A stretch of 64,000 bases of DNA. It comes from Symbiodinium natans (Eukaryota > Sar > Dinophyceae > Suessiales > Symbiodiniaceae). The translations under genes were made by a program, and so were the position numbers. The stretch covers positions 186,001 to 250,000 of the forward strand of contig CAJNDS010000480.1 of the NCBI GenBank assembly GCA_905221605.1. The letters run 5' to 3'. Below the pieces are notes generated by a model that was not told the origin of the DNA, did not search any database, and saw only the letters and a list, made by a program, of their open reading frames with translations. This document shows positions 1-64,000 of the stretch, in pieces (the stretch's first letter is position 1; every line of letters begins with the position of its first letter).

Positions 1-696
1 AAACCTAGAAGGGTTGGAGGTGCGCACACCTGTCAGGATCTTCATGTGGAAGCTAGACTTAAACTTACGCCGGGTGCCGGGAATTCTTTTAAGGGGCTGC
101 AGATCAGTAACTTCCAGCCTTCGATTCAGGATCACCACCAGCCTGATGGCAAGGGGCATCAAGACCATCCGTGGTTTCCAAGTTCAGGAGCCCGGGGGGG
201 GCCCGGGGGGGGGGGGTTCGAAGGCTTCCGGTGTTTGGGGTTTCGGATGGCTTTGGGTTCAGGAAGCCATAGGACCCAACTCTGAGCCCCAAGCCCCATA
301 CCCCAAGCATGCTCGGGTCCTTCTTCGGGGTTTTGGTTTTGCTTTACTTCAGCATCCAATATGCCAAATTGGGCAGTCCTCAGGATGTTGTGCAGATACT
401 CCTGCCCCTTCCGCTGCAGCTCTTCACCACCCCGCTTCATTTCTTAGGCGGGATTGGGGAGTCGCTGTTGGAGATTCGGTTACGGTTACGAATCGGTTAT
501 GATGACTTTCCGACAGTTGGGCAAATCATCGCAGGGAGTCTTGGTCTGCTTCCGGGGGTGAACCCAGAAAGAAACGGCATGGTCGCAGGCATCTCCGCCT
601 CTTGCTTTCACCTTGAGCATGATCAAGACAGTTTCGAAGAACCTGCTGCTTGCACTTCTGAAGCCAGTGCAGCATCGACGCCCCTTCACAAAGAAG

Positions 697-790
697 TCTG
701 AAGTGTCTGAAGTATCTGAAGTATCTGAAGTACCTGAAGTATTTGAAGTATTTAAAGTATCTGAGAAGTATCTGAGTTATCTGAAGTCTC
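697..790. repeat. Degenerate nonamer tandem repeat
   Basis: About ten imperfect copies of a TCTGAAGTA-like 9-mer run head to tail. The 9-base period keeps any frame open, which explains short overlapping open frames here. A related GAAGTC nonamer array occurs at 4281. Confidence 0.85.
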
Positions 791-881
791 TGACAAGCCA
801 GGCATCTCCTTTGTCGCGCATCCCGGGGCGCTGGGTGCCTCAGCTCGGCTGGCAGCCGCCTTCCGGGAGTTCGGCCTGCGA

Positions 882-1244
882 GTGGGCATCCGCTGTGCGC
901 GCGTGCTGGCGCTCCCACGGCTTGTGTTCCCAAAAGCTTTGGAGGGGCTCACAGGAGCGACAGTTAAGATGGCAAAAGCGAGTGGTGGTTACGGTGATGG
1001 ATGGGCGATGGCTGTGACTGCAAGTTTCGGGACTGTGGGACTTGCATTTTGCAGCTGTTCAGGTGCCATACTGCTTTGGTGCTGTGGTGAACCGGAAGCT
1101 CAGGAGCCGATCACTGACATGCCCAAACCGGAAGCTAAACATGCAAGGAGCATAGCTTTCATGCTTGTAATGACACTACCAATCTTGTCTGGCACGCTTT
1201 TTAGTGGGGTTCATCTTTCTCATAGACTTTTCTTTCATCGATAA
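882..1244 (+). CDS. Unassigned open frame with hydrophobic stretches
   Basis: A 120-codon open frame starting at an ATG, with two hydrophobic stretches (about residues 44-68 and 90-110) that could be membrane segments. I recognise no family and see no flanking exons that extend it. It may be an exon of an unrecognised gene or chance coding in a gene-poor stretch; I favour chance. Confidence 0.12.
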   Translation: MGIRCARVLALPRLVFPKALEGLTGATVKMAKASGGYGDGWAMAVTASFGTVGLAFCSCSGAILLWCCGEPEAQEPITDMPKPEAKHARSIAFMLVMTLPILSGTLFSGVHLSHRLFFHR

Positions 1245-3444
1245 GAGGATATAGGGAGGAGATAAAGATCCATTCTTCTATCAAGATTCATATGGGATTT
1301 TCTGAATACTTCCTGCATTGAAGTTCATTTCCATAGTGGTATGCTGGGATTTTACCTTATGGCAACCAATCAATGGTCTTTTCCATGTCATCTGAATCTA
1401 GTTATCTTCTTGGAAGTCTTGATTGGGGAGGCATCATACGTATACTGTAGGTTCAGAAAGTGATACAAGAGCTTGTATTCGCAGGGAAATGCTGCAGTAG
1501 ATCTAAGAGGACATGATACATGTTATGTTGTAGCACATCTTCATGTTGTTTTTGCGAATGACATTTTTCGGTTTTCAAAACGATAATGGAGAAAAGATGT
1601 TGACACTGAGAACTTATGACTATCATCCTCTAGTACACTTTCTATTGTTCACCTTCATTGAGTAGTTGTTGGTGTTCTTTTGGCCTTTTTCCCCTATCCA
1701 CTTCTTAGGGTTTCATGTTAGGCGAAAAGGAACCCCATCCTTTCCAATGTTGTTTTGCTTCCTATCTATTGGATCAGGCCTAGCTTTCCTATCTTTGGTG
1801 TCGTGTGCGCTCATGACATTCACGCTGTTACACACAGTTCTTTCCGTGTCTTTCTGCACTGGTCAAGGATTCATGGTGCGGCCGCATCTTTCCAGTCATT
1901 TTAAACTTCTTCTAAAAGGAATGCGACCTCTAATAATCTGGATTTGTTTGTTGATCGTTTTCGCTGTGCATTCTCTGAATGGTAAAGCTGGGAACAAGTG
2001 AGCCAGCGAGCGCGTGAACAGGAAAAAACCTTTTTTTGATTTTTTTGTGTAACTTAGGTGTGACCCAACCTTTGATCCCCAAAAGGTCCATGTACCCATA
2101 TAGGGCTGGTAGACGCTGCCTTCACGCCCCCCAATACGGCTGTAAAGGAACGCGCTGTCATTCCATTCGCTTGTTTTTTATATCATGAATAGGGTTTTGG
2201 TGAAGGAAAGGCTGTGGACAAAGGGGCTCTGGATGTGAGGAAGATTCCACTTGGATGGCACGGTGCTTGGTTGGTTAGCTGGCGGTGAGAGTCTCAAGGT
2301 GTGACAGGGCGAGTGCGCTTAGCCCTCACTTTGTCATTTCGTACGAACCCTCTATCTCATGGCACCTTAGCAGCCAAAGTGTCCGACACCAGAGCATAGG
2401 CATAGCAGCCATGAGCGGAGCAGGACATACTTCACGGCAGCCTGGGGCCCCGTCCACGCGTCCTTGCCTGAGTGGCCTGTGACCGACTCGGACCAGAGTG
2501 TTGTGCCAATCCTTCCCAGTCAAGTCATTGCTGCCAAGGACGGAATCATTATATCTTCATTTTTATTAGCCCATCAGTTCCGAAAGACCCAATTCACAGC
2601 ATATATACCACATTTTTGTGGCGCTTTTGCAGCTGGCCGTCCGACCTACAGGAAATGTTGGAAGCCTGCTGTGTTTTTGTCTCTGACATATGCTTGTACG
2701 CGGTTTTGTTCATCGTTGGACATGGAATTGCCCAGGTCAGAAGCACTTGCTCCTTGGCAGCCTTCATGAAAACGGGCAATCATTTGGCTACATCATGCCT
2801 ATGTCTCAACGTGCATGCCCATCCTAATAAAGGCGGATTAGATATTCCAGGGGCCCAGAAACCCGACCGGCCTGAGTTCGGCCTTCGCGGCAGGAGGCAA
2901 CCAATTGAGGATCAATGAGAATCAAACGGTGACCTCCAAGAAAGAGGGCTGGAAACGGATCGCTTTTATGCATTTCTTAAGCTGGTGGAAGGCTCCTGCT
3001 GACCTGTCTCCTCGTGCTGCACGTTCTGGACTCCGCGTGATCCTGCTGGTGCTCTTCGCGCTGTGCTTCGTGCAAGGGCAGTTGTGCCGGTGGGCCCGAA
3101 GCTCAGAAGCTCAGCAGTGCTTCCTGTTTTCAGGGTTTTGATATGTTTTGATGCAGAGTTGTGAGTCAAATGACCTGCAGGTGCTTCTCCTGCCAGCAGG
3201 GATGATGCTGTCTCGTCTGCCTGTAGCTCGATCACGAAAGGCTCTCCTGATTCCTCTTGCACGCACCATGACAGAAAGAAGGGCCGAACTTTAAGACCGG
3301 TCGCCTCCTCCAAGGGCTGCACAGAGTCAGGAAAGGTTGCACGTGATTCGAAGGCATAGAACTCGTAAGTTCTCCCGGCTCTTGCGTGAGGCCTGTTTTG
3401 CGTGGATCCTGGCTAGGAGCCGGACCCCGTCGATGCTTTTGTAT

Positions 3445-3500
3445 GGAGGTCCCTCACCCGCTGTGAGGGAGGTGGAGGTCCCTCACCGGCTGTGAGGGAG
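3445..3500. repeat. Tandem pair of 27-bp hairpin units
   Basis: Two 27-base copies (3445-3471 and 3474-3500) differ at one base. Each contains CCCTCAC and GTGAGGG as inverted arms around a short loop, so each copy can fold into a hairpin and the two copies can also pair with each other. Confidence 0.85.
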
Positions 3501-4280
3501 ATAGAATTTTGCTTGCAAGCCGCGTTGAGTCATCTCGTTGATTCTTCGCCACTCGCGTGTCAGCGAACTCTGTAGAGAAACGAACATGTAACTTGAAAAC
3601 ATAATATGGAGGTCAGGGAATTGGGTATGATTCATAGAGCAGTGCAGAGGGCGTCAAGCAAGCTTTGGACTTCCTGTGGAGGCTCCCTTAGGTTGCTTCC
3701 ATCAGGAAGTCCTTAGATTCCTTAGACGCAACCGTTTTGTCTCGAAGCTCCTTCGAATGATTTTCCCTATGCTGTGTTTAGCAAAGCACATGCACAAGGA
3801 TTGGGTGCGGCGAGGATCACACTATGTGGTTTGTGTCACTGCTTGTGACTTCCGATCATGTACCGCTGCGCCTGTTCCCGGACTTTGAAGAGGCTTCAAG
3901 CGACAAGGCAGCGAAAGCCCATTAGTCCAGTCCCACTCTCTTGCAGATGATATGGATGCCATTGCAACGTCAGTGGCGCACATCCATCGCACGGATGCAT
4001 GGCCCTGCATGGCCAAGCATGCAAAGGCCCTGCATCGGCGACTCGGTTGACTTCAACCTGGCTGTCGGTATAAGTATGGTCACAGTGTCCTGTTTCAAAG
4101 GGATTTGGTCTGCAGGTCTCCCTTCCTTAGCGTTGAAGAGATTCTTGTCTTGCACGGTTTCTTTCGTCCCCTTTTGAATTCTGTCGGGACCCCATGGACA
4201 TGTGGTCCCTTTGCGACCCCGAGATGGCATCAGCTATCAGCGGCGCAGAGCGCTCTGCCACTTTTCACTTGGAACCAAAC

Positions 4281-4325
4281 ACCGAAGTCACCGAAGTCAC
4301 CGAAGTCACCGAAGTCACCGAAGTC
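4281..4325. repeat. Five exact ACCGAAGTC nonamers
   Basis: Five perfect head-to-tail copies of ACCGAAGTC. The lack of divergence suggests recent slippage. Confidence 0.95.
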
Positions 4326-5690
4326 CAAGATCGCGGGAAGCTCTAGGCTTGCGGACATGACCCTGGGATGCAAGAAACAGGCCATGACTCAGAACCGAAG
4401 GTGTTTGTGACCAATTGGCCGTTGATTTTCCCAGGTGCTCTTCCCGCTGTGAAAAACATGTTTGAGGGGCCTGGAGTGTAATCCTGAGCCAGCGCAGAGC
4501 CACATTTGGCGCAGGCCGCCCGGTGTGAAGGTGAGCCGCAACTTCCTGATGCTCACGGAACAATGGCAACGCTGCATGCCAGGATTTGCCGGCTCACCTT
4601 AGTGTAAAGTCAAAAGTATGCAGACGGAATGCTGACTGGTGCTGTAGTGCTGCACAGCACTGATCGGACAATTGTATCTGTCCGATAGGTCGCCATACAC
4701 CGAAAATGTTTGGCTGTGAGATGTAAAAAGGGGCGTCCGCAATCCACGACATTCCACGATTCCACGATGCTGCCTAAGCTGTCTGGATTCGGTGCCTCTG
4801 TGCGGCGCCTTTTGAGGTTTGGTCCCATCGTCAACAAGGGCTTGACCATGCCCATTGGAGACAGTGCAAAAACCTCAGCAAGCCCAGAAGGCAGAAGGCA
4901 CGAGTCGTCAGTGGGCGACCTGCAGTTCACTGCAGGGTTGGCAGAGGCTTGTTTTGCAGTCGTGCGTAAAGTCTGCTTAGGCTCATGTGCCGAAGTCAGC
5001 GTGTTTCTGTGTTTCGCAGCAGATTCCCCGAACCAGGTCAGTGACAAGCCGGCTTTTCTGCCCAGCGAGTGGCACCAGCAACTGCTGCAGAACCCAGTTC
5101 AGGATGTCAAGGTCCCACGTTTCGCACACGCAGTGAGAATACGTGGTGAGAATACCTGGTGAGAATGCGTAGCGCACACGAAGCTTGTACTGCCTGTGCT
5201 TGTACTGTGCCGGTCGTGTCTGGAGAGTCCAGGGCTTGAAAGTTGGTCTGCAGCTTGTGCGGAAGCCGATGGAATGACCGGTGCCAGGATTTGACGTTCG
5301 TTTGGGTCATTCCCTTCCAGGACCTCCGTCTGCAAGTGCCGACCATTGTTCATGCGCTTCGATACAGCTTTGTCTGGACTTTAGTGTGGTATGCCTCATC
5401 ATGACCGACTTTCTTGCAAAGGCCATTGAACGACCAGTGCTTCTGGTCTAGTGGTCCGGGGTCCGGGGTCTCTTTGCGCAAGGATCCGCTTTGGAGATCC
5501 AAGCCTTCGCTCTACATCTCTCACCTGCCTGGAGCACAGCGATGCAGAGAGTTTTGCCAACTTCATCAGCTTTCAAGGTTCGCCTGAACCGTGTGTCCTC
5601 GAAGCGGGCCGCAGTCCATGCTCCATGCAATTGAACCTTGGAGGAGACCTTGCGGCCCAGAGAAGCCCCCACAAAGCCCAAGCAGTTGTC

Positions 5691-5760
5691 ACCCACTGTC
5701 ATCCATTGTCATCCATTGTCATGCATTGTCATCCATTGTGATCCACTGTCTTCCAATGTC
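5691..5760. repeat. Decamer tandem repeat (ATCCATTGTC)
   Basis: About seven copies of a decamer close to ATCCATTGTC, diverging towards both ends. Confidence 0.9.
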
Positions 5761-6703
5761 TCAACAGCCCATATCCAAGTCAACGACATCACAGGTTGGG
5801 CCACGAGGGCGAGGGCTCAGCCTGACCCCCAACAAGTTGTTCGGTTGAGATGTAGGACACAGGGATGCCAAGGGCCTGCGTGGTTCAGAGTGTCGTTTGC
5901 TTGTCACGTGGTCATACCCTAAGGCCGCCCGCATGACGATAGTTCGTGAACCGTGAGTGCTCCTGAAGGATTCTGGAGGTTCTGTGTTGCAGCCTTGGGT
6001 AGGGTCTTCTTGATTTCCTGAATACAGAGATATTTCCTTTTCAAAATCCCTGGGCCAGGAAGCCCAATGTATGCACTCACCTTCGTGTTCCGTCATTGCA
6101 GGTCATCGCGAAACTGAAGCAGCAGGGGTGGCTCGGCTGTTCAGAGCACGTGGGGGCGAAAATGGTTCTCATGCTGATAGTCTCTGAATTGAGAGGGATA
6201 ATCTTTGTTCGAAGGCTTAGGTCCAGTCAAAGTCTGTTTTAGGACCAGGGTTTAGGGGCCCCTGAGCACTTGCCATTTTGCTTTTGCCTGGGCTCCGACT
6301 CAAGGTAGCAAAAGACGGACTGTGCCAAGCCGCCGAGGCTGATATCGGGATGCGGTGTGGGCGACGGCAACTGGCTGGAGCGCTGCTGCATCGAGATGCT
6401 ACGTGTTTGCTTGACTGCGCCGGGATGAAGCGAGCCGATTCCCGGATCAGCCCGGCCCATACAAGGCTGTAAGCCCTATAAACCCTTCAAACAGTATAAA
6501 GGAACTGTAAATCCCACAAGCGCTATAAACCCTTAACAACCCTACAGACCTTATACGTATTATAAGCCCTACTATGTCGATCAGACCCCTGAACCCACAG
6601 AGGAGAACAAGAGTCTCTGGGCAGAATGTGGGCCCCATTCAGAGCACCTGCCACAATCGGTCCCTTGACGTCAACTGCTTTTTGTCCCCACGTGACCTGT
6701 GAG

Positions 6704-9700
6704 GAAGGAGCCTTCAGCTTGCTGAAGGTGAACTTTGATCTGACGGACAAGGGCCTGGACTCTGTCCAGGAGATTGGGCAGGGCTCTTGGCACATGTCCT
6801 CTAGATGAGGCACTACGCAAGGGCATTTCCCAATGTGCAGCCCCCCCCAGGGCGGGAATTAGGACTTAGGATATCTCGGGTTTTAGGGTTTAGGGTTTTC
6901 GGTTTTAGGGGCTTGTGGGAGGGAGGCTTTAGGGTTTAGGGTTCTCGGGTTTAGTTTCTAGGTTTTCAAGGTTTTGTGGGTGTTGTCTGGGGTTCTAAGA
7001 GTTTTAAGGGTTCGTTAGTTGCAGGGTTCAGTGCTTTAGGGTTTTGGGGGTTTAGGGCTTAAGGATTTACGGTTTGCGTGAGGGTTTCGGGTTTAGAGGT
7101 GGGGAGAGGACACCCCCCAAATTCTCAAATGGACCTGAAGGCTTCTGAACTCTAGACCTGTGCCGTCGGGCCCACGACTTGGCTCAGACAAGTTCTCGCG
7201 CGCATACGCCGCCTGCCGTTCCCGTTGTTTGACGAACGCCCCTTGCTGCTGATTGATGCAGAGTTCTTTTTGGAGTGTTGTTGGTTTCTCTACAAGCCCG
7301 TCACCTCAAGCAATCACCTTGATGTTCTTGTCAGAAAGCTGTCAAGGTCCGCGTTTCCATATGCGCTGTCTCATCGTGTTGCTTTTTGCCCCCATCGCGG
7401 CAATTCGCCACGAACAGCAGCAGCTGCTTGGCGGACGGGATGACTCCCAGACTGGTGTGGACGTGGCATGGGGGGGCACAACAAAAGAACCCGCAGCGCG
7501 GTAACGCGGCAATTCAATGAAGCACCGAACTTGAGATATCTGATGGTCTCAGGACGATTCCCTTCTGTTGGAACTGCTGCGCGACCTCCAAATGCTCGAA
7601 CAAGACCCACAACACCCGCTACCTCGGGGAGGCGCGTTTCTTTGACTGCGAGCCGGTTCCAGGTGCATACCAGAAAGACGGAATCATGGCTTATCTTTTC
7701 TTCCTTCTATTGCTACTCTTGCTCTTGTCAACGTTGTATCTGTTGCTGTGGTTGTTAGTGTTAGCACGCTTGTTGCTCTTGTTGGCTTGTTGTTGTTCTT
7801 GTTGCTGTTATTGTTGTTGCGTCTGAAACGCTGCGCGTCGCACGCCTTGGCTCCGCCCAGTGCACAGGGGCCTTCCCGAAGCCGGGACACAGGGCCTCCT
7901 GTGTGGAGCCGAAGGGATGGTGGGTTGATCCGGCCAGAACTGTCTTGAATGTCTGATTGCAGAGATTCTTTGCAGATCGCTTGCCCAGACAGGGCTTCCA
8001 TAAAGGCTGGAATCTAGAAGCTGTAAGTTGTACAGTCAGTCGCACGCTGGCGAGAAGCTGATGTTGCTAAGGAAAAGTGGTCACTCCAGAGATGTTGGAA
8101 TCCAGGTATTATTTTGGGAAAACGAGCTACATTTGTGAGGAGAAGTGCTTCTCGGCTGTATGCTTTCACGTTTGTTGAGCCGCCTGGGTTTCCTTCATCT
8201 GACCAGTTTCCGTTGTGCTTGACTTGCGGAACGCACTGGTTTCTCCGGCCAAGGCTGGTTGACTGTCAGCTACACTGGAGGGCAGAGAACCCGCAACAGT
8301 GTCTTCCGTGGTGGGGGTGCCGCTTGACTGGAGCCATCCGTATGCGTGGTTCAGGGAAGTTCAGGGGCTTGAGGTTCAGTTCTGAGGCAGTCGTGGCCGA
8401 ACTCATTCCGTGTGGCTAGTTGGCAGGTAGAAGTGGCTACCATCGTAGAACGAGGCTAGCCAAGTCTTGCTTTGCTCGCCAGGTTGAGAATGGGCATTGC
8501 GTCTACGAGAGCGTTTCTGGCCTTAGTTGGGCGAGGAAGCCGGTGGAGATACCTGCGTACAAGCCGACGCTGTGGCCGAAGATGTCAAGTCCAGCTCAAG
8601 ACCCCACAAAGTCGTGTTGTTTTACCGGTATCGCCTTGGCCCGGAGTCGAGAGTCTAAAAAGGTAAAGGAAACCCGTGTTGAAGTTTCCCCGATGGGTGG
8701 AGTGATCGGGTTTAAGTACAAAATGGAGGGCATCACGTCAGGACAGGAATGCAGCTCCCAGGCAGGACACCATTCAGGACAACCCACAGGCAACTGCACC
8801 AAAATGTTGCGCGAATACGCAGGCTCGGGAGGCTCAGGCGGGCAATTGTATGCAATTGCTGCCTTCACCAGCATGCGAGGGAGTCTCAGGCCATTGCAAA
8901 ACTCGGAGCGGAGCTGTGATTGACGTCGCGTGCGTGTCTGTCGGCGGTGTCAGTGCTAGGTCGCGCGTTTCTTATCAGGTAGCACGGCACGTGTTACATT
9001 TAAAATCCATATTCCCCACCCGACAACTGGGGTCACCTGAAGGTCTGCAGGGGGCAGTCTGGAGGTTTTCTAGGGGATGCTTACGGATTGTTTGGGGGGT
9101 TCATGTCGCCATGGGATTGGGGGCTTACCTGTGATGGCAGATTCTGGCCCCCATGGCCCAGGGACATCTGAGAAGCCACCGCAACTCCTCAACCCAGCCC
9201 CACCGGTCGGTGATTGTGGGTGGGTCAGCTTTCAGTATGAGTCTGGGATCTAAGACTTTCTTAAGAGCTTCTATCGCTGGGATCGGTCTCAGGAAGAAGC
9301 AAAAGAAGACCTGGGAGGAATGGTTCTTGGAGCAGGGAATCAAAGACCTGGGCGGGGGCAATTGGTGAACTCGCTCGGGCCAAGCGAAGCCAGACTTGAG
9401 CGCTCGGACCAAAAAGATGGGTTCTGCACCGCTCTGCACTTAGGCGCGCACGTCATCAGCAACCTCTGCTTTGGCGCATGTAGTCAACTCTGTGATTTTC
9501 GGGCCCTGGTAGCAATGCCCCTTCCCCCCACCGTATCCAAGTGGGCAGTGTCATTCATCTTTCTCCTTGAGTAAGCACCGTCCTGCAGGTTAGACGGTTA
9601 GACTCAGAAACTTCGACAGAGTCCTGCTTGCGCTGTGAAGCTGTTCCAAGTTGTGATCTTGAATGAACTAGTTTGGAGAGCAGGCCCAAGTTGTTGGATG

Positions 9701-12001
9701 ATTTGAGCTGGTGGTTTAGGTGTTCCAGGGCCTTGGAGTTCAGGGTCAGTGGCTCGGAAATCACTCATTTCTCAACTGGCTCAGACATATCGAATCAAAG
9801 AATTTCAGAATGGAGAGGAAGGGGTCACCGCATGCGGCAAAATGTGTCCGGCTGCAAGTCCAACCTGTGCAGTTTAGGGATTGTGGTTCAAAGAATGCTG
9901 TCAGCTGCGAGGACACGACAGGTTAACATGCCGCCACAGCATAGCCTGGACCCTCAGGCAGCACCTGTTTGCCTACCTCGGTCTGCTGGGAGCCCAGCAC
10001 GTTCGATGAAGGGCTTGCTAGTTGCGATCTGCCTGAGCATGTTCACCGGGTTCCACTGCTCGTTGCTGCCATCACTGGTATCTGTAGCAACAGAATGTAA
10101 CAGAATCCGCAAAGAGGTGGGGACAACCTTTGCTCAGGTTGCAGAAGATGCCTCCAGAGAAATGGATCTTCGATGAGATGCAGAAGCCTACCGCTCAGGA
10201 AGCCCTGGTGCATTTCCAGGTAAGGTGTTGGTTTCATCGTGAGGTTGGGCGACATCCGCTTCAAGTTCAGAGAGGACCCTCTGCTTTGCCAAATTGTTAC
10301 GCCTCTTGCAAGCGCGATGCCACCATTGCAAGAGGGGGTGCTTGAGAAGATAGCTAGGACGCTTCGCCATTCACACTCTGCCCTCAAGTTGTTTCGACCC
10401 TGCAGAAGATGCCGCTCGGGTCTTAGATCCCAAAATGGGAGAAGACATTCAGATACAGGTGCTTCCGGTGCCTCTCCACGCTTGTATGGAACCCTGCAGA
10501 TTGTGGCTCAACGCCCCTTTGTCCTTTGGAGACGAAAGCGTGCGCTTGGGTCTGAGATGCCTTGCAAGGCCCTCAGAAGCGCTTTGTGGCGACTACATGC
10601 TCTACGAGACGTCTCCTCAGTGTATTGCATCGATTTTTGTCGAATGTGGTGATGTTTGTCTGCCCTCACAAGGCCCTATTTGTGCCCTCCGAGGTATGAT
10701 CCAGATGCCATCGTCTCCTTGCTCTCCAAGCTGTCCTTAGGCAGCGTTCGAGCCAGCGACCCGGATTCGCATTCCCCAGAAGCGCCTTGTGCATCACCAG
10801 CCAAGGTCCAAGTGCAAGCCAAGAAGCTCGCAGACCGCTGCACGATGACGGATACCTCATACGGCTTCGTGTTTGCACATGTGTTCTAAGTTAACCCTTG
10901 GACATTGCGTGGTGACAACTAGACCCAGGCTCTCCAATGCAGCTGCTTCCGATAGAGCCCAAGTGGTTAGTCGGGAGCTCATATTCTTCACCTTTGCTGG
11001 TGGAGCTGCAAGTTAGTACTATGCACAACGCACAAGAGAAGGCACAGAATTTCTCGACGACAAAGCCACAGCTCCTTCTAGCATTCCTCACCCTCTCTTT
11101 CTCGAGGAAGCCTGGTCAGATGCCATGAATGCGAGCGGTACGGCAGAGGCTGGCTCTTCGAATGAATCGCACCCACCCTCAACTTCAGCTGGTCCGAAAG
11201 ACTCCCAGCAACGCCCTAAACCAGAACAAAAACTTGGGCATTTGCAGCATAGAGCCGCTAAAAAATTGGGAAGCTTGTCCCCGCACGTCCTCGGGCTGAA
11301 GGTCCAAGAATGGGGTTCTCCCCAGATCTGCGAGTTGTGGTCTCTTACGATTCCAACAGAACAGCCCCCCCTAAATCGAGCTTTCCTGGGTTTGGTGAGG
11401 GTTCCTGGATGCCTGTCTGCGCCGTGAGAGGGCCATGGAGAAGGGTGAGAGAAGAGCTTCGCGTGGGCCTTCTACAAGGGGGGGGGACGAACCGAGCCAT
11501 ATGACAAATCGCTAAACTTCAGATCGTCGGGGACAACGTCAGATCTGGATCCCTTGAGTCGAAGGCATCGAAGAAGATCACTACCGAGCTTGGGCTGAGC
11601 TTGCCGAAGCTCTAGCCTTACCCTTCCAAAGGTTGAGAGTTCGAGGGCCAAGGTGTTTGCTTCAGGTACTTTTCATCATGTCTTTGCTGGGATTCGATAT
11701 GGGATTGCGCCATGCAGAAGATGAATGGGTTTCCAGTACCTAGCTTGCTTGTGAGTGAGGCCGAATCCCTTCATCCCGGAGGACCTCTGCTCCATCATGA
11801 AAGCCTGATAACTAGCCACAGAAAACGTGTTTGTGTGTGGCTTCGGGATGTTAGGGTCGCCCATATCGGACAACTGTAGTCTGACGCTACACTTGCAACC
11901 GACCGGAGTGGAGTTGTTTCATGGCTTGCCAGGATCTATCGCTGAAGCCCCAGCCGCAGGAGCCGCAGGTGGAAGCGGTCTTGCGCGCTTTGGTTCCTTT
12001 T

Positions 12002-12032
<31 letters not shown>

Positions 12033-15000
12033 GGCGGTTTAGGTTTGGGAGGGCAGAGGGTGCGAGTCGTCCAAGCTCGTGTGCTCGCAGGCCTTACCAG
12101 TGCTCTTGAAGGGCACGGAGCCCATGATGTGCGTCTTTCACAAGCAAGACGACACATTCAAGCAGCCAAAGGCCATTGGGATCCAAAGAGTTAAGGTTGG
12201 TAAGCATCTGGGCAGGTTCTACACGTTGTGATTAAAGGCATGCGCCCTCTCTGCGAATCCCTGATGAATGCCTCCACGACGCTCTAAGCTGAGCTGTGTT
12301 TTGGGAGTGTCCTCCAGGCCCGGGTCAGTTTCTCCATCTACTCGCCCTTCTTCACGCAGGTGGGCTTTGGAGTTTATCTTCAGGTGTGATGCGGGCACTT
12401 GAAAACTTCAACACCTCAGAGCCCAGATGGAACCGGAAGCCCACAGAATCCACTCGCCAAAATTTCTGAGGATCCGGCGAACTACACCAAGACCGAGCTC
12501 TGGTGCCGATGTGTGGAGGAGGCCCAGGGACATCCAGGGGCTCAGAGAAATGTCCCGATGCCCTCGGAAACACAAGTGAAACACTGAAGAGCCTCGCACT
12601 TTTTCTTCTTCTTTGTTTGGCCCGAGGCTCTTCAGGAGTACGCCTACGACGCGGAGGTTGCTGGAGTCGAGTACTCGAGACTTGGTGCAATATGAGGGCT
12701 TGCCTGGCTTGAATGGCTTCCGCGCGGTATGAGCCCCTCTTCCATCCGAGGCTTGGAATAGGCTCTGCATGCCTGCGACTTGCCGCATCCTTGGCGTAGG
12801 CCAGACAGCATCTGAAAACATCTCCGAAAGGATCGGTTTGAAAGGGTCTCTGAGAAAGTGCGTCAACCGAAGCAAAGGTTTCATGTTCCATCGAGTGTCG
12901 GCAAGTACCAAGCGCCCAGGTGCTTGCAGGCTACAATGACAAGCTGCACGTGCTTCTTGATGTAGCTTGACGACCTTCAGCCGTGCCGTAGCCATGGAGC
13001 CTGCTAGAGGCTCCATGGGCCACGCGAGAGCGCAGCATGATCGCAGCATGATCCGCAGCATGAGGCAGTCACCGAAAAGATGGTCTCCATGGTAGAGGTT
13101 CCAGAGCAGATCTTTTCCATCGTGGTGACCGGCTCAGTTGTCTTATGTCGGCTTTCCGCATCCTTGACAGTGTGGGTTGCAGAGGATCTGCCAAGGCGAG
13201 CGGCATGGGAGATGATCTCCGGAACCAGGCCAGAGCTAGCTGAAAGACGTTTCTTTTTCTGGTCAGTTCAGTTGTTGCTGCAGGGCTGGCGTGGCTGCGG
13301 GATTGCCCTGTACAATCCTCTGCAACTCCTTTTCGCCGTTTCGCGGCAGGCCTTTCATTCACCTCCGTACGTGCAGAGCAACTTGCGCCTGGATGAACTG
13401 ACGATGCGTGGGACGTCCTTCCCGGTGACTCGGCGAAAACATAGTGCCTGTGGAGGCTTGTGCTGGGACAGGCTGATACACTTGCTTGCGCAATGACGGC
13501 TTGAGGCCTACCAACGGCTTGAGGCGTTCGACAAGATCACTTGCGCTGACTTGAAAGGAATCTTGACCCCACAGCAGAAATGCGGAATTTTGCATGGCAC
13601 TGCATGATCCAAGTCATTCGGTTCTATTCTTTCGAGTAGACTGGCGCAGCTCAGGCCTCGTGGAGCAGTTTTTCGCGGGCGGCGCTCATGTAGAGGCTGC
13701 CTCACATAGCTAAAAGTAGACCGAAGTTCTCTGCAGAAGTAACAGAACCTTTCATTCACTGGTCTGATGAATTCCATGAATCAAGATCGCTGCCCAGTCC
13801 CTGATGCTGGGAAATCTCACGGCCGACGACGCCCGACTTCTTTCCTCGAAGCTGATGGCGGCCCGGGTACTCGGGGGAAGGGAGTGAAAGGCAGCTTGGA
13901 CACAGCGTGGCCTGAGAACCCCACAGTCTCCCCTTTCCCAAGTCTTTCTTATAAGAATGCCCTTTGATTCCGGACCCAGGGCCTCAACCTCCGCAAGGCC
14001 CTGGCCTGAGAGACTGCGATACTTTGGGGCTTTTGCAGATGTTTAGTTGGATGTTTCACAAAGTCACCTCTTCGTGCTGTATGCGCTATATACGGCGATA
14101 GGGGGCTCCTTGGTAGACATGTTCGAAGTTGGGGGGGGCAGATTAGGGATGTTTAGGGAAGCTCAGGCGCTTCCAGTGCTGCCGACACGCGCGGAGGCTT
14201 GTCTCCCTGATGGAGCCACTCTCTGGGAGCTGGACAGTACCTGACTGCGCATTCCATCTCCCAAAGCCCTCAAAAGACCCACGAAGATCTTCAGACTAAA
14301 GCCCCTTCATCTCGATGCACAGTTCTTTGCAATGAGGCATAAACACATCTCAACAAACACAGGGGACTTGAACCTGTGGGCCACGCATGGCCACGCACTA
14401 CCGATGTACAAACATGTTTACGGAAATGCCGCTTGTGTCTGAACTCCAGGCTTCCTGGATGTCTTTTGGACGCTTATGATCGTAATCGCCGAATAGAGCC
14501 GAACTCGTCTCATCAGAGGCACGGATGCCGAAGACCCCAACCATGCGGTGTTCCTGAAGATTCAGATGCAGAGTGGATTAGAGAATGAGATGTTGCACCT
14601 GGGCAAGTTCAGGTTAGCAGCCGAGGCACTTTACATTGCAGTGCCGCGCTTGGGCGCAGCTAAGGACCTTTCTTCTAGACAAGGCGATATCGTCGAAGTT
14701 CTTTGACCTGCTGCGCACGCAGCAACAGCTAGGATACATTGTGCCTGGGATGCTTTTTGCAGCTTTCTTGTAGGTCTGTAAAATTGCGCGAAGGCCGAGG
14801 GCGCCGTAGAAGCAAAGTGAGCCAAGGTACATCTGGTGGCATCTGTGCCAGTGATGGCACCCTATCTGCTTGCTTTCATTCAGACGGAGTTCAATCCGAA
14901 TTATGTCAGAGGATGTATGGAGAAGTTCCTCGATAAGCACTTCTCCTTTGTGGAAGAGACCATGACAGACGAGGAGCAGGGCTGGAAAACCTTGTGAAAA

Positions 15001-15537
15001 CCCTTGCCAAAACCCTGGGGAAGCCATGGGAAGCCGCCCAGCGCCATTTAAAGCCCTAGAATGACAAGAATAAGAATAAAAATGCAATAACAATACTAAA
15101 AGCAGTAAGAATACAAATCGCAATAGTCACAAGATTCGAATAATAGAGGACAACATAGCAATAGTAGCAATGGTATCAATAATGGCAATGGTAACAGTAG
15201 TAACAATAATCCCAAGAGTAACAAGAATAACAATAGCAACAATAGTGACTATAGCAACAATCATAACACTACTGACTGCCAGGAATTCGAGACCTGCAAA
15301 GCCGGTCTGCTTTCAGAGCTGCGGCTGAAGCCTAAGAACATCGCCGAGGAGGCCTCCTGAGTTTTTTACCCGAAAGATCTTCCCCCTCGTCTGATTCATT
15401 TATTTATCCATTTATCCGGTACAGAAACGTTGGCAACCCTCCTTGTAGGCGAAGCGCTTCAGCCGGGTCTTCACGGACCGCACCTTCGACTTCGATCGCC
15501 GGGCAAGAAGCATCCGCTTCGTCGAGGCCTCCACCTT
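6704..15537 (+). CDS. Insulinase-like (M16) zinc metallopeptidase, partial, many exons
   Basis: Family M16 enzymes such as insulin-degrading enzyme (IDE) cleave short peptides inside a closed chamber. Exons read in IDE order on the + strand: 6704-6781 (VNFDLTDKGLDSV), 10138-10219 (PPEKWIFDE), about 10251-10345 (IRFKFREDP), 12098-12195 (HKQDDTFKQPKA), 12318-12359 (SFSIYSPFF), 12636-12690 (EYAYDAEVAG), 12930-12961 (GYNDKLHVLLD), 13062-13124, 13506-13555, about 13650-13698, 13797-13862 (GNLTADDA), 14167-14236, 14517-14610 (TDAEDPNHAVFLKIQ), 14666-14742 (LLRTQQQLGYIV), 14845-14976 (FIQTEFNPNYV), 15283-15357 (LKPKNIAEEA), 15463-15537 (FDFDRRARSI). Each matches the successive C-terminal IDE segment. 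The N-terminal catalytic HxxEH region is not seen, and neither are the start and final exon. Several exons are only 32-60 bases. Whether the enzyme is active cannot be told from this part. Confidence 0.9.
6782..10137 (+). other. Presumed large intron of the M16 gene
   Basis: About 3.3 kb between two IDE-like exons that are nearly adjacent in the protein. It holds the telomere-like block, a TTG-rich tract at 7682-7830 and no convincing exon. The phrase PLFDE near 7224 recalls an upstream IDE motif but is out of order and lacks the rest of the motif. Confidence 0.5.
6876..7100 (+). repeat. Degenerate interstitial TTTAGGG repeats
   Basis: Many TTTAGGG and GGGTTTTAGGG units interspersed with G/T-rich spacer. 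TTTAGGG is the plant-type telomere unit also reported in dinoflagellates. The block lies inside the presumed large intron of the M16 peptidase gene, so it is interstitial, not a chromosome end. Confidence 0.85.
12000..12035. repeat. Poly-T followed by poly-G tract
   Basis: About 14 T then about 20 G in an intron of the M16 gene, one of several long G/C homopolymers in the window (others near 205, 39440, 57195 and 61015). Such runs are prone to length errors in assemblies. Confidence 0.9.
15050..15265. repeat. AAT/CAAT-rich degenerate microsatellite
   Basis: A long run of AAT, CAAT, AGC and AAC triplet-like units fills an intron of the M16 gene, between the exon ending near 14976 and the exon starting at 15283. 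Confidence 0.8.
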
Positions 15538-17386
15538 GGTGTCGGGGCCGCATCTCAACAGTTGCGCAAGCACCAAAGTACATATTGTTAAATACAAATA
15601 TTCATACTAATATGAATAAAATTTTCATACTAATATACACACATATATTCCTATATACACATGTTTTTTTTTTTAATAGAGTCTCTTGAGTTAGATGAGG
15701 GTCACTCCAGCGCTGCGGCCGTGGACTAAACGCGTGTCTTTTTGCGCAGAGCTGGTGTTTCACGCACTTTTGCCAGCATTTTCAGAAAGACGCTTTCCAA
15801 TGATGGCGTGTTTCTTGGGATGTTACTTTGCCTTTTCCTCTGAGAAGACGCTTTGGGTTTTCTGAGTCGTGGATGGGATGCAGGCCGTGTGTCCGTGTCC
15901 ATCCCGACTGCTAGTACGCCCGCTGCGCCCTCCCCCTGCATGTTGTGTCCTGAGGAGGTACTCGACACGAGACCGAGGGATATAAACAGTCGCAAACCAG
16001 CGGCAAAAATATCACCCCCTTTGTCCGGTTCCAAGGAGATGCTGCGGAGCTTCGTTCGGGATCAGGTCCGCAAGGCTCCTCGCATCTACAGCCAAGTTAA
16101 GCGGCTCGGACTTCTTGGTTTGCTTTGCTTGTCTAACTGTCCAAACATTTGGTTGTTTTTGGAGCCGTTTTGGTTTTCCTTGTTCGGCCCTGTCTCCGCG
16201 TCCTCCCAGATCCGAGATTGTACCCGAAACCCTAAACCCCAAGCCCCGCACCCTAAACCCTACGACCCTAAACGCGAAATAGCACAACACGAGGAAGCTC
16301 CTCGACAAGGAGGACAAGCCGCTACCCAGCGATGCCGAAATTCCCGGAAAAGAGAACTTTAGGCCTGGCGGCTTTCAGACGTTTTAGGTCATGTAGGGCA
16401 TGTAGAAATGTCGAGGGCATGTAGAGAGGGCTTCTAGGGCATCTAGGGTCAAGGGGAAGCTTGTGCACATCTCTGCGGTGTGGTGGGTGTAGATATGACT
16501 TCTGAGTCGGGGATCGGTCATACCTGCTCGCGGCATCCTCAACCCTGCAACCCCTGGGACCTAGTCCCACAGTAAACGCTGCTAGAATTTGCTATCGTTG
16601 CTCGCAGACCCTTGCCTTTGATGACTGTGACTTCCATATTCCTGTTGAGGAAAGGGGTTAAGCACTGGGCATAGGGTTCAACTTCTTTTGTTTTTGTTGT
16701 GGAGGGGTCAGGCGGGAAACGCGTGCACAGGCAGTGGAATACTCACGTCGAGACAGCTGCGCTCTCAGGTATGTTGCGTACAGATTTCGGTCATGTAGCA
16801 GAAGATGTCCTCATGTCCAGGCAGCTTGAGGAGCGTTGCTGCGTTTTCTCTGGCTTAGGGTTCTGGGTCTTTGTAGACTTTACGGACACTGCCAGCTTGT
16901 CTGGCCATGGCATCATGGCAGACGGCAAGATTGTTTCTTCACTTACGCGCTTGTAATGTAAGGCTGGTGGTATCTACTTGTACATGGGTGGGAATAGGAA
17001 GCAAGTGGCTGTGATTTCCAAAATGCTGCAAGGTCAAGTCCTTTGGGGCATCGGCCAAGTGGAATCCGCTGAATTGTTCAGTCGACGTCGCCGCAAGATT
17101 ATGAGCAGGGTGTGGGTAGGCTCTGCATGCCAGGATCTTGATTTTCCCCGCCTGGTCCGCCATGTTCTGAGCCCCATGCCCATGAAGAAAAAAACACTTC
17201 TGCTGAGACTGTATTCATGACGGAAGAAATCATGATGCCGGGCTTGTCGAGATCTGACAGGTTCAACGTGCCCTCTGAGTTTTGGCTTTCAAACAGGCAT
17301 GATGCAGCTCCTAGATGCAGATGCTCTCTTTCAAAGTGTCCTTGTAAGGGTGGTTTACAGTGGTTTTTATGTTCAGCTGCCAGACT
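15538..17386. other. Intergenic stretch between the M16 gene and the retrotransposons
   Basis: An AT-rich patch at about 15580-15680, a short telomere-like run in CCCTAAA orientation at 16225-16275, and open frames without recognisable domains. The last exon of the M16 peptidase might lie at its start. The outer retrotransposon inserted at the 3' end. Confidence 0.4.
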
Positions 17387-17391
17387 CTAAG

Positions 17392-17648
17392 TGTGGATTT
17401 TCTGTCCCGAAAACCTCCCCTGCACAAGCCCTGAAGCAAGGAGCTCTCGCCGTCGCTGTTGTGGCTTGGGCAGGGTGGGACAAGCTTAAGCTTTAGCTAG
17501 GCCAACCGGCTACGCAGATCCCGAGCAAGGAACGCTCGCTGACAAAAAGCTCTCTTACGTGTGCGGACCTCGTGCGCCGCCTTGCCACATTTTCGCTGTG
17601 TGCCCTTTTCTCCTTCTCTGTTGCACCCAGCTTGGCCGTAAGTTAAAG
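17392..17648 (+). repeat. Left LTR of outer element
   Basis: 257-bp direct repeat of 34502-34762, starting TGTGGATT and ending TTAAAG, preceded by target duplication ctaag. Confidence 0.95.
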
Positions 17649-17649
17649 T

Positions 17650-17664
17650 TGGCAGCGGAGCCGG
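17650..17664 (+). promoter_or_regulatory. Primer-binding site of outer element
   Basis: TGGCAGCGGAG starts one base after the left LTR. It resembles the complement of a tRNA 3' end (CCA terminus) and parallels the TGGTAGCGGAG of the inner element at the same spacing. The donor tRNA is not established; an initiator-Met-like tRNA is the usual copia primer. Confidence 0.65.
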
Positions 17665-17853
17665 TCGCCCCGGCTTCCGCCTTTTCCGGACCCAGGCCCC
17701 TTGGTGTTGGCCCCTGCTGCCGCTGCGCTCGCTCCTGACCTTCGCCCCTTTCGGCTCTGTCCTCTGCCTGCCATTGTGCAAGTTTGTGTGTGTGTGTGTG
17801 CACACGGCTGCTGCCTTATCTCTGCCTCACCACTGTGGACTTGAGGCTGCTTT

Positions 17854-18155
17854 TGTCAGTTCAGTCGCATCAGGAGGCGAGTTTGTAAACTACAGCTGTG
17901 ATCATGGCAAAGATGTGAGAGCTTGTGAACATCGCTCGCGCTTTCCGCAGGCATGCCTTTGGCCAGATTTCCTTTGAGCTACGTGTAGCGATTCTCAGAC
18001 ACCTTAGGTGTCAATTCTCCATCGTGCCATAGGCATATCCTGCAGCGGAGCTGCACATTTCGAAGCCGGAGCGCTTCTTCGAGGAAAACGACCGCGACTG
18101 CATCTTCGGCATTTCCACAGCCCCCTTCGCTGCAGATTCCACATTGCTACCGATA
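17854..18155 (+). repeat. Left LTR of inner element
   Basis: 302-bp direct repeat of 26539-26840 with one substitution; starts TGTCAGTTCAG and ends TACCGATA. Confidence 0.97.
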
Positions 18156-18156
18156 T

Positions 18157-18171
18157 TGGTAGCGGAGCCCG
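18157..18171 (+). promoter_or_regulatory. Primer-binding site of inner element
   Basis: TGGTAGCGGAG one base after the left LTR closely resembles the complement of the initiator methionine tRNA 3' end (TGGTAGCAGAG in common eukaryotic versions). Confidence 0.75.
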
Positions 18172-18365
18172 AGAAAGGGTTCCTGAGGCTACCGCTGCGC
18201 GATTCTGCTTTCTGACATCTTCGCTGAGAAGCACCAGTGTTGGATCTGATCTGTTCAAGACGAGAGCAAAGAGTCCAGGCCGGCGGAGGTCGTGCTTCAC
18301 CTTTTTCAATTCGTTTCAGTGCAAGTTTTGTCCTGCAGAACCGTTGAGAGATCCTGTTGCTGGTG

Positions 18366-21300
18366 ATGGCTGATTCCAAAGAGGACCGTTTTCAGTCCTG
18401 CCCCTGGAATGGCGATGCTTCCTCATGGCCGGACTATGTTCGGCGGGTCCGCTTGCTGTTCGAAAAGACAAGGCGTCGAAATCGCCACCGCCTGGCACCT
18501 GAGCTGGTGAGCCAGCTGTCAGGGCGTGCGTGGGTGGTGACCCAGGAGGTCGACCACAGAGCCCTGGTGAGAAGGGATGGAGTCATATACCTCCTTCGAT
18601 TCTTGAGGGAACGGTTGGGCAGGACAGCCATTCCAGACGTGGGCCTGAGGCTAGAGGATCTGATGATCCGCCTTCGGCGACAGCCCGGCACCTCGATTGC
18701 CTCGTGGGCAACTCAGGTGCGGCAAGTTTATCGCAAGGTCCAGATTGCCCTCTTTCGTGCGAGAAAGGCAGCTGAAAGCAAGTATGGCGTCTCTGGCGGC
18801 AGCGGACGTACGGCCCTTGGAGAGTCTCACTCCTCTGCTCCTTCGTCTCGGCGCCGAAGTCAAGAGACTCAAGAAGAACCGCTGCCTGAAGAAGAGACTT
18901 CTCCCGGCGGGCAGTCTTCGCGTCTTGGCGAAGATGAGGGAGAGGCTGAGTTTGACGATGACCTTGAGAAAGAACTGGAAGCAAAAGGCCTCGGGAGATC
19001 CAGCAAGTCACGTCGCTTCCGGAGACAGGAGAGCGATTCTGAAGACTCGGAGCATGCCCTTCAAGATCTTCAGATGTGGGATGCCTACGAGGAGATCATG
19101 GAGGATGTGCTACCGTCCGAAGTCTTAGGCTGGCTTCTTCTTCGTAGAGCAGGTCTGAGCACCGCTGCTCGGCTGGCTGTGCAGGCCTCGGCGGGCAATA
19201 GCCTCCGCTTTGAAGACGTGGAGCACGCGATGCGAGGCATGGAGGAAGAGTTGACTCAAGACGAGCAGCGCCGACAGGCTCTTCATCAGCGTCCCCGTCG
19301 GACCTTCTGGATGGAGGAGAATGGTGAATGGGCGATGGTGCTTGCCGACGAGGATGAAATTGGTGAAATGTTGGAGCACACAGAGATCTTCCATGTAGGC
19401 GCGAAGCTTCCGTCGCAAGTCTATGAGAGCTCCAGTGGCATGGATGATGGGAGCTATCAAGACTCCAGTGGCTTCTGGCATCAAGTGACAGACGGGAGCT
19501 GGTCTTGGTGGATGGATGGCGGCGATGGCGAGTTCTACCACCATGATGACCATGGGATCTATTGGTCCTGGACTGCGTATGAATCCTCATTCATGGCAGA
19601 GCTGCCTGATGAACAGCAGAAAGAAGTGGCAGAGGCATTCGCAGCAGCCGAGGCCAAGCAAAGATCCTTCGTGGAGGCGCGCCAGGCGATGAAAGCCAAG
19701 ACCTTGAGCCGTGGCTTTTATCCTTTTGTTCCATCGTCCAAGGGTAAGCCTAGGTTTAAGGGTAAAGGTAAGGGTTCTAAAGGAAAAGGAAAAGGGAAAG
19801 GCGTGTCTTCATCCTCTTTTTCTTCTACCTCCTTGACCAATGGCTCAGTAATGCACACCACAGACATCATGGCAATGGTCCCTGGAGATCCAAGCTTCAG
19901 TGGCTGCTTCATCTGCGGAGATAAGGGTCATGCATTCCGTGACTGTCCCAAGAGGCTTCGCTCGAAGGGTTCCAAGGGCGGCGTCAAGGGTGGCTCTCGA
20001 TCCTTCCTCATTGACGATGCCCCGGTGTACATGATCAGCGATGGCGCGGAGTATCAGCACGAGATCGATCCCGACTACACGTTCGCCTCAGCAGTGCCCA
20101 ACGGTGAGTTCGTTGGATCGAGTCCTGAGATGGAAGGGTTCGCAGTGCTCGACACCGGCGCTACGGAGACCGTCGGGAGCCTCCCTGCGCTTGAGTCTCT
20201 ATTGCAGAAGCGGTTTGAGATTCAAGGGTCTGTTGAGGAGCTTGAAGTTCGCGCCAATCCTGGAAGGAGATTCCGATTCGGAAACGGCTTGTGTGAGCAC
20301 GCGACTAGCCATGTTCTCTTGAATCAGACTGTTGGGTCTCTGCATCTGCGGTTAGGCATCTTCACCCTCGATGTGGAACGTGTCCCCATCTTGATCGGTA
20401 TCCGAACCCTAAACAAGATGAAAGCCATCATCGACACCAACCGCAGTATAGCCGTGTTCGCTGCTGTGGATCCTGGTTTAGGAATACCCCTTCAGAAGAG
20501 CCGGTCAGGACATCTTCTCCTCAACCTGGCCCGTGACTGGCTTGAGCAAGGGTTCCGGCTAGACTCCATACCTTCACACATTCTCCAGGAGCCCGAAGAA
20601 GAGCAAAATTTCGTTGAAGATGCAAGCCCAGTTTTTGCAGTGATCAGAGAGGAAGTGCAAGCGCCCGCTCAGCCTCATGAAGCACAGTGTGATGCGGTTC
20701 ATGTCAGCCTTCGTGATGCAAGACATGGTCCCCCTGCTGACAGTGATGTACACGTGACTGCTGTGGCGCATGAGCACCATGCACATCCCGATGGCACTGA
20801 GGCTCGAGAAATTCGAACATCAATGCGCCCTGCGACATTGCTTCCCCTGCTCACTCTTGCTGCGCTTCACTCTCATGGCGGCAGCCTCCGAGATCGAGAA
20901 GATCAAGGAGCAAGTGTTGGCAGCCGAGATGGCGTCTTCCTTGGACGAGTCATCAACTACAGTCCGCAGTGCCAAGGATCCTCGAGCAGTGGGGGCACCG
21001 TGCTTTTCCAACCACGAGGTTCAGCCACCGGGACGAGGGTCCAAATCCGGGGCCAACTCCCACGCAATGTGGCGCGTTTGCCGCACGTGCTCCCTGAGGT
21101 TGCTGTATGTTCCTCGTACCGGAGCACATGCCCTGCATCGCTCGCCCGGCCCCTTGAGCTCGGACACCCAGAAGCAAATCCACGAGATCCAGGCCAAGGG
21201 CGAGAAGTTGGAAGAGAACATCAACCTGAAGGATCGCACGATTGGACTGGATGCAGCCGAGAGGTCGGCGGAACAACGCCTTGCCCAGGTGAGAGCTCTC

Positions 21301-24300
21301 AAGGCAAAGGAAGTGAAGCCGAAGGCTGCAACCATGACGGAGGCTCCTGTAGCTACAGTGGCCAGAAGTCCCACCAGCGCAGCATCATCTCTGGCAGGCT
21401 ACGAGGTCTTGCCGACAGCGTCCCCGCCACCGCCGGTGATCAATGTGGACGAGATGAACGCCGCTCCGGGACGCAAGAAGCCTCGAGAACAAGCGGCCGA
21501 AGAGTTGGAGTATGCCAGTCGACAGGAGTAGAGGACTTTGATGCGCTGGCGGTTGAGGAGGCCTACAATCTCCAGCAGGCTGAGTCTGAGGCCTTGGCAG
21601 CAAGTCTCTTGGCCACTAAGAACTACTCTTTTGAGGCATGTGAAAGTCTGCTGCGTGGTGCTGATCTTTCAGCTCCAGGTCCAAGTCGGTCAATCCTGCA
21701 ATCCAAACGTGCTGAGTCCTGGGTGGCAGTCCTTGGCTTGTTCACTCATGGAGGAATTGTGGGTCAGACCAAAATCACCATCAGAAGGCCTCGCCTCTGT
21801 GAGTACTTGAATGCATTCCTTAGTGCTCATCTACCCGCAGGCCAAACATGGACTTCCATCAGCATTGCGTTGAATATGAAGGCTGTTCCGCACACTGACA
21901 GCAACAACCAAGATGAGTCTTGGAATTGGCTTCTCGGACTTGGATCCTATACTGGAGGAGATTTGTGGCTTGAAGCTCATTCTGAAACCTTCAATCCCGA
22001 GGATCCCAGCGTCTTGAGTTGGAGATCGAAGCCGGATGGTTCGAAGGCACTTGGGCATCGAGTTGAGACTCGCCATCGGTGCGTCGGATTCCGACCTCGA
22101 CAACTTCATGCAACGAGTGAGTGGACTGGTGACCGCCTGGCGATTCTGGCATATACATCTCGAGGCCAAGATCGCATCCCTGATGGAGTCCGGCATGACC
22201 TGAAGGCCTTAAAATTTCCCTTACCGCCTGCTAAGAAGCGCCGCCAAAAGATCGAAGAGGTGCTGGAAACTGAAGCGGGTGATGAAGGGGGAGACATGAT
22301 GCCCATCCAGTATGTCCTCCCTGATGCCGATAAGGCCTTCCTTGTGAATGCGCTCGAGAACCATGAAAAGGATGTGCAGGCAGATGTGCAGCCCTTTTGC
22401 CGACAGGTTCGTACAGATCTACTGGAGGCGATGGGGCCCATGTCTAGTCCTCTGAGTCTGGTGGTTCAGTCCAAAGGTGGGCAAGTCTTTGAGGCTGGAA
22501 CACACAACGGCTTCGATATGACAACGAAGGGCGGCATGCGAAAGCTTTGCGATACCATCAAGGAGCTGAAACCTCGATATGTATGGCTTCATGTCCCAGC
22601 AGGCCAAGTGGAAAAATCCTTGACATCGATGGCTGACAATGAGCAGGCATCTTACCAGAAGAAGATCAAATCCCAACATCGTCACCGCAAGGTTGTGCGT
22701 CATTGCTTGATGGTCTCACAAACCGTGCGTGAACAAGGTGGCCACGTGATCTGGGATATACTCCCTGAAAGTCCCTCGTGGAACTATTGGGAGTCTAGAT
22801 CTTTCTGGCATGATCAACGAGAAAAGGATGGGTGGACTGAGATCAAGGTCCCACAGGGTCACAAGATCAGATGTACTGATTCAGATCTCCTGAAGATGGT
22901 TGATGTGGCAGTGGCAAAACAAGGCCGAGCCGAAGGTCCGACCACGGCCTCATGTTTGACATCGTGTGCGGCGTGCATTATGGCCCTTCAGCATGAGGTG
23001 TCGGAAGCCTATGTGGTGGATGAAAGCGTGTTGAGAACCATGACGACGCAAGAACTTCAGGCTGTGATGGATGTGGTGGCAAAGCTTCATCGGAAATTGG
23101 GGCATCCTTCGTCCCATTTGTTGGTGAAGAATCTTCGGGCCCGTGGCGCGGATGATCGCTTGCTGGCGGCAGCGCAACAGTACAAATGTAGCGAGTGCCA
23201 TGAAGGACAAAGTAAACTTCCTGCTCCGGCCGTGAACCTGAACAAGTCGGACACGTTGTGGCACACTCTCCAGCTTGATGGCATGGTGTTTAAGTTTGAA
23301 GACAAGGTCTACCACTACTTGGTCATGATGGACGAGGCATCCGGTTATGCGGTGATCCACGAGATGAATGTGCACTCGAAGGATTCGGCCGAGAACATGG
23401 ACACCGTGAGTGTGATTGATGTCCTTGAGAAGGCCTGGTGCCAGTACTTTGGAATGCCAAATACGATCAAGCTGGATCCTGAAGGAGCTTTCCGAGGAAC
23501 CTCGTTGGCGCTGTGGTGTGCTGAGAGAGGAATTGTCCTCGAGCATGTGCCTGCCGAGCTCCATGCCGCTATCGGTGATGTGGAAAGAGAGATAGGGTAC
23601 TTGCGAAGCAAAATGGAAGCTTTCCTTCGACAAGAACCGACTGATCCTACTCGGGCCGCGTATGCGATGGCAGCTGCGCACAACTCTCTGGCCCGAAATC
23701 ACGGGTTCAGCCCTCTACAATGGGCTGTGGGTCGTGACCTGGCTCCTGGAGGACATGCGGTCGATGGACCTGGAGATTGGGTTGCCATGCAGAATGCCAC
23801 AGCTGAAGAGCCAAGTTCTATGCGAGATCATTTTGAGCTTCGGAAAAGGGCTGAACAAGCCTTTCAGCAGCAAAGGGAGCGAGATATGCTCTCTCGAGCT
23901 GTGAATGCACGGACGAGGCGAAGCATTACCTTCGTGCCGGGGGACACGGTGTTCTACCGGCGGATCAAGCCACCAGCTGAAGGAGGAGCCAACATGCTCA
24001 TCGACCGCGCTCGTGTCAACGTCGGGCGATGGTGTGGTCCAGGCCGAGTACTGGCTGCTGAGACTCGGGTTGAGGATCATGGAGCCACCCGGAAGGCAGG
24101 ACATTACATCTGGATCATATCCCAAGGTCGCCTGAAGAAGACGCACTCTTCCCAGCTGAGACATGCATCCGAAAATGAACGGCTTATTGCAAATGCTTCG
24201 GGACAAATGTCACTCCCATGGACCTTGTCGTCGCTGACATCTCTCCTTGGTTCTGGACAATTCGATGATGAAACTTCCCTTCGCCCTGTTCGAAGAGACG

Positions 24301-26573
24301 AGAGACATGGCAGAGGTTTAAGATCGCGTACCCCAGCTCGCCAAGTGGATGTGCCCCGAGAGCTTCCTCCCCGACCATCGGACAGGCAGCGACGTGAAGA
24401 AGAACTGGAGGAGCCTGTAGAGCCAGAGACTCCTTATCTTCCCCCGAGGTTGCCAGTCAAGCCACGCGAAGAAGGACAAGGTGAAGTTGGTTCTTCTGAG
24501 GAGGAACTGATACCAGCTGGAGAACATGATCGGCCTCGCAAAAGGGAGAGATCTCCTGTCCTAGGGGATCTCTTGAAGGAAGACGTGGATGTGCACCGGC
24601 TCCTGAACGATCCGTCGTACTTGCCCAAGGGACAGACTGCAAGGTCTTCAACTTCTTCGAGGGCCCGGGGTTCGGCCTCAGCGTCAATCATGACATCCCA
24701 GGAATGTGAAGATCATGTCTTTGCCGTGGAGATTGATGCCCCGCGAGACGAGCAGGAATGGAGGAAACTTGTGAAATGTCCCTCAAAATTTGTGGCAAAA
24801 GGTGTGCAAAAGGGGATAGAGGTCAGCTGGCACAAACTCAACGTCCAACAGAAGCAGGCCATGAACGAGGCAAAACAACTAGAAGTTCGGCAATGGTTGG
24901 CGACTGCTGCGTGCAAAGCAGCTGAGGAGGTCATCCCCAAGGAGCAGCTACTCAAAATGCGTTGGGTGCTCACCTTTAAGGGTACTGCGGACCCTTCAAG
25001 GGTGAAAGCCAAGGCTAGAATCGTCATACTCGGTTATAGCGACCCGTCTCTCCTCGAGTTACAGACCGCGTCGCCGACGATGAGCAGGTTGAGCAGGCAA
25101 CTGTTCTTGAACGCTTGTAGTGTGAACTCTTGGCGGGTTCTTAAAGGCGACGTGAAATCCGCCTTCTTGCAGGCCGAATCACCGCAAGCTGCTCGAGGCA
25201 TCCACGCGCTGCCAGTTCCCGAACTGGCGACCGCTTTGGGAGTCAGTGAAGAGCAGGCAGTTGTTCTCCTGAAATCGTGCTATGGGTTATGTTCGGCTCC
25301 CAGAGAGTGGTATGATGATGTTCATCACACCATTGAACGGCTGGGAGGCGAGAGGTTGACTACTGATCCATGCGTTTGGCGGATCACCAAGCTCGTCAAC
25401 GGCAAGAAGGTCGTAGTTGGCCTGGTGACGTGTCATGTTGATGATTTCCTAATGGGTGGAGATGAGAATGATGAAGCCTACATAGCCTTTTTGGAGGGTT
25501 TTCATGCAAAATACTCATGGACTCCTTGGGAACATGACTCCTTCATGCATTGCGGTGTCTCTGTATCTCAACATGCTGATTGCTCCTTCACTCTGGACCA
25601 TAGCGAGTTCTGTCGGGAACTGAAGCAGATAGAGGTTCGTGGCAACTTGGATCGTAAGATGACCGAGTCTGAGGTGAGTCAAGTCCGAGCGATTTTGGGT
25701 TCAGTGCAGTGGCGTGTCTTTCAAACTGCCCCTCAACATGCATCTAAGCTTTCCATGCTGCAATCCATGATTGCACAACGTGATGCCAGCATGATTCCGA
25801 CAGTGAACAAATTATGCCGTGAAGTATATGCAGGACGAGATGTTTCTACAAATGTTCAATCCTTAGGAGCGAAGTCCATGCAAGATGTATGCTTCATTGC
25901 ATGGTCCGACGCTGCGCTTGCGAATCGTCCGGATATGACAAGCACAGGAGGATGCATCATCGGGGCCATGCACGTGGATGCGGCAAAGCAAGGCTATGGA
26001 AAAGTGAATTCCATCTCATGGCGAAGCGGAAAACTATCCCGCGTCGCTCGCAGCAGTCTCGCTGCAGAGACGCAAGCCCTTGCTGATGCAGAGCAAGACC
26101 TGATGTGGTGTCGTCTTGAATGGGCGGAAATGTCAGGCTACGAAGTCAATTTGGCTAAGACATCTGAGGCAGTGAAGTCGGTCCCTGGCTACTTGGTCAT
26201 TGACGCTAAGGCTCTCTATGACTCCATCCAAAAGGGCGAGATCGGTGTCAACATGCGTGACGAGTACACCTCCTTGGAGCTTCTCGCTTTGCTTCAACAT
26301 CTCAAGGCTCAGAATACGGAAGTGCTCTGGTGTGACTCAGATCATCAGTTAGCTGACGGATTGACAAAGGTTCAGAAGCAGGATGTTTTGCGGAAGTTCC
26401 TTGTGACAGGAACGTGGAGGCTCCGGTACAGTGGAGCTCTGTTGTCCGCCAAACGGCGGAGAGCAGCAACAGGGATGACAGATCCGACTTCTCCAAATCC
26501 TGCCCCGATCACAGCTTCCGTTTATGGTTTTTGGGGTATGTCAGTTCAGTCGCATCAGGAGGCGAGTTTGTAA
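18366..26573 (+). CDS. Gag-Pol polyprotein of inner copia element with TET/JBP-like oxygenase and degenerate methyltransferase-like domains
   Basis: An open frame of 2735 residues from the first ATG (18366); the stop lies 35 bases inside the right LTR. Domains in order: Gag (1-510) with CCHC knuckle C514-x2-C-x4-H-x4-C527; aspartic protease with DTGA at D596; a hidden out-of-frame part (about 805-1058); a dioxygenase-like domain (about 1100-1270) with H1176-x-D1178, N1181, H1248 and R1257; a methyltransferase-fold remnant (about 1375-1530) with A1412 at the catalytic cysteine position; integrase HHCC zinc finger (about 1574-1617) and core D1638, D1704, E1740 (DD35E spacing); reverse transcriptase with HVDD (D2359, D2360); RNase H with its acidic residues ending in ADGLTK. 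Reverse transcription and integration functions look complete. Roles of the two accessory domains are inferred from motifs only. Confidence 0.93.
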   Translation: MADSKEDRFQSCPWNGDASSWPDYVRRVRLLFEKTRRRNRHRLAPELVSQLSGRAWVVTQEVDHRALVRRDGVIYLLRFLRERLGRTAIPDVGLRLEDLMIRLRRQPGTSIASWATQVRQVYRKVQIALFRARKAAESKYGVSGGSGRTALGESHSSAPSSRRRSQETQEEPLPEEETSPGGQSSRLGEDEGEAEFDDDLEKELEAKGLGRSSKSRRFRRQESDSEDSEHALQDLQMWDAYEEIMEDVLPSEVLGWLLLRRAGLSTAARLAVQASAGNSLRFEDVEHAMRGMEEELTQDEQRRQALHQRPRRTFWMEENGEWAMVLADEDEIGEMLEHTEIFHVGAKLPSQVYESSSGMDDGSYQDSSGFWHQVTDGSWSWWMDGGDGEFYHHDDHGIYWSWTAYESSFMAELPDEQQKEVAEAFAAAEAKQRSFVEARQAMKAKTLSRGFYPFVPSSKGKPRFKGKGKGSKGKGKGKGVSSSSFSSTSLTNGSVMHTTDIMAMVPGDPSFSGCFICGDKGHAFRDCPKRLRSKGSKGGVKGGSRSFLIDDAPVYMISDGAEYQHEIDPDYTFASAVPNGEFVGSSPEMEGFAVLDTGATETVGSLPALESLLQKRFEIQGSVEELEVRANPGRRFRFGNGLCEHATSHVLLNQTVGSLHLRLGIFTLDVERVPILIGIRTLNKMKAIIDTNRSIAVFAAVDPGLGIPLQKSRSGHLLLNLARDWLEQGFRLDSIPSHILQEPEEEQNFVEDASPVFAVIREEVQAPAQPHEAQCDAVHVSLRDARHGPPADSDVHVTAVAHEHHAHPDGTEAREIRTSMRPATLLPLLTLAALHSHGGSLRDREDQGASVGSRDGVFLGRVINYSPQCQGSSSSGGTVLFQPRGSATGTRVQIRGQLPRNVARLPHVLPEVAVCSSYRSTCPASLARPLELGHPEANPRDPGQGREVGREHQPEGSHDWTGCSREVGGTTPCPGESSQGKGSEAEGCNHDGGSCSYSGQKSHQRSIISGRLRGLADSVPATAGDQCGRDERRSGTQEASRTSGRRVGVCQSTGVEDFDALAVEEAYNLQQAESEALAASLLATKNYSFEACESLLRGADLSAPGPSRSILQSKRAESWVAVLGLFTHGGIVGQTKITIRRPRLCEYLNAFLSAHLPAGQTWTSISIALNMKAVPHTDSNNQDESWNWLLGLGSYTGGDLWLEAHSETFNPEDPSVLSWRSKPDGSKALGHRVETRHRCVGFRPRQLHATSEWTGDRLAILAYTSRGQDRIPDGVRHDLKALKFPLPPAKKRRQKIEEVLETEAGDEGGDMMPIQYVLPDADKAFLVNALENHEKDVQADVQPFCRQVRTDLLEAMGPMSSPLSLVVQSKGGQVFEAGTHNGFDMTTKGGMRKLCDTIKELKPRYVWLHVPAGQVEKSLTSMADNEQASYQKKIKSQHRHRKVVRHCLMVSQTVREQGGHVIWDILPESPSWNYWESRSFWHDQREKDGWTEIKVPQGHKIRCTDSDLLKMVDVAVAKQGRAEGPTTASCLTSCAACIMALQHEVSEAYVVDESVLRTMTTQELQAVMDVVAKLHRKLGHPSSHLLVKNLRARGADDRLLAAAQQYKCSECHEGQSKLPAPAVNLNKSDTLWHTLQLDGMVFKFEDKVYHYLVMMDEASGYAVIHEMNVHSKDSAENMDTVSVIDVLEKAWCQYFGMPNTIKLDPEGAFRGTSLALWCAERGIVLEHVPAELHAAIGDVEREIGYLRSKMEAFLRQEPTDPTRAAYAMAAAHNSLARNHGFSPLQWAVGRDLAPGGHAVDGPGDWVAMQNATAEEPSSMRDHFELRKRAEQAFQQQRERDMLSRAVNARTRRSITFVPGDTVFYRRIKPPAEGGANMLIDRARVNVGRWCGPGRVLAAETRVEDHGATRKAGHYIWIISQGRLKKTHSSQLRHASENERLIANASGQMSLPWTLSSLTSLLGSGQFDDETSLRPVRRDERHGRGLRSRTPARQVDVPRELPPRPSDRQRREEELEEPVEPETPYLPPRLPVKPREEGQGEVGSSEEELIPAGEHDRPRKRERSPVLGDLLKEDVDVHRLLNDPSYLPKGQTARSSTSSRARGSASASIMTSQECEDHVFAVEIDAPRDEQEWRKLVKCPSKFVAKGVQKGIEVSWHKLNVQQKQAMNEAKQLEVRQWLATAACKAAEEVIPKEQLLKMRWVLTFKGTADPSRVKAKARIVILGYSDPSLLELQTASPTMSRLSRQLFLNACSVNSWRVLKGDVKSAFLQAESPQAARGIHALPVPELATALGVSEEQAVVLLKSCYGLCSAPREWYDDVHHTIERLGGERLTTDPCVWRITKLVNGKKVVVGLVTCHVDDFLMGGDENDEAYIAFLEGFHAKYSWTPWEHDSFMHCGVSVSQHADCSFTLDHSEFCRELKQIEVRGNLDRKMTESEVSQVRAILGSVQWRVFQTAPQHASKLSMLQSMIAQRDASMIPTVNKLCREVYAGRDVSTNVQSLGAKSMQDVCFIAWSDAALANRPDMTSTGGCIIGAMHVDAAKQGYGKVNSISWRSGKLSRVARSSLAAETQALADAEQDLMWCRLEWAEMSGYEVNLAKTSEAVKSVPGYLVIDAKALYDSIQKGEIGVNMRDEYTSLELLALLQHLKAQNTEVLWCDSDHQLADGLTKVQKQDVLRKFLVTGTWRLRYSGALLSAKRRRAATGMTDPTSPNPAPITASVYGFWGMSVQSHQEASL
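20790..21531 (+). CDS. Frame-swapped segment inside the inner polyprotein
   Basis: Between about 20790-20880 and 21531 the main frame gives a serine/glycine/arginine-rich text unlike a folded protein, while the +1 frame gives a coherent one: a helical stretch (ASEIEKIKEQVLAAEM), a zinc-type pattern (C..H further upstream, then WRVCRTCSLR), and a second charged coiled-coil-like stretch. The +1 frame runs into a stop at 21529-21531, exactly where the main frame resumes with sensible sequence (VEDFDALAVEEAYNL). Two compensating indels, either real or sequencing errors, would explain it. I infer that the ancestral protein used the +1 text here. Confidence 0.65.
21650..22180 (+). other. TET/JBP-like 2OG-Fe(II) dioxygenase-like domain (in inner polyprotein)
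   Basis: Residues about 1100-1270 carry HTDSNN (iron ligands H1176 and D1178, with N as in the HxDxxN of TET/JBP enzymes), then LGLGSYTGGDLWLE, a typical strand and glycine turn, and later LHATSEWTGDRLAILAY with H1248 as third iron ligand and R1257 for 2-oxoglutarate. TET/JBP enzymes oxidise 5-methylcytosine or thymine in DNA. Order and spacing fit the double-stranded beta-helix fold. Substrate and activity are not shown; another 2OG oxygenase subfamily is possible. Confidence 0.7.
22455..22950 (+). other. Degenerate methyltransferase-like domain (in inner polyprotein)
   Basis: The text VFEAGTHNG, then RYVWLHVPAGQ, then RRKVV..., then IWDILPESPSWNYW follows the same order as the methyltransferase-like domain of the outer element (VFWEVYSGTGN, HVVWLAPPCP, IEYPKTSLAW). 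In place of the PPC cysteine stands A1412, and the glutamate before the proline of the third motif is lost. The fold may persist but the catalytic residues do not. Confidence 0.65.
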
Positions 26574-26840
26574 ACTACAGCTGTGATCATGGCAAAGATG
26601 TGAGAGCTTGTGAACATCGCTCGCGCTTTCCGCAGGCATGCCTTTGGCCAGATTTCCTTTGAGCTACGTGTAGCGATTCTCAGACACCTTAGGTGTCAAT
26701 TCTCCGTCGTGCCATAGGCATATCCTGCAGCGGAGCTGCACATTTCGAAGCCGGAGCGCTTCTTCGAGGAAAACGACCGCGACTGCATCTTCGGCATTTC
26801 CACAGCCCCCTTCGCTGCAGATTCCACATTGCTACCGATA
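26539..26840 (+). repeat. Right LTR of inner element
   Basis: 302-bp copy of 17854-18155, one substitution at 26706, followed by target duplication gcttt. The polyprotein stop codon lies within it. Confidence 0.97.
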
Positions 26841-26941
26841 GCTTTTTCCCTTGCCAGCCAACCGGCGCTGTGCCGCCGTGGGCACGCGTCTGCAGTGTTC
26901 TCCGGCCGTTGTCCCTGTCCTTCTGTTAGCCTTCCGACGCC

Positions 26942-29791
26942 ATGGCTTCTCCCTCCGCGCCCTCTGCTGGCCCTTCAGGTACTTCTGCTGAGTTTGTTCG
27001 TGACAACTACATACCTGTCTTTGACAACAAGCCCTCGAGCTACCGTGAGTACAGACAGCGTTTGATGTTGTACTTCAAGAAGATGAAGCTGTTGAAGCGC
27101 ACGTCTGAGGCTACAATAAACCTGCTGACCTCGCTCACCGGTACAGCGTGGGCCAGGGTTGAGCATCTTTCGGAGACGGCCCCCGACAAAGAAAATGGTT
27201 TTGATTTGGTATTGGCAGAACTGGACAAAGCCTTCCGCTACGACAATCGGGTTGAAATGCCCCGTGCTATAGACAAGTACTTCTATGCTCTGCAGCGCCG
27301 CCCAGACCAGACGCTCTTGCAGTACACTGGAGAGGCTAGGGATGCCGTTCGTGAGCTTGAGAAACACGGCATTGCCTTGCCCAGCGAAGTGCAGGGCTAT
27401 ATCTTGCTTAAGAAATCGGGCTTGTCGCCCGAGCAGAAACAGCTGATCCTGAGCCAGGTCGGTGCCAAGCTGACCCCTGACAAGATCGAGGAGTCGATGT
27501 TTTTCCTTTTGGGCCAGGACCACAAAGCTGCAGCTCGACAGCCGCCTACCCGAACCTGGCACCGTGGTGGTTCAAAGTCTGCCTCATCCGGCACATGGCG
27601 CCGATCTTATGGATCGGCCCATCTGGCGGATGATGGGCAGACCTGGTCCGACTGGGACGGCGACGATGACACCGCCTTCGTGGCCGAGGATTTTGAGGTC
27701 TATGAGGAGGACGCTCAGTGGCAGGACGACAGCTACCTGGACGCTCTTGAGCCTGAGGAGACCGAGTACGCTTACTATGAGGACATCGCCCAGGATGACG
27801 ACGAGGCCTATGAAGAGGCCTATGCTTCGTACATAGACGCTCGCCGCCGTCTCGCGGATGTCAAGGCCTCCCGAGGCTTCTTTCCCGTGGTCGCTCTTGC
27901 TCCTTCTGCCGACTCCTCTCCCTCTTCTCTTCAGATCCCTGTAGGCCCCAGTAGCCGCCCTAAGGGTAGGGGTAAGTCTAAGAGTAAGGGTTCTTCTAAG
28001 GGTCGTAGTCCCCCTGTTAAGGGAAACTCTGGCAAAGCCGCTGCCCGTGCAAAGGCCACCACTTGCCCTCGTTGCGGTCAGCCTGGCCATTGGGCATCGC
28101 AGTGCCCCATGCCACCTAGCTCCAGCCCCTCCGTTGCTTCAAGTCCTTCAAAGCGTCCTCGGGACACTGTGCACGTTGCCGCCGACTTGCCCTGTGCCTT
28201 GGACTTGGCCCATGCTGTTGATGCTGCCTTGGTTGTCACTGAGGACGGCAACCTTGTTGCACAGCAAGACGGCGGAGCCTCCGCCATGTTGGGTGGCCAC
28301 CGTCCCGTTATGCAAGCCATAAGCCACCTGCTTTCAAAAGGCGTGTCGCCAGCCAACCTTGCCTTCTCCCGTGCAAACCGTTGCTTCAGGTTTGGTGGTG
28401 ACAACACAGCCCTTGCTACCTGGTCCGTGCACTTGCCTGTGTTTGTGCGTGGAGTGCCCGGACGACTTCAAGTCTTCATCGTTGAGGGCGACACGCCTCT
28501 GCTCGTTGGCCGGCCTATCCTTAAGGCGTTGCAAGTCAGAACCGACTTTGAACTTGACCTTTGCAGTGTGTTGGGCGGTGAACCGACCGCCGCTTTGCTT
28601 GGCCCTGGTGGTGAGTTCATGTTGCAGCTTGACGAAGGCCTTGACTCCGACTCAGTTCTTCAGCCGTTGGCCTTTGACCTTGTGACCGAGGAGTTGGCTA
28701 CCCTGGCATCCCCGTGTGACCCGCGCTTGCCGCTCCTCACTCTTGCCGACTACCTTGCTGATGCGGGCCGTGAGGGCCCTGACGTGGACCTTGCCTTCCC
28801 CACCGCCTCGGCGCCCGATGCCGACAGTGCCACTGCCTTGGACTCTCCTTCTGCCGAAACAAGTGTCGACCCTAGCGTTCATGCTCCTGTCCTTTCGCCC
28901 GTAACGCCTAAGCTTCTTAAGTCTTTGGAGGTGTCCGCTCGCCAGGCAGTCAATGCCACCAATAAGGCCTTGGAGGAAGCCCTGTGGTCCTCACCTGCCA
29001 CACCGCCTGTGTTTTGGGAAGTTTATTCTGGCACTGGCAACTTGTCTGCTGAGATGACCCGGCGTGGTTTTGATGTTCGCACGTTTGACCTTCCTGAGTG
29101 GGACTTTACAAAGCCTTCCGAGCGCCGCCGCTTCTTGAACTTGTTGCACCATGAGCGCCCGCATGTTGTGTGGTTGGCGCCTCCGTGTCCCTTGTTGTGG
29201 TCCCCGCTCCAGAACTTGACTTCCAGTGACAGCTACCAGCAAGAAATCTTGGAGCTAGACCGCCAGCTCCACCATGCAAGCCACCTCAAGCTGTCTCGTC
29301 GTGTGTTCGACTTCCAGCTGTCCACAGGTCATGTCGCAGTGATTGAGTATCCTAAGACAAGTCTTGCTTGGAGGACGCCAGCCTTCCGTGGAATTTCTGG
29401 TTGGGCTGCCACCCTTGACCTGTGTGCTGTTGGTGCTCGACTTCCCAACCAGCACGGCCGACTCACCCCAATTAAGAAAGCAACCAGGCTCCAGGTTACT
29501 CATCCCGAGTTGTGTGAAATGCTGAGCATCAGGTGCCCCGGCCATTCATTTCACTTGCCTTTGGTTGGCCAATCCCCTCGCATTGGCTCGCGCTCGGCCG
29601 CGGCTGCTGCCTACCAGCCAACAATGTGTCGCAAGCTTGCCGATGCTTTGCAGACTGCTGTTGATGTTGCACTGGCGCGCCCTGTCTTTGAGAAAGCCTG
29701 GTTCTGCCTCGGCCTCCTCCGACATCCCTGCCGTGGACTCTTCTGCTCCTCCTCCAGCTCCTGTGTCGCACACTCCCGAGCGTGCCGCTGA
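26942..29791 (+). CDS. Outer element: Gag, protease and methyltransferase-like domain
   Basis: Starts at an ATG in good context 101 bases after the inner insertion. Gag (about 1-370) is followed by basic KSKGSSKGRS text and a CCHC knuckle (C375, C378, H383, C388). The retropepsin region has D443-G-G-A-S where DTG or DSG is expected, then LLVGRPIL. Residues about 690-900 form a methyltransferase-like domain: EVYSGTGN (E693 on), FDLPEWDF, WLAPPCP with C749, IEYP with E802, and LTPIKKATRL. The product ends 30 residues past a +1 frame change at about 29690-29696, in AGAAAGCC. Upstream residues are in frame with the rest of Gag. The last about 30 residues after the shift are out of frame and meaningless. 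Confidence 0.9.
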   Translation: MASPSAPSAGPSGTSAEFVRDNYIPVFDNKPSSYREYRQRLMLYFKKMKLLKRTSEATINLLTSLTGTAWARVEHLSETAPDKENGFDLVLAELDKAFRYDNRVEMPRAIDKYFYALQRRPDQTLLQYTGEARDAVRELEKHGIALPSEVQGYILLKKSGLSPEQKQLILSQVGAKLTPDKIEESMFFLLGQDHKAAARQPPTRTWHRGGSKSASSGTWRRSYGSAHLADDGQTWSDWDGDDDTAFVAEDFEVYEEDAQWQDDSYLDALEPEETEYAYYEDIAQDDDEAYEEAYASYIDARRRLADVKASRGFFPVVALAPSADSSPSSLQIPVGPSSRPKGRGKSKSKGSSKGRSPPVKGNSGKAAARAKATTCPRCGQPGHWASQCPMPPSSSPSVASSPSKRPRDTVHVAADLPCALDLAHAVDAALVVTEDGNLVAQQDGGASAMLGGHRPVMQAISHLLSKGVSPANLAFSRANRCFRFGGDNTALATWSVHLPVFVRGVPGRLQVFIVEGDTPLLVGRPILKALQVRTDFELDLCSVLGGEPTAALLGPGGEFMLQLDEGLDSDSVLQPLAFDLVTEELATLASPCDPRLPLLTLADYLADAGREGPDVDLAFPTASAPDADSATALDSPSAETSVDPSVHAPVLSPVTPKLLKSLEVSARQAVNATNKALEEALWSSPATPPVFWEVYSGTGNLSAEMTRRGFDVRTFDLPEWDFTKPSERRRFLNLLHHERPHVVWLAPPCPLLWSPLQNLTSSDSYQQEILELDRQLHHASHLKLSRRVFDFQLSTGHVAVIEYPKTSLAWRTPAFRGISGWAATLDLCAVGARLPNQHGRLTPIKKATRLQVTHPELCEMLSIRCPGHSFHLPLVGQSPRIGSRSAAAAAYQPTMCRKLADALQTAVDVALARPVFEKAWFCLGLLRHPCRGLFCSSSSSCVAHSRACR
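29010..29640 (+). other. C5-methyltransferase-like domain (in outer polyprotein)
   Basis: The glycine-rich motif SGTGN (AdoMet-binding motif I type), an acidic FDLPEWDF, the catalytic-type APPCP with C749 (motif IV type) and an E-x-P motif (E802, like ENV of motif VI) occur in the right order. A later PIKKATRL and a C-x-GHSFH end complete the pattern. I recall published reports of DNA methyltransferases captured by dinoflagellate retrotransposons; whether this is the same family is not checked here. Activity is plausible, not shown. Confidence 0.65.
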
Positions 29792-30833
29792 TGAGCCTGC
29801 TGTTGCCCCTGCCGCACCTTCCGAGCCAGATGTGGTGAATCCTCACCGCAACACTGGTGTGTTGGAGCAGTTGCTTACAGAGCGCCCTGCCGAGGCGCGG
29901 CGCATTGTAGCCCGGTTGCACAAGAACTTGGGGCACCCCAGCCGGGACCAGATGGTTGAACAACTTCGCGCCCGAGGTTCTTCCAATGCCCTTCTGCAAG
30001 CCGCCCATGACTATGTTTGTCCTACCTGTGCTCAGCTGGCTCCTCCCAACCAGGTTCCCAAAAGTTCGCTTCGCTCTGCCACAAAGCTCAACCAGCGCCT
30101 CATGGCTGACACCTTTTGGGTGACCTTGCCTAAGGGCCGCACGGTCCCTGTGCTTTCCATGCTTGACGCAGCCACCAAGTATGTGGTTGCACGTCCCCTC
30201 GTCAGTGAAACCTCTGAGCAGTTCCTTCGTGCCTTGGAACGTGGTTGGGTTAAGTTGTTTGGGCCCCCGCATGTGTTGCAAGTTGACGCTCATCCTTCTT
30301 GGGCTTCTGCCGCTGTGCGTGACTGGGTCACTACCCATGGGGTTGAGTTGCTCATTAGTCCCGGTGAGGCACACCAACGTTTAGCCCAGGTCGAAAGAAG
30401 GCATCAGGTTCTCAGGCGTGCCATTGACGTATTTATGGCAGACACTGGAGGCACCACAATTGACGACTTGCGTCGCGCCTTGGACTTTCTTGTACCCCAA
30501 GTAAATAATACCATAAGTGTGCAAGGCTATTCGCCCACACAGTGGGTGTTGGGATACCAGCCCGACCTTCCTGGCATGCTCCTAGGCAGCAACGTTAACC
30601 CTAGTCACTTGGATGGTTCTCCCGACTTTCGTCGCAAGCTTGACCTTCAGTCTTCTGCAGCCAAAGCCATCATGTCCGCTGACAATGATGAGCGTTTGCG
30701 TCGAGCCTTGCTTCGCCAAAGCCGTGTGACTTCGTCGGTGTTCGCCGTTGGCCAGCGTGTTTACTACTACCGTGGGTACTGGTGTTGGCCCCCGCATCCG
30801 TTGGCGTGGCCCTGCCGTTGTTACCATGGTTGA
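29696..30833 (+). CDS. Outer element: integrase (frame fragment 2)
   Basis: Continues the polyprotein in the +1 frame after the shift at about 29693. A pre-integrase zinc finger (HKNLGHP..., ending VCPTC; about 29920-30030) is followed by the integrase core with D (30108), D (30285) and E (30393), 35 residues between the last two as in DD35E integrases. It ends out of frame after a second +1 change at about 30772-30778, in the GTGGGT sequence following VYYYR. No start codon of its own is expected. Confidence 0.9.
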
Positions 30834-31257
30834 GCAAGACAGCCGCGGACGCCAGTCCGTTGTGTGGTTAGTGCACGGTGCCCAGCTTATCCGAGCTGCC
30901 GCGGAGCACTTGCGTCGTGACTTCTCCGACTCAGAGCCTGTTGCCTCGCCCACGCAAGCCCTGGAAACCCTTCGTGGCCGCGGCACTACCTCCTTCATAG
31001 ACCTGCCGAGGACCAACCGGAGGGTCCCCAGGGATGAGGCCCACGCCATGCCTAGTGATGATGAGGTTGTTGAGCCGGACCCCAAGCGTCCCCGTCCTCA
31101 TGTTGCAGTGGCTCCTGACCCGTCGCATGTGACACCACCTTCCGTGGACTTGCCTGCACCCGCTCCTTTACCTAACCCTCCGACTCCTACTGTGGACTTT
31201 CGTGAAGCGCCCTTGCCGGACGACGCGTCCGATCAATTGGTCCGATCAATTGTCTGA
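30776..31257 (+). CDS. Outer element: integrase tail and linker (frame fragment 3)
   Basis: Continues after the second frame change with an integrase C-terminal stretch (RIRWRGPAVVTMVEQ...SVVWLVHGAQLIRAAAEHL) and a proline-rich linker. The frame runs into a stop at 31255-31257 just after a 13-bp tandem duplication (31227-31239 and 31240-31252), which is itself the cause of the third +1 change. Confidence 0.88.
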
Positions 31258-33997
31258 CGACGCCGCCGTGCCTTTGCCAGACTCCGACATGCACCCTCAG
31301 GTTTCCGTGCCCGAGCCTGCCTTTGAGCCTGCGCCTGCTCAGCCTTCGCCTGACCTTCCACCGGCCCCCGAGCCTGTGCCTTTTGGCCCCTTTCGTGTGC
31401 CCGCGCAGGAGACATTTGCAGAACGCCGTGCCCGCATCGACCGTACAGAAACCTTGCCTTTCCACCGCCAGCCTGCCGCAGACCGCTCACGGTCGCCTCC
31501 TCCCAGTGCCGAGCCGGCCCTCACAGAGCAAGCCCACTTCTGTGACGTGCTACCCCAGTCCACTCCTTGCCTGCCACCTGGCTGGACTATTGCCGGCGAT
31601 GGCCAAATGCACCTTGACTCCGTGCAGGACCAGTGGGAATTTGATGGCCGTCACCTTGTGCGCCGTCACTTCGTGGCCCGGGATCGTGCCTTTGATCCTC
31701 TTTCCCCTGGGGATTGCCCAGTCCCTGTGCACATGCTTAGCAAGGTGAGGCACACCTATCGCGGCCGGCGCCGCCACGATGACAGGTGGCGAGTTCATGC
31801 CCCGAAACGGGATGGTGGCCACTGGTGGACTGGAAAGACAGTCTTCAAGGTTCAGCCCAGGTATAGGCAGGAGGCGCATGACGCCTTTTACCAGGCTTCC
31901 GATGGACACAGTTCCTACGTTGGTGCTAAACGCAAGGCCGACTTGGATGAGAAGACCTTGAGTCTCAGTGACCGCCTTCTGTTCCAGGAGGCCAAGAGCA
32001 AGGAGCTTGCCAGCTTCTTCCAAAACTCGGTTTGGGATTTCGATCATGAGTCTTCCGCACCGTCCGGGCGCATCCTCAAAGCCCATTTCATCCTGAAGTG
32101 GTCCAAGAACCCCGACGGTTCTCCTCGAGCTAAAGCCCGCTTGATTGCCCAAGGTTTCAAGGACCCCGATGCCCTTGGGGGTCTTGTTGACCGTACTGCT
32201 CCGACCTTGACTCGTTTGTCTCGGCACATGCTGCTGTCACTTGCCGCCAACTTGGGTTGGGGTGCCGCCACGGGCGACATCAGCACAGCCTTCCTGCAGG
32301 GCAAGGAACACTCCACCGCTCGTACCTTGTGGATTCGTCTGCCGGCTGACGCTCGCAAGATGCTTGGGATTACCGAGCCTTCTGTTGTCATGAAATTGCG
32401 GAAGCCCATGTATGGGCTAGTGGATGCCCCTCGTGCTTGGTATTGTGAAGCAACCGAACGGTTGGAGCGCCTTGGCTTTGTTCGCCATCCTTTGGATCAG
32501 TGCCTTTTCTTGCTTTACGACTGGGAGACTTTGGACTCTCTTGGTCGTCCGCAACTTGTGTGTGCACTTGGGCTCTACGTGGATGACCTTTTGGCCATTG
32601 GCAACTCTGCCGACCCTCGCTACTGTTCCGCCCGGGACCGTCTGCAACAGACCTTTGTCTTCCGTGAGTGGCATGAGCGCAAGCCTTCCGTTGAGTACCT
32701 CGGTGCTGAGATCGAGCAGAGCCCCGAAGGCGTCTTGCGTTACCATCAAGCCAAGTACCTTTCCAAACTGCATCCCATCACCATACCGAACTCGAGGCTT
32801 TGCGACCCCACATCGCCTGTTACCGAAAGGGAGCGTGCCCAGCTCCGTGCCTTGCTCGGTGGACTTCAGTGGGTTGCCACCCAGTCCTCGCCGCATATCC
32901 AACCTCACACTTCCATGCTTGCCGGCCTTACCACCAAGGCAACAGTTTCGACCCTGCAAGCTGCTAACAAAGCCCTGAGGTTTGCTAAGCATAATGCGGA
33001 TGTTGGCTTAAGTTACCCTTACCTTGGCCCGGTGGATGAGTTGGTTGTGGTGGCTTACTCTGACGCTTCTTTCGCGTGCAGAGATGACCTGAGCAGCCAG
33101 GGTGGCTACCTCATTACTTTGTGCCACAAGGACGCATTGGAAAAGGGCAATGCTTTCACCTACCACGTGCTCGACTGGCGTTCCTTCAAGCTACCCCGTG
33201 TTGCCCGCAGTACCCTCTCTGCGGAAGGCCAGGCCGCAGCCGAAGCAGCCGATGCCCTCTACTTCACCTCCTTGTTTCTCAAAGCGTTCTTTGATCCTAA
33301 GCTGGACTTGAACTCTCCTGATGCCGCCCGTTTGCCCCACAGCTCTGCGCTTGTTGTGGACGCAAAGGCACTCTACGACCTGCTTCACCAAGATGAGTTG
33401 CAAGCCCGTCTTGGGGCTGAGAAACGTACTGCCGTGGAAGTGCTTGTGACTAAGCAGCGCCTGGTTGAGGCCTCTGCTGTCCCCAGGTGGGTGTCTTCCG
33501 AACGGCAACTTGCCGATGGGCTTACAAAGGAGAGCGCAACGCAATTGTTCGCCGACCGTTTGCGCACCCACAAGAACCGCCTAACTGACGACCAAACGTA
33601 CCAGGCCAAGAGACAAGCCTCTGCCACTGAGTTTGCCATTTCACGGCCCCAAGCACTCGCCTCTGCCATGTTTGCCTGCTGCCTCACCACTGCCCGGGCC
33701 GAGCCCATCAGCCCTCGGCCTATGAACTTTGTGGACGTTGCTCTTGTGACTTCCTGTCAGACCGCGTCCGGTCTCGTGACAGACGCCTGCCCAAACAGAG
33801 GCTACCTTCAGTGTCAGTGTGGCAATCCGGACAGCTCCCGACAAAACCCCTCTTTCGGTGAAAACCTTTTCCTTTCAGCCTCGTCGTCAAGTGTGACCGC
33901 GCAGCCTGTTGCATATCGCCGGGATTCCCTGCCAAGCAGCAACTCCCAGGTGTCGGAGGCTAGGCCGTTTCGCACTTCTCGACATGCCTTGGTTTAA
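31240..33997 (+). CDS. Outer element: reverse transcriptase and RNase H (frame fragment 4)
   Basis: After the duplication the frame gives a proline-rich linker, the copia-type reverse transcriptase (AKARLIAQGF, GDISTAFLQG, YGLVDAPRAWY, YVDD at 32576-32587) and RNase H (YSDASF, LSAEGQAAAEA, VDAKALYDLL, ADGLTKE). All catalytic acidic positions seen in the inner element are present. A C-terminal extension of about 130 residues of low similarity to anything I know precedes the stop at 33995. Confidence 0.92.
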
Positions 33998-34390
33998 GGT
34001 TTAGGGTTTGGGGGTTGGGGGTGGAGTAGCTTAGGGTTTAGGGACTTGCGCCGCGACCCAGTTGCACCTCGAGCCGAGTGCTCATGTTGCCTTCCTGCAG
34101 CGTCGTGTCGGCGCACCAGCAAGTGCACAAATCGTGCCAATGGAACATCGCTGTCATTAAGACTTTTCGCGCATGTCACCCTCGCTGGCGATGTTTGGCA
34201 TTGCAGCCGTGTTTGTGCCGCCTCACGCATGCTTGCAACATATGTCTGCTTCTCGCAACTCCTGGACCAAGCCGGAAGCTGGGTTCCCAGTAGGCCCCTG
34301 TAGGACCCTAGGACCTCCTGTAGGACCCTAGGACACACGTAGGACCCGAGGCCCTTGTAGGACCTTAGGCCCCGTAGGACCCAGTAGGCC
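33990..34390 (+). repeat. 3' leader of outer element with TTTAGGG and TAGGACC repeats
   Basis: Between the stop and the right LTR: a short TTTAGGG-like run (33994-34045) and a degenerate TAGGACCC tandem array (about 34295-34390). No purine tract is visible right before the LTR at 34502. Confidence 0.75.
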
Positions 34391-34501
34391 TGCTCTTTTG
34401 CCCTGCTCTTTCTTTCTCCGTTTTTCTCGCTGTACAGCGACCACGGGCCAGTCCTGCTTTCAAAGCCCGGAGATGGTGCAATTATTTGTACCTTCCACCG
34501 G

Positions 34502-34762
34502 TGTGGATTTTCTGTCCCGAAAACCTCCCCTGCACAAGCCCTGAAGCAAGGAGCTCTCGCCGTCGCTGTTGTGGCTTGGGCAGGGTGGGACAAGCTTAAG
34601 CTTTAGCTAGGCCAACCGGCTACGCAGATCCCGACCGAGCAAGGAACGCTCGCTGACAAAAAGCTCTCTTACGTGTGCGGACCTCGTGCGCCGCCTTGCC
34701 ACATTTTCGCTGTGTGCCCTTTTCTCCTTCTCTGTTGCACCCAGCTTGGCCGTAAGTTAAAG
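34502..34762 (+). repeat. Right LTR of outer element
   Basis: 261-bp copy of 17392-17648; the only difference seen is a 4-bp CCGA duplication. Followed by target duplication ctaag. Confidence 0.95.
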
Positions 34763-34767
34763 CTAAG

Positions 34768-36249
34768 AGCTGAGGTTCAGTGAGGTGTTTCGTGATAAAA
34801 TAGAATGCAGCGTGGCCCTTGAATCCCACTCTTAAAGGCTCCCTACCTTCGATGTCCCTCGGTCGTGCCATGTGGCGCCTGGGCCTACCACGGGCCTTGA
34901 GGGTGCCTGGCTCATGAACTGTGATCCCCCCAATGTGCTCCCCGAGATTGCCCCAATGTACGAGAAATCCTGAATGTATCGAGCCCTCATTTAAGGAGAG
35001 AGTAAGGGCCCTCCTCCAGATTCAGGGAAGAAACATCCGAGGGGTGGAACTCTTGAAGATGACAGCTCACGCTGCCATCAAAAGCATGCGAGTGCAAGCC
35101 AGGCTCTGTTTAGGGTACCCAGAATGGCGTGGTCTTGAAAGAATGCTGGGTACAGTGCTTGAGAATCAAGGTCTCCAAGCTGTACACGCTAGCCTCAAGC
35201 CCTCCACCCAAGCCGGGGCAGTGGCTCCGCGCAGCCCCTGCAATTGATGTAGGACGATGTGGTACAAAAGACTAGTCACATTTATTCACATAATCAAAGA
35301 GCTTCAACTCCACTTGAGGATCTTGAGGTTTGGCAAAGCTTCTACATTGAACTCGCACGTATGTTGAGTTTCTGGGTTTGTCTGCATGGCCCCATCAATA
35401 GGGCCCCGTCATCCCCCTCAGCATCTTTCATGATGTCCCCCTTGTCCCTGAGTGGTACCCGGAACAATTGCTTGGTGCAAGAATGCCGTACCGTACAAGC
35501 CGCAACGTCTTTCACGACGGGGGCCTTGTTGAAAGCCGTTCTCTCGGACCTCCAAGCTCCAGTGAAGAGATGTCCGTCAGAGGTAGGGAGACAGTGCGGG
35601 TAGTGGAGGGAAAGCGGAAGCATTTCTGCCGCTTCAACACGAATCCGACATCCCTCCCCTCCCCAAGTGTACAGTGTACACTGCAAATCTTACAGAGCCC
35701 AAGTCCTTCGACCGGAAAAGCTAAAACCTCAACCTACTTCAACTGAAGCGCTTTCCGCTGCACACCCGTTAAACCTCGATGAGGCGCGTGCGCGGTATGC
35801 TCTTGCGCGGCCGCCTGTAGCCCAGGCCGCAGGGTGCATCTTAGGAGAAATCTACATAAACGGCTGTTGCGCAGCTGGGGGACTGGTGTTTACTACGGGG
35901 AAGCCGAACGCAGTACCTGCTCATTTGGTACAGTGTAGTGTGGTGGTCGTGGGCAGTGTATTGCTAAGGGCGGTGGCCTCGCATCATTTGTTGCGATGTT
36001 CCGAACTTTTTGAAGTTCTTGAGAGGGAGGTGCCTTGCTTGCAGGCTAACATCTGCTCCAGGCATGCGGGGTCTCGGCGAAGCTTTTGCCAGTCCAGCAG
36101 CCACGCTAACGGTACCTCGGCTCCCAACAAGCTGAGCCCCAGCTTTGACAGTTCCATCCCTTGAACATCTAAGCCCGAAGCACTCCGAAGGGCTTCACCA
36201 AGTTTCTCACCCTCATCATAGCAGTTGAGGCACCAGTGATGGGAGCGCA
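34768..36249. other. Intergenic stretch before the riboflavin gene
   Basis: Several open frames of 70-165 codons without recognisable domains. Upstream exons of the riboflavin gene, for example a targeting peptide or deaminase domain, could lie here but I cannot identify them. Confidence 0.4.
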
Positions 36250-38237
36250 GTGGTGCAGTACGTCGCGCAGAACCTGCGCCCCCAGCATTCCCTGCCGGCG
36301 GTGACGCTGACTTATGCTCAAAGTCTAGATGGGTCCATCGCTACGGCCGGCAACAAGCGGGTCCTGATCAGTGGGCAGCAGAGTATGACCATGACACATC
36401 GCTTCCGCACCATGCATGATGCCATCTTGATTGGAGTGGGCACGCTTCTGGTAGATGACCCGCTGCTGACAGCACGGCTGGTTCCAGGTCGAAGTCCTCT
36501 GCCAGTTGTGCTGGACTCCAGGCTACGGTCACCAACGACTTCGCGCCTGGTGGCACGAGCTGCAGAAAGCGCTGGCGCAGGGCTCGTGATCGTCACCACA
36601 GAGGGCGGCTGCGAGGAGAAGCGCCAGCGCTCCCTGGCACTGGCAGCGCTCCCTGGCGTGCGCGTCGTGGTCGTGCCTGAAGTAGATGGCCGCGCATCGC
36701 TACAGCATATGCTGAGCGCGCTCTACACACAGTTCGGCTGCGCTTCGCTGATGGTCGAAGGTGGCCGGGAAGTCATTGGCAGCTTTCTGAGAAATCCTCA
36801 GCTGGTCACCAACTTTGTGGCTACAGTCAGCCCAAGATTCCTGGGTGGCCTTGGTCCTTCCCTAGCCTCTGGAGGATCTGGAGGCGGGCTTATGAGCCTT
36901 CACGAGCTGCATAGCTGTGCTGTGGGAGAAGATATCGTGGTCTACGGTGCCCCCGCGGGCGACACAAACGGGAGGAATGGCGCAAGGTCTTCGTCTCCAC
37001 TGCGGGGTTCTTAGATCCAGGTACGCATGAATCACAGCTCAGTGATGCTCCAGGGTGCCCCTAAACCCATCTACAGTTGTGGTGCAGGCTATGCCAGCGA
37101 TAGATAGTTAGACGGAAAGTTAAGTAGGTCTGCAGATGGACGAATACTTGTATTAAGTAATCTCAAGTATGCTTGTATGATTCAGTTTCATGCCCCATGC
37201 CCTCTGAGGACTGCGGCCGCAAGTGATGGTCACCCAGTCGAACCTGTGAACTTGAGGAGTAGCTGTCGCATGTGGGTCGAGGCCGCTGCGTAGTAGTGGC
37301 AACGCCAGGCATGTCTGTGTATCAAGGTAGATGCTGACGGCTGAAGCAGAGTTTGCAGCATCCACCGAGTGTCGTCACAGGCAATCGATGCCGAGTGCGA
37401 AATGAAGGCCAGCCACCCCGATGCCAACGTCTCCTGATCTCCTGCACATGCCCACGCGCCAAACTGCTTGTTGCGTGTTGCAAAGTTTGCATCCTAGTGA
37501 CAAAGTTTTGCCTACTGACCGATGCCAGGTCTACAGCACAAGCAAGCCAGGCCAAGAGATTGTTGCCCTTGTCAAGGGCGAAGTGGCCGGGGCAAAAGAA
37601 GTCCCGGAACCTTGGCAGCCCTGGCGTTATCTGTGAGGCATGAGGCCCTCCAGTTGATCAGGCTATTGGCGTCCATCATTACCCACGGTCTTCACTTGTC
37701 TGAACCTTGTGTCACCCCTTTTTCCGTGTCAAGATCCTTTGCAAGGTCCGCGTGCATTCCGAGTGCTTCACCGGCGACGTCTTGGGCTCGAAGCGATGCG
37801 ACTGCGGCCCCTCGCTTGCGAATGGATTTGCCAGCTTCACAGAGCCTCGCAGAAGCCCTTTGCTCTCCAGACTTCCTGCGCTTTCATGCATTGATAAATG
37901 CGTGCTCGGAAGCTCCGTGTAACTGTACTTGACATGCATTGAAATGCATTGAAACGTGCTGAAGGACCGCAGCTTCACAGTGCCTTGGCATGCCAGAGCA
38001 GGTTTGCTCAGGGTACTGTGTTGCTTCTGCTTTCTTTAGGCCACAAGGAACCAAAAGGTCTAAAGCTTGGTGCACGGAGTGTAGTGAAATTCTAGTTAAC
38101 CGTGCCAGCCCCCTGCAGTCTTGTCTGCCCGGGACGGAGTGCTTGCCATTTGTCTAGCACCCAGGCTTTCTTCATGTCCTTCACATGGAGACAAACGGGG
38201 TGCTTCTCTACATTCGAGGCCTCTAAGGGTTCAGGTG

Positions 38238-38320
<83 letters not shown>

Positions 38321-39625
38321 GGTGGTGGTGGTGGTGGTGGTGGTGGTGGTGGTGGTGGGCAGAGCTGGTGGTGGCAGAGCTGGTGGTAGTGCTGGTGGTA
38401 GTGCTGGTGGTAATGCTGGTGGTAATGCTGGTGGCAGTGCTGGTGGTGCTGGTGGTAGTGGTAGAAGTGGTGCTGGTAGTGGGGTGGTAGTGGTGGTGCT
38501 AGTGGGGTGGTGGTGGTGGTGGTGGTGGTGGTGGTGGTGGTGGCGGTGGTGGTGGTGGTGGCGGTGCTGCGGTGCTGGTGGTGCTGTGCTGGTGGTGCTG
38601 GTGGTGCTGGTGGGTGGTGGTGGCGGTGGTGGTGGTAGTCGCACTGGTAGTGGTCGTCGTCGTAGGGTGAGTAAGCGTGTTGGTTTGTGCAGGTGATGAG
38701 GGCCGTGGCATCGGCCTGGTCAACAAGATTCGGGCGTACGAGCTCCAGGCACCTGTGGGTTACTTGCTTGCCGTGCGACTTTGATCTCGTGAGCTGTCGT
38801 GTTGGCCAGGAGAAAGGATTGGACACAGCAGCTGAGCTGCAGAGACTGACAAGTTGCCTCCTTTTTCGGTTGACATTGAGCCAGTCAACCACATTTGGAA
38901 GAAGCGCTCGCCCCGATGCCGACGGCGCTAGACTCACGCGTCCTGTGGAAACTCCGTTTGGGGGCCCCTGGGCTTCTCAGGTGGATGCCAATCTCTCGCT
39001 TGGGCTCGAGGCGGACCTGCGGACTCTCGGCTGTTCTATGAGCAAGGATGGAGGCTTTGCGTGTTTTGGGGGCTTTGAGGGCTTTGAAGGCTTCGAGGGC
39101 AGTGAGTGCCTTGACCGACATGGGTGATTCGCTGTCTCCTCCACCTCCCATGCTTGGAGGACCTTCGAGGGCTCGAGGAAGGTGCTGGAGGGCCTCGGCG
39201 TGCGGTCTCCTGCCAAAATGCTGTGTGGACTTTGCACTCGTGCCTCTAAATTTAGAACCTGTTTAGTACCCACGGCACAAAAGGGGCTTCAGTTTCAGGT
39301 CCATTCGGCTCTACACCAACAATCCCGAGAAGGTACGAGCACTCCAGCCCCTTACATGCTGCACAGCTGCACAGAGTGTTTGGGAGGGTAGTCAGAGGAC
39401 CACGTTGCTGTTGTGCTGCGCCTTCGCTGTGTGTGGGGGGGGGGGGGGGGGGGTAGTATCACTAAAACAGAGAAGAGTTCTGTCTCTTTGTATGCTTGCG
39501 TCGGATGTGTTGGGGTGTGCGTCACGTGCTCCAAGGTGAGGTCTGCCCACTGAGCTGCACACCCAACGAGCACAACATGAGCTATCTGCTTACAAAGCGC
39601 AATCGCCTGAACCATGCAACGCTTC
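36250..39625 (+). CDS. ribA: Riboflavin biosynthesis: RibD-type reductase followed by GTP cyclohydrolase II
   Basis: The first exon (36250 to about 36957) is a RibD C-terminal reductase domain: [34 protein letters not shown] and [14 protein letters not shown]. Later exons give GTP cyclohydrolase II in order: 37529-37600 ([10 protein letters not shown]), 37746 to about 37815 ([11 protein letters not shown]...RCDCG, the three zinc cysteines), 38693-38748 ([19 protein letters not shown]), 38981 to about 39030 ([14 protein letters not shown]), about 39182-39204 (VLEGLGVR), 39299-39332 ([10 protein letters not shown]) and 39536 to about 39625 ([14 protein letters not shown]). These enzymes open GTP and reduce the deaminated pyrimidine in vitamin B2 synthesis. 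A segment between 37815 and 38693 is unassigned. The exon at 38693 appears to end with a GC donor. Fusion or two tandem genes cannot be decided; the reductase exon frame stops at 37012. Confidence 0.92.
38233..38640 (+). repeat. GTGGTC/GTGGTG minisatellite in the riboflavin gene intron
   Basis: About 17 copies of the hexamer GTGGTC pass into a GGT array and then degenerate GGTGGTAGTGCT units. The block sits in the intron just before the exon at 38693 and creates long, meaningless open frames on both strands (poly-Gly/Val/Arg and poly-Thr/Pro/His). Confidence 0.95.
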
Positions 39626-40784
39626 TGTCGGAGCTGGGCAAGGTTCCCAAGGCTTCCAGCTCCCAATTCTCGACTGAGGACAGGCCATTTTGAAGCCCAT
39701 AAGCTCCTGCAGCTCAGAGCTGGCAGAGACCTTTTTTTTGAGGGGTTGTATTTCTTAAATGTATTGGGACGGTTCATACGTAGGACTCTTTGGCCTTTGT
39801 TGCCCATCAGCGTGTCGCAAATGCAGATTCGGAGGGCCTCGAGAAGGGATCCGACGTTGAAACGTCCCAGCTTTGGGTTCACGCGCGGGCGGTCAAAGAT
39901 CCCTGCACCGCAGTGAGCCACACACTGTGCACATTTTTTCCACTCTTGGGCCAGCATGGCGTTCATCAGCAGCTGTGACTCCGCTAGTGGCCGGCTTGAT
40001 CCCGACGGAGGGCTGAGAAGGACGGAGCGCCGACAACTGCTGATGCGTTCTTCCTGTTGAGCAAAGGAGCCCCGCAATGCAAAACTTGGGGCTTGAAGCC
40101 GCTTCCTTCTTCAGTACTTCCGACCTCGAGTGCCAGTCTCCGGCAGTTAACTAAGCGACGATGGTCATGATGAAAGCTCCACAGTTTTTGCCGCAGCTAA
40201 CAGTCGACAGCCATCAGTATCCAGAAGTTCCTGGCAGTCGCATGGTACACGGGAATGTAACACATGAACCCGGTTTCTTGAGTAGCGCCACACTCATGAT
40301 CGACACTCTGCGCGCCGCCAATGCCCGTCCACCCAAGTTGGCAAAGGTGCTGGCAGAATCAACCTTCATGCAGGCGGAAGAGGGTGCAGATCTTGAAGAG
40401 AAGTAGGGTTGCCCAATTCAGTGCTTGCATGAAAGCTGCAGCCACCGGTGCAAACTTGATTCCACGCTCTTGCTCTGCTGGCAGCCAAGTCCTCAGACCC
40501 CAAGAGAGGAAGGACTCTCCAATTAAAAGATTCCGTTCCAGGGGCGGCGGCCACATCAGGAAGACCGGCACGTGAAGATCCCTGACCTCACGAAAGCCGC
40601 TCAGGCCCTGAAGATGCCCATTGACCACCTGGACCGGGGAGTGCGAGAGCGCGTGCGAAAGCGCATTTTGCCTGCGTTGCCTGCACTCTATTCATTCTAT
40701 TCATTCTATTCATTCCATGCTATGCCATACTTGCAGGGGTAGGCTTTCGGGTCAGAGCGCTTTGAGGCTTTGAGGAACTGCTAG
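39626..40784. other. Stretch between riboflavin gene and first PP2C; two exon-like pieces
   Basis: No family identified, but two + strand pieces read like protein: about 40323-40404 (PPKLAKVLAESTFMQAEEGADLEE) and about 40571-40664 (VKIPDLTKAAQALKMPIDHL). They may be N-terminal exons of the PP2C gene that follows. Confidence 0.35.
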
Positions 40785-43700
40785 ATGGGTGGCCTTTTCT
40801 CAGAGCAGGAACAGCCCTGCGCCTTCCTGGCGGTCTACGATGGGCACCGCGGCCCCCTCTGCGCGGAGTTCGTCGCGAAGTCTTTACATCTGAGACTCCT
40901 GAAGCACTTGTCCCAGCCGACCACAAAGGGCAGTGAGGAGATTGGGCTGGCGCTGAAGGCTGTGTGCCAAGAGCTGGACGAAGAGTTTCTGGCCAAGCAC
41001 CGAACCTTGGCGACTGATTGGTCGCGCCGGCTCGCCAACAGCCTAAGGCCCTAAAGTCTTTTTCTATCTCCGGCATGTTAAGGCACTGCAGTTGATGGGT
41101 GTACTGTCGTTATGGCCCTGCTCACGGGACGACTCCTGTCCGTGGCATGGCTTGGCGATTCTCGCGCGCTTCTGTGCCGAACCACTTCTGCTGGGACTGT
41201 GGCAACGGTCCCACTCACACAGGACCACCGCCCAAGTGCCCAGCTCTGAGATCATAGCACACTTGCAGGTGGTTGCTTTTACCATTGTATCACATGTGTT
41301 GTGTTTCGCATTTATCAGCTTTAAGCTTAAGGCGGCAGCGGAGGCAGACCGGGTGCGTGAGGCAGGTGGGATGATCGTGAACCTGGGTGCCTGCTGGAAG
41401 CAGCTTTCATCTTTGACTGTAGTCCTGGTTTAACGTTTAAAGCCCCAAGAGGCCTAGAAAGTACCACTGTGATGCCTGTGACGCAGGGTACAGTGGTAGA
41501 GGTTGAATTTTCAGGCCATGCGGTTGCAGGGAAAGTCTCCTTTTGAGAAGTGCAGAAGCAACCTGGTCCTCCAAGGAACTTCGATGGAGCAAAACGAGAC
41601 TGGACCTGAGGGATGTGTGTTTGCGCGTGTACCACCCTAGCTTATGGGTGCCATGAGATAAGGGCTCAGTCCCAAGCTTTTATTATGTGTTCGCGCGCAA
41701 CAGCCGAACATGCCACTCACCATACTAAATTCTAGCCAACCAGTGCAGGGCTCAAGGACTCTGACGACAGACTGAAATATCCCGGTGCAGCACATGTATG
41801 CTGATGCATCTGAAAGCGTTGGTTGTATGTTGTGGTAGTCGCTTTACTGACTCTATTGGATACGCTGCCGTACGCCTTGAGCTGAGGTAGCCCATTCGGG
41901 CTTCGACAGTCAGATTCGCGAGATTCGTCGGGCCAAGGCCAGGGACTATTACAGTATTGGCTCAAAGATGACCGGAGCATGGCACCCTAAACTTTCTTGT
42001 GTTTCTCCAAGTTTGAGGTGTCGCTCCCTAAGAACAAGATCAATTACGAGTACTGCGTTTGAGGTCACGAAAGCTGGCCTCTGAATGTAGCGGAACTTCG
42101 GCATATTCAGTGGTAGCTTCCATGAGGGGTGTGGAACAAGGCCTCACAGGCCTGCCACGCAGAGTGTTTTGTCCTGATAGACGGGGGGTCCCTCGAGAGT
42201 ACTTTTTGAGGTAATTCTCCTCTCGCTCGACCAGGGGATAGGCAGTCATCGCAACTCCTAAGCAGTACTCTTGGCGAAATGATCTGCAACATTATGTAGC
42301 TACTCCCAACGGACCAAGTCGCCCCCAGTCTCCTCTCGCTTGCACATGAACCGCTCTTCGTCTGCTCGCTCCTCTACCAAAAAAGCTGCTCTTGTACGCA
42401 AGTGAACGCTTGAAAGAATGGCCTCCTTGAGGACTCTTCCTTGCACTCGGTACCCTGGACCTGGAGTCAGTGCATCCGCCCTCACGTTCAACACCACCCG
42501 GATCCAAAATTCTTGCAAATGCTTCATAGTGCTTCCTTTTCTTTCGGATAGGCTAGGGCACCATGCAAGGCGGCCGGGCTCGGTGCTGTCGGACGGCCGC
42601 CAGTGGCCCTTGCGGTGACAAGGGCCTTGGGGGATCGCGACTTCAAGGCGAGTTGTTTCTTGCATTTCTGGAGGGTTAAGTATACGAAACTACGTTGGCA
42701 AAGCAGGGCATCGTAGTCTGATCTGTTAGGTGGAGAAGCCCCTGCTCATTGCGACGCCCAGCGCCCCGTGCCAAGATCCAACAATGAACTGCCAGTCATT
42801 GCTGCCTCAAGGTTTCCCCAGTTTCCCCAGTCGTTTCGGGTGTGGCCAATACCACATCACCTCTCGGCCTGTGGAAAATCCAGGACATGCCTCGCTGCCA
42901 AAGACTGTGCAAGGGATGCTAGTAGTGTAAAGTGCAGAAGCGGTAAAATCCTACAATCCTCCAGTAAGTAAGTTTCAGTTCCTGTGATGTTGCCCAGAAT
43001 CAAGGCTGCTTTGCCCAGGTGCGAAGCTTCGAGTTGGACGCCTCTGTGCGATTCATTGCGCTGATGTGTGCGGGGCACTCGGTGACAGCTCAGTCATCGT
43101 CCCTGAATCATCAAGAACCTGTTCCGAAGCCTCCAGAAGTGCCAGCGGGCTCCCTCAGGCGTAGCCCTTCCCGAAGTTTATGTGTTGAGGTGCATAGAGT
43201 CGTTCGCAAGCTGTGTGTTCGGAAATGTGTGAAGCAATGTGAATGTAAGAAGATTAGTACCCCGAACGAGTATCCCGAAGTTGCGTCGCTGCAGGCATCA
43301 TGCAGACTCGCTCGTTGGGGGGATGGTGAACGAAGCCTAGCTGTCTCAGCCAGGATGGAATCACGGATGTGCTCAGCAATGAGGAGGCACCTCACGTGTG
43401 GTGGGTTGCAGCCTCATGAGTCGGCCAGACAACAATTAGAAGACTGCGGAGTGTCTTCGAGTGGCCAGATCATTTTCGAGCTCGACTTCTTGCGAGATGC
43501 GGCAGACGCATCAGCCAATGCCCGGAAAGCCTGCGGCGACTTGGTGCAGAAGGCCTGCCTTGACAAGACACTCGTGGAAGAAGGAAGCCGTCCTGCTGAG
43601 CGGGTGCCACTGCTGCAAGCTTTGTTCGCGTGTGAGGCGTATTCTCGTGGAAGTCAAGACAATTTGACGGTTGTCATGGCATTCTTCGAGTGGGAGGTGC
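40785..43700 (+). CDS. PP2C-family protein serine/threonine phosphatase
   Basis: PPM/PP2C phosphatases remove phosphate from Ser/Thr with two metal ions held by aspartates. Exons in family order on the + strand: about 40800-41020 (VYDGHRG, first metal aspartate, then AEFVAKSL), 41091 to about 41246 (DGCTVVMALLTGRLL, AWLGDSRALLCR, LTQDHRPS), about 41334-41390 (DRVREAGGMIVN), about 42560-42651 (VALAVTRALGDRDFK), about 42729-42757, 43019 to about 43072 (VRSFELDASVRFIALMCA), 43354 to about 43399 (DGITDVLSNEEA), about 43510-43570, and about 43640-43700 (GSQDNLTVVMAFFEW, last metal aspartate). The set is nearly complete. The usual DGHGG is DGHRG. Start and stop are not fixed. Confidence 0.92.
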
Positions 43701-44907
43701 GTTTACGGGGAAGCTCCACCCCTCGGCAAAAATGCAAACTATGAAAAGATTAGGAATGGAAGTATCCTTCGACAGGGGAAGGGCTTGGTTGTGTGCACTT
43801 GCGCCACGATTTCGTATAGCTGGGCGCAACGATATGGATTGTGCCATGGTCAAGCCAGCATCGCTTCTTCTGCATGCAGGGGATGAGATGCAGCCCTCAA
43901 CCCGTTGAGTTGGTGTAGGGAGAACCGAGCCAGGGCGCGGAGAAGCGGAGTGCGGGCGCTGTCGGCCCGGTCGAGGCACTGGCGTTTTGGGGCGCCTGCT
44001 TGGAGTCGTGCTACTCATTGCCGGCCGGATCCCGTTTCTAAAGGACTCAGGGCCTGGAGGTCAACAGCAAGGCTCAATAAGGCTCAACAATTCTCCTCCT
44101 CAGCAGCAACAACAACAGCAACAACAACAGCAACAACAACAGCAACAACAAGAGCAACAACAACACAACAGGCCCCTCGCCGCTGCAAAGGGTTGAAAAA
44201 ACAGTGTTGGGCGATCAAGCAGCAGTTCATTCCGCGGATTCTTATTCTGTGGAGGTCCCGCCGTCGAAACGGCCTCGGTCACGCCACTTCAGCTTTTATT
44301 AGAAGTTGCAAGGTGCAAGCCCAGACCTGTCATGCCCTGGCATGGTTCAGCGTTGCTCTCGACACCGAGGTCAGAGCAACACACCGAATGCGGCGAGCGC
44401 GGCTGGAAGTTCTGGAGAGCATCGTGACCGGGCAGCGGAAGCAAAAGTGGTCCGCACAGTTTCTTCAGTCTGCACAGTGTGCTCTCCGAGTTCTTTGGAT
44501 TAAGTTCGGCAGTGCTCCAAAATTGTTGAAGCTTGCGCATTCTCGGTTTGCACCTTGGCTCGATCATTTGTGTACTTTCGACCGTCGGCACACTCCATCA
44601 GGTCAAAGCGGACATGATAGGAGCGCTCAGCAAGCTGCAATGTCTCATGATGTAGCCGTCAAGCAATGTGAGGCACAAGCTCCTTTAGTTGCAGCCATAT
44701 ACACACCCCTCCTATCTACTCGGGACCTGAAAATCTCATCTGGTCCTCGAAATCGGTGTTTTGAAGGCAAGCATGGTCGGACCTTCTGGACATGGGAAGA
44801 AACCATGTGTTTTGACCCTAATTACTGGGATGGATGGGCTCAGAGAACCGGTCGGTGCCCTTAGCACTTGCGCGCTGTGTGAAATAAGAATCCATACATG
44901 CGCCGCC
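43701..44907. other. Stretch between PP2C and histone deacetylase genes
   Basis: Contains a CAG/CAA trinucleotide array at 44100-44172 (polyglutamine or polythreonine depending on frame). A 319-codon frame spans it but its text is arginine-rich and repeat-driven, so I do not call it a gene. Confidence 0.4.
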
Positions 44908-47900
44908 ATGCCGGAAGCCGGGCAAATAGCTGCAGGCGTTGGACCGGAGCCTGCGGAGCCTGCGGAGCCTGCGGAGCCTGAAGGGCTGGCAGGTCCTCAT
45001 GCCAGTGCTTCCAGCACCTCCAGCACCTCCGCTCAGGCTTGCTCAAGAGCCTGCGCCACGAAATCGTGGCTGGAAGCGAATAACTTGCGGGACTCGCAGG
45101 GCTGCGTTGCACTGGTCAGTGATGAGGCTCTGCTGCTTCACGCAGGTCCAACCAATCATCCTGAAAGACCAGCGAGACTTGCAGAAATACTGAAGCAGCT
45201 GGACTTGTCAGGCTTGCAATCGGCATGTACGAAAGTTGCATCCCGAGAAGCAACCAAAGAGGAGTTGCTGCGGGTTCACACGGAGAATCACATCGAGCGT
45301 GTGTCTAAATCTTCTTCAGCTAAGAAGAAGGGCAAGGACTGGGGATTGCTGCTTGGCTCACTGGCCTCTTTATTTCGTTCTTTCATTCTTTCTTTCTGTC
45401 TTTCTTTCCTTTTCCCCACCCTGGGTGTGGGGTTGTTAGATTTTAAACTCAACTCTTCTCCTCTCTTCTCCTCGCCCGGTCTACTCCTCGCTCATCCCTG
45501 GAGTGCCCAACCCCAAAGTGTCGCTTGGAGTGCCCAACTCTAGAGTGTCCCTGGAGTGCCCAGCCTTAGAGTCTCTCTGGAGTGCCCAAACGAGAGTCCA
45601 AGTCCCCGGAGTGCCCACCCCCAGAGTCTCCCTGGAGTGCCCAACCCCAAAAGAGTCTCCGCCAATTCCCAACCCCAAATTCTCTTTGGAGTGCCCAACC
45701 CCAGAGTGTCCCCGGAGTGCCCAGCCCCAGAGTGTCCCTGGAGTGCCTAACCCCACAGTGGGTGGGGATGTTCGAAGTAACATAATTTGAATGGATGCAA
45801 TTGCATTTGGCTTCACCTGATCCTGCTGACCTGTCAGGCCATTCGGGCTGGACACCTATGCAAATGAGCACACGCCTCATTGCGCGGTCCTCTCAGCCGG
45901 CTGTTTGCTGGCATTGGTCGACCACTGCTTGAATGACACCGCCACTGAACGGTGCGGCATGGCAGTGATACGTCCTCCTGGGCATCATGCCGGTCCTGAG
46001 ACAGCATCGGGCTTCTGCATGTTCAACAATGTAGCTGTGGCTGCGCGACACGCTCAACGAGAACATGGACTTGAACGTGTCGCCATCATTGATTGGGATG
46101 TGCATCATGGGAATGGAACCAATGACGTGTTCGCCGAAGACGACAGCGTCTTATTCTTCAGTCTTCATAGATATGACAGCACTTTTTTCCCCGGGACAGG
46201 GTATGCAGAGGATGTCGGAAAGTCCGATGCAAGAGGCTACAACGTAAATGTGCCTCTCGACAAAGGGTTTGGGGATCTTGATGTCGCGTATATCATGCGC
46301 CGCATCCTGAGCCGGTGGAGTGTTTTCATGCGTTTGTCAGACGAGAACTTGTGTTGGTCGTCGGCTCACACGTCACGTCGGTGTGACACTCTCAGGCTAC
46401 TTGATCTGCCCTGTGGTGGAAAAGTTTGCGCCGCAAGCCATCTTCATCTCGGCTGGATTCGACGCTGTGCAGAGCTCATGTGCACTGTGGCAGTGCCCAA
46501 CCCATTGTGAAGTTTACGGGTAAACAGTTTGCGAAGCTCAAGAGGCCGACTTTGACATGTCGTTAAAGGCATGAGTGTGTTAAGCTTGAGTTGAGGTGCG
46601 CGATCAAGGCGACAAGAGCAGCCACATACAAAACGAGCCGTGATGATAACACGATACTTATTGTTTTCAATACCCCGGTGGTGTTTCGGGGGCGGCTTGA
46701 AGGTCAGTTGCGCGGCGGAAGCGGGTGCCCTTCATCCGCTGGCTTCAGAACTGTAAGAAGCCCCGAAACTTACCACAGCTGTCCTGCAAATCATTTACTC
46801 CAAGCGCAGTGCGCGTCTGCATTTCAGCTAAGGGCTGTTCTTGCTGCTTCTTAAAAAGTGGACCCCTTCAAGCACAACCTCCGTACAAAGTGCGACGGAG
46901 GAATGTAGGTACCATGAGTTACCGGCCGCGAAACTCGAGAAGCCTTTCGTGACGTATGGAAGGAAAGCGTGAAGGGGAGCGCCGTTGCAAAGCGCAGGTG
47001 TATCATGGCAACGAAAAAGCCATGAATCTCGGGCCACATGTGAGGTATCCATGACAAGAGCCATGGCCCTGCGTAGAGCTGGTTCTGGTGCCACGGGGCA
47101 ACCAGATGTATGGCCAACCACCAGAAGTGCAAGAGTGCGCGCACTTGTTGAGAGAGGAGGTGCAGGTGGCCACACAACAAAGACGATTTCAAGCCAACTT
47201 GGCTGATAGCTTCGTGCAGGACTCTTTGGTGACCCAGCGACCTACAAGCAATTGTGATGTCGCTTGAAACAAGCGTCAGGGGGTGCCCAGAAATCAGTCT
47301 TCAATTCAGTTGCCTTTCGATTTTCATCATGCCGATTCGACACCGCATGCCCTACAATGGAAGATAAGACGGTAATGCAGCGCGTTGCGTTTTAGTTTTG
47401 GATGCTTCTTCTTAGTTGTCTTAGCTGTAGGCATTCGCTCTGAAGGACGTGTCATGTACATGACTCCTGGGAGACTCGTTGCGTTTGTTGTGGCGCTTTC
47501 GCCAAGGTGCGAGGTGATCCTCTTGGGGACTGTCGTGTCAGCCCAGAAGGGTTTGGCTGGACAGCATTGTGACAGTATGTGTCGGAGCAACTGTATCCTT
47601 CTTAGTCTTGCAGTGGGACAAAGACATGAAAGGGGGCACGAGAGTTCACTCTGCAGGATGACTCGTTGCCTGTATCGTCTGGCCCGACACTACTGCCAGG
47701 ACAGGGGCAGAGCCGGAAATTGTGGTGGAAGTTGGGGGCAGCTTCGACTTGCTTTCACGTTGAAGCCAGGGCCGGCTCTTCCTGGCCCTGGAGGGCGGCT
47801 ACAACCCTGACCTCATCGCGCAACTTGGCTCAGCTCAAAGGCACAAGCAGTGCCATGCACGCGCTGTGCTCCAAGGCAGTGCACAGTGGAGCTGCAAACT

Positions 47901-48003
47901 CGGACCTTTCCGACAAGTCTCTCCGCGCAGATGGTGCATTCATGCTCACCCCCAGGTGTGTTCGCACACTGCTGGAAGAGGTCCACGACCTCGCAGGAGA
48001 CTT
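44908..48003 (+). CDS. Class II-type histone deacetylase
   Basis: Zinc-dependent lysine deacetylase of the arginase/deacetylase fold. The first exon (44908 to about 45323) has an ATG, an Ala/Pro/Glu-rich start, then NHPERPARL and LLRVHTENHIERV. The second (45838 to about 46314) holds the core: LDTYANEHT, RPPGHHAGP, GFCMFNNVAVAAR, DWDVHHGNGT (46091-46120, zinc ligands D and H, catalytic histidines), and FFPGTG. Then 46396-46471 (FAPQAIFISAGFDAV, third zinc ligand), 47657-47701 (MTRCLYRLARHYC), 47770 to about 47822 (GRLFLALEGGYN), and probably 47956-48003 (CVRTLLEEVHDLA). All catalytic motifs are present, so it is likely active. An exon between 46471 and 47657 must be missing from my reading. 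The first intron contains a dispersed repeat. Confidence 0.95.
45412..45789. repeat. Dispersed repeat unit, copy A (in deacetylase intron)
   Basis: Begins TTCCCCACCC and near its end has GGGTGGGGATG, so the ends carry 9-base inverted TCCCCACCC/GGGTGGGGA. The middle is a 26-27-base minisatellite around GGAGTGCCCAACCCCAGAGT. Copy B at 50486-50830 shares both ends, the GTGGGGTTGTTAGATTTTAA block and the minisatellite. Confidence 0.85.
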
Positions 48004-48053
48004 GAGACATGAAGCAGTGGATGGTGAGCAGACTAGAGGGCATTGATGGGGAG

Positions 48054-48720
48054 ATGGCGAGAGAGAGAGAGAGAGAGAGATCGACATAGTGTCACGCCGA
48101 CCTGACAGAAGTGCGCTGGTCGCTGTGGTCTCACTGGACCTGACTGACTCACCCTCGGGCGCGCTTCGAGCGCGGGGGGGCACCCCTAAGCCCAGCAGAA
48201 GAAGAAGAAGAAGAGATCGACATATCGTACCACTGACTACCCCAAAACGGGGGCGCGCGAACAGCACGGGGGGCTTGCTCCTCATGTCCAGAAGAAGAAG
48301 AAGAAGAAGAAGAAGAAGAAGAAGAAGAAGAAGAAGAAGAAGAAGAAGAAGAAGAAGAAGAAGAAGAAGAAGAAGAAGAAGAAGAAGAAGAGAGAGAGAG
48401 AGAAAAGTGCGAAGCACGGCGCCTCACGAGGGGGATCCAAAGCGCGGGGGTTGCTCGCCAACAAGGCGGGAAACTACAGCACCAGACCCAACCGACGCAC
48501 AGTCCCCCTCAACCTTTCTCACGCACGCACCTGACTCAGCCTCGGGCGCGCCCAGTGCGCGGGGGGCTTGCTCCTCATGTCCAGAAGAAGAAGAAGAAGC
48601 AGAAGAAGAAGCAGAAGAAGAAGAAGAAGAAGAAGAAGAGAGAGAAGAAGAAGAATAAGAAGAAGAAGAAGAGAAAAGTGCGAGATGTGACGAAGCAGCA
48701 GACAACAAGAAGAGAAGAAT
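48054..48720 (+). repeat. GA and AAG microsatellites with a duplicated module
   Basis: A GA run (48057-48080) is followed by two modules in which GGGGGGCTTGCTCCTCATGTCC (starting near 48268 and 48565) leads into long AAG arrays (48290-48390, 48583-48700). The module itself was therefore duplicated with its microsatellite. The arrays produce poly-Arg, poly-Glu, poly-Lys and poly-Ser frames that are not genes. Confidence 0.9.
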
Positions 48721-48927
48721 AAGTTGTTATTATAACAGATCCAAAGAGAACAGAGCAAGCACGTTGAGACGAACGCCGAGAAGATCAGGTATAAGTTCAA
48801 GAACCTGGCGGGGGAGCAAAGTTGAACCAGCCGGCCACACCATTGGCGTGGAGAGACCTGGTTCGGATGAAGAACAGCAAGCGAGGAGATCAGCATCATC
48901 CCCTACCAGACCACGGCAACACGAAGA

Positions 48928-49638
48928 GTGCAAGTTCGACAAGATGTAGGCGCGCAGCAACGTCAAGGGAGGAGGCTTCCGATGACCAAGGGGAAACAGG
49001 GCGCGATAAAGGCAGCAGCAACCATCATGGCAAAAATGCGTCAGGAGGGGGCGAGAAACCCAAAAAGCTTTGCAGATGACGGGCAAAGAGCCGCGGACGC
49101 AAGAGACAAGGCAGATAGAAGCAAGCAGACATTGACGAGACAAATCGGCCAAAGTAAGAGCAGCGCCACCTCAGAAGCCCAATACAGAAGCAGGGGGAGG
49201 CACGGACGGCAACAAAGTCATAAGCGCCGAAGCACACAGAGAGCTAGGACGGAAGCGGCCAAACCCAACATGCCAGGACCAAACATCAGTCAGAACGGTC
49301 TTGCAGAACAGGCCCTTCGAGAAGCGAACGGAAGCTTGCGACAACAACGCTGTGAGAAATGGAAACGGAAAGCCGCCGTAAAGAGGAGAAGGGAAAGACA
49401 GAGAGGGAGTGGGAGCTGGGGCCTGGGCCTACCTGCCACAGCTCTTAACAGTCAACCGAGGGGTCCCGAATACCGGAGCAGGCATCAGCTGGGGGGCTCT
49501 GCCCCCATGCCCCCAAGAAAGAAAGAAAGGGAAAGCAACACAAAGGAAGAAATTCGGCAACTATCTGCCCTCAAGTCGAGAAACGTGGATACAACTAGCA
49601 GGCCCGTGCTCGCATATGTGCTATCTACGACAATCTGA
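48928..49638 (+). CDS. Unassigned polar open frame next to microsatellites
   Basis: A 236-codon frame rich in Arg, Lys, Gln and Ser with no recognised domain. It immediately follows the AAG-rich modules and may be part of an unrecognised repeat element. No supporting exons or homology seen; chance coding is as likely. Confidence 0.15.
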   Translation: MQVRQDVGAQQRQGRRLPMTKGKQGAIKAAATIMAKMRQEGARNPKSFADDGQRAADARDKADRSKQTLTRQIGQSKSSATSEAQYRSRGRHGRQQSHKRRSTQRARTEAAKPNMPGPNISQNGLAEQALREANGSLRQQRCEKWKRKAAVKRRRERQRGSGSWGLGLPATALNSQPRGPEYRSRHQLGGSAPMPPRKKERESNTKEEIRQLSALKSRNVDTTSRPVLAYVLSTTI

Positions 49639-49639
49639 G

Positions 49640-52600
49640 GACTGTCGGGGACAGCAACTGACCTCGCAATTTAGCACCAAAGCTGGGAGCGAAAATTCTT
49701 TGGGGTTTTGGCCTGCGAGTCCTTTTTCCTGACATGGCCTTTATGCAAACAGGCGAGCAAAACCATGTGCGCAGAGGGAAAGGGGCGGTCTGCCTCTGCT
49801 CTCTTCATCTCTCCATCCTTCTCGTGTCTTCACGCCTTGGAGAAGAAGAGTCGGCGAGACTCCCATGATCCCGTGGCACAGCTGTGCTGGTTTTGTGGCG
49901 GGGAGGACCTGATGCGGACGACTTCGTGCCTCCTGCCCCATCTCCCAGCTGCAGCGTCCCCGGAACGCGGGAGGCTTAAGAAGAACTTGGCAGCCAGAGA
50001 CTCGTCATCAACTCAGCATTTTCAGATAGCCAGTCCGAGGCCGGCAATGATGCCGGCAAGCCTACCACGATTGGGGGACAGCTGACAGCCTAATGGACCA
50101 GAGAAGATTTTGCGACATGTCAGGCTTCGCCTCTTCTTTGTGCATCGCGCACATCCGAGGTGGGAGCACAACTTGGCCAAAGCAACGAAATGCGTTTGCC
50201 GATATGTTTGCAGCTCTTGTGTAAGTTCTGCTATGCAGGCTTCGCGATCTTCGACTCCATCCCTCCAACCCGATGGCACGGCAACAGGAAGCATGACTTC
50301 AGCATCAGAAAAGTGAACCTTGCTAGAGGCACGCCGCCCGCTTCCCCATCACTGAGCAGCAGGAAGGCCGTTGCATGGTGAATTGTTTGCAGAGTTCCCA
50401 CGTGTCGCTGCGTGGCAGGCTCGTGGTCCTGCCAACAAGACTGTTCGAGTTGTGAGGCGCAGAAAGTTGGAGCTGAAACAGCTTATTCCCCACCCTCGGT
50501 GTGGGGTTGTTAGATTTTAAGCTCAACTCTTCTCCTCGCCCGGAACTCTTCTCCTCGCCCGGAACTCTTCTCCTCGCCCGGTCTACTCCTCGCTCATCCC
50601 TGGAGTGCCAACCCCAAAGTGTCCCTGGAGTGCCCAACTCTAGAGTGTCAGAGTCTCCCTGGAGTGCAACTGAGTGTCGCCGGAGTGCCCAGCCCTGTGC
50701 CCAGCCCCAGAGTCTCCCTGGAGTGCCCAGCCCCAACCCCGAGTCTCCCTGGAGTGCCCAACCCCAGAGTTTGCCAGAGTGTCCCAGTCTCTACCAGAGA
50801 GGGTGGGGATGTTCGAAGTCAAATAATTTGTGATGCCTTCCTCGGTTTTCCGTGGGAGTTAATAGGGTTGCGGAGGAGTGAAACTCATGACAACTCACCA
50901 CTTCACACGCTTGTACCTTATCCACCCGAGTATAGATCTAGTTTCTGGTATTGTCGGATAGCCATTGGCTTATCGCATGCAAGCATGGGCGCGTGGAGCC
51001 TGGGGTATCTATGTTGCAATTTGTGGAAGTGCACTGGGTGCACGAGCCTGAACTGGGACACCCCTTTGCAGTGCTGCTTGAAAGCGCGCCGTGCTCCTTG
51101 CAGGAAGGCGACCGAGCAACTCCATCTGCTTCGATTGGAGGTGCCTTTGGCTCCGCAGGGCGATGGCCAAAGCCTTAGCTGCCTTAGCCTTTGAACGGGC
51201 ACATGTTGGACATGTCATGGCAAGATGGAGATGGTGCCAAGGAGCTAGCAAAAGTGCGAAAAGAAATGAGACTCTTGGCCGATAAAGGGCTTGTGCATCT
51301 CGGGCTCCTGAACTGATAGCATACTGATAGCCCACGTCCACGTCAGGCGCCGCAAGCAGCGGAAGAACAGTGGCGAGGAGGACGAAAGTAACGTCATGGG
51401 TTCCTAGTGCAGACTATGGGCCACGCAACCCAGCCAAGACGTCCCAGCCTAACGCAGCTTGCAGAACCCAGAGAAGCCCCCCCCCACCCACTCACTGGGG
51501 ACGTAGGTGAGCCATCTGTGTGCTTTAAACGTAAAGCGGCGAAGTCTAACATTCGGGCCGGGCCTGGGGGGGTTACCCTTTGCATTTTGAAGGCAGTTTG
51601 AGTCAACCGACGTGTTTCGCAGGATCCTGGTGCCTCCAGTGATAACTCGGGATGGGCTATCGTGTCCGCAACCCGAGGTCATGAGTCCATGATATCCCCA
51701 AACTGCGTTGAGAAGTCTGAGGTGCGCTGGAGAAGATGAGTTTGCTTTCAGCCCTGCAGTAAGGCCTGGCAGTGCATGTAACAATCAAGTGCAAAAAGCA
51801 AGCAGCATCCATCTTACTCGTAGCGGGAAGATAATGAGAGATCCAATCATCTAAGCAGATTTTTCTTTCTGAGCTGTTAATGCTCTGCAGGGTCAGCAGG
51901 CAAGTCTCTGGTGGCTCCCAAGCGCACGTGTGGAGAGCTCAGAAACGAGCGGTTAGCTGCCAGAAGCACTCGGTGACCTTTGACGCAGCGAGTGTTCAAG
52001 GCCTGACCTGGAACTTCCGCCTGCCATGCCAGAGACTGACACGGCAGAGACAAAGAAGACCTTGGAGGCTGCAATTGGAAGTCAGGCATCTGATAGTCAG
52101 TATCACAATCCATACCCGGAAGGTGAAGAGCACAACTAATCAAGCTTCCTCTGGCCCATCCAAGCAGCGCCTTGTCTCGTTGTCTGGAGAAGATAATGTG
52201 CAGCATCAATGCAGCTAGCTGTCGCTGGCCCCAGCATGTTACTCGTACTTGCCGAGGAAGAAGAAGTCGAAAAGGAAGTAGCCGGCTTTCGGCAACCTAG
52301 ATCGATTCCGGTTGTAAAAAAGCCTTGCGAGCGAACAAAAAAGACAAAAAGAAGTTCCACCATGTCCGGCACCCAGGCGCTGCTCAGGCTGGCAAGGGCT
52401 GAGCTCCTTTCTTTGCTGCATCAATGGCTCAAGCTTTGGCGCAGCAGAGTAAGGCTCAGCGTGCGGGCAAGCACAGCGCCACTGGTTTATGTATCCTGCA
52501 ATTAGAAAGTGGTCAGATTTTGTCAGAGTTTGCCAATGCGCGAGCAACGCTACATGCAAACTGCAGACCTTAGACAAGAGAGATCACGCTGCTTCCGTGT

Positions 52601-53399
52601 GACCACTTCCCGAAATTCGTTGGTGCTTGCACCTGGAAAGCCACGGTCGGCCGGATACTCTCCACGCCCCTGAGTTGCAGTGGCCTGCCCATCTTAACCG
52701 TGGTTTCAGTTCTCGCGTGTCGAGAGTTTCCGAGCCTTGAGGTCAGCTCACCGCCATGGACCGAAAGCGCATGAGCATCGGGAATGTCACGGCCCCGATT
52801 GTGGGGACCCGATCGAGCGGCACCACGGAAAGGGAGGCCCTCCGCACCGTCGCAACTTGGGTTTGGTCAAGTTTGGTCACTTCAGCCTCGTCTTTGTTTT
52901 GCAGGCCGGCATCGCAGAGGCGCTATGAGATGCGAATGCAAGACCCCAGTAGAGCCTTTGGTGCTGTGAAGTGTGTGCCCCTTGTACTGAGCCTTGCAGG
53001 TTTTTGAGCGCGCAAGAGAAGAGAAGACTAGAGCAGTTTATGCCGGCACCTCATCGAGTCTTGAGGCCATAAGGAAAACTTGGCTTTTTATTGGCTCCGA
53101 CCAGGATTAAGTTGAACACAGCAACAATGTCCTCCGTGCGCCTCAGTGTGCACAGATTGCCCAGGTGACATCCATCACCGACAGAGACCTCCAAGGCCGT
53201 CAGAGCTTTGCCGAGAAGGACCCCCCACATACCCACAGCCCACAAAGCGTGCACTGACACTCACTGCTGGTTTAGGGTTTAGGGTTTAGGGAGGGCTGCC
53301 CCCAGGACAGGATCGTCCTTGTTCCGCCAGGCAGCGATGAACAGGCTGAAAGCTTGTGTAATTTGTTTGCCCTTCTGCCTGTGATGCTTCTTGGAATGC
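49640..53399. other. Stretch without an assured gene before the second PP2C
   Basis: Apart from the dispersed repeat (50486-50830), I see only small exon-like pieces, notably 51203-51316 (37 codons: MLDMSWQDGDGAKELAKVR and on, ending in a stop) and the start-like MDRKRMSIGNV at 52756. Neither has a family I recognise. A short TTTAGGG run lies at 53270-53290. Confidence 0.4.
50486..50830. repeat. Dispersed repeat unit, copy B
   Basis: Second copy of the unit at 45412-45789: same TTCCCCACCC start, same GTGGGGTTGTTAGATTTTAA, a tandem CTCCTCGCCCGGAACTCTT addition, the same GGAGTGCCCA minisatellite, and the same GGGTGGGGATGTTCGAAGT...ATAATTTG end. Confidence 0.85.
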
Positions 53400-56141
53400 A
53401 GGAGATGGAAGATTGGGTAAGAGCAACGGTTGGATATGGCTGCAGAAAGGGCTTGAAGCCAGAGAGCCCTAACCAGGACGGGACATGCCAGCCTTTTCTT
53501 TGTTGTTTCTCTCGGTAATGCTCCTCTGCTCGTGCACGTCAGGACAGTTTTTCCTTGGTTGTGGTGGAGAGTGATTTTGCATCTTGCCCGGCTGTTCGAA
53601 CGTACCGAAAGCTACACGAGTCACAAGTCAGCAGCTGGAGCGCCCGTTTGCAAGGCAATGTACGGCGTTTATGATGGCCATGGTCCAGCAGGTCATGACT
53701 GCTCGGACCTGTCCTTGAGGCGCTTTGGCCTGCCGAAAGTGACGTCTCAGAGTTCACCAAATGGAGAGCAGGAAGTTGTGCAGCGCCTTCTTGAACGACC
53801 CGGATCGTGAAAAGGATCCAGGGGCCGTCCTTACCAAGGCCGGAGTTCGAATCTGCTCTCCCCAAATTTGCCCCACACTGCCGAACTCCCTCGGGAAGCC
53901 GAGCTCTTGCTACTTGTTCCCACCGTGTTCCCTCTTGTTCACTCTGTGTTCACTCTGTGTTCGCAGATGCCAGGTTTTCCTCGAAACTCAGGAGATCCTG
54001 ATGAAGCAAGGACAGTTCGACACGAGCGGGACAACATGTACGATAGTGCAGCGTGGCTTCGATGTCTCCACCTTTTTGGCCCCCCCTGCCATTGTGTATT
54101 AGTATTGATGTTGCAAGACGAACAAGCAGCGCGGAAACCTGAAGCCACGAAATGCTTGCTTGAGCATGCGTGGCGAAGAGTCCTGACGGCCTTCAGCAGC
54201 CAGCACAGCTACGCAAGGTATCACGACAGGAAGTTGGACAAGCTGACCATTGCGCATGCGCCTGCGAAGCAGCCAGTTTGATCACAGTTGCTTTGGTCTG
54301 TTCTCGCTCGTTGTCAGGTTGGTGACAGCAGGAGTGTTCTTGGGAAAAAGAAAGATGACGCATCGCCGTGGGAGAGTCTGGAATTGACAACAGATCACAA
54401 ACCAGACCTTCCAAAAGTTGGGTGCTTAGCTCTTGCCGCGTTGAGGAGTGCCCATCAATGTCAGTACCGCCCGTTGCTAGGAAAAAGCTCGGATAGAAAG
54501 CGCTACTCCTCCTGGTCGCGTGGTCTTTGACGGCTGCTTGGCCGCAAGGTGCAGACTCGGGTGCTTGGCTGTTTGACATAGTGCGAAAGTTGCTAGCCTG
54601 AATGCAATGCAACTTTGAGACATGTCCCCCCCGTCTTTGGCAAGAGATGAAGCAACAGTCCCAGAGTGTGGCCTTAACCCACTCTGAAGACGTTGATGGC
54701 ATGGGAGCCCGCACCTTGGTAGACCCTAGTCCAAACCTTCTTTCCCACTGTTTTAGGGCTTATCCATCTGCGGGCTAAATCAGCATCGAATCGTTCACTT
54801 TCAAGAATGTACAAGTCTTCGGGCGTGCTTCAAGGGCCCAGTGTGCGCCCAATTTTTTCGGGGTTTTGTTGTGTCTGAGGTTTTGAGTGACTTCTTTGCA
54901 GGGCGCGAGATTCGTGTTCACTTGTGCCGGACATTGTATCTTAAAGCTCGAACTGATTGGCCTTTTTGACAATTTGAGGCTACTACAACCACCGCGTGTT
55001 TGCACAGAACGGCATGTATCCAGGCGGGTTCAATGGTTCAACGGTCCCACTTTCACATCAGTTTGTAGTGGTTTATCTCATTCCACGGCAGGTCTCAATA
55101 TGTCGCGTGCGTTGGGCGACATCGTTGCGCACAAAGAGGCGGCAAGCTCACGTCATGACTTGTGTGCTGACTTGTCATTATTCTTGTGAAGGGGTCGTGC
55201 CATTGAGAAACATACATTGTTAAAGGCTCAAAGTCAGAGCGCAAGCCCGAAAGAAGTCTTCGACCTTTCTTAAGAAGTGTGTGAGGCCGGACTCACAGCC
55301 GAGCCAGACGTTTGTGTCATTGACCTCAAAGCCGTGGCCATAGAATGACTCCGCAGTTATCTGAAGTTCTACGATCATTAGACATACTTGTTTCTGCTGG
55401 TCATTTAGGCAGAGCGCGAGAAGTATTCCAAGCTGGTCTTACTCGTTTGCACAGATGGCGCCACCTTGCTGCAAAGCGTTTAGATGGGTCTGACAAATCT
55501 CGACCTTGCTAAGCAGATGTTCAAGAATTCGAGCGTTCAAAGACTCAAAGATCCAAGCAGCTTCGCTGAATTAGGAGAGTTTAGGCTGCTTGCTTGTGTG
55601 TGTTGACGACGTGAGGTTTGGGAGTTTATTCTGAACAAAGAGGCTGGACATGAGAATTCCGCATAGAGCTCTGTTGCTGACACACTAGGGTCCTTTTGGG
55701 GCCCCTTATACAATACGGCACAGACCCTAGTTTTAGGAGGACCCATGGGCCTGCATCCTGCCTGGTCTAGGCCATCGGAATGGTACAGAAGTTTCCGGAC
55801 TGCCAACAGGCATGGCTCCCATGTGACACACCCAGCTGAGAATTTACCGGAGGGTTTAGGGCTAGGGTATGCAGCATGCCTGCATCTTTTGTTTTGCTTC
55901 TGCTCTTTTATGGGCCTTGCAGGGCATTTTATTGGTTTGCTGTCGTGCTGCAAGTGCTGGGCGGTCAGGCAGTCGACAGACTGATGAAGGAGAGTTGGGA
56001 TCGGTGGATGAAAGACTCAGACAATGTGACGCTCTCAGGGCTGTTGCAAACTGTGGTTTAGGACCTTATGTCGCCTGCTGTGCGCCACAATGCACTCAGG
56101 AAATTACTGACGATATCACGGCAATGCTGGTGAACTTGTAG
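53400..56141 (+). CDS. PP2C-family phosphatase, plant/protist GHxxS type
   Basis: Exons in PP2C order on the + strand: about 53400-53493 (VGYGCRKGLKPESPNQD), 53543 to about 53578 (DSFLVVVESDF), about 53657-53715 (MYGVYDGHGPAGHDCSD, first metal aspartate), 53974 to about 54053 (FDTSGTTCTIVQ), about 54205-54270 (DKLTIAHA), 54318 to about 54419 (VGDSRSVLG, LTTDHKPDLP), about 54995-55030 (RVFAQNGMYPGG), 55091 to about 55140 (GLNMSRALGDIVAHKEA), about 55279-55335 (LTAEPDV), 55412 to about 55460 (LVLLVCTDGA), 55969 to about 56026 (AVDRLMKESWDRW) and 56100-56141 (EITDDITAMLVNL, stop TAG). At least 12 exons with mostly cag acceptors. All metal-binding aspartates of the family are visible. The start codon is not fixed. 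Confidence 0.95.
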
Positions 56142-57014
56142 CAAGTTGTGCAGGTGATTCTGCCCCTAAGAGAAGCTGTCAGAGATGACCTTTGGTCTAG
56201 TCTCGCACGAGAGCCTGTCATACGAGTCATACCTGTGTTGGCATGTCCATCTTGTTGGTCAGTCTTTTGGGGGCAGATTTGTTTTCCCTGGCGAAGCCCT
56301 TACCAGCCCCTTCCATGGTGCACCCCAATGATCTTTGCACTCTTCAAGAGAGGTTTCTTGCAAGACCTTTCCCTTGAGGAAAAACAACTCAGAAATTCAA
56401 GCTCCGGCGTGGCCTCTGTTTCGCAAGGCGGGCTTCGGGGTTCCATGGAACGCCGGAGCCTGCCAGTCATCTCTACTCTAGACACCTCTGCACTTGGCCA
56501 TCACCTGCTCGAATTGCAGGGGCAGCTGGATGATGTTGCTCTAAGCTCACCGCTGTGACATAGTGACGACTCCAGAGCTGTGAAATGGACTTTGCACCGG
56601 TCGCTCGTTTTATGAAGCGGAGAAGCGACTTAAGATGCCTGAAGTCCCTGCGGTCTTGGCATCCAGTGAGGCTTGCCGTAGGCTGACGACGCCTCAACAC
56701 GACCTTGAAACATGCAAGTGCCTGCAAAAAATGTGGGGAATGCCCGATCGCGACGACGTGTCCTTGACATGTTGCTTTGGCAAGATAATGGAAAAGGTCA
56801 TTGGAGAGCATGTTTTCCCATGTGCCCGCCGAAAGGTTGCCTTGGAGCCTTCGGACATGCGCGGAGTCAACATGAGCCAACATGAGACAACCTTGTAAAA
56901 GATGTTGTGCCAGGACCGTCTTTCAAAAGCTACTAGATCACTGTAGGCTGCGAATTGCTTCGTGATCCGCGTTGCTATGAGTATCATCATTCGTGTTGTT
57001 GCGACGAGCTGAGC
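56142..57014. other. Short intergenic stretch
   Basis: Presumed 3' untranslated region of the PP2C gene and upstream region of the next gene, about 870 bases, no recognised coding. Close spacing and same orientation fit a unidirectional array. Confidence 0.4.
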
Positions 57015-60000
57015 ATGAGAAGATGGCTGCTGGCCGCTGCACTCACGCTTGCTTATGGCGACTGGAAGTGCACCGTCCAGGAGCAGAACAACTGCATCAT
57101 CAATGCTCCTCTGAACTATCGGGGAAGTGTAGGATGGACCTTGAATACTTTCCACTCAATGTGGGGCTCTTCCATCCGGGGCAGGGGGGGGGGGGGGTGG
57201 GGGGGGGGGGGGGGTCCTTTATTGGGGGATTAGGGGCTCCGTGATCAAGGCTACCTGAAGGGGACCCTATTCTAGAACAACCTCCCTTTCCCTTGTTAGC
57301 ATTCTTCGTGGACTCGTGGGGGCACCTCAGGCATCTGCGCTCGTGAGCGGCCCACTGGTGTTCGATGGCAACGTTCTGGTGACGCACCAAGCCCTCGTGC
57401 AGTCCGAGACCAGCTTTAGCATCGAAGCATCTGGCAACCTCACCGTGGAGATGGGGTCCACGCTGCAAGCCAAAGGCCCGGATGTCCCCAAGCTTAGAGG
57501 TCCCCAAAGTCACTCAAGATCAGTAAAGGTCACCAAGGTCGCCAAGCCCGAAACCCGTCCCTGATCTACATTCTTTGCGGAACGCTTGAACGGACTGCAG
57601 CCAGGAGATCTGACCCTGAATGCAAGCACCGTCCGCATTGTCAGTGGCTCAGGGAACTGTTGTGACCCATGGTTGACGCTTAAACTCTATGTAAACTGTT
57701 CTCCATCTTTTGCACATGTAACAGAAATGGGCTTGCATTTAAGCTTACTTGAGTCTGGCAGGGCTTGCGAAAGTCGGTTGCTGTCACTTTTGCCCTTCTC
57801 CCAGCTGCCTTCCCAAATTTTGGGGCAGCTCGGTCGTCATTTTTCAGGGACAGCTGAGAGCTATGGTCGTGAGAAAAGGGAACAGCTTCTTGAAGCTTCA
57901 AACCCTCTTTTGGGGTTTGAAACGGCTGGATTCTCGGACTCTGGATGCAGGCCAGGCTTCGCAGCTTGCCCATCCGGAGTCTGAAAGCTGAGGGCTTAAG
58001 GCCTTTCTTCCGCTTTGATTCTCGGGTTTCTTGGACAAGAAAGGATGACGCAGAGGCCGCTGGGGGAGTGCCGTAGGGATCGAAGACGCTGCAGGAGGCA
58101 AAGAGCCGATGAAGGCCTGCACTACGAAGGGAGGGCGAGTGGTCACTTCTCTGGGTTGAGCTGAGCTCAAACATCGCAAGTTTGCGTCTTCGGCCGGGGT
58201 GAGGTGGTGTAGAATGCAGCATGCGGGTTACGTATGAAAGGAACAAGAGGAACGGAAGAAGAAGAGGGCCCAAACACAGTCGTCTACTTGAGCATTCGAC
58301 GGTCTCAGGTTGGCTCCTCGACCTCGGCACAAGGGACCCTTGCCGTTGTCAGCCGCGCGAGCTCCAAACAAGGCACAGTGCCGCAGAGCCTTGCCGACGC
58401 CGTGCCGAAGTCCTGCCAAAGTCCTCTCAAAGCCTTGTCAGCTCGGCCAGCCCCTTCCCACTCTCAAAGCTCCGCTTGACAGGTGCTGTCGTTGGCTCCC
58501 ACTTACCGGGAAAGGCCGGGGGATTCGCTCTCTCTCTCTCTCTCTCTCTGTCTCTCTGCCTCCTTTTTGGCTGCTGTCTTCGTCTTTGTCGCTGTTCGTG
58601 TCTCTTTGTGGCTCTTGGTCTTTGTCCGTCTTCCTCGCTGGTGCTCAATCAAGGTTGGCATTGATCAGCGGGACTCCGGCGGCGACCCGGGTATCCTCGT
58701 CGCCGATGCAGCGCTTCAAGGCGCCCTCCGGGAATCCCTGTTTTCCGCAACTCTCCGCAACTCTCCGCAACTCTCCGCAACTCTCCGCAACTCTCCATAA
58801 CTCTGAGAACTCTCCTATGACCCGCATTCGTCAATTTGTGCTTTTGTGGGCCTCTGCCTTCTTAATATTCTCGTTTCTGGCATTTGAGGAGCCGGGCCTT
58901 TGGCCGTGAATGATCTCAAGAGTAGGATTGAACATGCAGATCTTGACTGCCGTTGTGATCTGGAGGCGGCAATGTCCAGGTGAACTGCAACCAGAGCAAA
59001 GTATGTCTCCAAGGAGCCAACAACATAACGGTCGTTGACCCCACCCAGTCATTGCAGATAAGCGGGAAAGCTGTCTCGGCATTTTGGCAGCAATCGCATC
59101 GCAATGTCAGCAGTTGACATCGTGGTTGGCCTCTTTTGTTGCAGCATCGAGGCAGACTGCAGCAACTCAACCTTGACGGCAGCACAGATCCAAATTGTGG
59201 CAGAGACCTCAGTGGAGTTGGCATGAAGAGTTCAGAGGAAGTCTTCAAACAGCTCTCATGTCTGTACATGTCATGTTGCTGACCCATGCTGCCCCTCTAA
59301 ATCCTGGAGCAGGACTCAGAAGGCTTTGCGAATACAGCAATTGTGAACCCTCCCTTAGCTTCCCGCATTCCAACATGCATTTGAATGGGCTGCTAAACGC
59401 ATTCCCTCTTGCCCCCTTCCTTCCCGGTGCGAACAAATTATTGACCTTCTGAATGCATTCCCTTCGACACATGCATTGTGGATGGTCTCCAAATTGAAAT
59501 GCCTCCCAACTGCAAGCAAGATGTGCTTGGAGCCGCATCGCAAATGCATTCCTCTCCCAAGCAAGAGCCGGTTGTTTGTGTGGCCTGGAAAACGCATTCC
59601 TCCTGCGTGTTCGATCCTTTGCGTGTTTCTGCGTGTTGCTGCTTGTTGTGGCCCTGCGTATGTTGAAACAAGAGCGTGCTTTTTTAAGATAGGAGCAGAA
59701 ATTCGAAGAGTTAGCGAATACTTCGCGCGCACCTGGGAGAAGCTGCATGGTGACAGGGGAGGGACCTAGAAATGCGGATGAGCCGCCACACTTTCAGCCT
59801 TCGCTCATGCGCCCTGGACTACAAACAGCTCACCGCTCTCACTGAAGGCCAGTTGATACACCATCGAAGTCTTATCGCAAGAGCTGTCGAGGGGAAAAGA
59901 GGTCCTGGAAGAGCTCCCCCGAACGGTTGTACCATGTTCTACCACTCTACGGCTTCTGCTTCAGCAGCGCACAGGGCCCCCAGGGCTCTGAATGCCCCTT

Positions 60001-62268
60001 TGTTCCTCCCTTTGCCTACCTGGTCTACCTTGCCCCTTTGCCTTTCTTTTGGCCCTTGTAAGGCATCGGATGGACGTGCAACGTGTCACCGTGTACAGAG
60101 CCATTTTGGGGTCCGGGTGCCCTCTTAGATCTGAAAGGGTCCTTCTCAAATCTGGCCTCAGCAAAGCGGAGCGGGCACAAGTCACGCACATCAGACCAGC
60201 TCTCAGAAAGAAGCTACTAGTAAGGGCCAAACGATCATCTGCACGTGGCTTCCACTGCTACCATAGGGTCTGTAGCAGCTGCTCATCTGAGTCGGGTGTT
60301 CCAGAAGATCAGGCAGAGATGGACTTGCACTTGGATGCCGCGATTCCGGGGTTTACGCGAAGTGGCGGCAAGGGAGCGAAGACGCCGTCACAGCTGGACA
60401 TCACTGCACAAGGCCACGAACCGCGTCCGAGCTTCTTGAAGTGACTCGTGACATGTGGGTTTTCTGAGGTCACATGCTGATTGGAAGCCAGAGCTGTACA
60501 TGGACGCTCGAGCGATGCATAGCTGCATTTGCATCGACTAGCTAGAGGGCTTGTGCCCTGGTGCCCTAGTGGTGCTCTAGTGCACGTCGGTTCAAACATC
60601 AAAGCTGGCATAGCTGGCTCGCTAAGGGCTGCACGCATCTGCCAACACTATGGAAATTGCGACCAGCAGTCGCATCCACACCGTTGGCCATTCTACCTGC
60701 AAGCACACGTCGGACAGTGCAGGCCTTTGCGCTCCTTTGCTGTTGCTCTCTTGGCCGTGTCATGCGCTGTCAGACTGCTTAATAAGGATTGCCATCCTGA
60801 TGGAATCTGAGAACTGCATGTTGCGGTTTAGGGTTTAGGGTCTAGGGTTTAGCGATTAGGGTTTGTTCAGGACCGAGGGATCGCTGCTTCCCGGCCTGGC
60901 CAACGTGGCCGGGCTCATGGCCCGAGCCTGTGGACGACCCGTACGTGACCTTTGACCTCGCCGCTCGCTCCAGTACAACACCCAACTACACCCAACTACA
61001 ATGCAATCCCCCCCCCCCCCCCCCTTGGAAAGGAAAGCAGCTGCTGTTTGTAGAGTGCACTCAGAGCCGAGGTACTCCTGGCACGGAATTCCCTGAACCT
61101 GTCGAGCCGGGCCATGCTTCAAGGTGCCTCCCATCGTCCCTAGCAGGTAGTGCAGTGGCATAGGCACCGTAGTCTTATCCATCATGGTTAGCGCTTCTGT
61201 TTTGCAGAGTAGCATATGGCCGACCATGGGGACACATTGCCCTCACCTTGCCAGCTGCGTCGTCGCTCCTCTGCGTGAACAATGGGGGCATACGCTTCGC
61301 GGACCACAACGTCTTGGATGCCTCGGGACGTGGCTGCAGCGCTGGTGCCGGGCGTGCGCCCGGGAGCACTGTTCGGGGCCCTACCGGAGCCTACTTGGCA
61401 GGCGCTGATTCGTCTTTGCTCGTCCGAAAGCCCAAACTTGATTGCAACTCTTGAGCCCGACAGAAGAAGAAGAAAAGTTAGAAGGGGAAGGAGAAGAAGA
61501 AGAAGAAGAAGAAGAAGAAGAAGAAGAAGAAGAAGAAGAAGAAGAAGAAGAAGAAGAAGAAGAAGCAGAGTTAAAAGAAGCAGAATATGAAGAAGAAGAA
61601 AAAGAAGAATAATAACAAGAAGAAGAATATGCAGAAGAATGAGAAGAAGAAGCAGAAGAAGAGGAATGAGCAGAAGAATATTAACAAGAAAAATAAGAAT
61701 AATAAGAGTAATAAGAATAATAAGAATAATAAGAATAATAAGAATAATAAGAATAATAAGAATAATAAGAATAATAAGAATAATAAGAATAATAAGAATA
61801 ATAAGAATAATAAGAATAATAAGAATAATGAGAATAATGAGAATAATAAGAATAATAAGAATAATGAGAATAATGAGAATAATAAGAATATTATGAATAA
61901 TAAGAATATTATGAATAATAAGAATAAGAAGAATAATAAGAATAATGAGAGTAATAAGAATATTATGAATAATAAGGATAATAAGAATAATGAGCAGAAG
62001 AAGAAGAAGACCAAGAATAATAATAAGAAGAAAAATAAGAAGAAGAAGAATAAGAAGAATAAGAAGAGAGAAGCAGAGAGAGGCACGCAGACCCACCCAC
62101 CCACAGACCCACACCCACACCCACACCCACACACCCACACCCACACCCACACCCACACCCACACCCACNNNNNNNNNNNNNNNNNNNNNNNNNNNNNNNN
62201 NNNNNNNNNNNNNNNNNNNNNNNNNNNNNNNNNNNNNNNNNNNNNNNNNNNNNNNNNNNNNNNNNNNN

Positions 62269-62311
<43 letters not shown>

Positions 62312-62324
62312 ACACACACACACA

Positions 62325-62406
<82 letters not shown>

Positions 62407-63836
62407 GAGCACAAGAAGGCGTCAAGACGGTTTGGGTTCAGGTGGAGGCACTCATCTTGGTGAGGGGGGATATGGCGGCTCCTTGGAAGAACTCCAGGGC
62501 CTCAGGTTCAGGGTGGGCGTTGTTTTAATGGGCCTTGTTTTAGCAAGGAGTCGACTTGGTCCTCCCTGTTTCGGCACAGTTTCGTGAGTTGCGCTTGAGG
62601 TTCGTTCGACACGCATACAGTGCAGCCGAATTCCTCCACGGTTCAACAGCCGGCTTACGATTTGTACAACCGGCTCTTCCTCCCGACAGAGGGTGCTTCC
62701 GGTGGCGCCACTGGTTATCTGGGGCCTGACGCTAATGGAGCCACCCCACCTGCAGGCTCAGCTGGTGGTGGCTTGATCTGGATATCTGCTACCAGCGCTT
62801 CTGGTAGTGTGACTTTCGGCAGCTGGGTTGCCTTGAAGGCTGAAGGGTTGCCCGGAGGCGTCGCTACCAAGCATGTGTCAGGGGGTGGAGCAGGAGGACA
62901 GATCTTGATCTTCGCGACCAAGATTGCCACGGAAAACGAAGATGAGGCATGGAGGAAGTCTCGTGATGTAGCAATGTAGCTCATGTTTGCTCAAGTAGCG
63001 GCAGGTTTTGTTGCAAAGGTTGCGGTTTTTCAGGCACAGATCGGCCTAGGGGCCTAGCAAGCAAGGGTTTCTTGCAGGCTCCAGTGCTCAGTGTTGCGGG
63101 TGGAAGTGGTGCTTGCTCGGCCACGACAAACGTGCTTAGCGGTGGTGGCGGTGGCGGCTTTGTTGGGTTAAACTGGACGGCAACATCGCCCTTTCCGTCA
63201 CACGGTAAGCTGGATGTCGACGTTGCTGGCGGTTACATGGGCAATGATGGATCGGGGCAGAACTGCTCTTGGGTGGTGCCCAACTCTCGTGGTCTCCGAG
63301 ACACCTTCGGGCATCCTGGCCAGGAGATGCCCTTGAGGGGATGCAGCCCCGGCTATGCAGGCCTCTTCTGCGATGCATGTGACGCCGGGTTATGGAGCCT
63401 TGGGGGCCTTAACGGCTGTCAGGCATGCACAAACAAGCCTCCCAACGGCAACTACACAAAAACTCATTGGCCAAACGCGGAGTGCCCCTACGCCTGCGGC
63501 GTTGGGGTTCCGAACCGCAAGAGCAACCCAGGCTGCTTGGATCCCATGGAATATGCTCTCAGCTTCTTCGGCGGTCCGAAAGGAGTGCTTGCCATCGCAA
63601 TCGCGATTGTGAGTAGTGCTGCGCTTCTCCTGTGGCGTCGGCGGAAGTCGGGTGGCTTGTCACGTGCACTGCTCTCTCATGACGGGCCTGCAGCTCAGGT
63701 CAGCATCAGTTCAGTGTCACTTCAGCTTTTGCAGTCTTCTGTTCGCATCGCTTATGCCTCTGAAACGTGCCTTTTCAATGACCGGGGCACCATTCAGGGA
63801 GCCAACAAAAATCCCAGTGAAATCCTTCGCTGAACA
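57015..63836 (+). CDS. Large secreted/surface glycine-rich protein with cysteine-rich end and membrane helix, 3' partial
   Basis: Starts MRRWLLAAALTLAYG, a good signal peptide. Further + strand exons carry short beta-strand repeats of an adhesin-like type: 57330 to about 57485 (GNLTVEMGSTLQAKG), about 57600-57652 (DLTLNASTVRIV), about 58968-59078 (CNQSKVCLQGANNITV), 59145-59225 (DCSNSTLTAAQIQIVAE), about 61208-61413 (FADHNVLDASGRGCSAG), 62441 on (GGGTHLGEGGYGG), about 62650-62925 (SAGGGLIWISA, VSGGGAGGQILIFA) and 63078-63698. The last holds SGGGGGGFVGLNW, a cysteine-rich EGF/GCC-like module (CSPGYAGLFCDACDAGLW) and a membrane helix (63588-63645, VLAIAIAIVSSAALLLW) followed by RRRKSGG. It is likely a cell-surface protein with a short cytoplasmic tail. 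Exons are certainly missing around the 100-base gap, and the gene probably continues past the window; function unknown. Confidence 0.75.
58745..58804. repeat. Decamer repeat (CTCTCCGCAA)
   Basis: Five to six copies of CTCTCCGCAA in an intron of the surface-protein gene, shortly after a TC dinucleotide run (58530-58556). Confidence 0.9.
59226..61207 (+). other. Gene-internal stretch without a clear exon
   Basis: Between exons at 59145-59225 and 61208-61413 of the surface-protein gene. It holds the AAYGCATTCC repeats, a TTTAGGG run at 60826-60866 and a poly-C tract at 61009-61024. The phrase CIVDGLQIEMPPNC near 59475 could be an exon piece. Confidence 0.4.
59390..59605. repeat. Interspersed AAYGCATTCC motif
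   Basis: AACGCATTCC, GAATGCATTCC and AAATGCATTCC recur at about 40-70-base spacing through an intron of the surface-protein gene, between unrelated sequence. Confidence 0.6.
61455..62405. repeat. Compound microsatellite with assembly gap
   Basis: AAG array (61490-61570), AATAAG-type arrays (61680-61990), CCCACA array (62090-62168), 100 unknown bases (62169-62268), then CA dinucleotides (62269-62404). It lies inside the surface-protein gene, so exons or array length may be lost in the gap. Open frames across it are artefacts. Confidence 0.97.
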
Positions 63837-64000
63837 TTGCTCAATGTGGTTCCTTATGTGCTGCTTGCCTTGATGCTAACAGGCTCAAAAGATGCCAAGT
63901 AGGAGACAGGGGGAAGCCAAATCTTCCCCCAGATTTTGGTGCCTTTTCCCAGGGCCCGAAACTTGGAAACGTTTATTGTTTTTTAGTTGTTTCCAGGTTT

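Follow-up and report, generated by a model that had tools for sequence, protein, structure and literature searches.

A Copia retrotransposon family of Symbiodinium natans with a predicted dioxygenase, most likely TET/JBP-like, fused into Pol

Besides the study drawn on below, Iyer et al. (2014, PNAS) is said to be a further source for the TET/JBP genes of fungal DNA transposons. It has been reported that in fungi these genes are carried by DNA transposons, among them Kyakuja, Dileera, Zisupton, Plavaka, Helitron and others, and, as far as the available text of that study goes, by no retrotransposon (Kojima 2025, PMC12730594). In the orchid Phalaenopsis, the AlkB (ALKBH5-like) domain of a Ty3/Gypsy element has been shown in vitro to demethylate m6A in RNA, and according to the available text plant Copia elements were not seen to have gained domains (PMC9289625). 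In Symbiodinium itself, DIRS and LINE retrotransposons encode DNMT (de Mendoza et al. 2018, PMC5890265). The available text of the same source gives CpG methylation in Symbiodinium as about 70%, matching the level of mouse or human, and describes it as uniform and without correlation with expression; the words TET, JBP and dioxygenase are absent from its main text. In Breviolum, 5-hydroxymethyluracil (5hmU) is enriched on many repeat classes, and the enzyme making dinoflagellate 5hmU is not named in the text available from that paper (PMC11071213). Known DNA-mark enzymes of mobile elements include the writers of the Symbiodinium DNMT retrotransposons and the TET/JBP enzymes of fungal DNA transposons, and a non-exhaustive search of the open-access literature found no report of a Copia element with a TET/JBP-like or 2OG-Fe dioxygenase. 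The window analysed here, a stretch of 64,000 nucleotides of the Symbiodinium natans genome, holds a candidate for such an element.

The carrier element and the place of the domain

The carrier, at 17854-26840, is a Ty1/Copia LTR retrotransposon, recognised by its LTRs, its 5-bp target duplication and an integrase lying ahead of an RVT_2-type reverse transcriptase (Table 1). The sole difference between the two 302-bp LTRs is at 18021 (A vs G), and GCTTT stands at both ends, which agrees with the earlier note in calling the element young by LTR identity. The TTGGTAGCGGAGCC stretch abutting the 5′ LTR is presumably similar to an initiator-Met-tRNA primer-binding site. A second genomic copy (L009, contig C2182) is 98.9-99.8% identical in four blocks, with both LTRs there.

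Table 1. Features of the Copia element and of its dioxygenase domain (positions within the window)
Feature	Positions	Strand	Basis
5′ target-site duplication GCTTT	17849..17853	.	sequence
5′ LTR, 302 bp, TGTCAG...CCGATA	17854..18155	+	301/302 identical to 3′ LTR
primer-binding-site-like TTGGTAGCGGAGCC, abuts 5′ LTR	18156..18169	+	sequence
gag-pol ORF, 2738 codons, without stop	18357..26573	+	ORF list; compare 20770-21528
gag CCHC zinc knuckle	19902..19952	+	Pfam zf-CCHC, weak, E 0.075, below cut-off, residues 516-532; motif by eye
protease motif DTGATE	20151..20168	+	by eye; without Pfam protease match
+1-frame coding stretch	20770..21528	+	codon scores; +1 translation vs L016, E 6e-18
2OG-Fe(II) dioxygenase domain (TET/JBP-like)	21729..22238	+	five-sequence HMM limits; Pfam Tet_JBP 18.3-19.6 bits; conservation in 61 sequences
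HTDSNN: presumed Fe ligands H1179 and D1181, plus N1184	21891..21908	+	HxDxxN 61/61
GG turn, G1200-G1201	21954..21959	+	second G 61/61; GG 45/61
H1251, presumed third Fe ligand	22107..22109	+	59/61
R1260, presumed 2-oxoglutarate carboxylate ligand	22134..22136	+	60/61; His+9 in all 60
function-unassigned stretch, dioxygenase-integrase interval	22434..22916	+	similar stretches in L014, L016, L018 among 20 loci
integrase: HHCC-like start (by eye) and rve core	23088..23540	+	Pfam rve E 1e-6, 29.4 bits, cut-off 32.6, residues 1638-1728
Copia-type reverse transcriptase	24951..25580	+	Pfam RVT_2 E 5.5e-14, above cut-off, residues 2199-2408
3′ LTR	26539..26840	+	301/302 identical to 5′ LTR
3′ target-site duplication GCTTT	26841..26845	.	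sequence

The dioxygenase domain sits in Pol, with the protease upstream and the integrase downstream, and its limits come from an HMM of five sequences, the window's own among them. Its HTDSNN motif lies in the same frame as the 2738-codon ORF, from whose first codon the residues are counted. The earlier description of HTDSNN, a GG turn, a His and an Arg at family-like spacing inside a Copia polyprotein is borne out by the sequence, the RVT_2 match and the LTRs, but the residue numbers given with it (H1176, D1178, N1181, H1248 and R1257) are each 3 too low; the correct ones are H1179, D1181, N1184, H1251 and R1260.

The claim that the frame is open through the domain holds, but just upstream, at about 20757/20770-21528, the coding signal lies in the +1 frame: codon scores there are 6 to 14 in the +1 frame, whereas the ORF frame scores -1 to 6, with a tie in the first scoring window. 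The ORF frame is stop-free at 20770-21528 yet carries little or no coding signal, so that the 2738 codons do not form a single uninterrupted coding frame. The +1 ORF has 253 codons and is zinc-ribbon-like by eye; its translation matches an in-frame stretch of locus L016 (34% over 122 aa, E 6e-18), the sole match among 20 loci, and a similar-looking stretch can be seen by eye in the related protein P0001. Since L009 shows the same +1 arrangement, this is not a simple assembly error, and the stretch may be either damage in the lineage or a deliberate frame shift. A methyltransferase partner domain, suspected by eye in decayed form at 22434-22916, was dropped for want of a match in Pfam or NCBIfam.

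As for the surroundings, direct repeats at 17391-17660 and 34501-34774, 96% alike, flank both this element and a second Copia-type element downstream (26942-33628). The young element seems to have landed within the 5′ portion of an older LTR element. The second element has a gag ORF (26942-29791) and integrase- and RT-like stretches (29850-30842, 31922-33628), and the dioxygenase domain, when looked for in it, gave no match. Methyltransferase-like motifs (FWEVYSGTGNL...APPC) were noticed by eye 5′ of its integrase, without Pfam support. Farther on, the window contains a long GGT/CGT-rich repeat array (38219-38689) and a run of 100 N (62169-62268), probably an assembly gap.

Copies, conservation and history of the domain

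When the own genome (a 759-Mb assembly of 2543 contigs) was searched with the window's domain, at least 146 scored matches were obtained from 1546 first-look candidates, and with a diverged copy as query at least 150 from 1560; since scoring was limited to the best candidates, both numbers are lower bounds, and the two lists overlap, a few rows of the 150 being pieces of one place. The best non-identical match among the 146 has an E of 1.8e-37. All 146 are stop-free, as are 149 of the 150, the exception having two stops. Searches of a set of 5.8 billion proteins gave four relatives, P0001-P0004, all from ENA records; P0001 is a 1732-aa polyprotein with the same domain at 34% identity, and in P0004 (658 aa) the domain is followed by another large stretch. 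This latter stretch has by eye the look of a C5-methyltransferase (FIEACCGSATL...PPCG), with no Pfam match; an oxidase and a methylase on one mobile protein would be a pair deserving a test. Relatives sought in viral contigs, prokaryote genomes and phages were not found. Searches of the own genome with NgTet1 and with PF12851 gave no match either; the former is uninformative on absence, and the latter demonstrates none, because control genomes were equally silent.

For the conservation analysis, the window, 56 own-genome copies and P0001-P0004 were aligned (n=61; the copies were collected by domain similarity, so that those which lost the domain are under-counted), and a thinned set of 32 members was used for profiles. 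Grouping at 80% identity gives 42 clusters from the 61 sequences, whose mean pairwise identity is 0.34; L009 does not differ from the window across the domain, and there are other close sequences. H1179, D1181, N1184, G1136, G1201 and G1233 are invariant, W1204 is kept in 60 of the 61, R1260 in all except the broken copy L060, and H1251 in 59, the exceptions being P0003, which has Arg, and L060, which ends before the site. The distance from the second His to the Arg is 9 in 60/60, while that between the two His residues runs from 60 to 74. Fixed ligands with free loops are the pattern predicted for an Fe(II)/2-oxoglutarate active site. The earlier note had named variable H/D/H positions in homologous elements as evidence against its reading; what was found is HxDxxN in 61/61 and the distal His in 59/61.

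Moreover, dN/dS was calculated for 20 own-genome pairs sharing at least 80% of the domain's amino acids; the pairs share sequences and are not independent. The ratio is 0-0.31 in 19 of these 20 pairs and 0.90 in the one remaining, which differs at 4 sites; it is 0.099-0.110 in the six pairs with dS >1 and 0-0.31 in 13 of the 14 closer ones. In view of the conserved catalytic set and the low dN/dS, the domain is a constrained, long-standing part of these Copia elements, under purifying selection.

The architecture was followed in 20 loci of 10 kb, selected for having the domain. Within the ORF that contains the domain, 12 of them show a gag or protease match on the upstream side, and 18 show an integrase match and 15 an RT match on the downstream side. 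The full order, gag and protease upstream and integrase and RT downstream, is present in L010, L011, L012, L018, L023 and L028, with ORFs of 2772-2882 aa. The ORF ends shortly past the domain in L009 and L014, meets a stop ahead of RT in L019, and extends beyond the fetched 10 kb in L017, L020, L024 and L025. In L020 (C2104) and L025 (C1849) a long extra stretch precedes a distant integrase match, and these are possibly other element types. In a Mantel comparison of 12 elements, the dioxygenase distances correlate with the RT distances at r 0.48 (p 0.0004) and with the integrase distances at r 0.44 (p 0.0004), against r 0.92 between integrase and RT. Recent capture of the domain by this single element is ruled out by these correlations; since the domain tracks RT and integrase, but less closely than these track each other, the association appears to be old, and the domain has probably travelled long with these elements, with some exchange.

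Family assignment and possible function

The domain belongs for certain to the 2OG-Fe(II) dioxygenase superfamily, with HxD in 61/61, H in 59/61 and R in 60/61 at spacing 9, and Pfam families of this superfamily match 12 of the 32 profile members. Within it, the domain falls most likely on the TET/JBP side, as a divergent branch. The Pfam search proposed in the earlier note returned Tet_JBP (PF12851) as the sole match of the window's domain, but with 18.3-19.6 bits (E 0.0015 to 0.00055 depending on the ends) against a curated cut-off of 34.9 bits. Tet_JBP matches 10 of the 32 members at E up to 1 (best L037, 28.9 bits, E 7.8e-7; next L028, 27.0 bits), none of which passes the cut-off. 2OG-FeII_Oxy_3 (PF13640) matches two, L038 with 27.0 bits, equal to the cut-off of 27 as printed, and L017 with 18.4 bits, and gives no match for the other 30, window included; ten further Pfam families have a single match apiece (best E 0.0093). 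By sequence, the nearest named family is thus Tet_JBP (10/32 vs 2/32). That is to say, the earlier idea of a TET/JBP-like base oxidase in a retrotransposon stands as to the superfamily and the best Pfam family, but no member lies above the cut-off and 20 of the 32 fit neither family; P0001-P0004 likewise match neither.

HxDxxN is the TET2/JBP form of the motif, and TET2 has Asn1387 at position five after the first His; the same position (H+5) is Asn in 61/61 here. In CcTET, according to the available text, this position is Gly331, five after His326 (of the His326/Asp328 pair), and takes part in substrate recognition, and the hydrogen bond by which conventional TET enzymes stabilise 5mC is lacking (PMC12730594). 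Since NgTet1 reads HKDNLD, with Asp at H+5, and CcTET has Gly, HxDxxN or its Asn alone is not diagnostic of TET/JBP; as a TET/JBP feature, in the earlier note's sense, it is present in every sequence without deciding the family. When the 32-member profile was compared by hhalign with NgTet1 (PDB 4lt5, 5cg8), H-x-D, H and R came into register at a probability of 2.9% and E 0.015, which is not significant; NgTet1 has its Arg at +10 from the His and HKDNLD, whereas here the Arg is at +9 and the motif is HxDxxN. With AlkB the probability is 3.5% (E 0.012), and the aligned part lies outside the active site.

A first structure model from five sequences (pLDDT 45) was discarded, and structure searches with a second one (same proteins, shorter core, pLDDT 61) gave nothing significant: CcTet at Foldseek ranks 3 and 7 (E 0.19, 0.22), among unrelated proteins, and Sylvanvirus/phage JBP1/TET entries at ranks 7 and 38 of a viral library (E 0.13, 0.69) are no family evidence. 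The element profile had one irrelevant match among PDB sequences, and NCBIfam had none for the window. The 21 weak PHROGs families, none of them for the window, were taken as chance; the commonest are an endonuclease V family (4/32, best E 0.0045) and a queuine tRNA-ribosyltransferase family (3/32, best E 0.0042).

The preferred reading, with a probability of roughly 0.55, is a large Copia family with a Pol-fused Fe(II)/2-oxoglutarate dioxygenase that would most likely oxidise a base on its own nucleic acid in the TET/JBP manner. Dozens of diverged sister elements retain the active-site residues, so the family probably supplies an enzyme of its own for oxidising DNA (or RNA) bases. The domain is very probably an active oxygenase and its substrate probably a nucleic acid base; DNA, in the TET/JBP manner, seems a somewhat better guess than RNA, being ranked above it on account of the Tet_JBP affinity, HxDxxN and the absent AlkB motif. 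From its position in the polyprotein, the enzyme would be produced alongside protease, integrase and RT and would probably be found in the particle, where the simplest use would be on the element's own cDNA or RNA. It is proposed that the element's protease releases the dioxygenase, packed with or near the nucleoprotein; that the enzyme would oxidise the 5-methyl group of a pyrimidine (5-methylcytosine, or thymine to 5-hydroxymethyluracil) on new cDNA or a freshly integrated copy; and that this oxidation would alter the reading of the new insertion by host chromatin. The benefit might, tentatively, lie in evading the DNA marks of the host or in exploiting them; since CpG methylation in Symbiodinium is uniform and uncorrelated with expression, erasure need not help the element, and the oxidised mark itself may be the point. 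A bolder and rather doubtful extension is that this is the first retrotransposon family with a TET/JBP-type DNA base oxidase, which would hydroxymethylate thymine (or 5-methylcytosine) on cDNA or insertion, hundreds of copies writing part of the dinoflagellate 5-hydroxymethyluracil (or oxidised 5mC) pattern; if true, the genome-wide 5hmU of the group and its repeat enrichment may owe something to element-borne enzymes.

Several other explanations need to be weighed against this reading. A 2OG dioxygenase acting on m6A or similar in the element's RNA, like the orchid Gypsy AlkB, could shield genomic RNA from host surveillance; it is unlikely, as the R-x5-R of AlkB is absent in 60/60 (the position R+6 holds Y, F or H, never Arg), the 12 Pfam families that the 32 members match include none of the AlkB type, and HxDxxN with an invariant Asn is not known as an AlkB feature. 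Less probable again is a protein hydroxylase of the P4H/2OG-FeII_Oxy_3 type modifying gag or a host protein, a family whose profile is far less often matched than Tet_JBP; its 2OG ligand is usually Lys in prolyl 4-hydroxylases, whereas Arg stands here in 60/61.

That the oxygenase activity has been lost and the domain kept as a nucleic-acid-binding or structural piece would suit the Arg in place of the distal His in P0003 and the out-of-frame stretch adjacent to the domain in this copy, but it is very improbable given that few residues of the domain are as well conserved as the presumed Fe/2OG ligands, most positions elsewhere being variable, and that dN/dS is about 0.1 in the deeper pairs. 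A chance motif in a non-homologous polyprotein linker, which might be thought of since such motifs are short and this one was first found by eye, is already refuted: among the 127,996 codons of the window's six frames there is a single HxDxxN, and the longer pattern HxDxxN-GG-H-x8-R is confined to this site, which argues against chance, and to this are added the Pfam matches and 60 homologues besides the window, with HxDxxN in all and the full set in nearly all.

Comparison with known systems

Like the fungal TET/JBP transposons, in so far as the available text describes them, the elements with the proposed base oxidase have a TET/JBP-type or -like dioxygenase that is open in many copies and shows the HxD...H triad, and the same element-fitness argument applies to both. 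In the fungal systems the TET/JBP gene neighbours the transposase of a DNA transposon, whereas here the domain is part of the Pol of a Copia LTR retrotransposon, where it lies after the protease and ahead of the integrase. With the Phalaenopsis Gypsy AlkB the family shares the capture of a 2OG-Fe(II) dioxygenase by an LTR retrotransposon; according to the available text, that element is Gypsy, carries its domain in a separate ORF2 close to host ALKBH5 and has R-x5-R, whereas the present one is Copia and R-x5-R is absent (PMC9289625). If RNA were the substrate here, LTR elements would have captured an epitranscriptomic eraser for a second time. As with the Symbiodinium DNMT elements, dinoflagellate retrotransposons carry an enzyme, here a predicted one, for DNA bases, but the DNMT elements write 5mC, and the Copia elements in the available text of that study are without a DNMT domain (PMC5890265). 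If DNA bases are indeed oxidised, retrotransposition would be linked to the 5hmU mark, and the Copia family would offer a testable origin for part of it.
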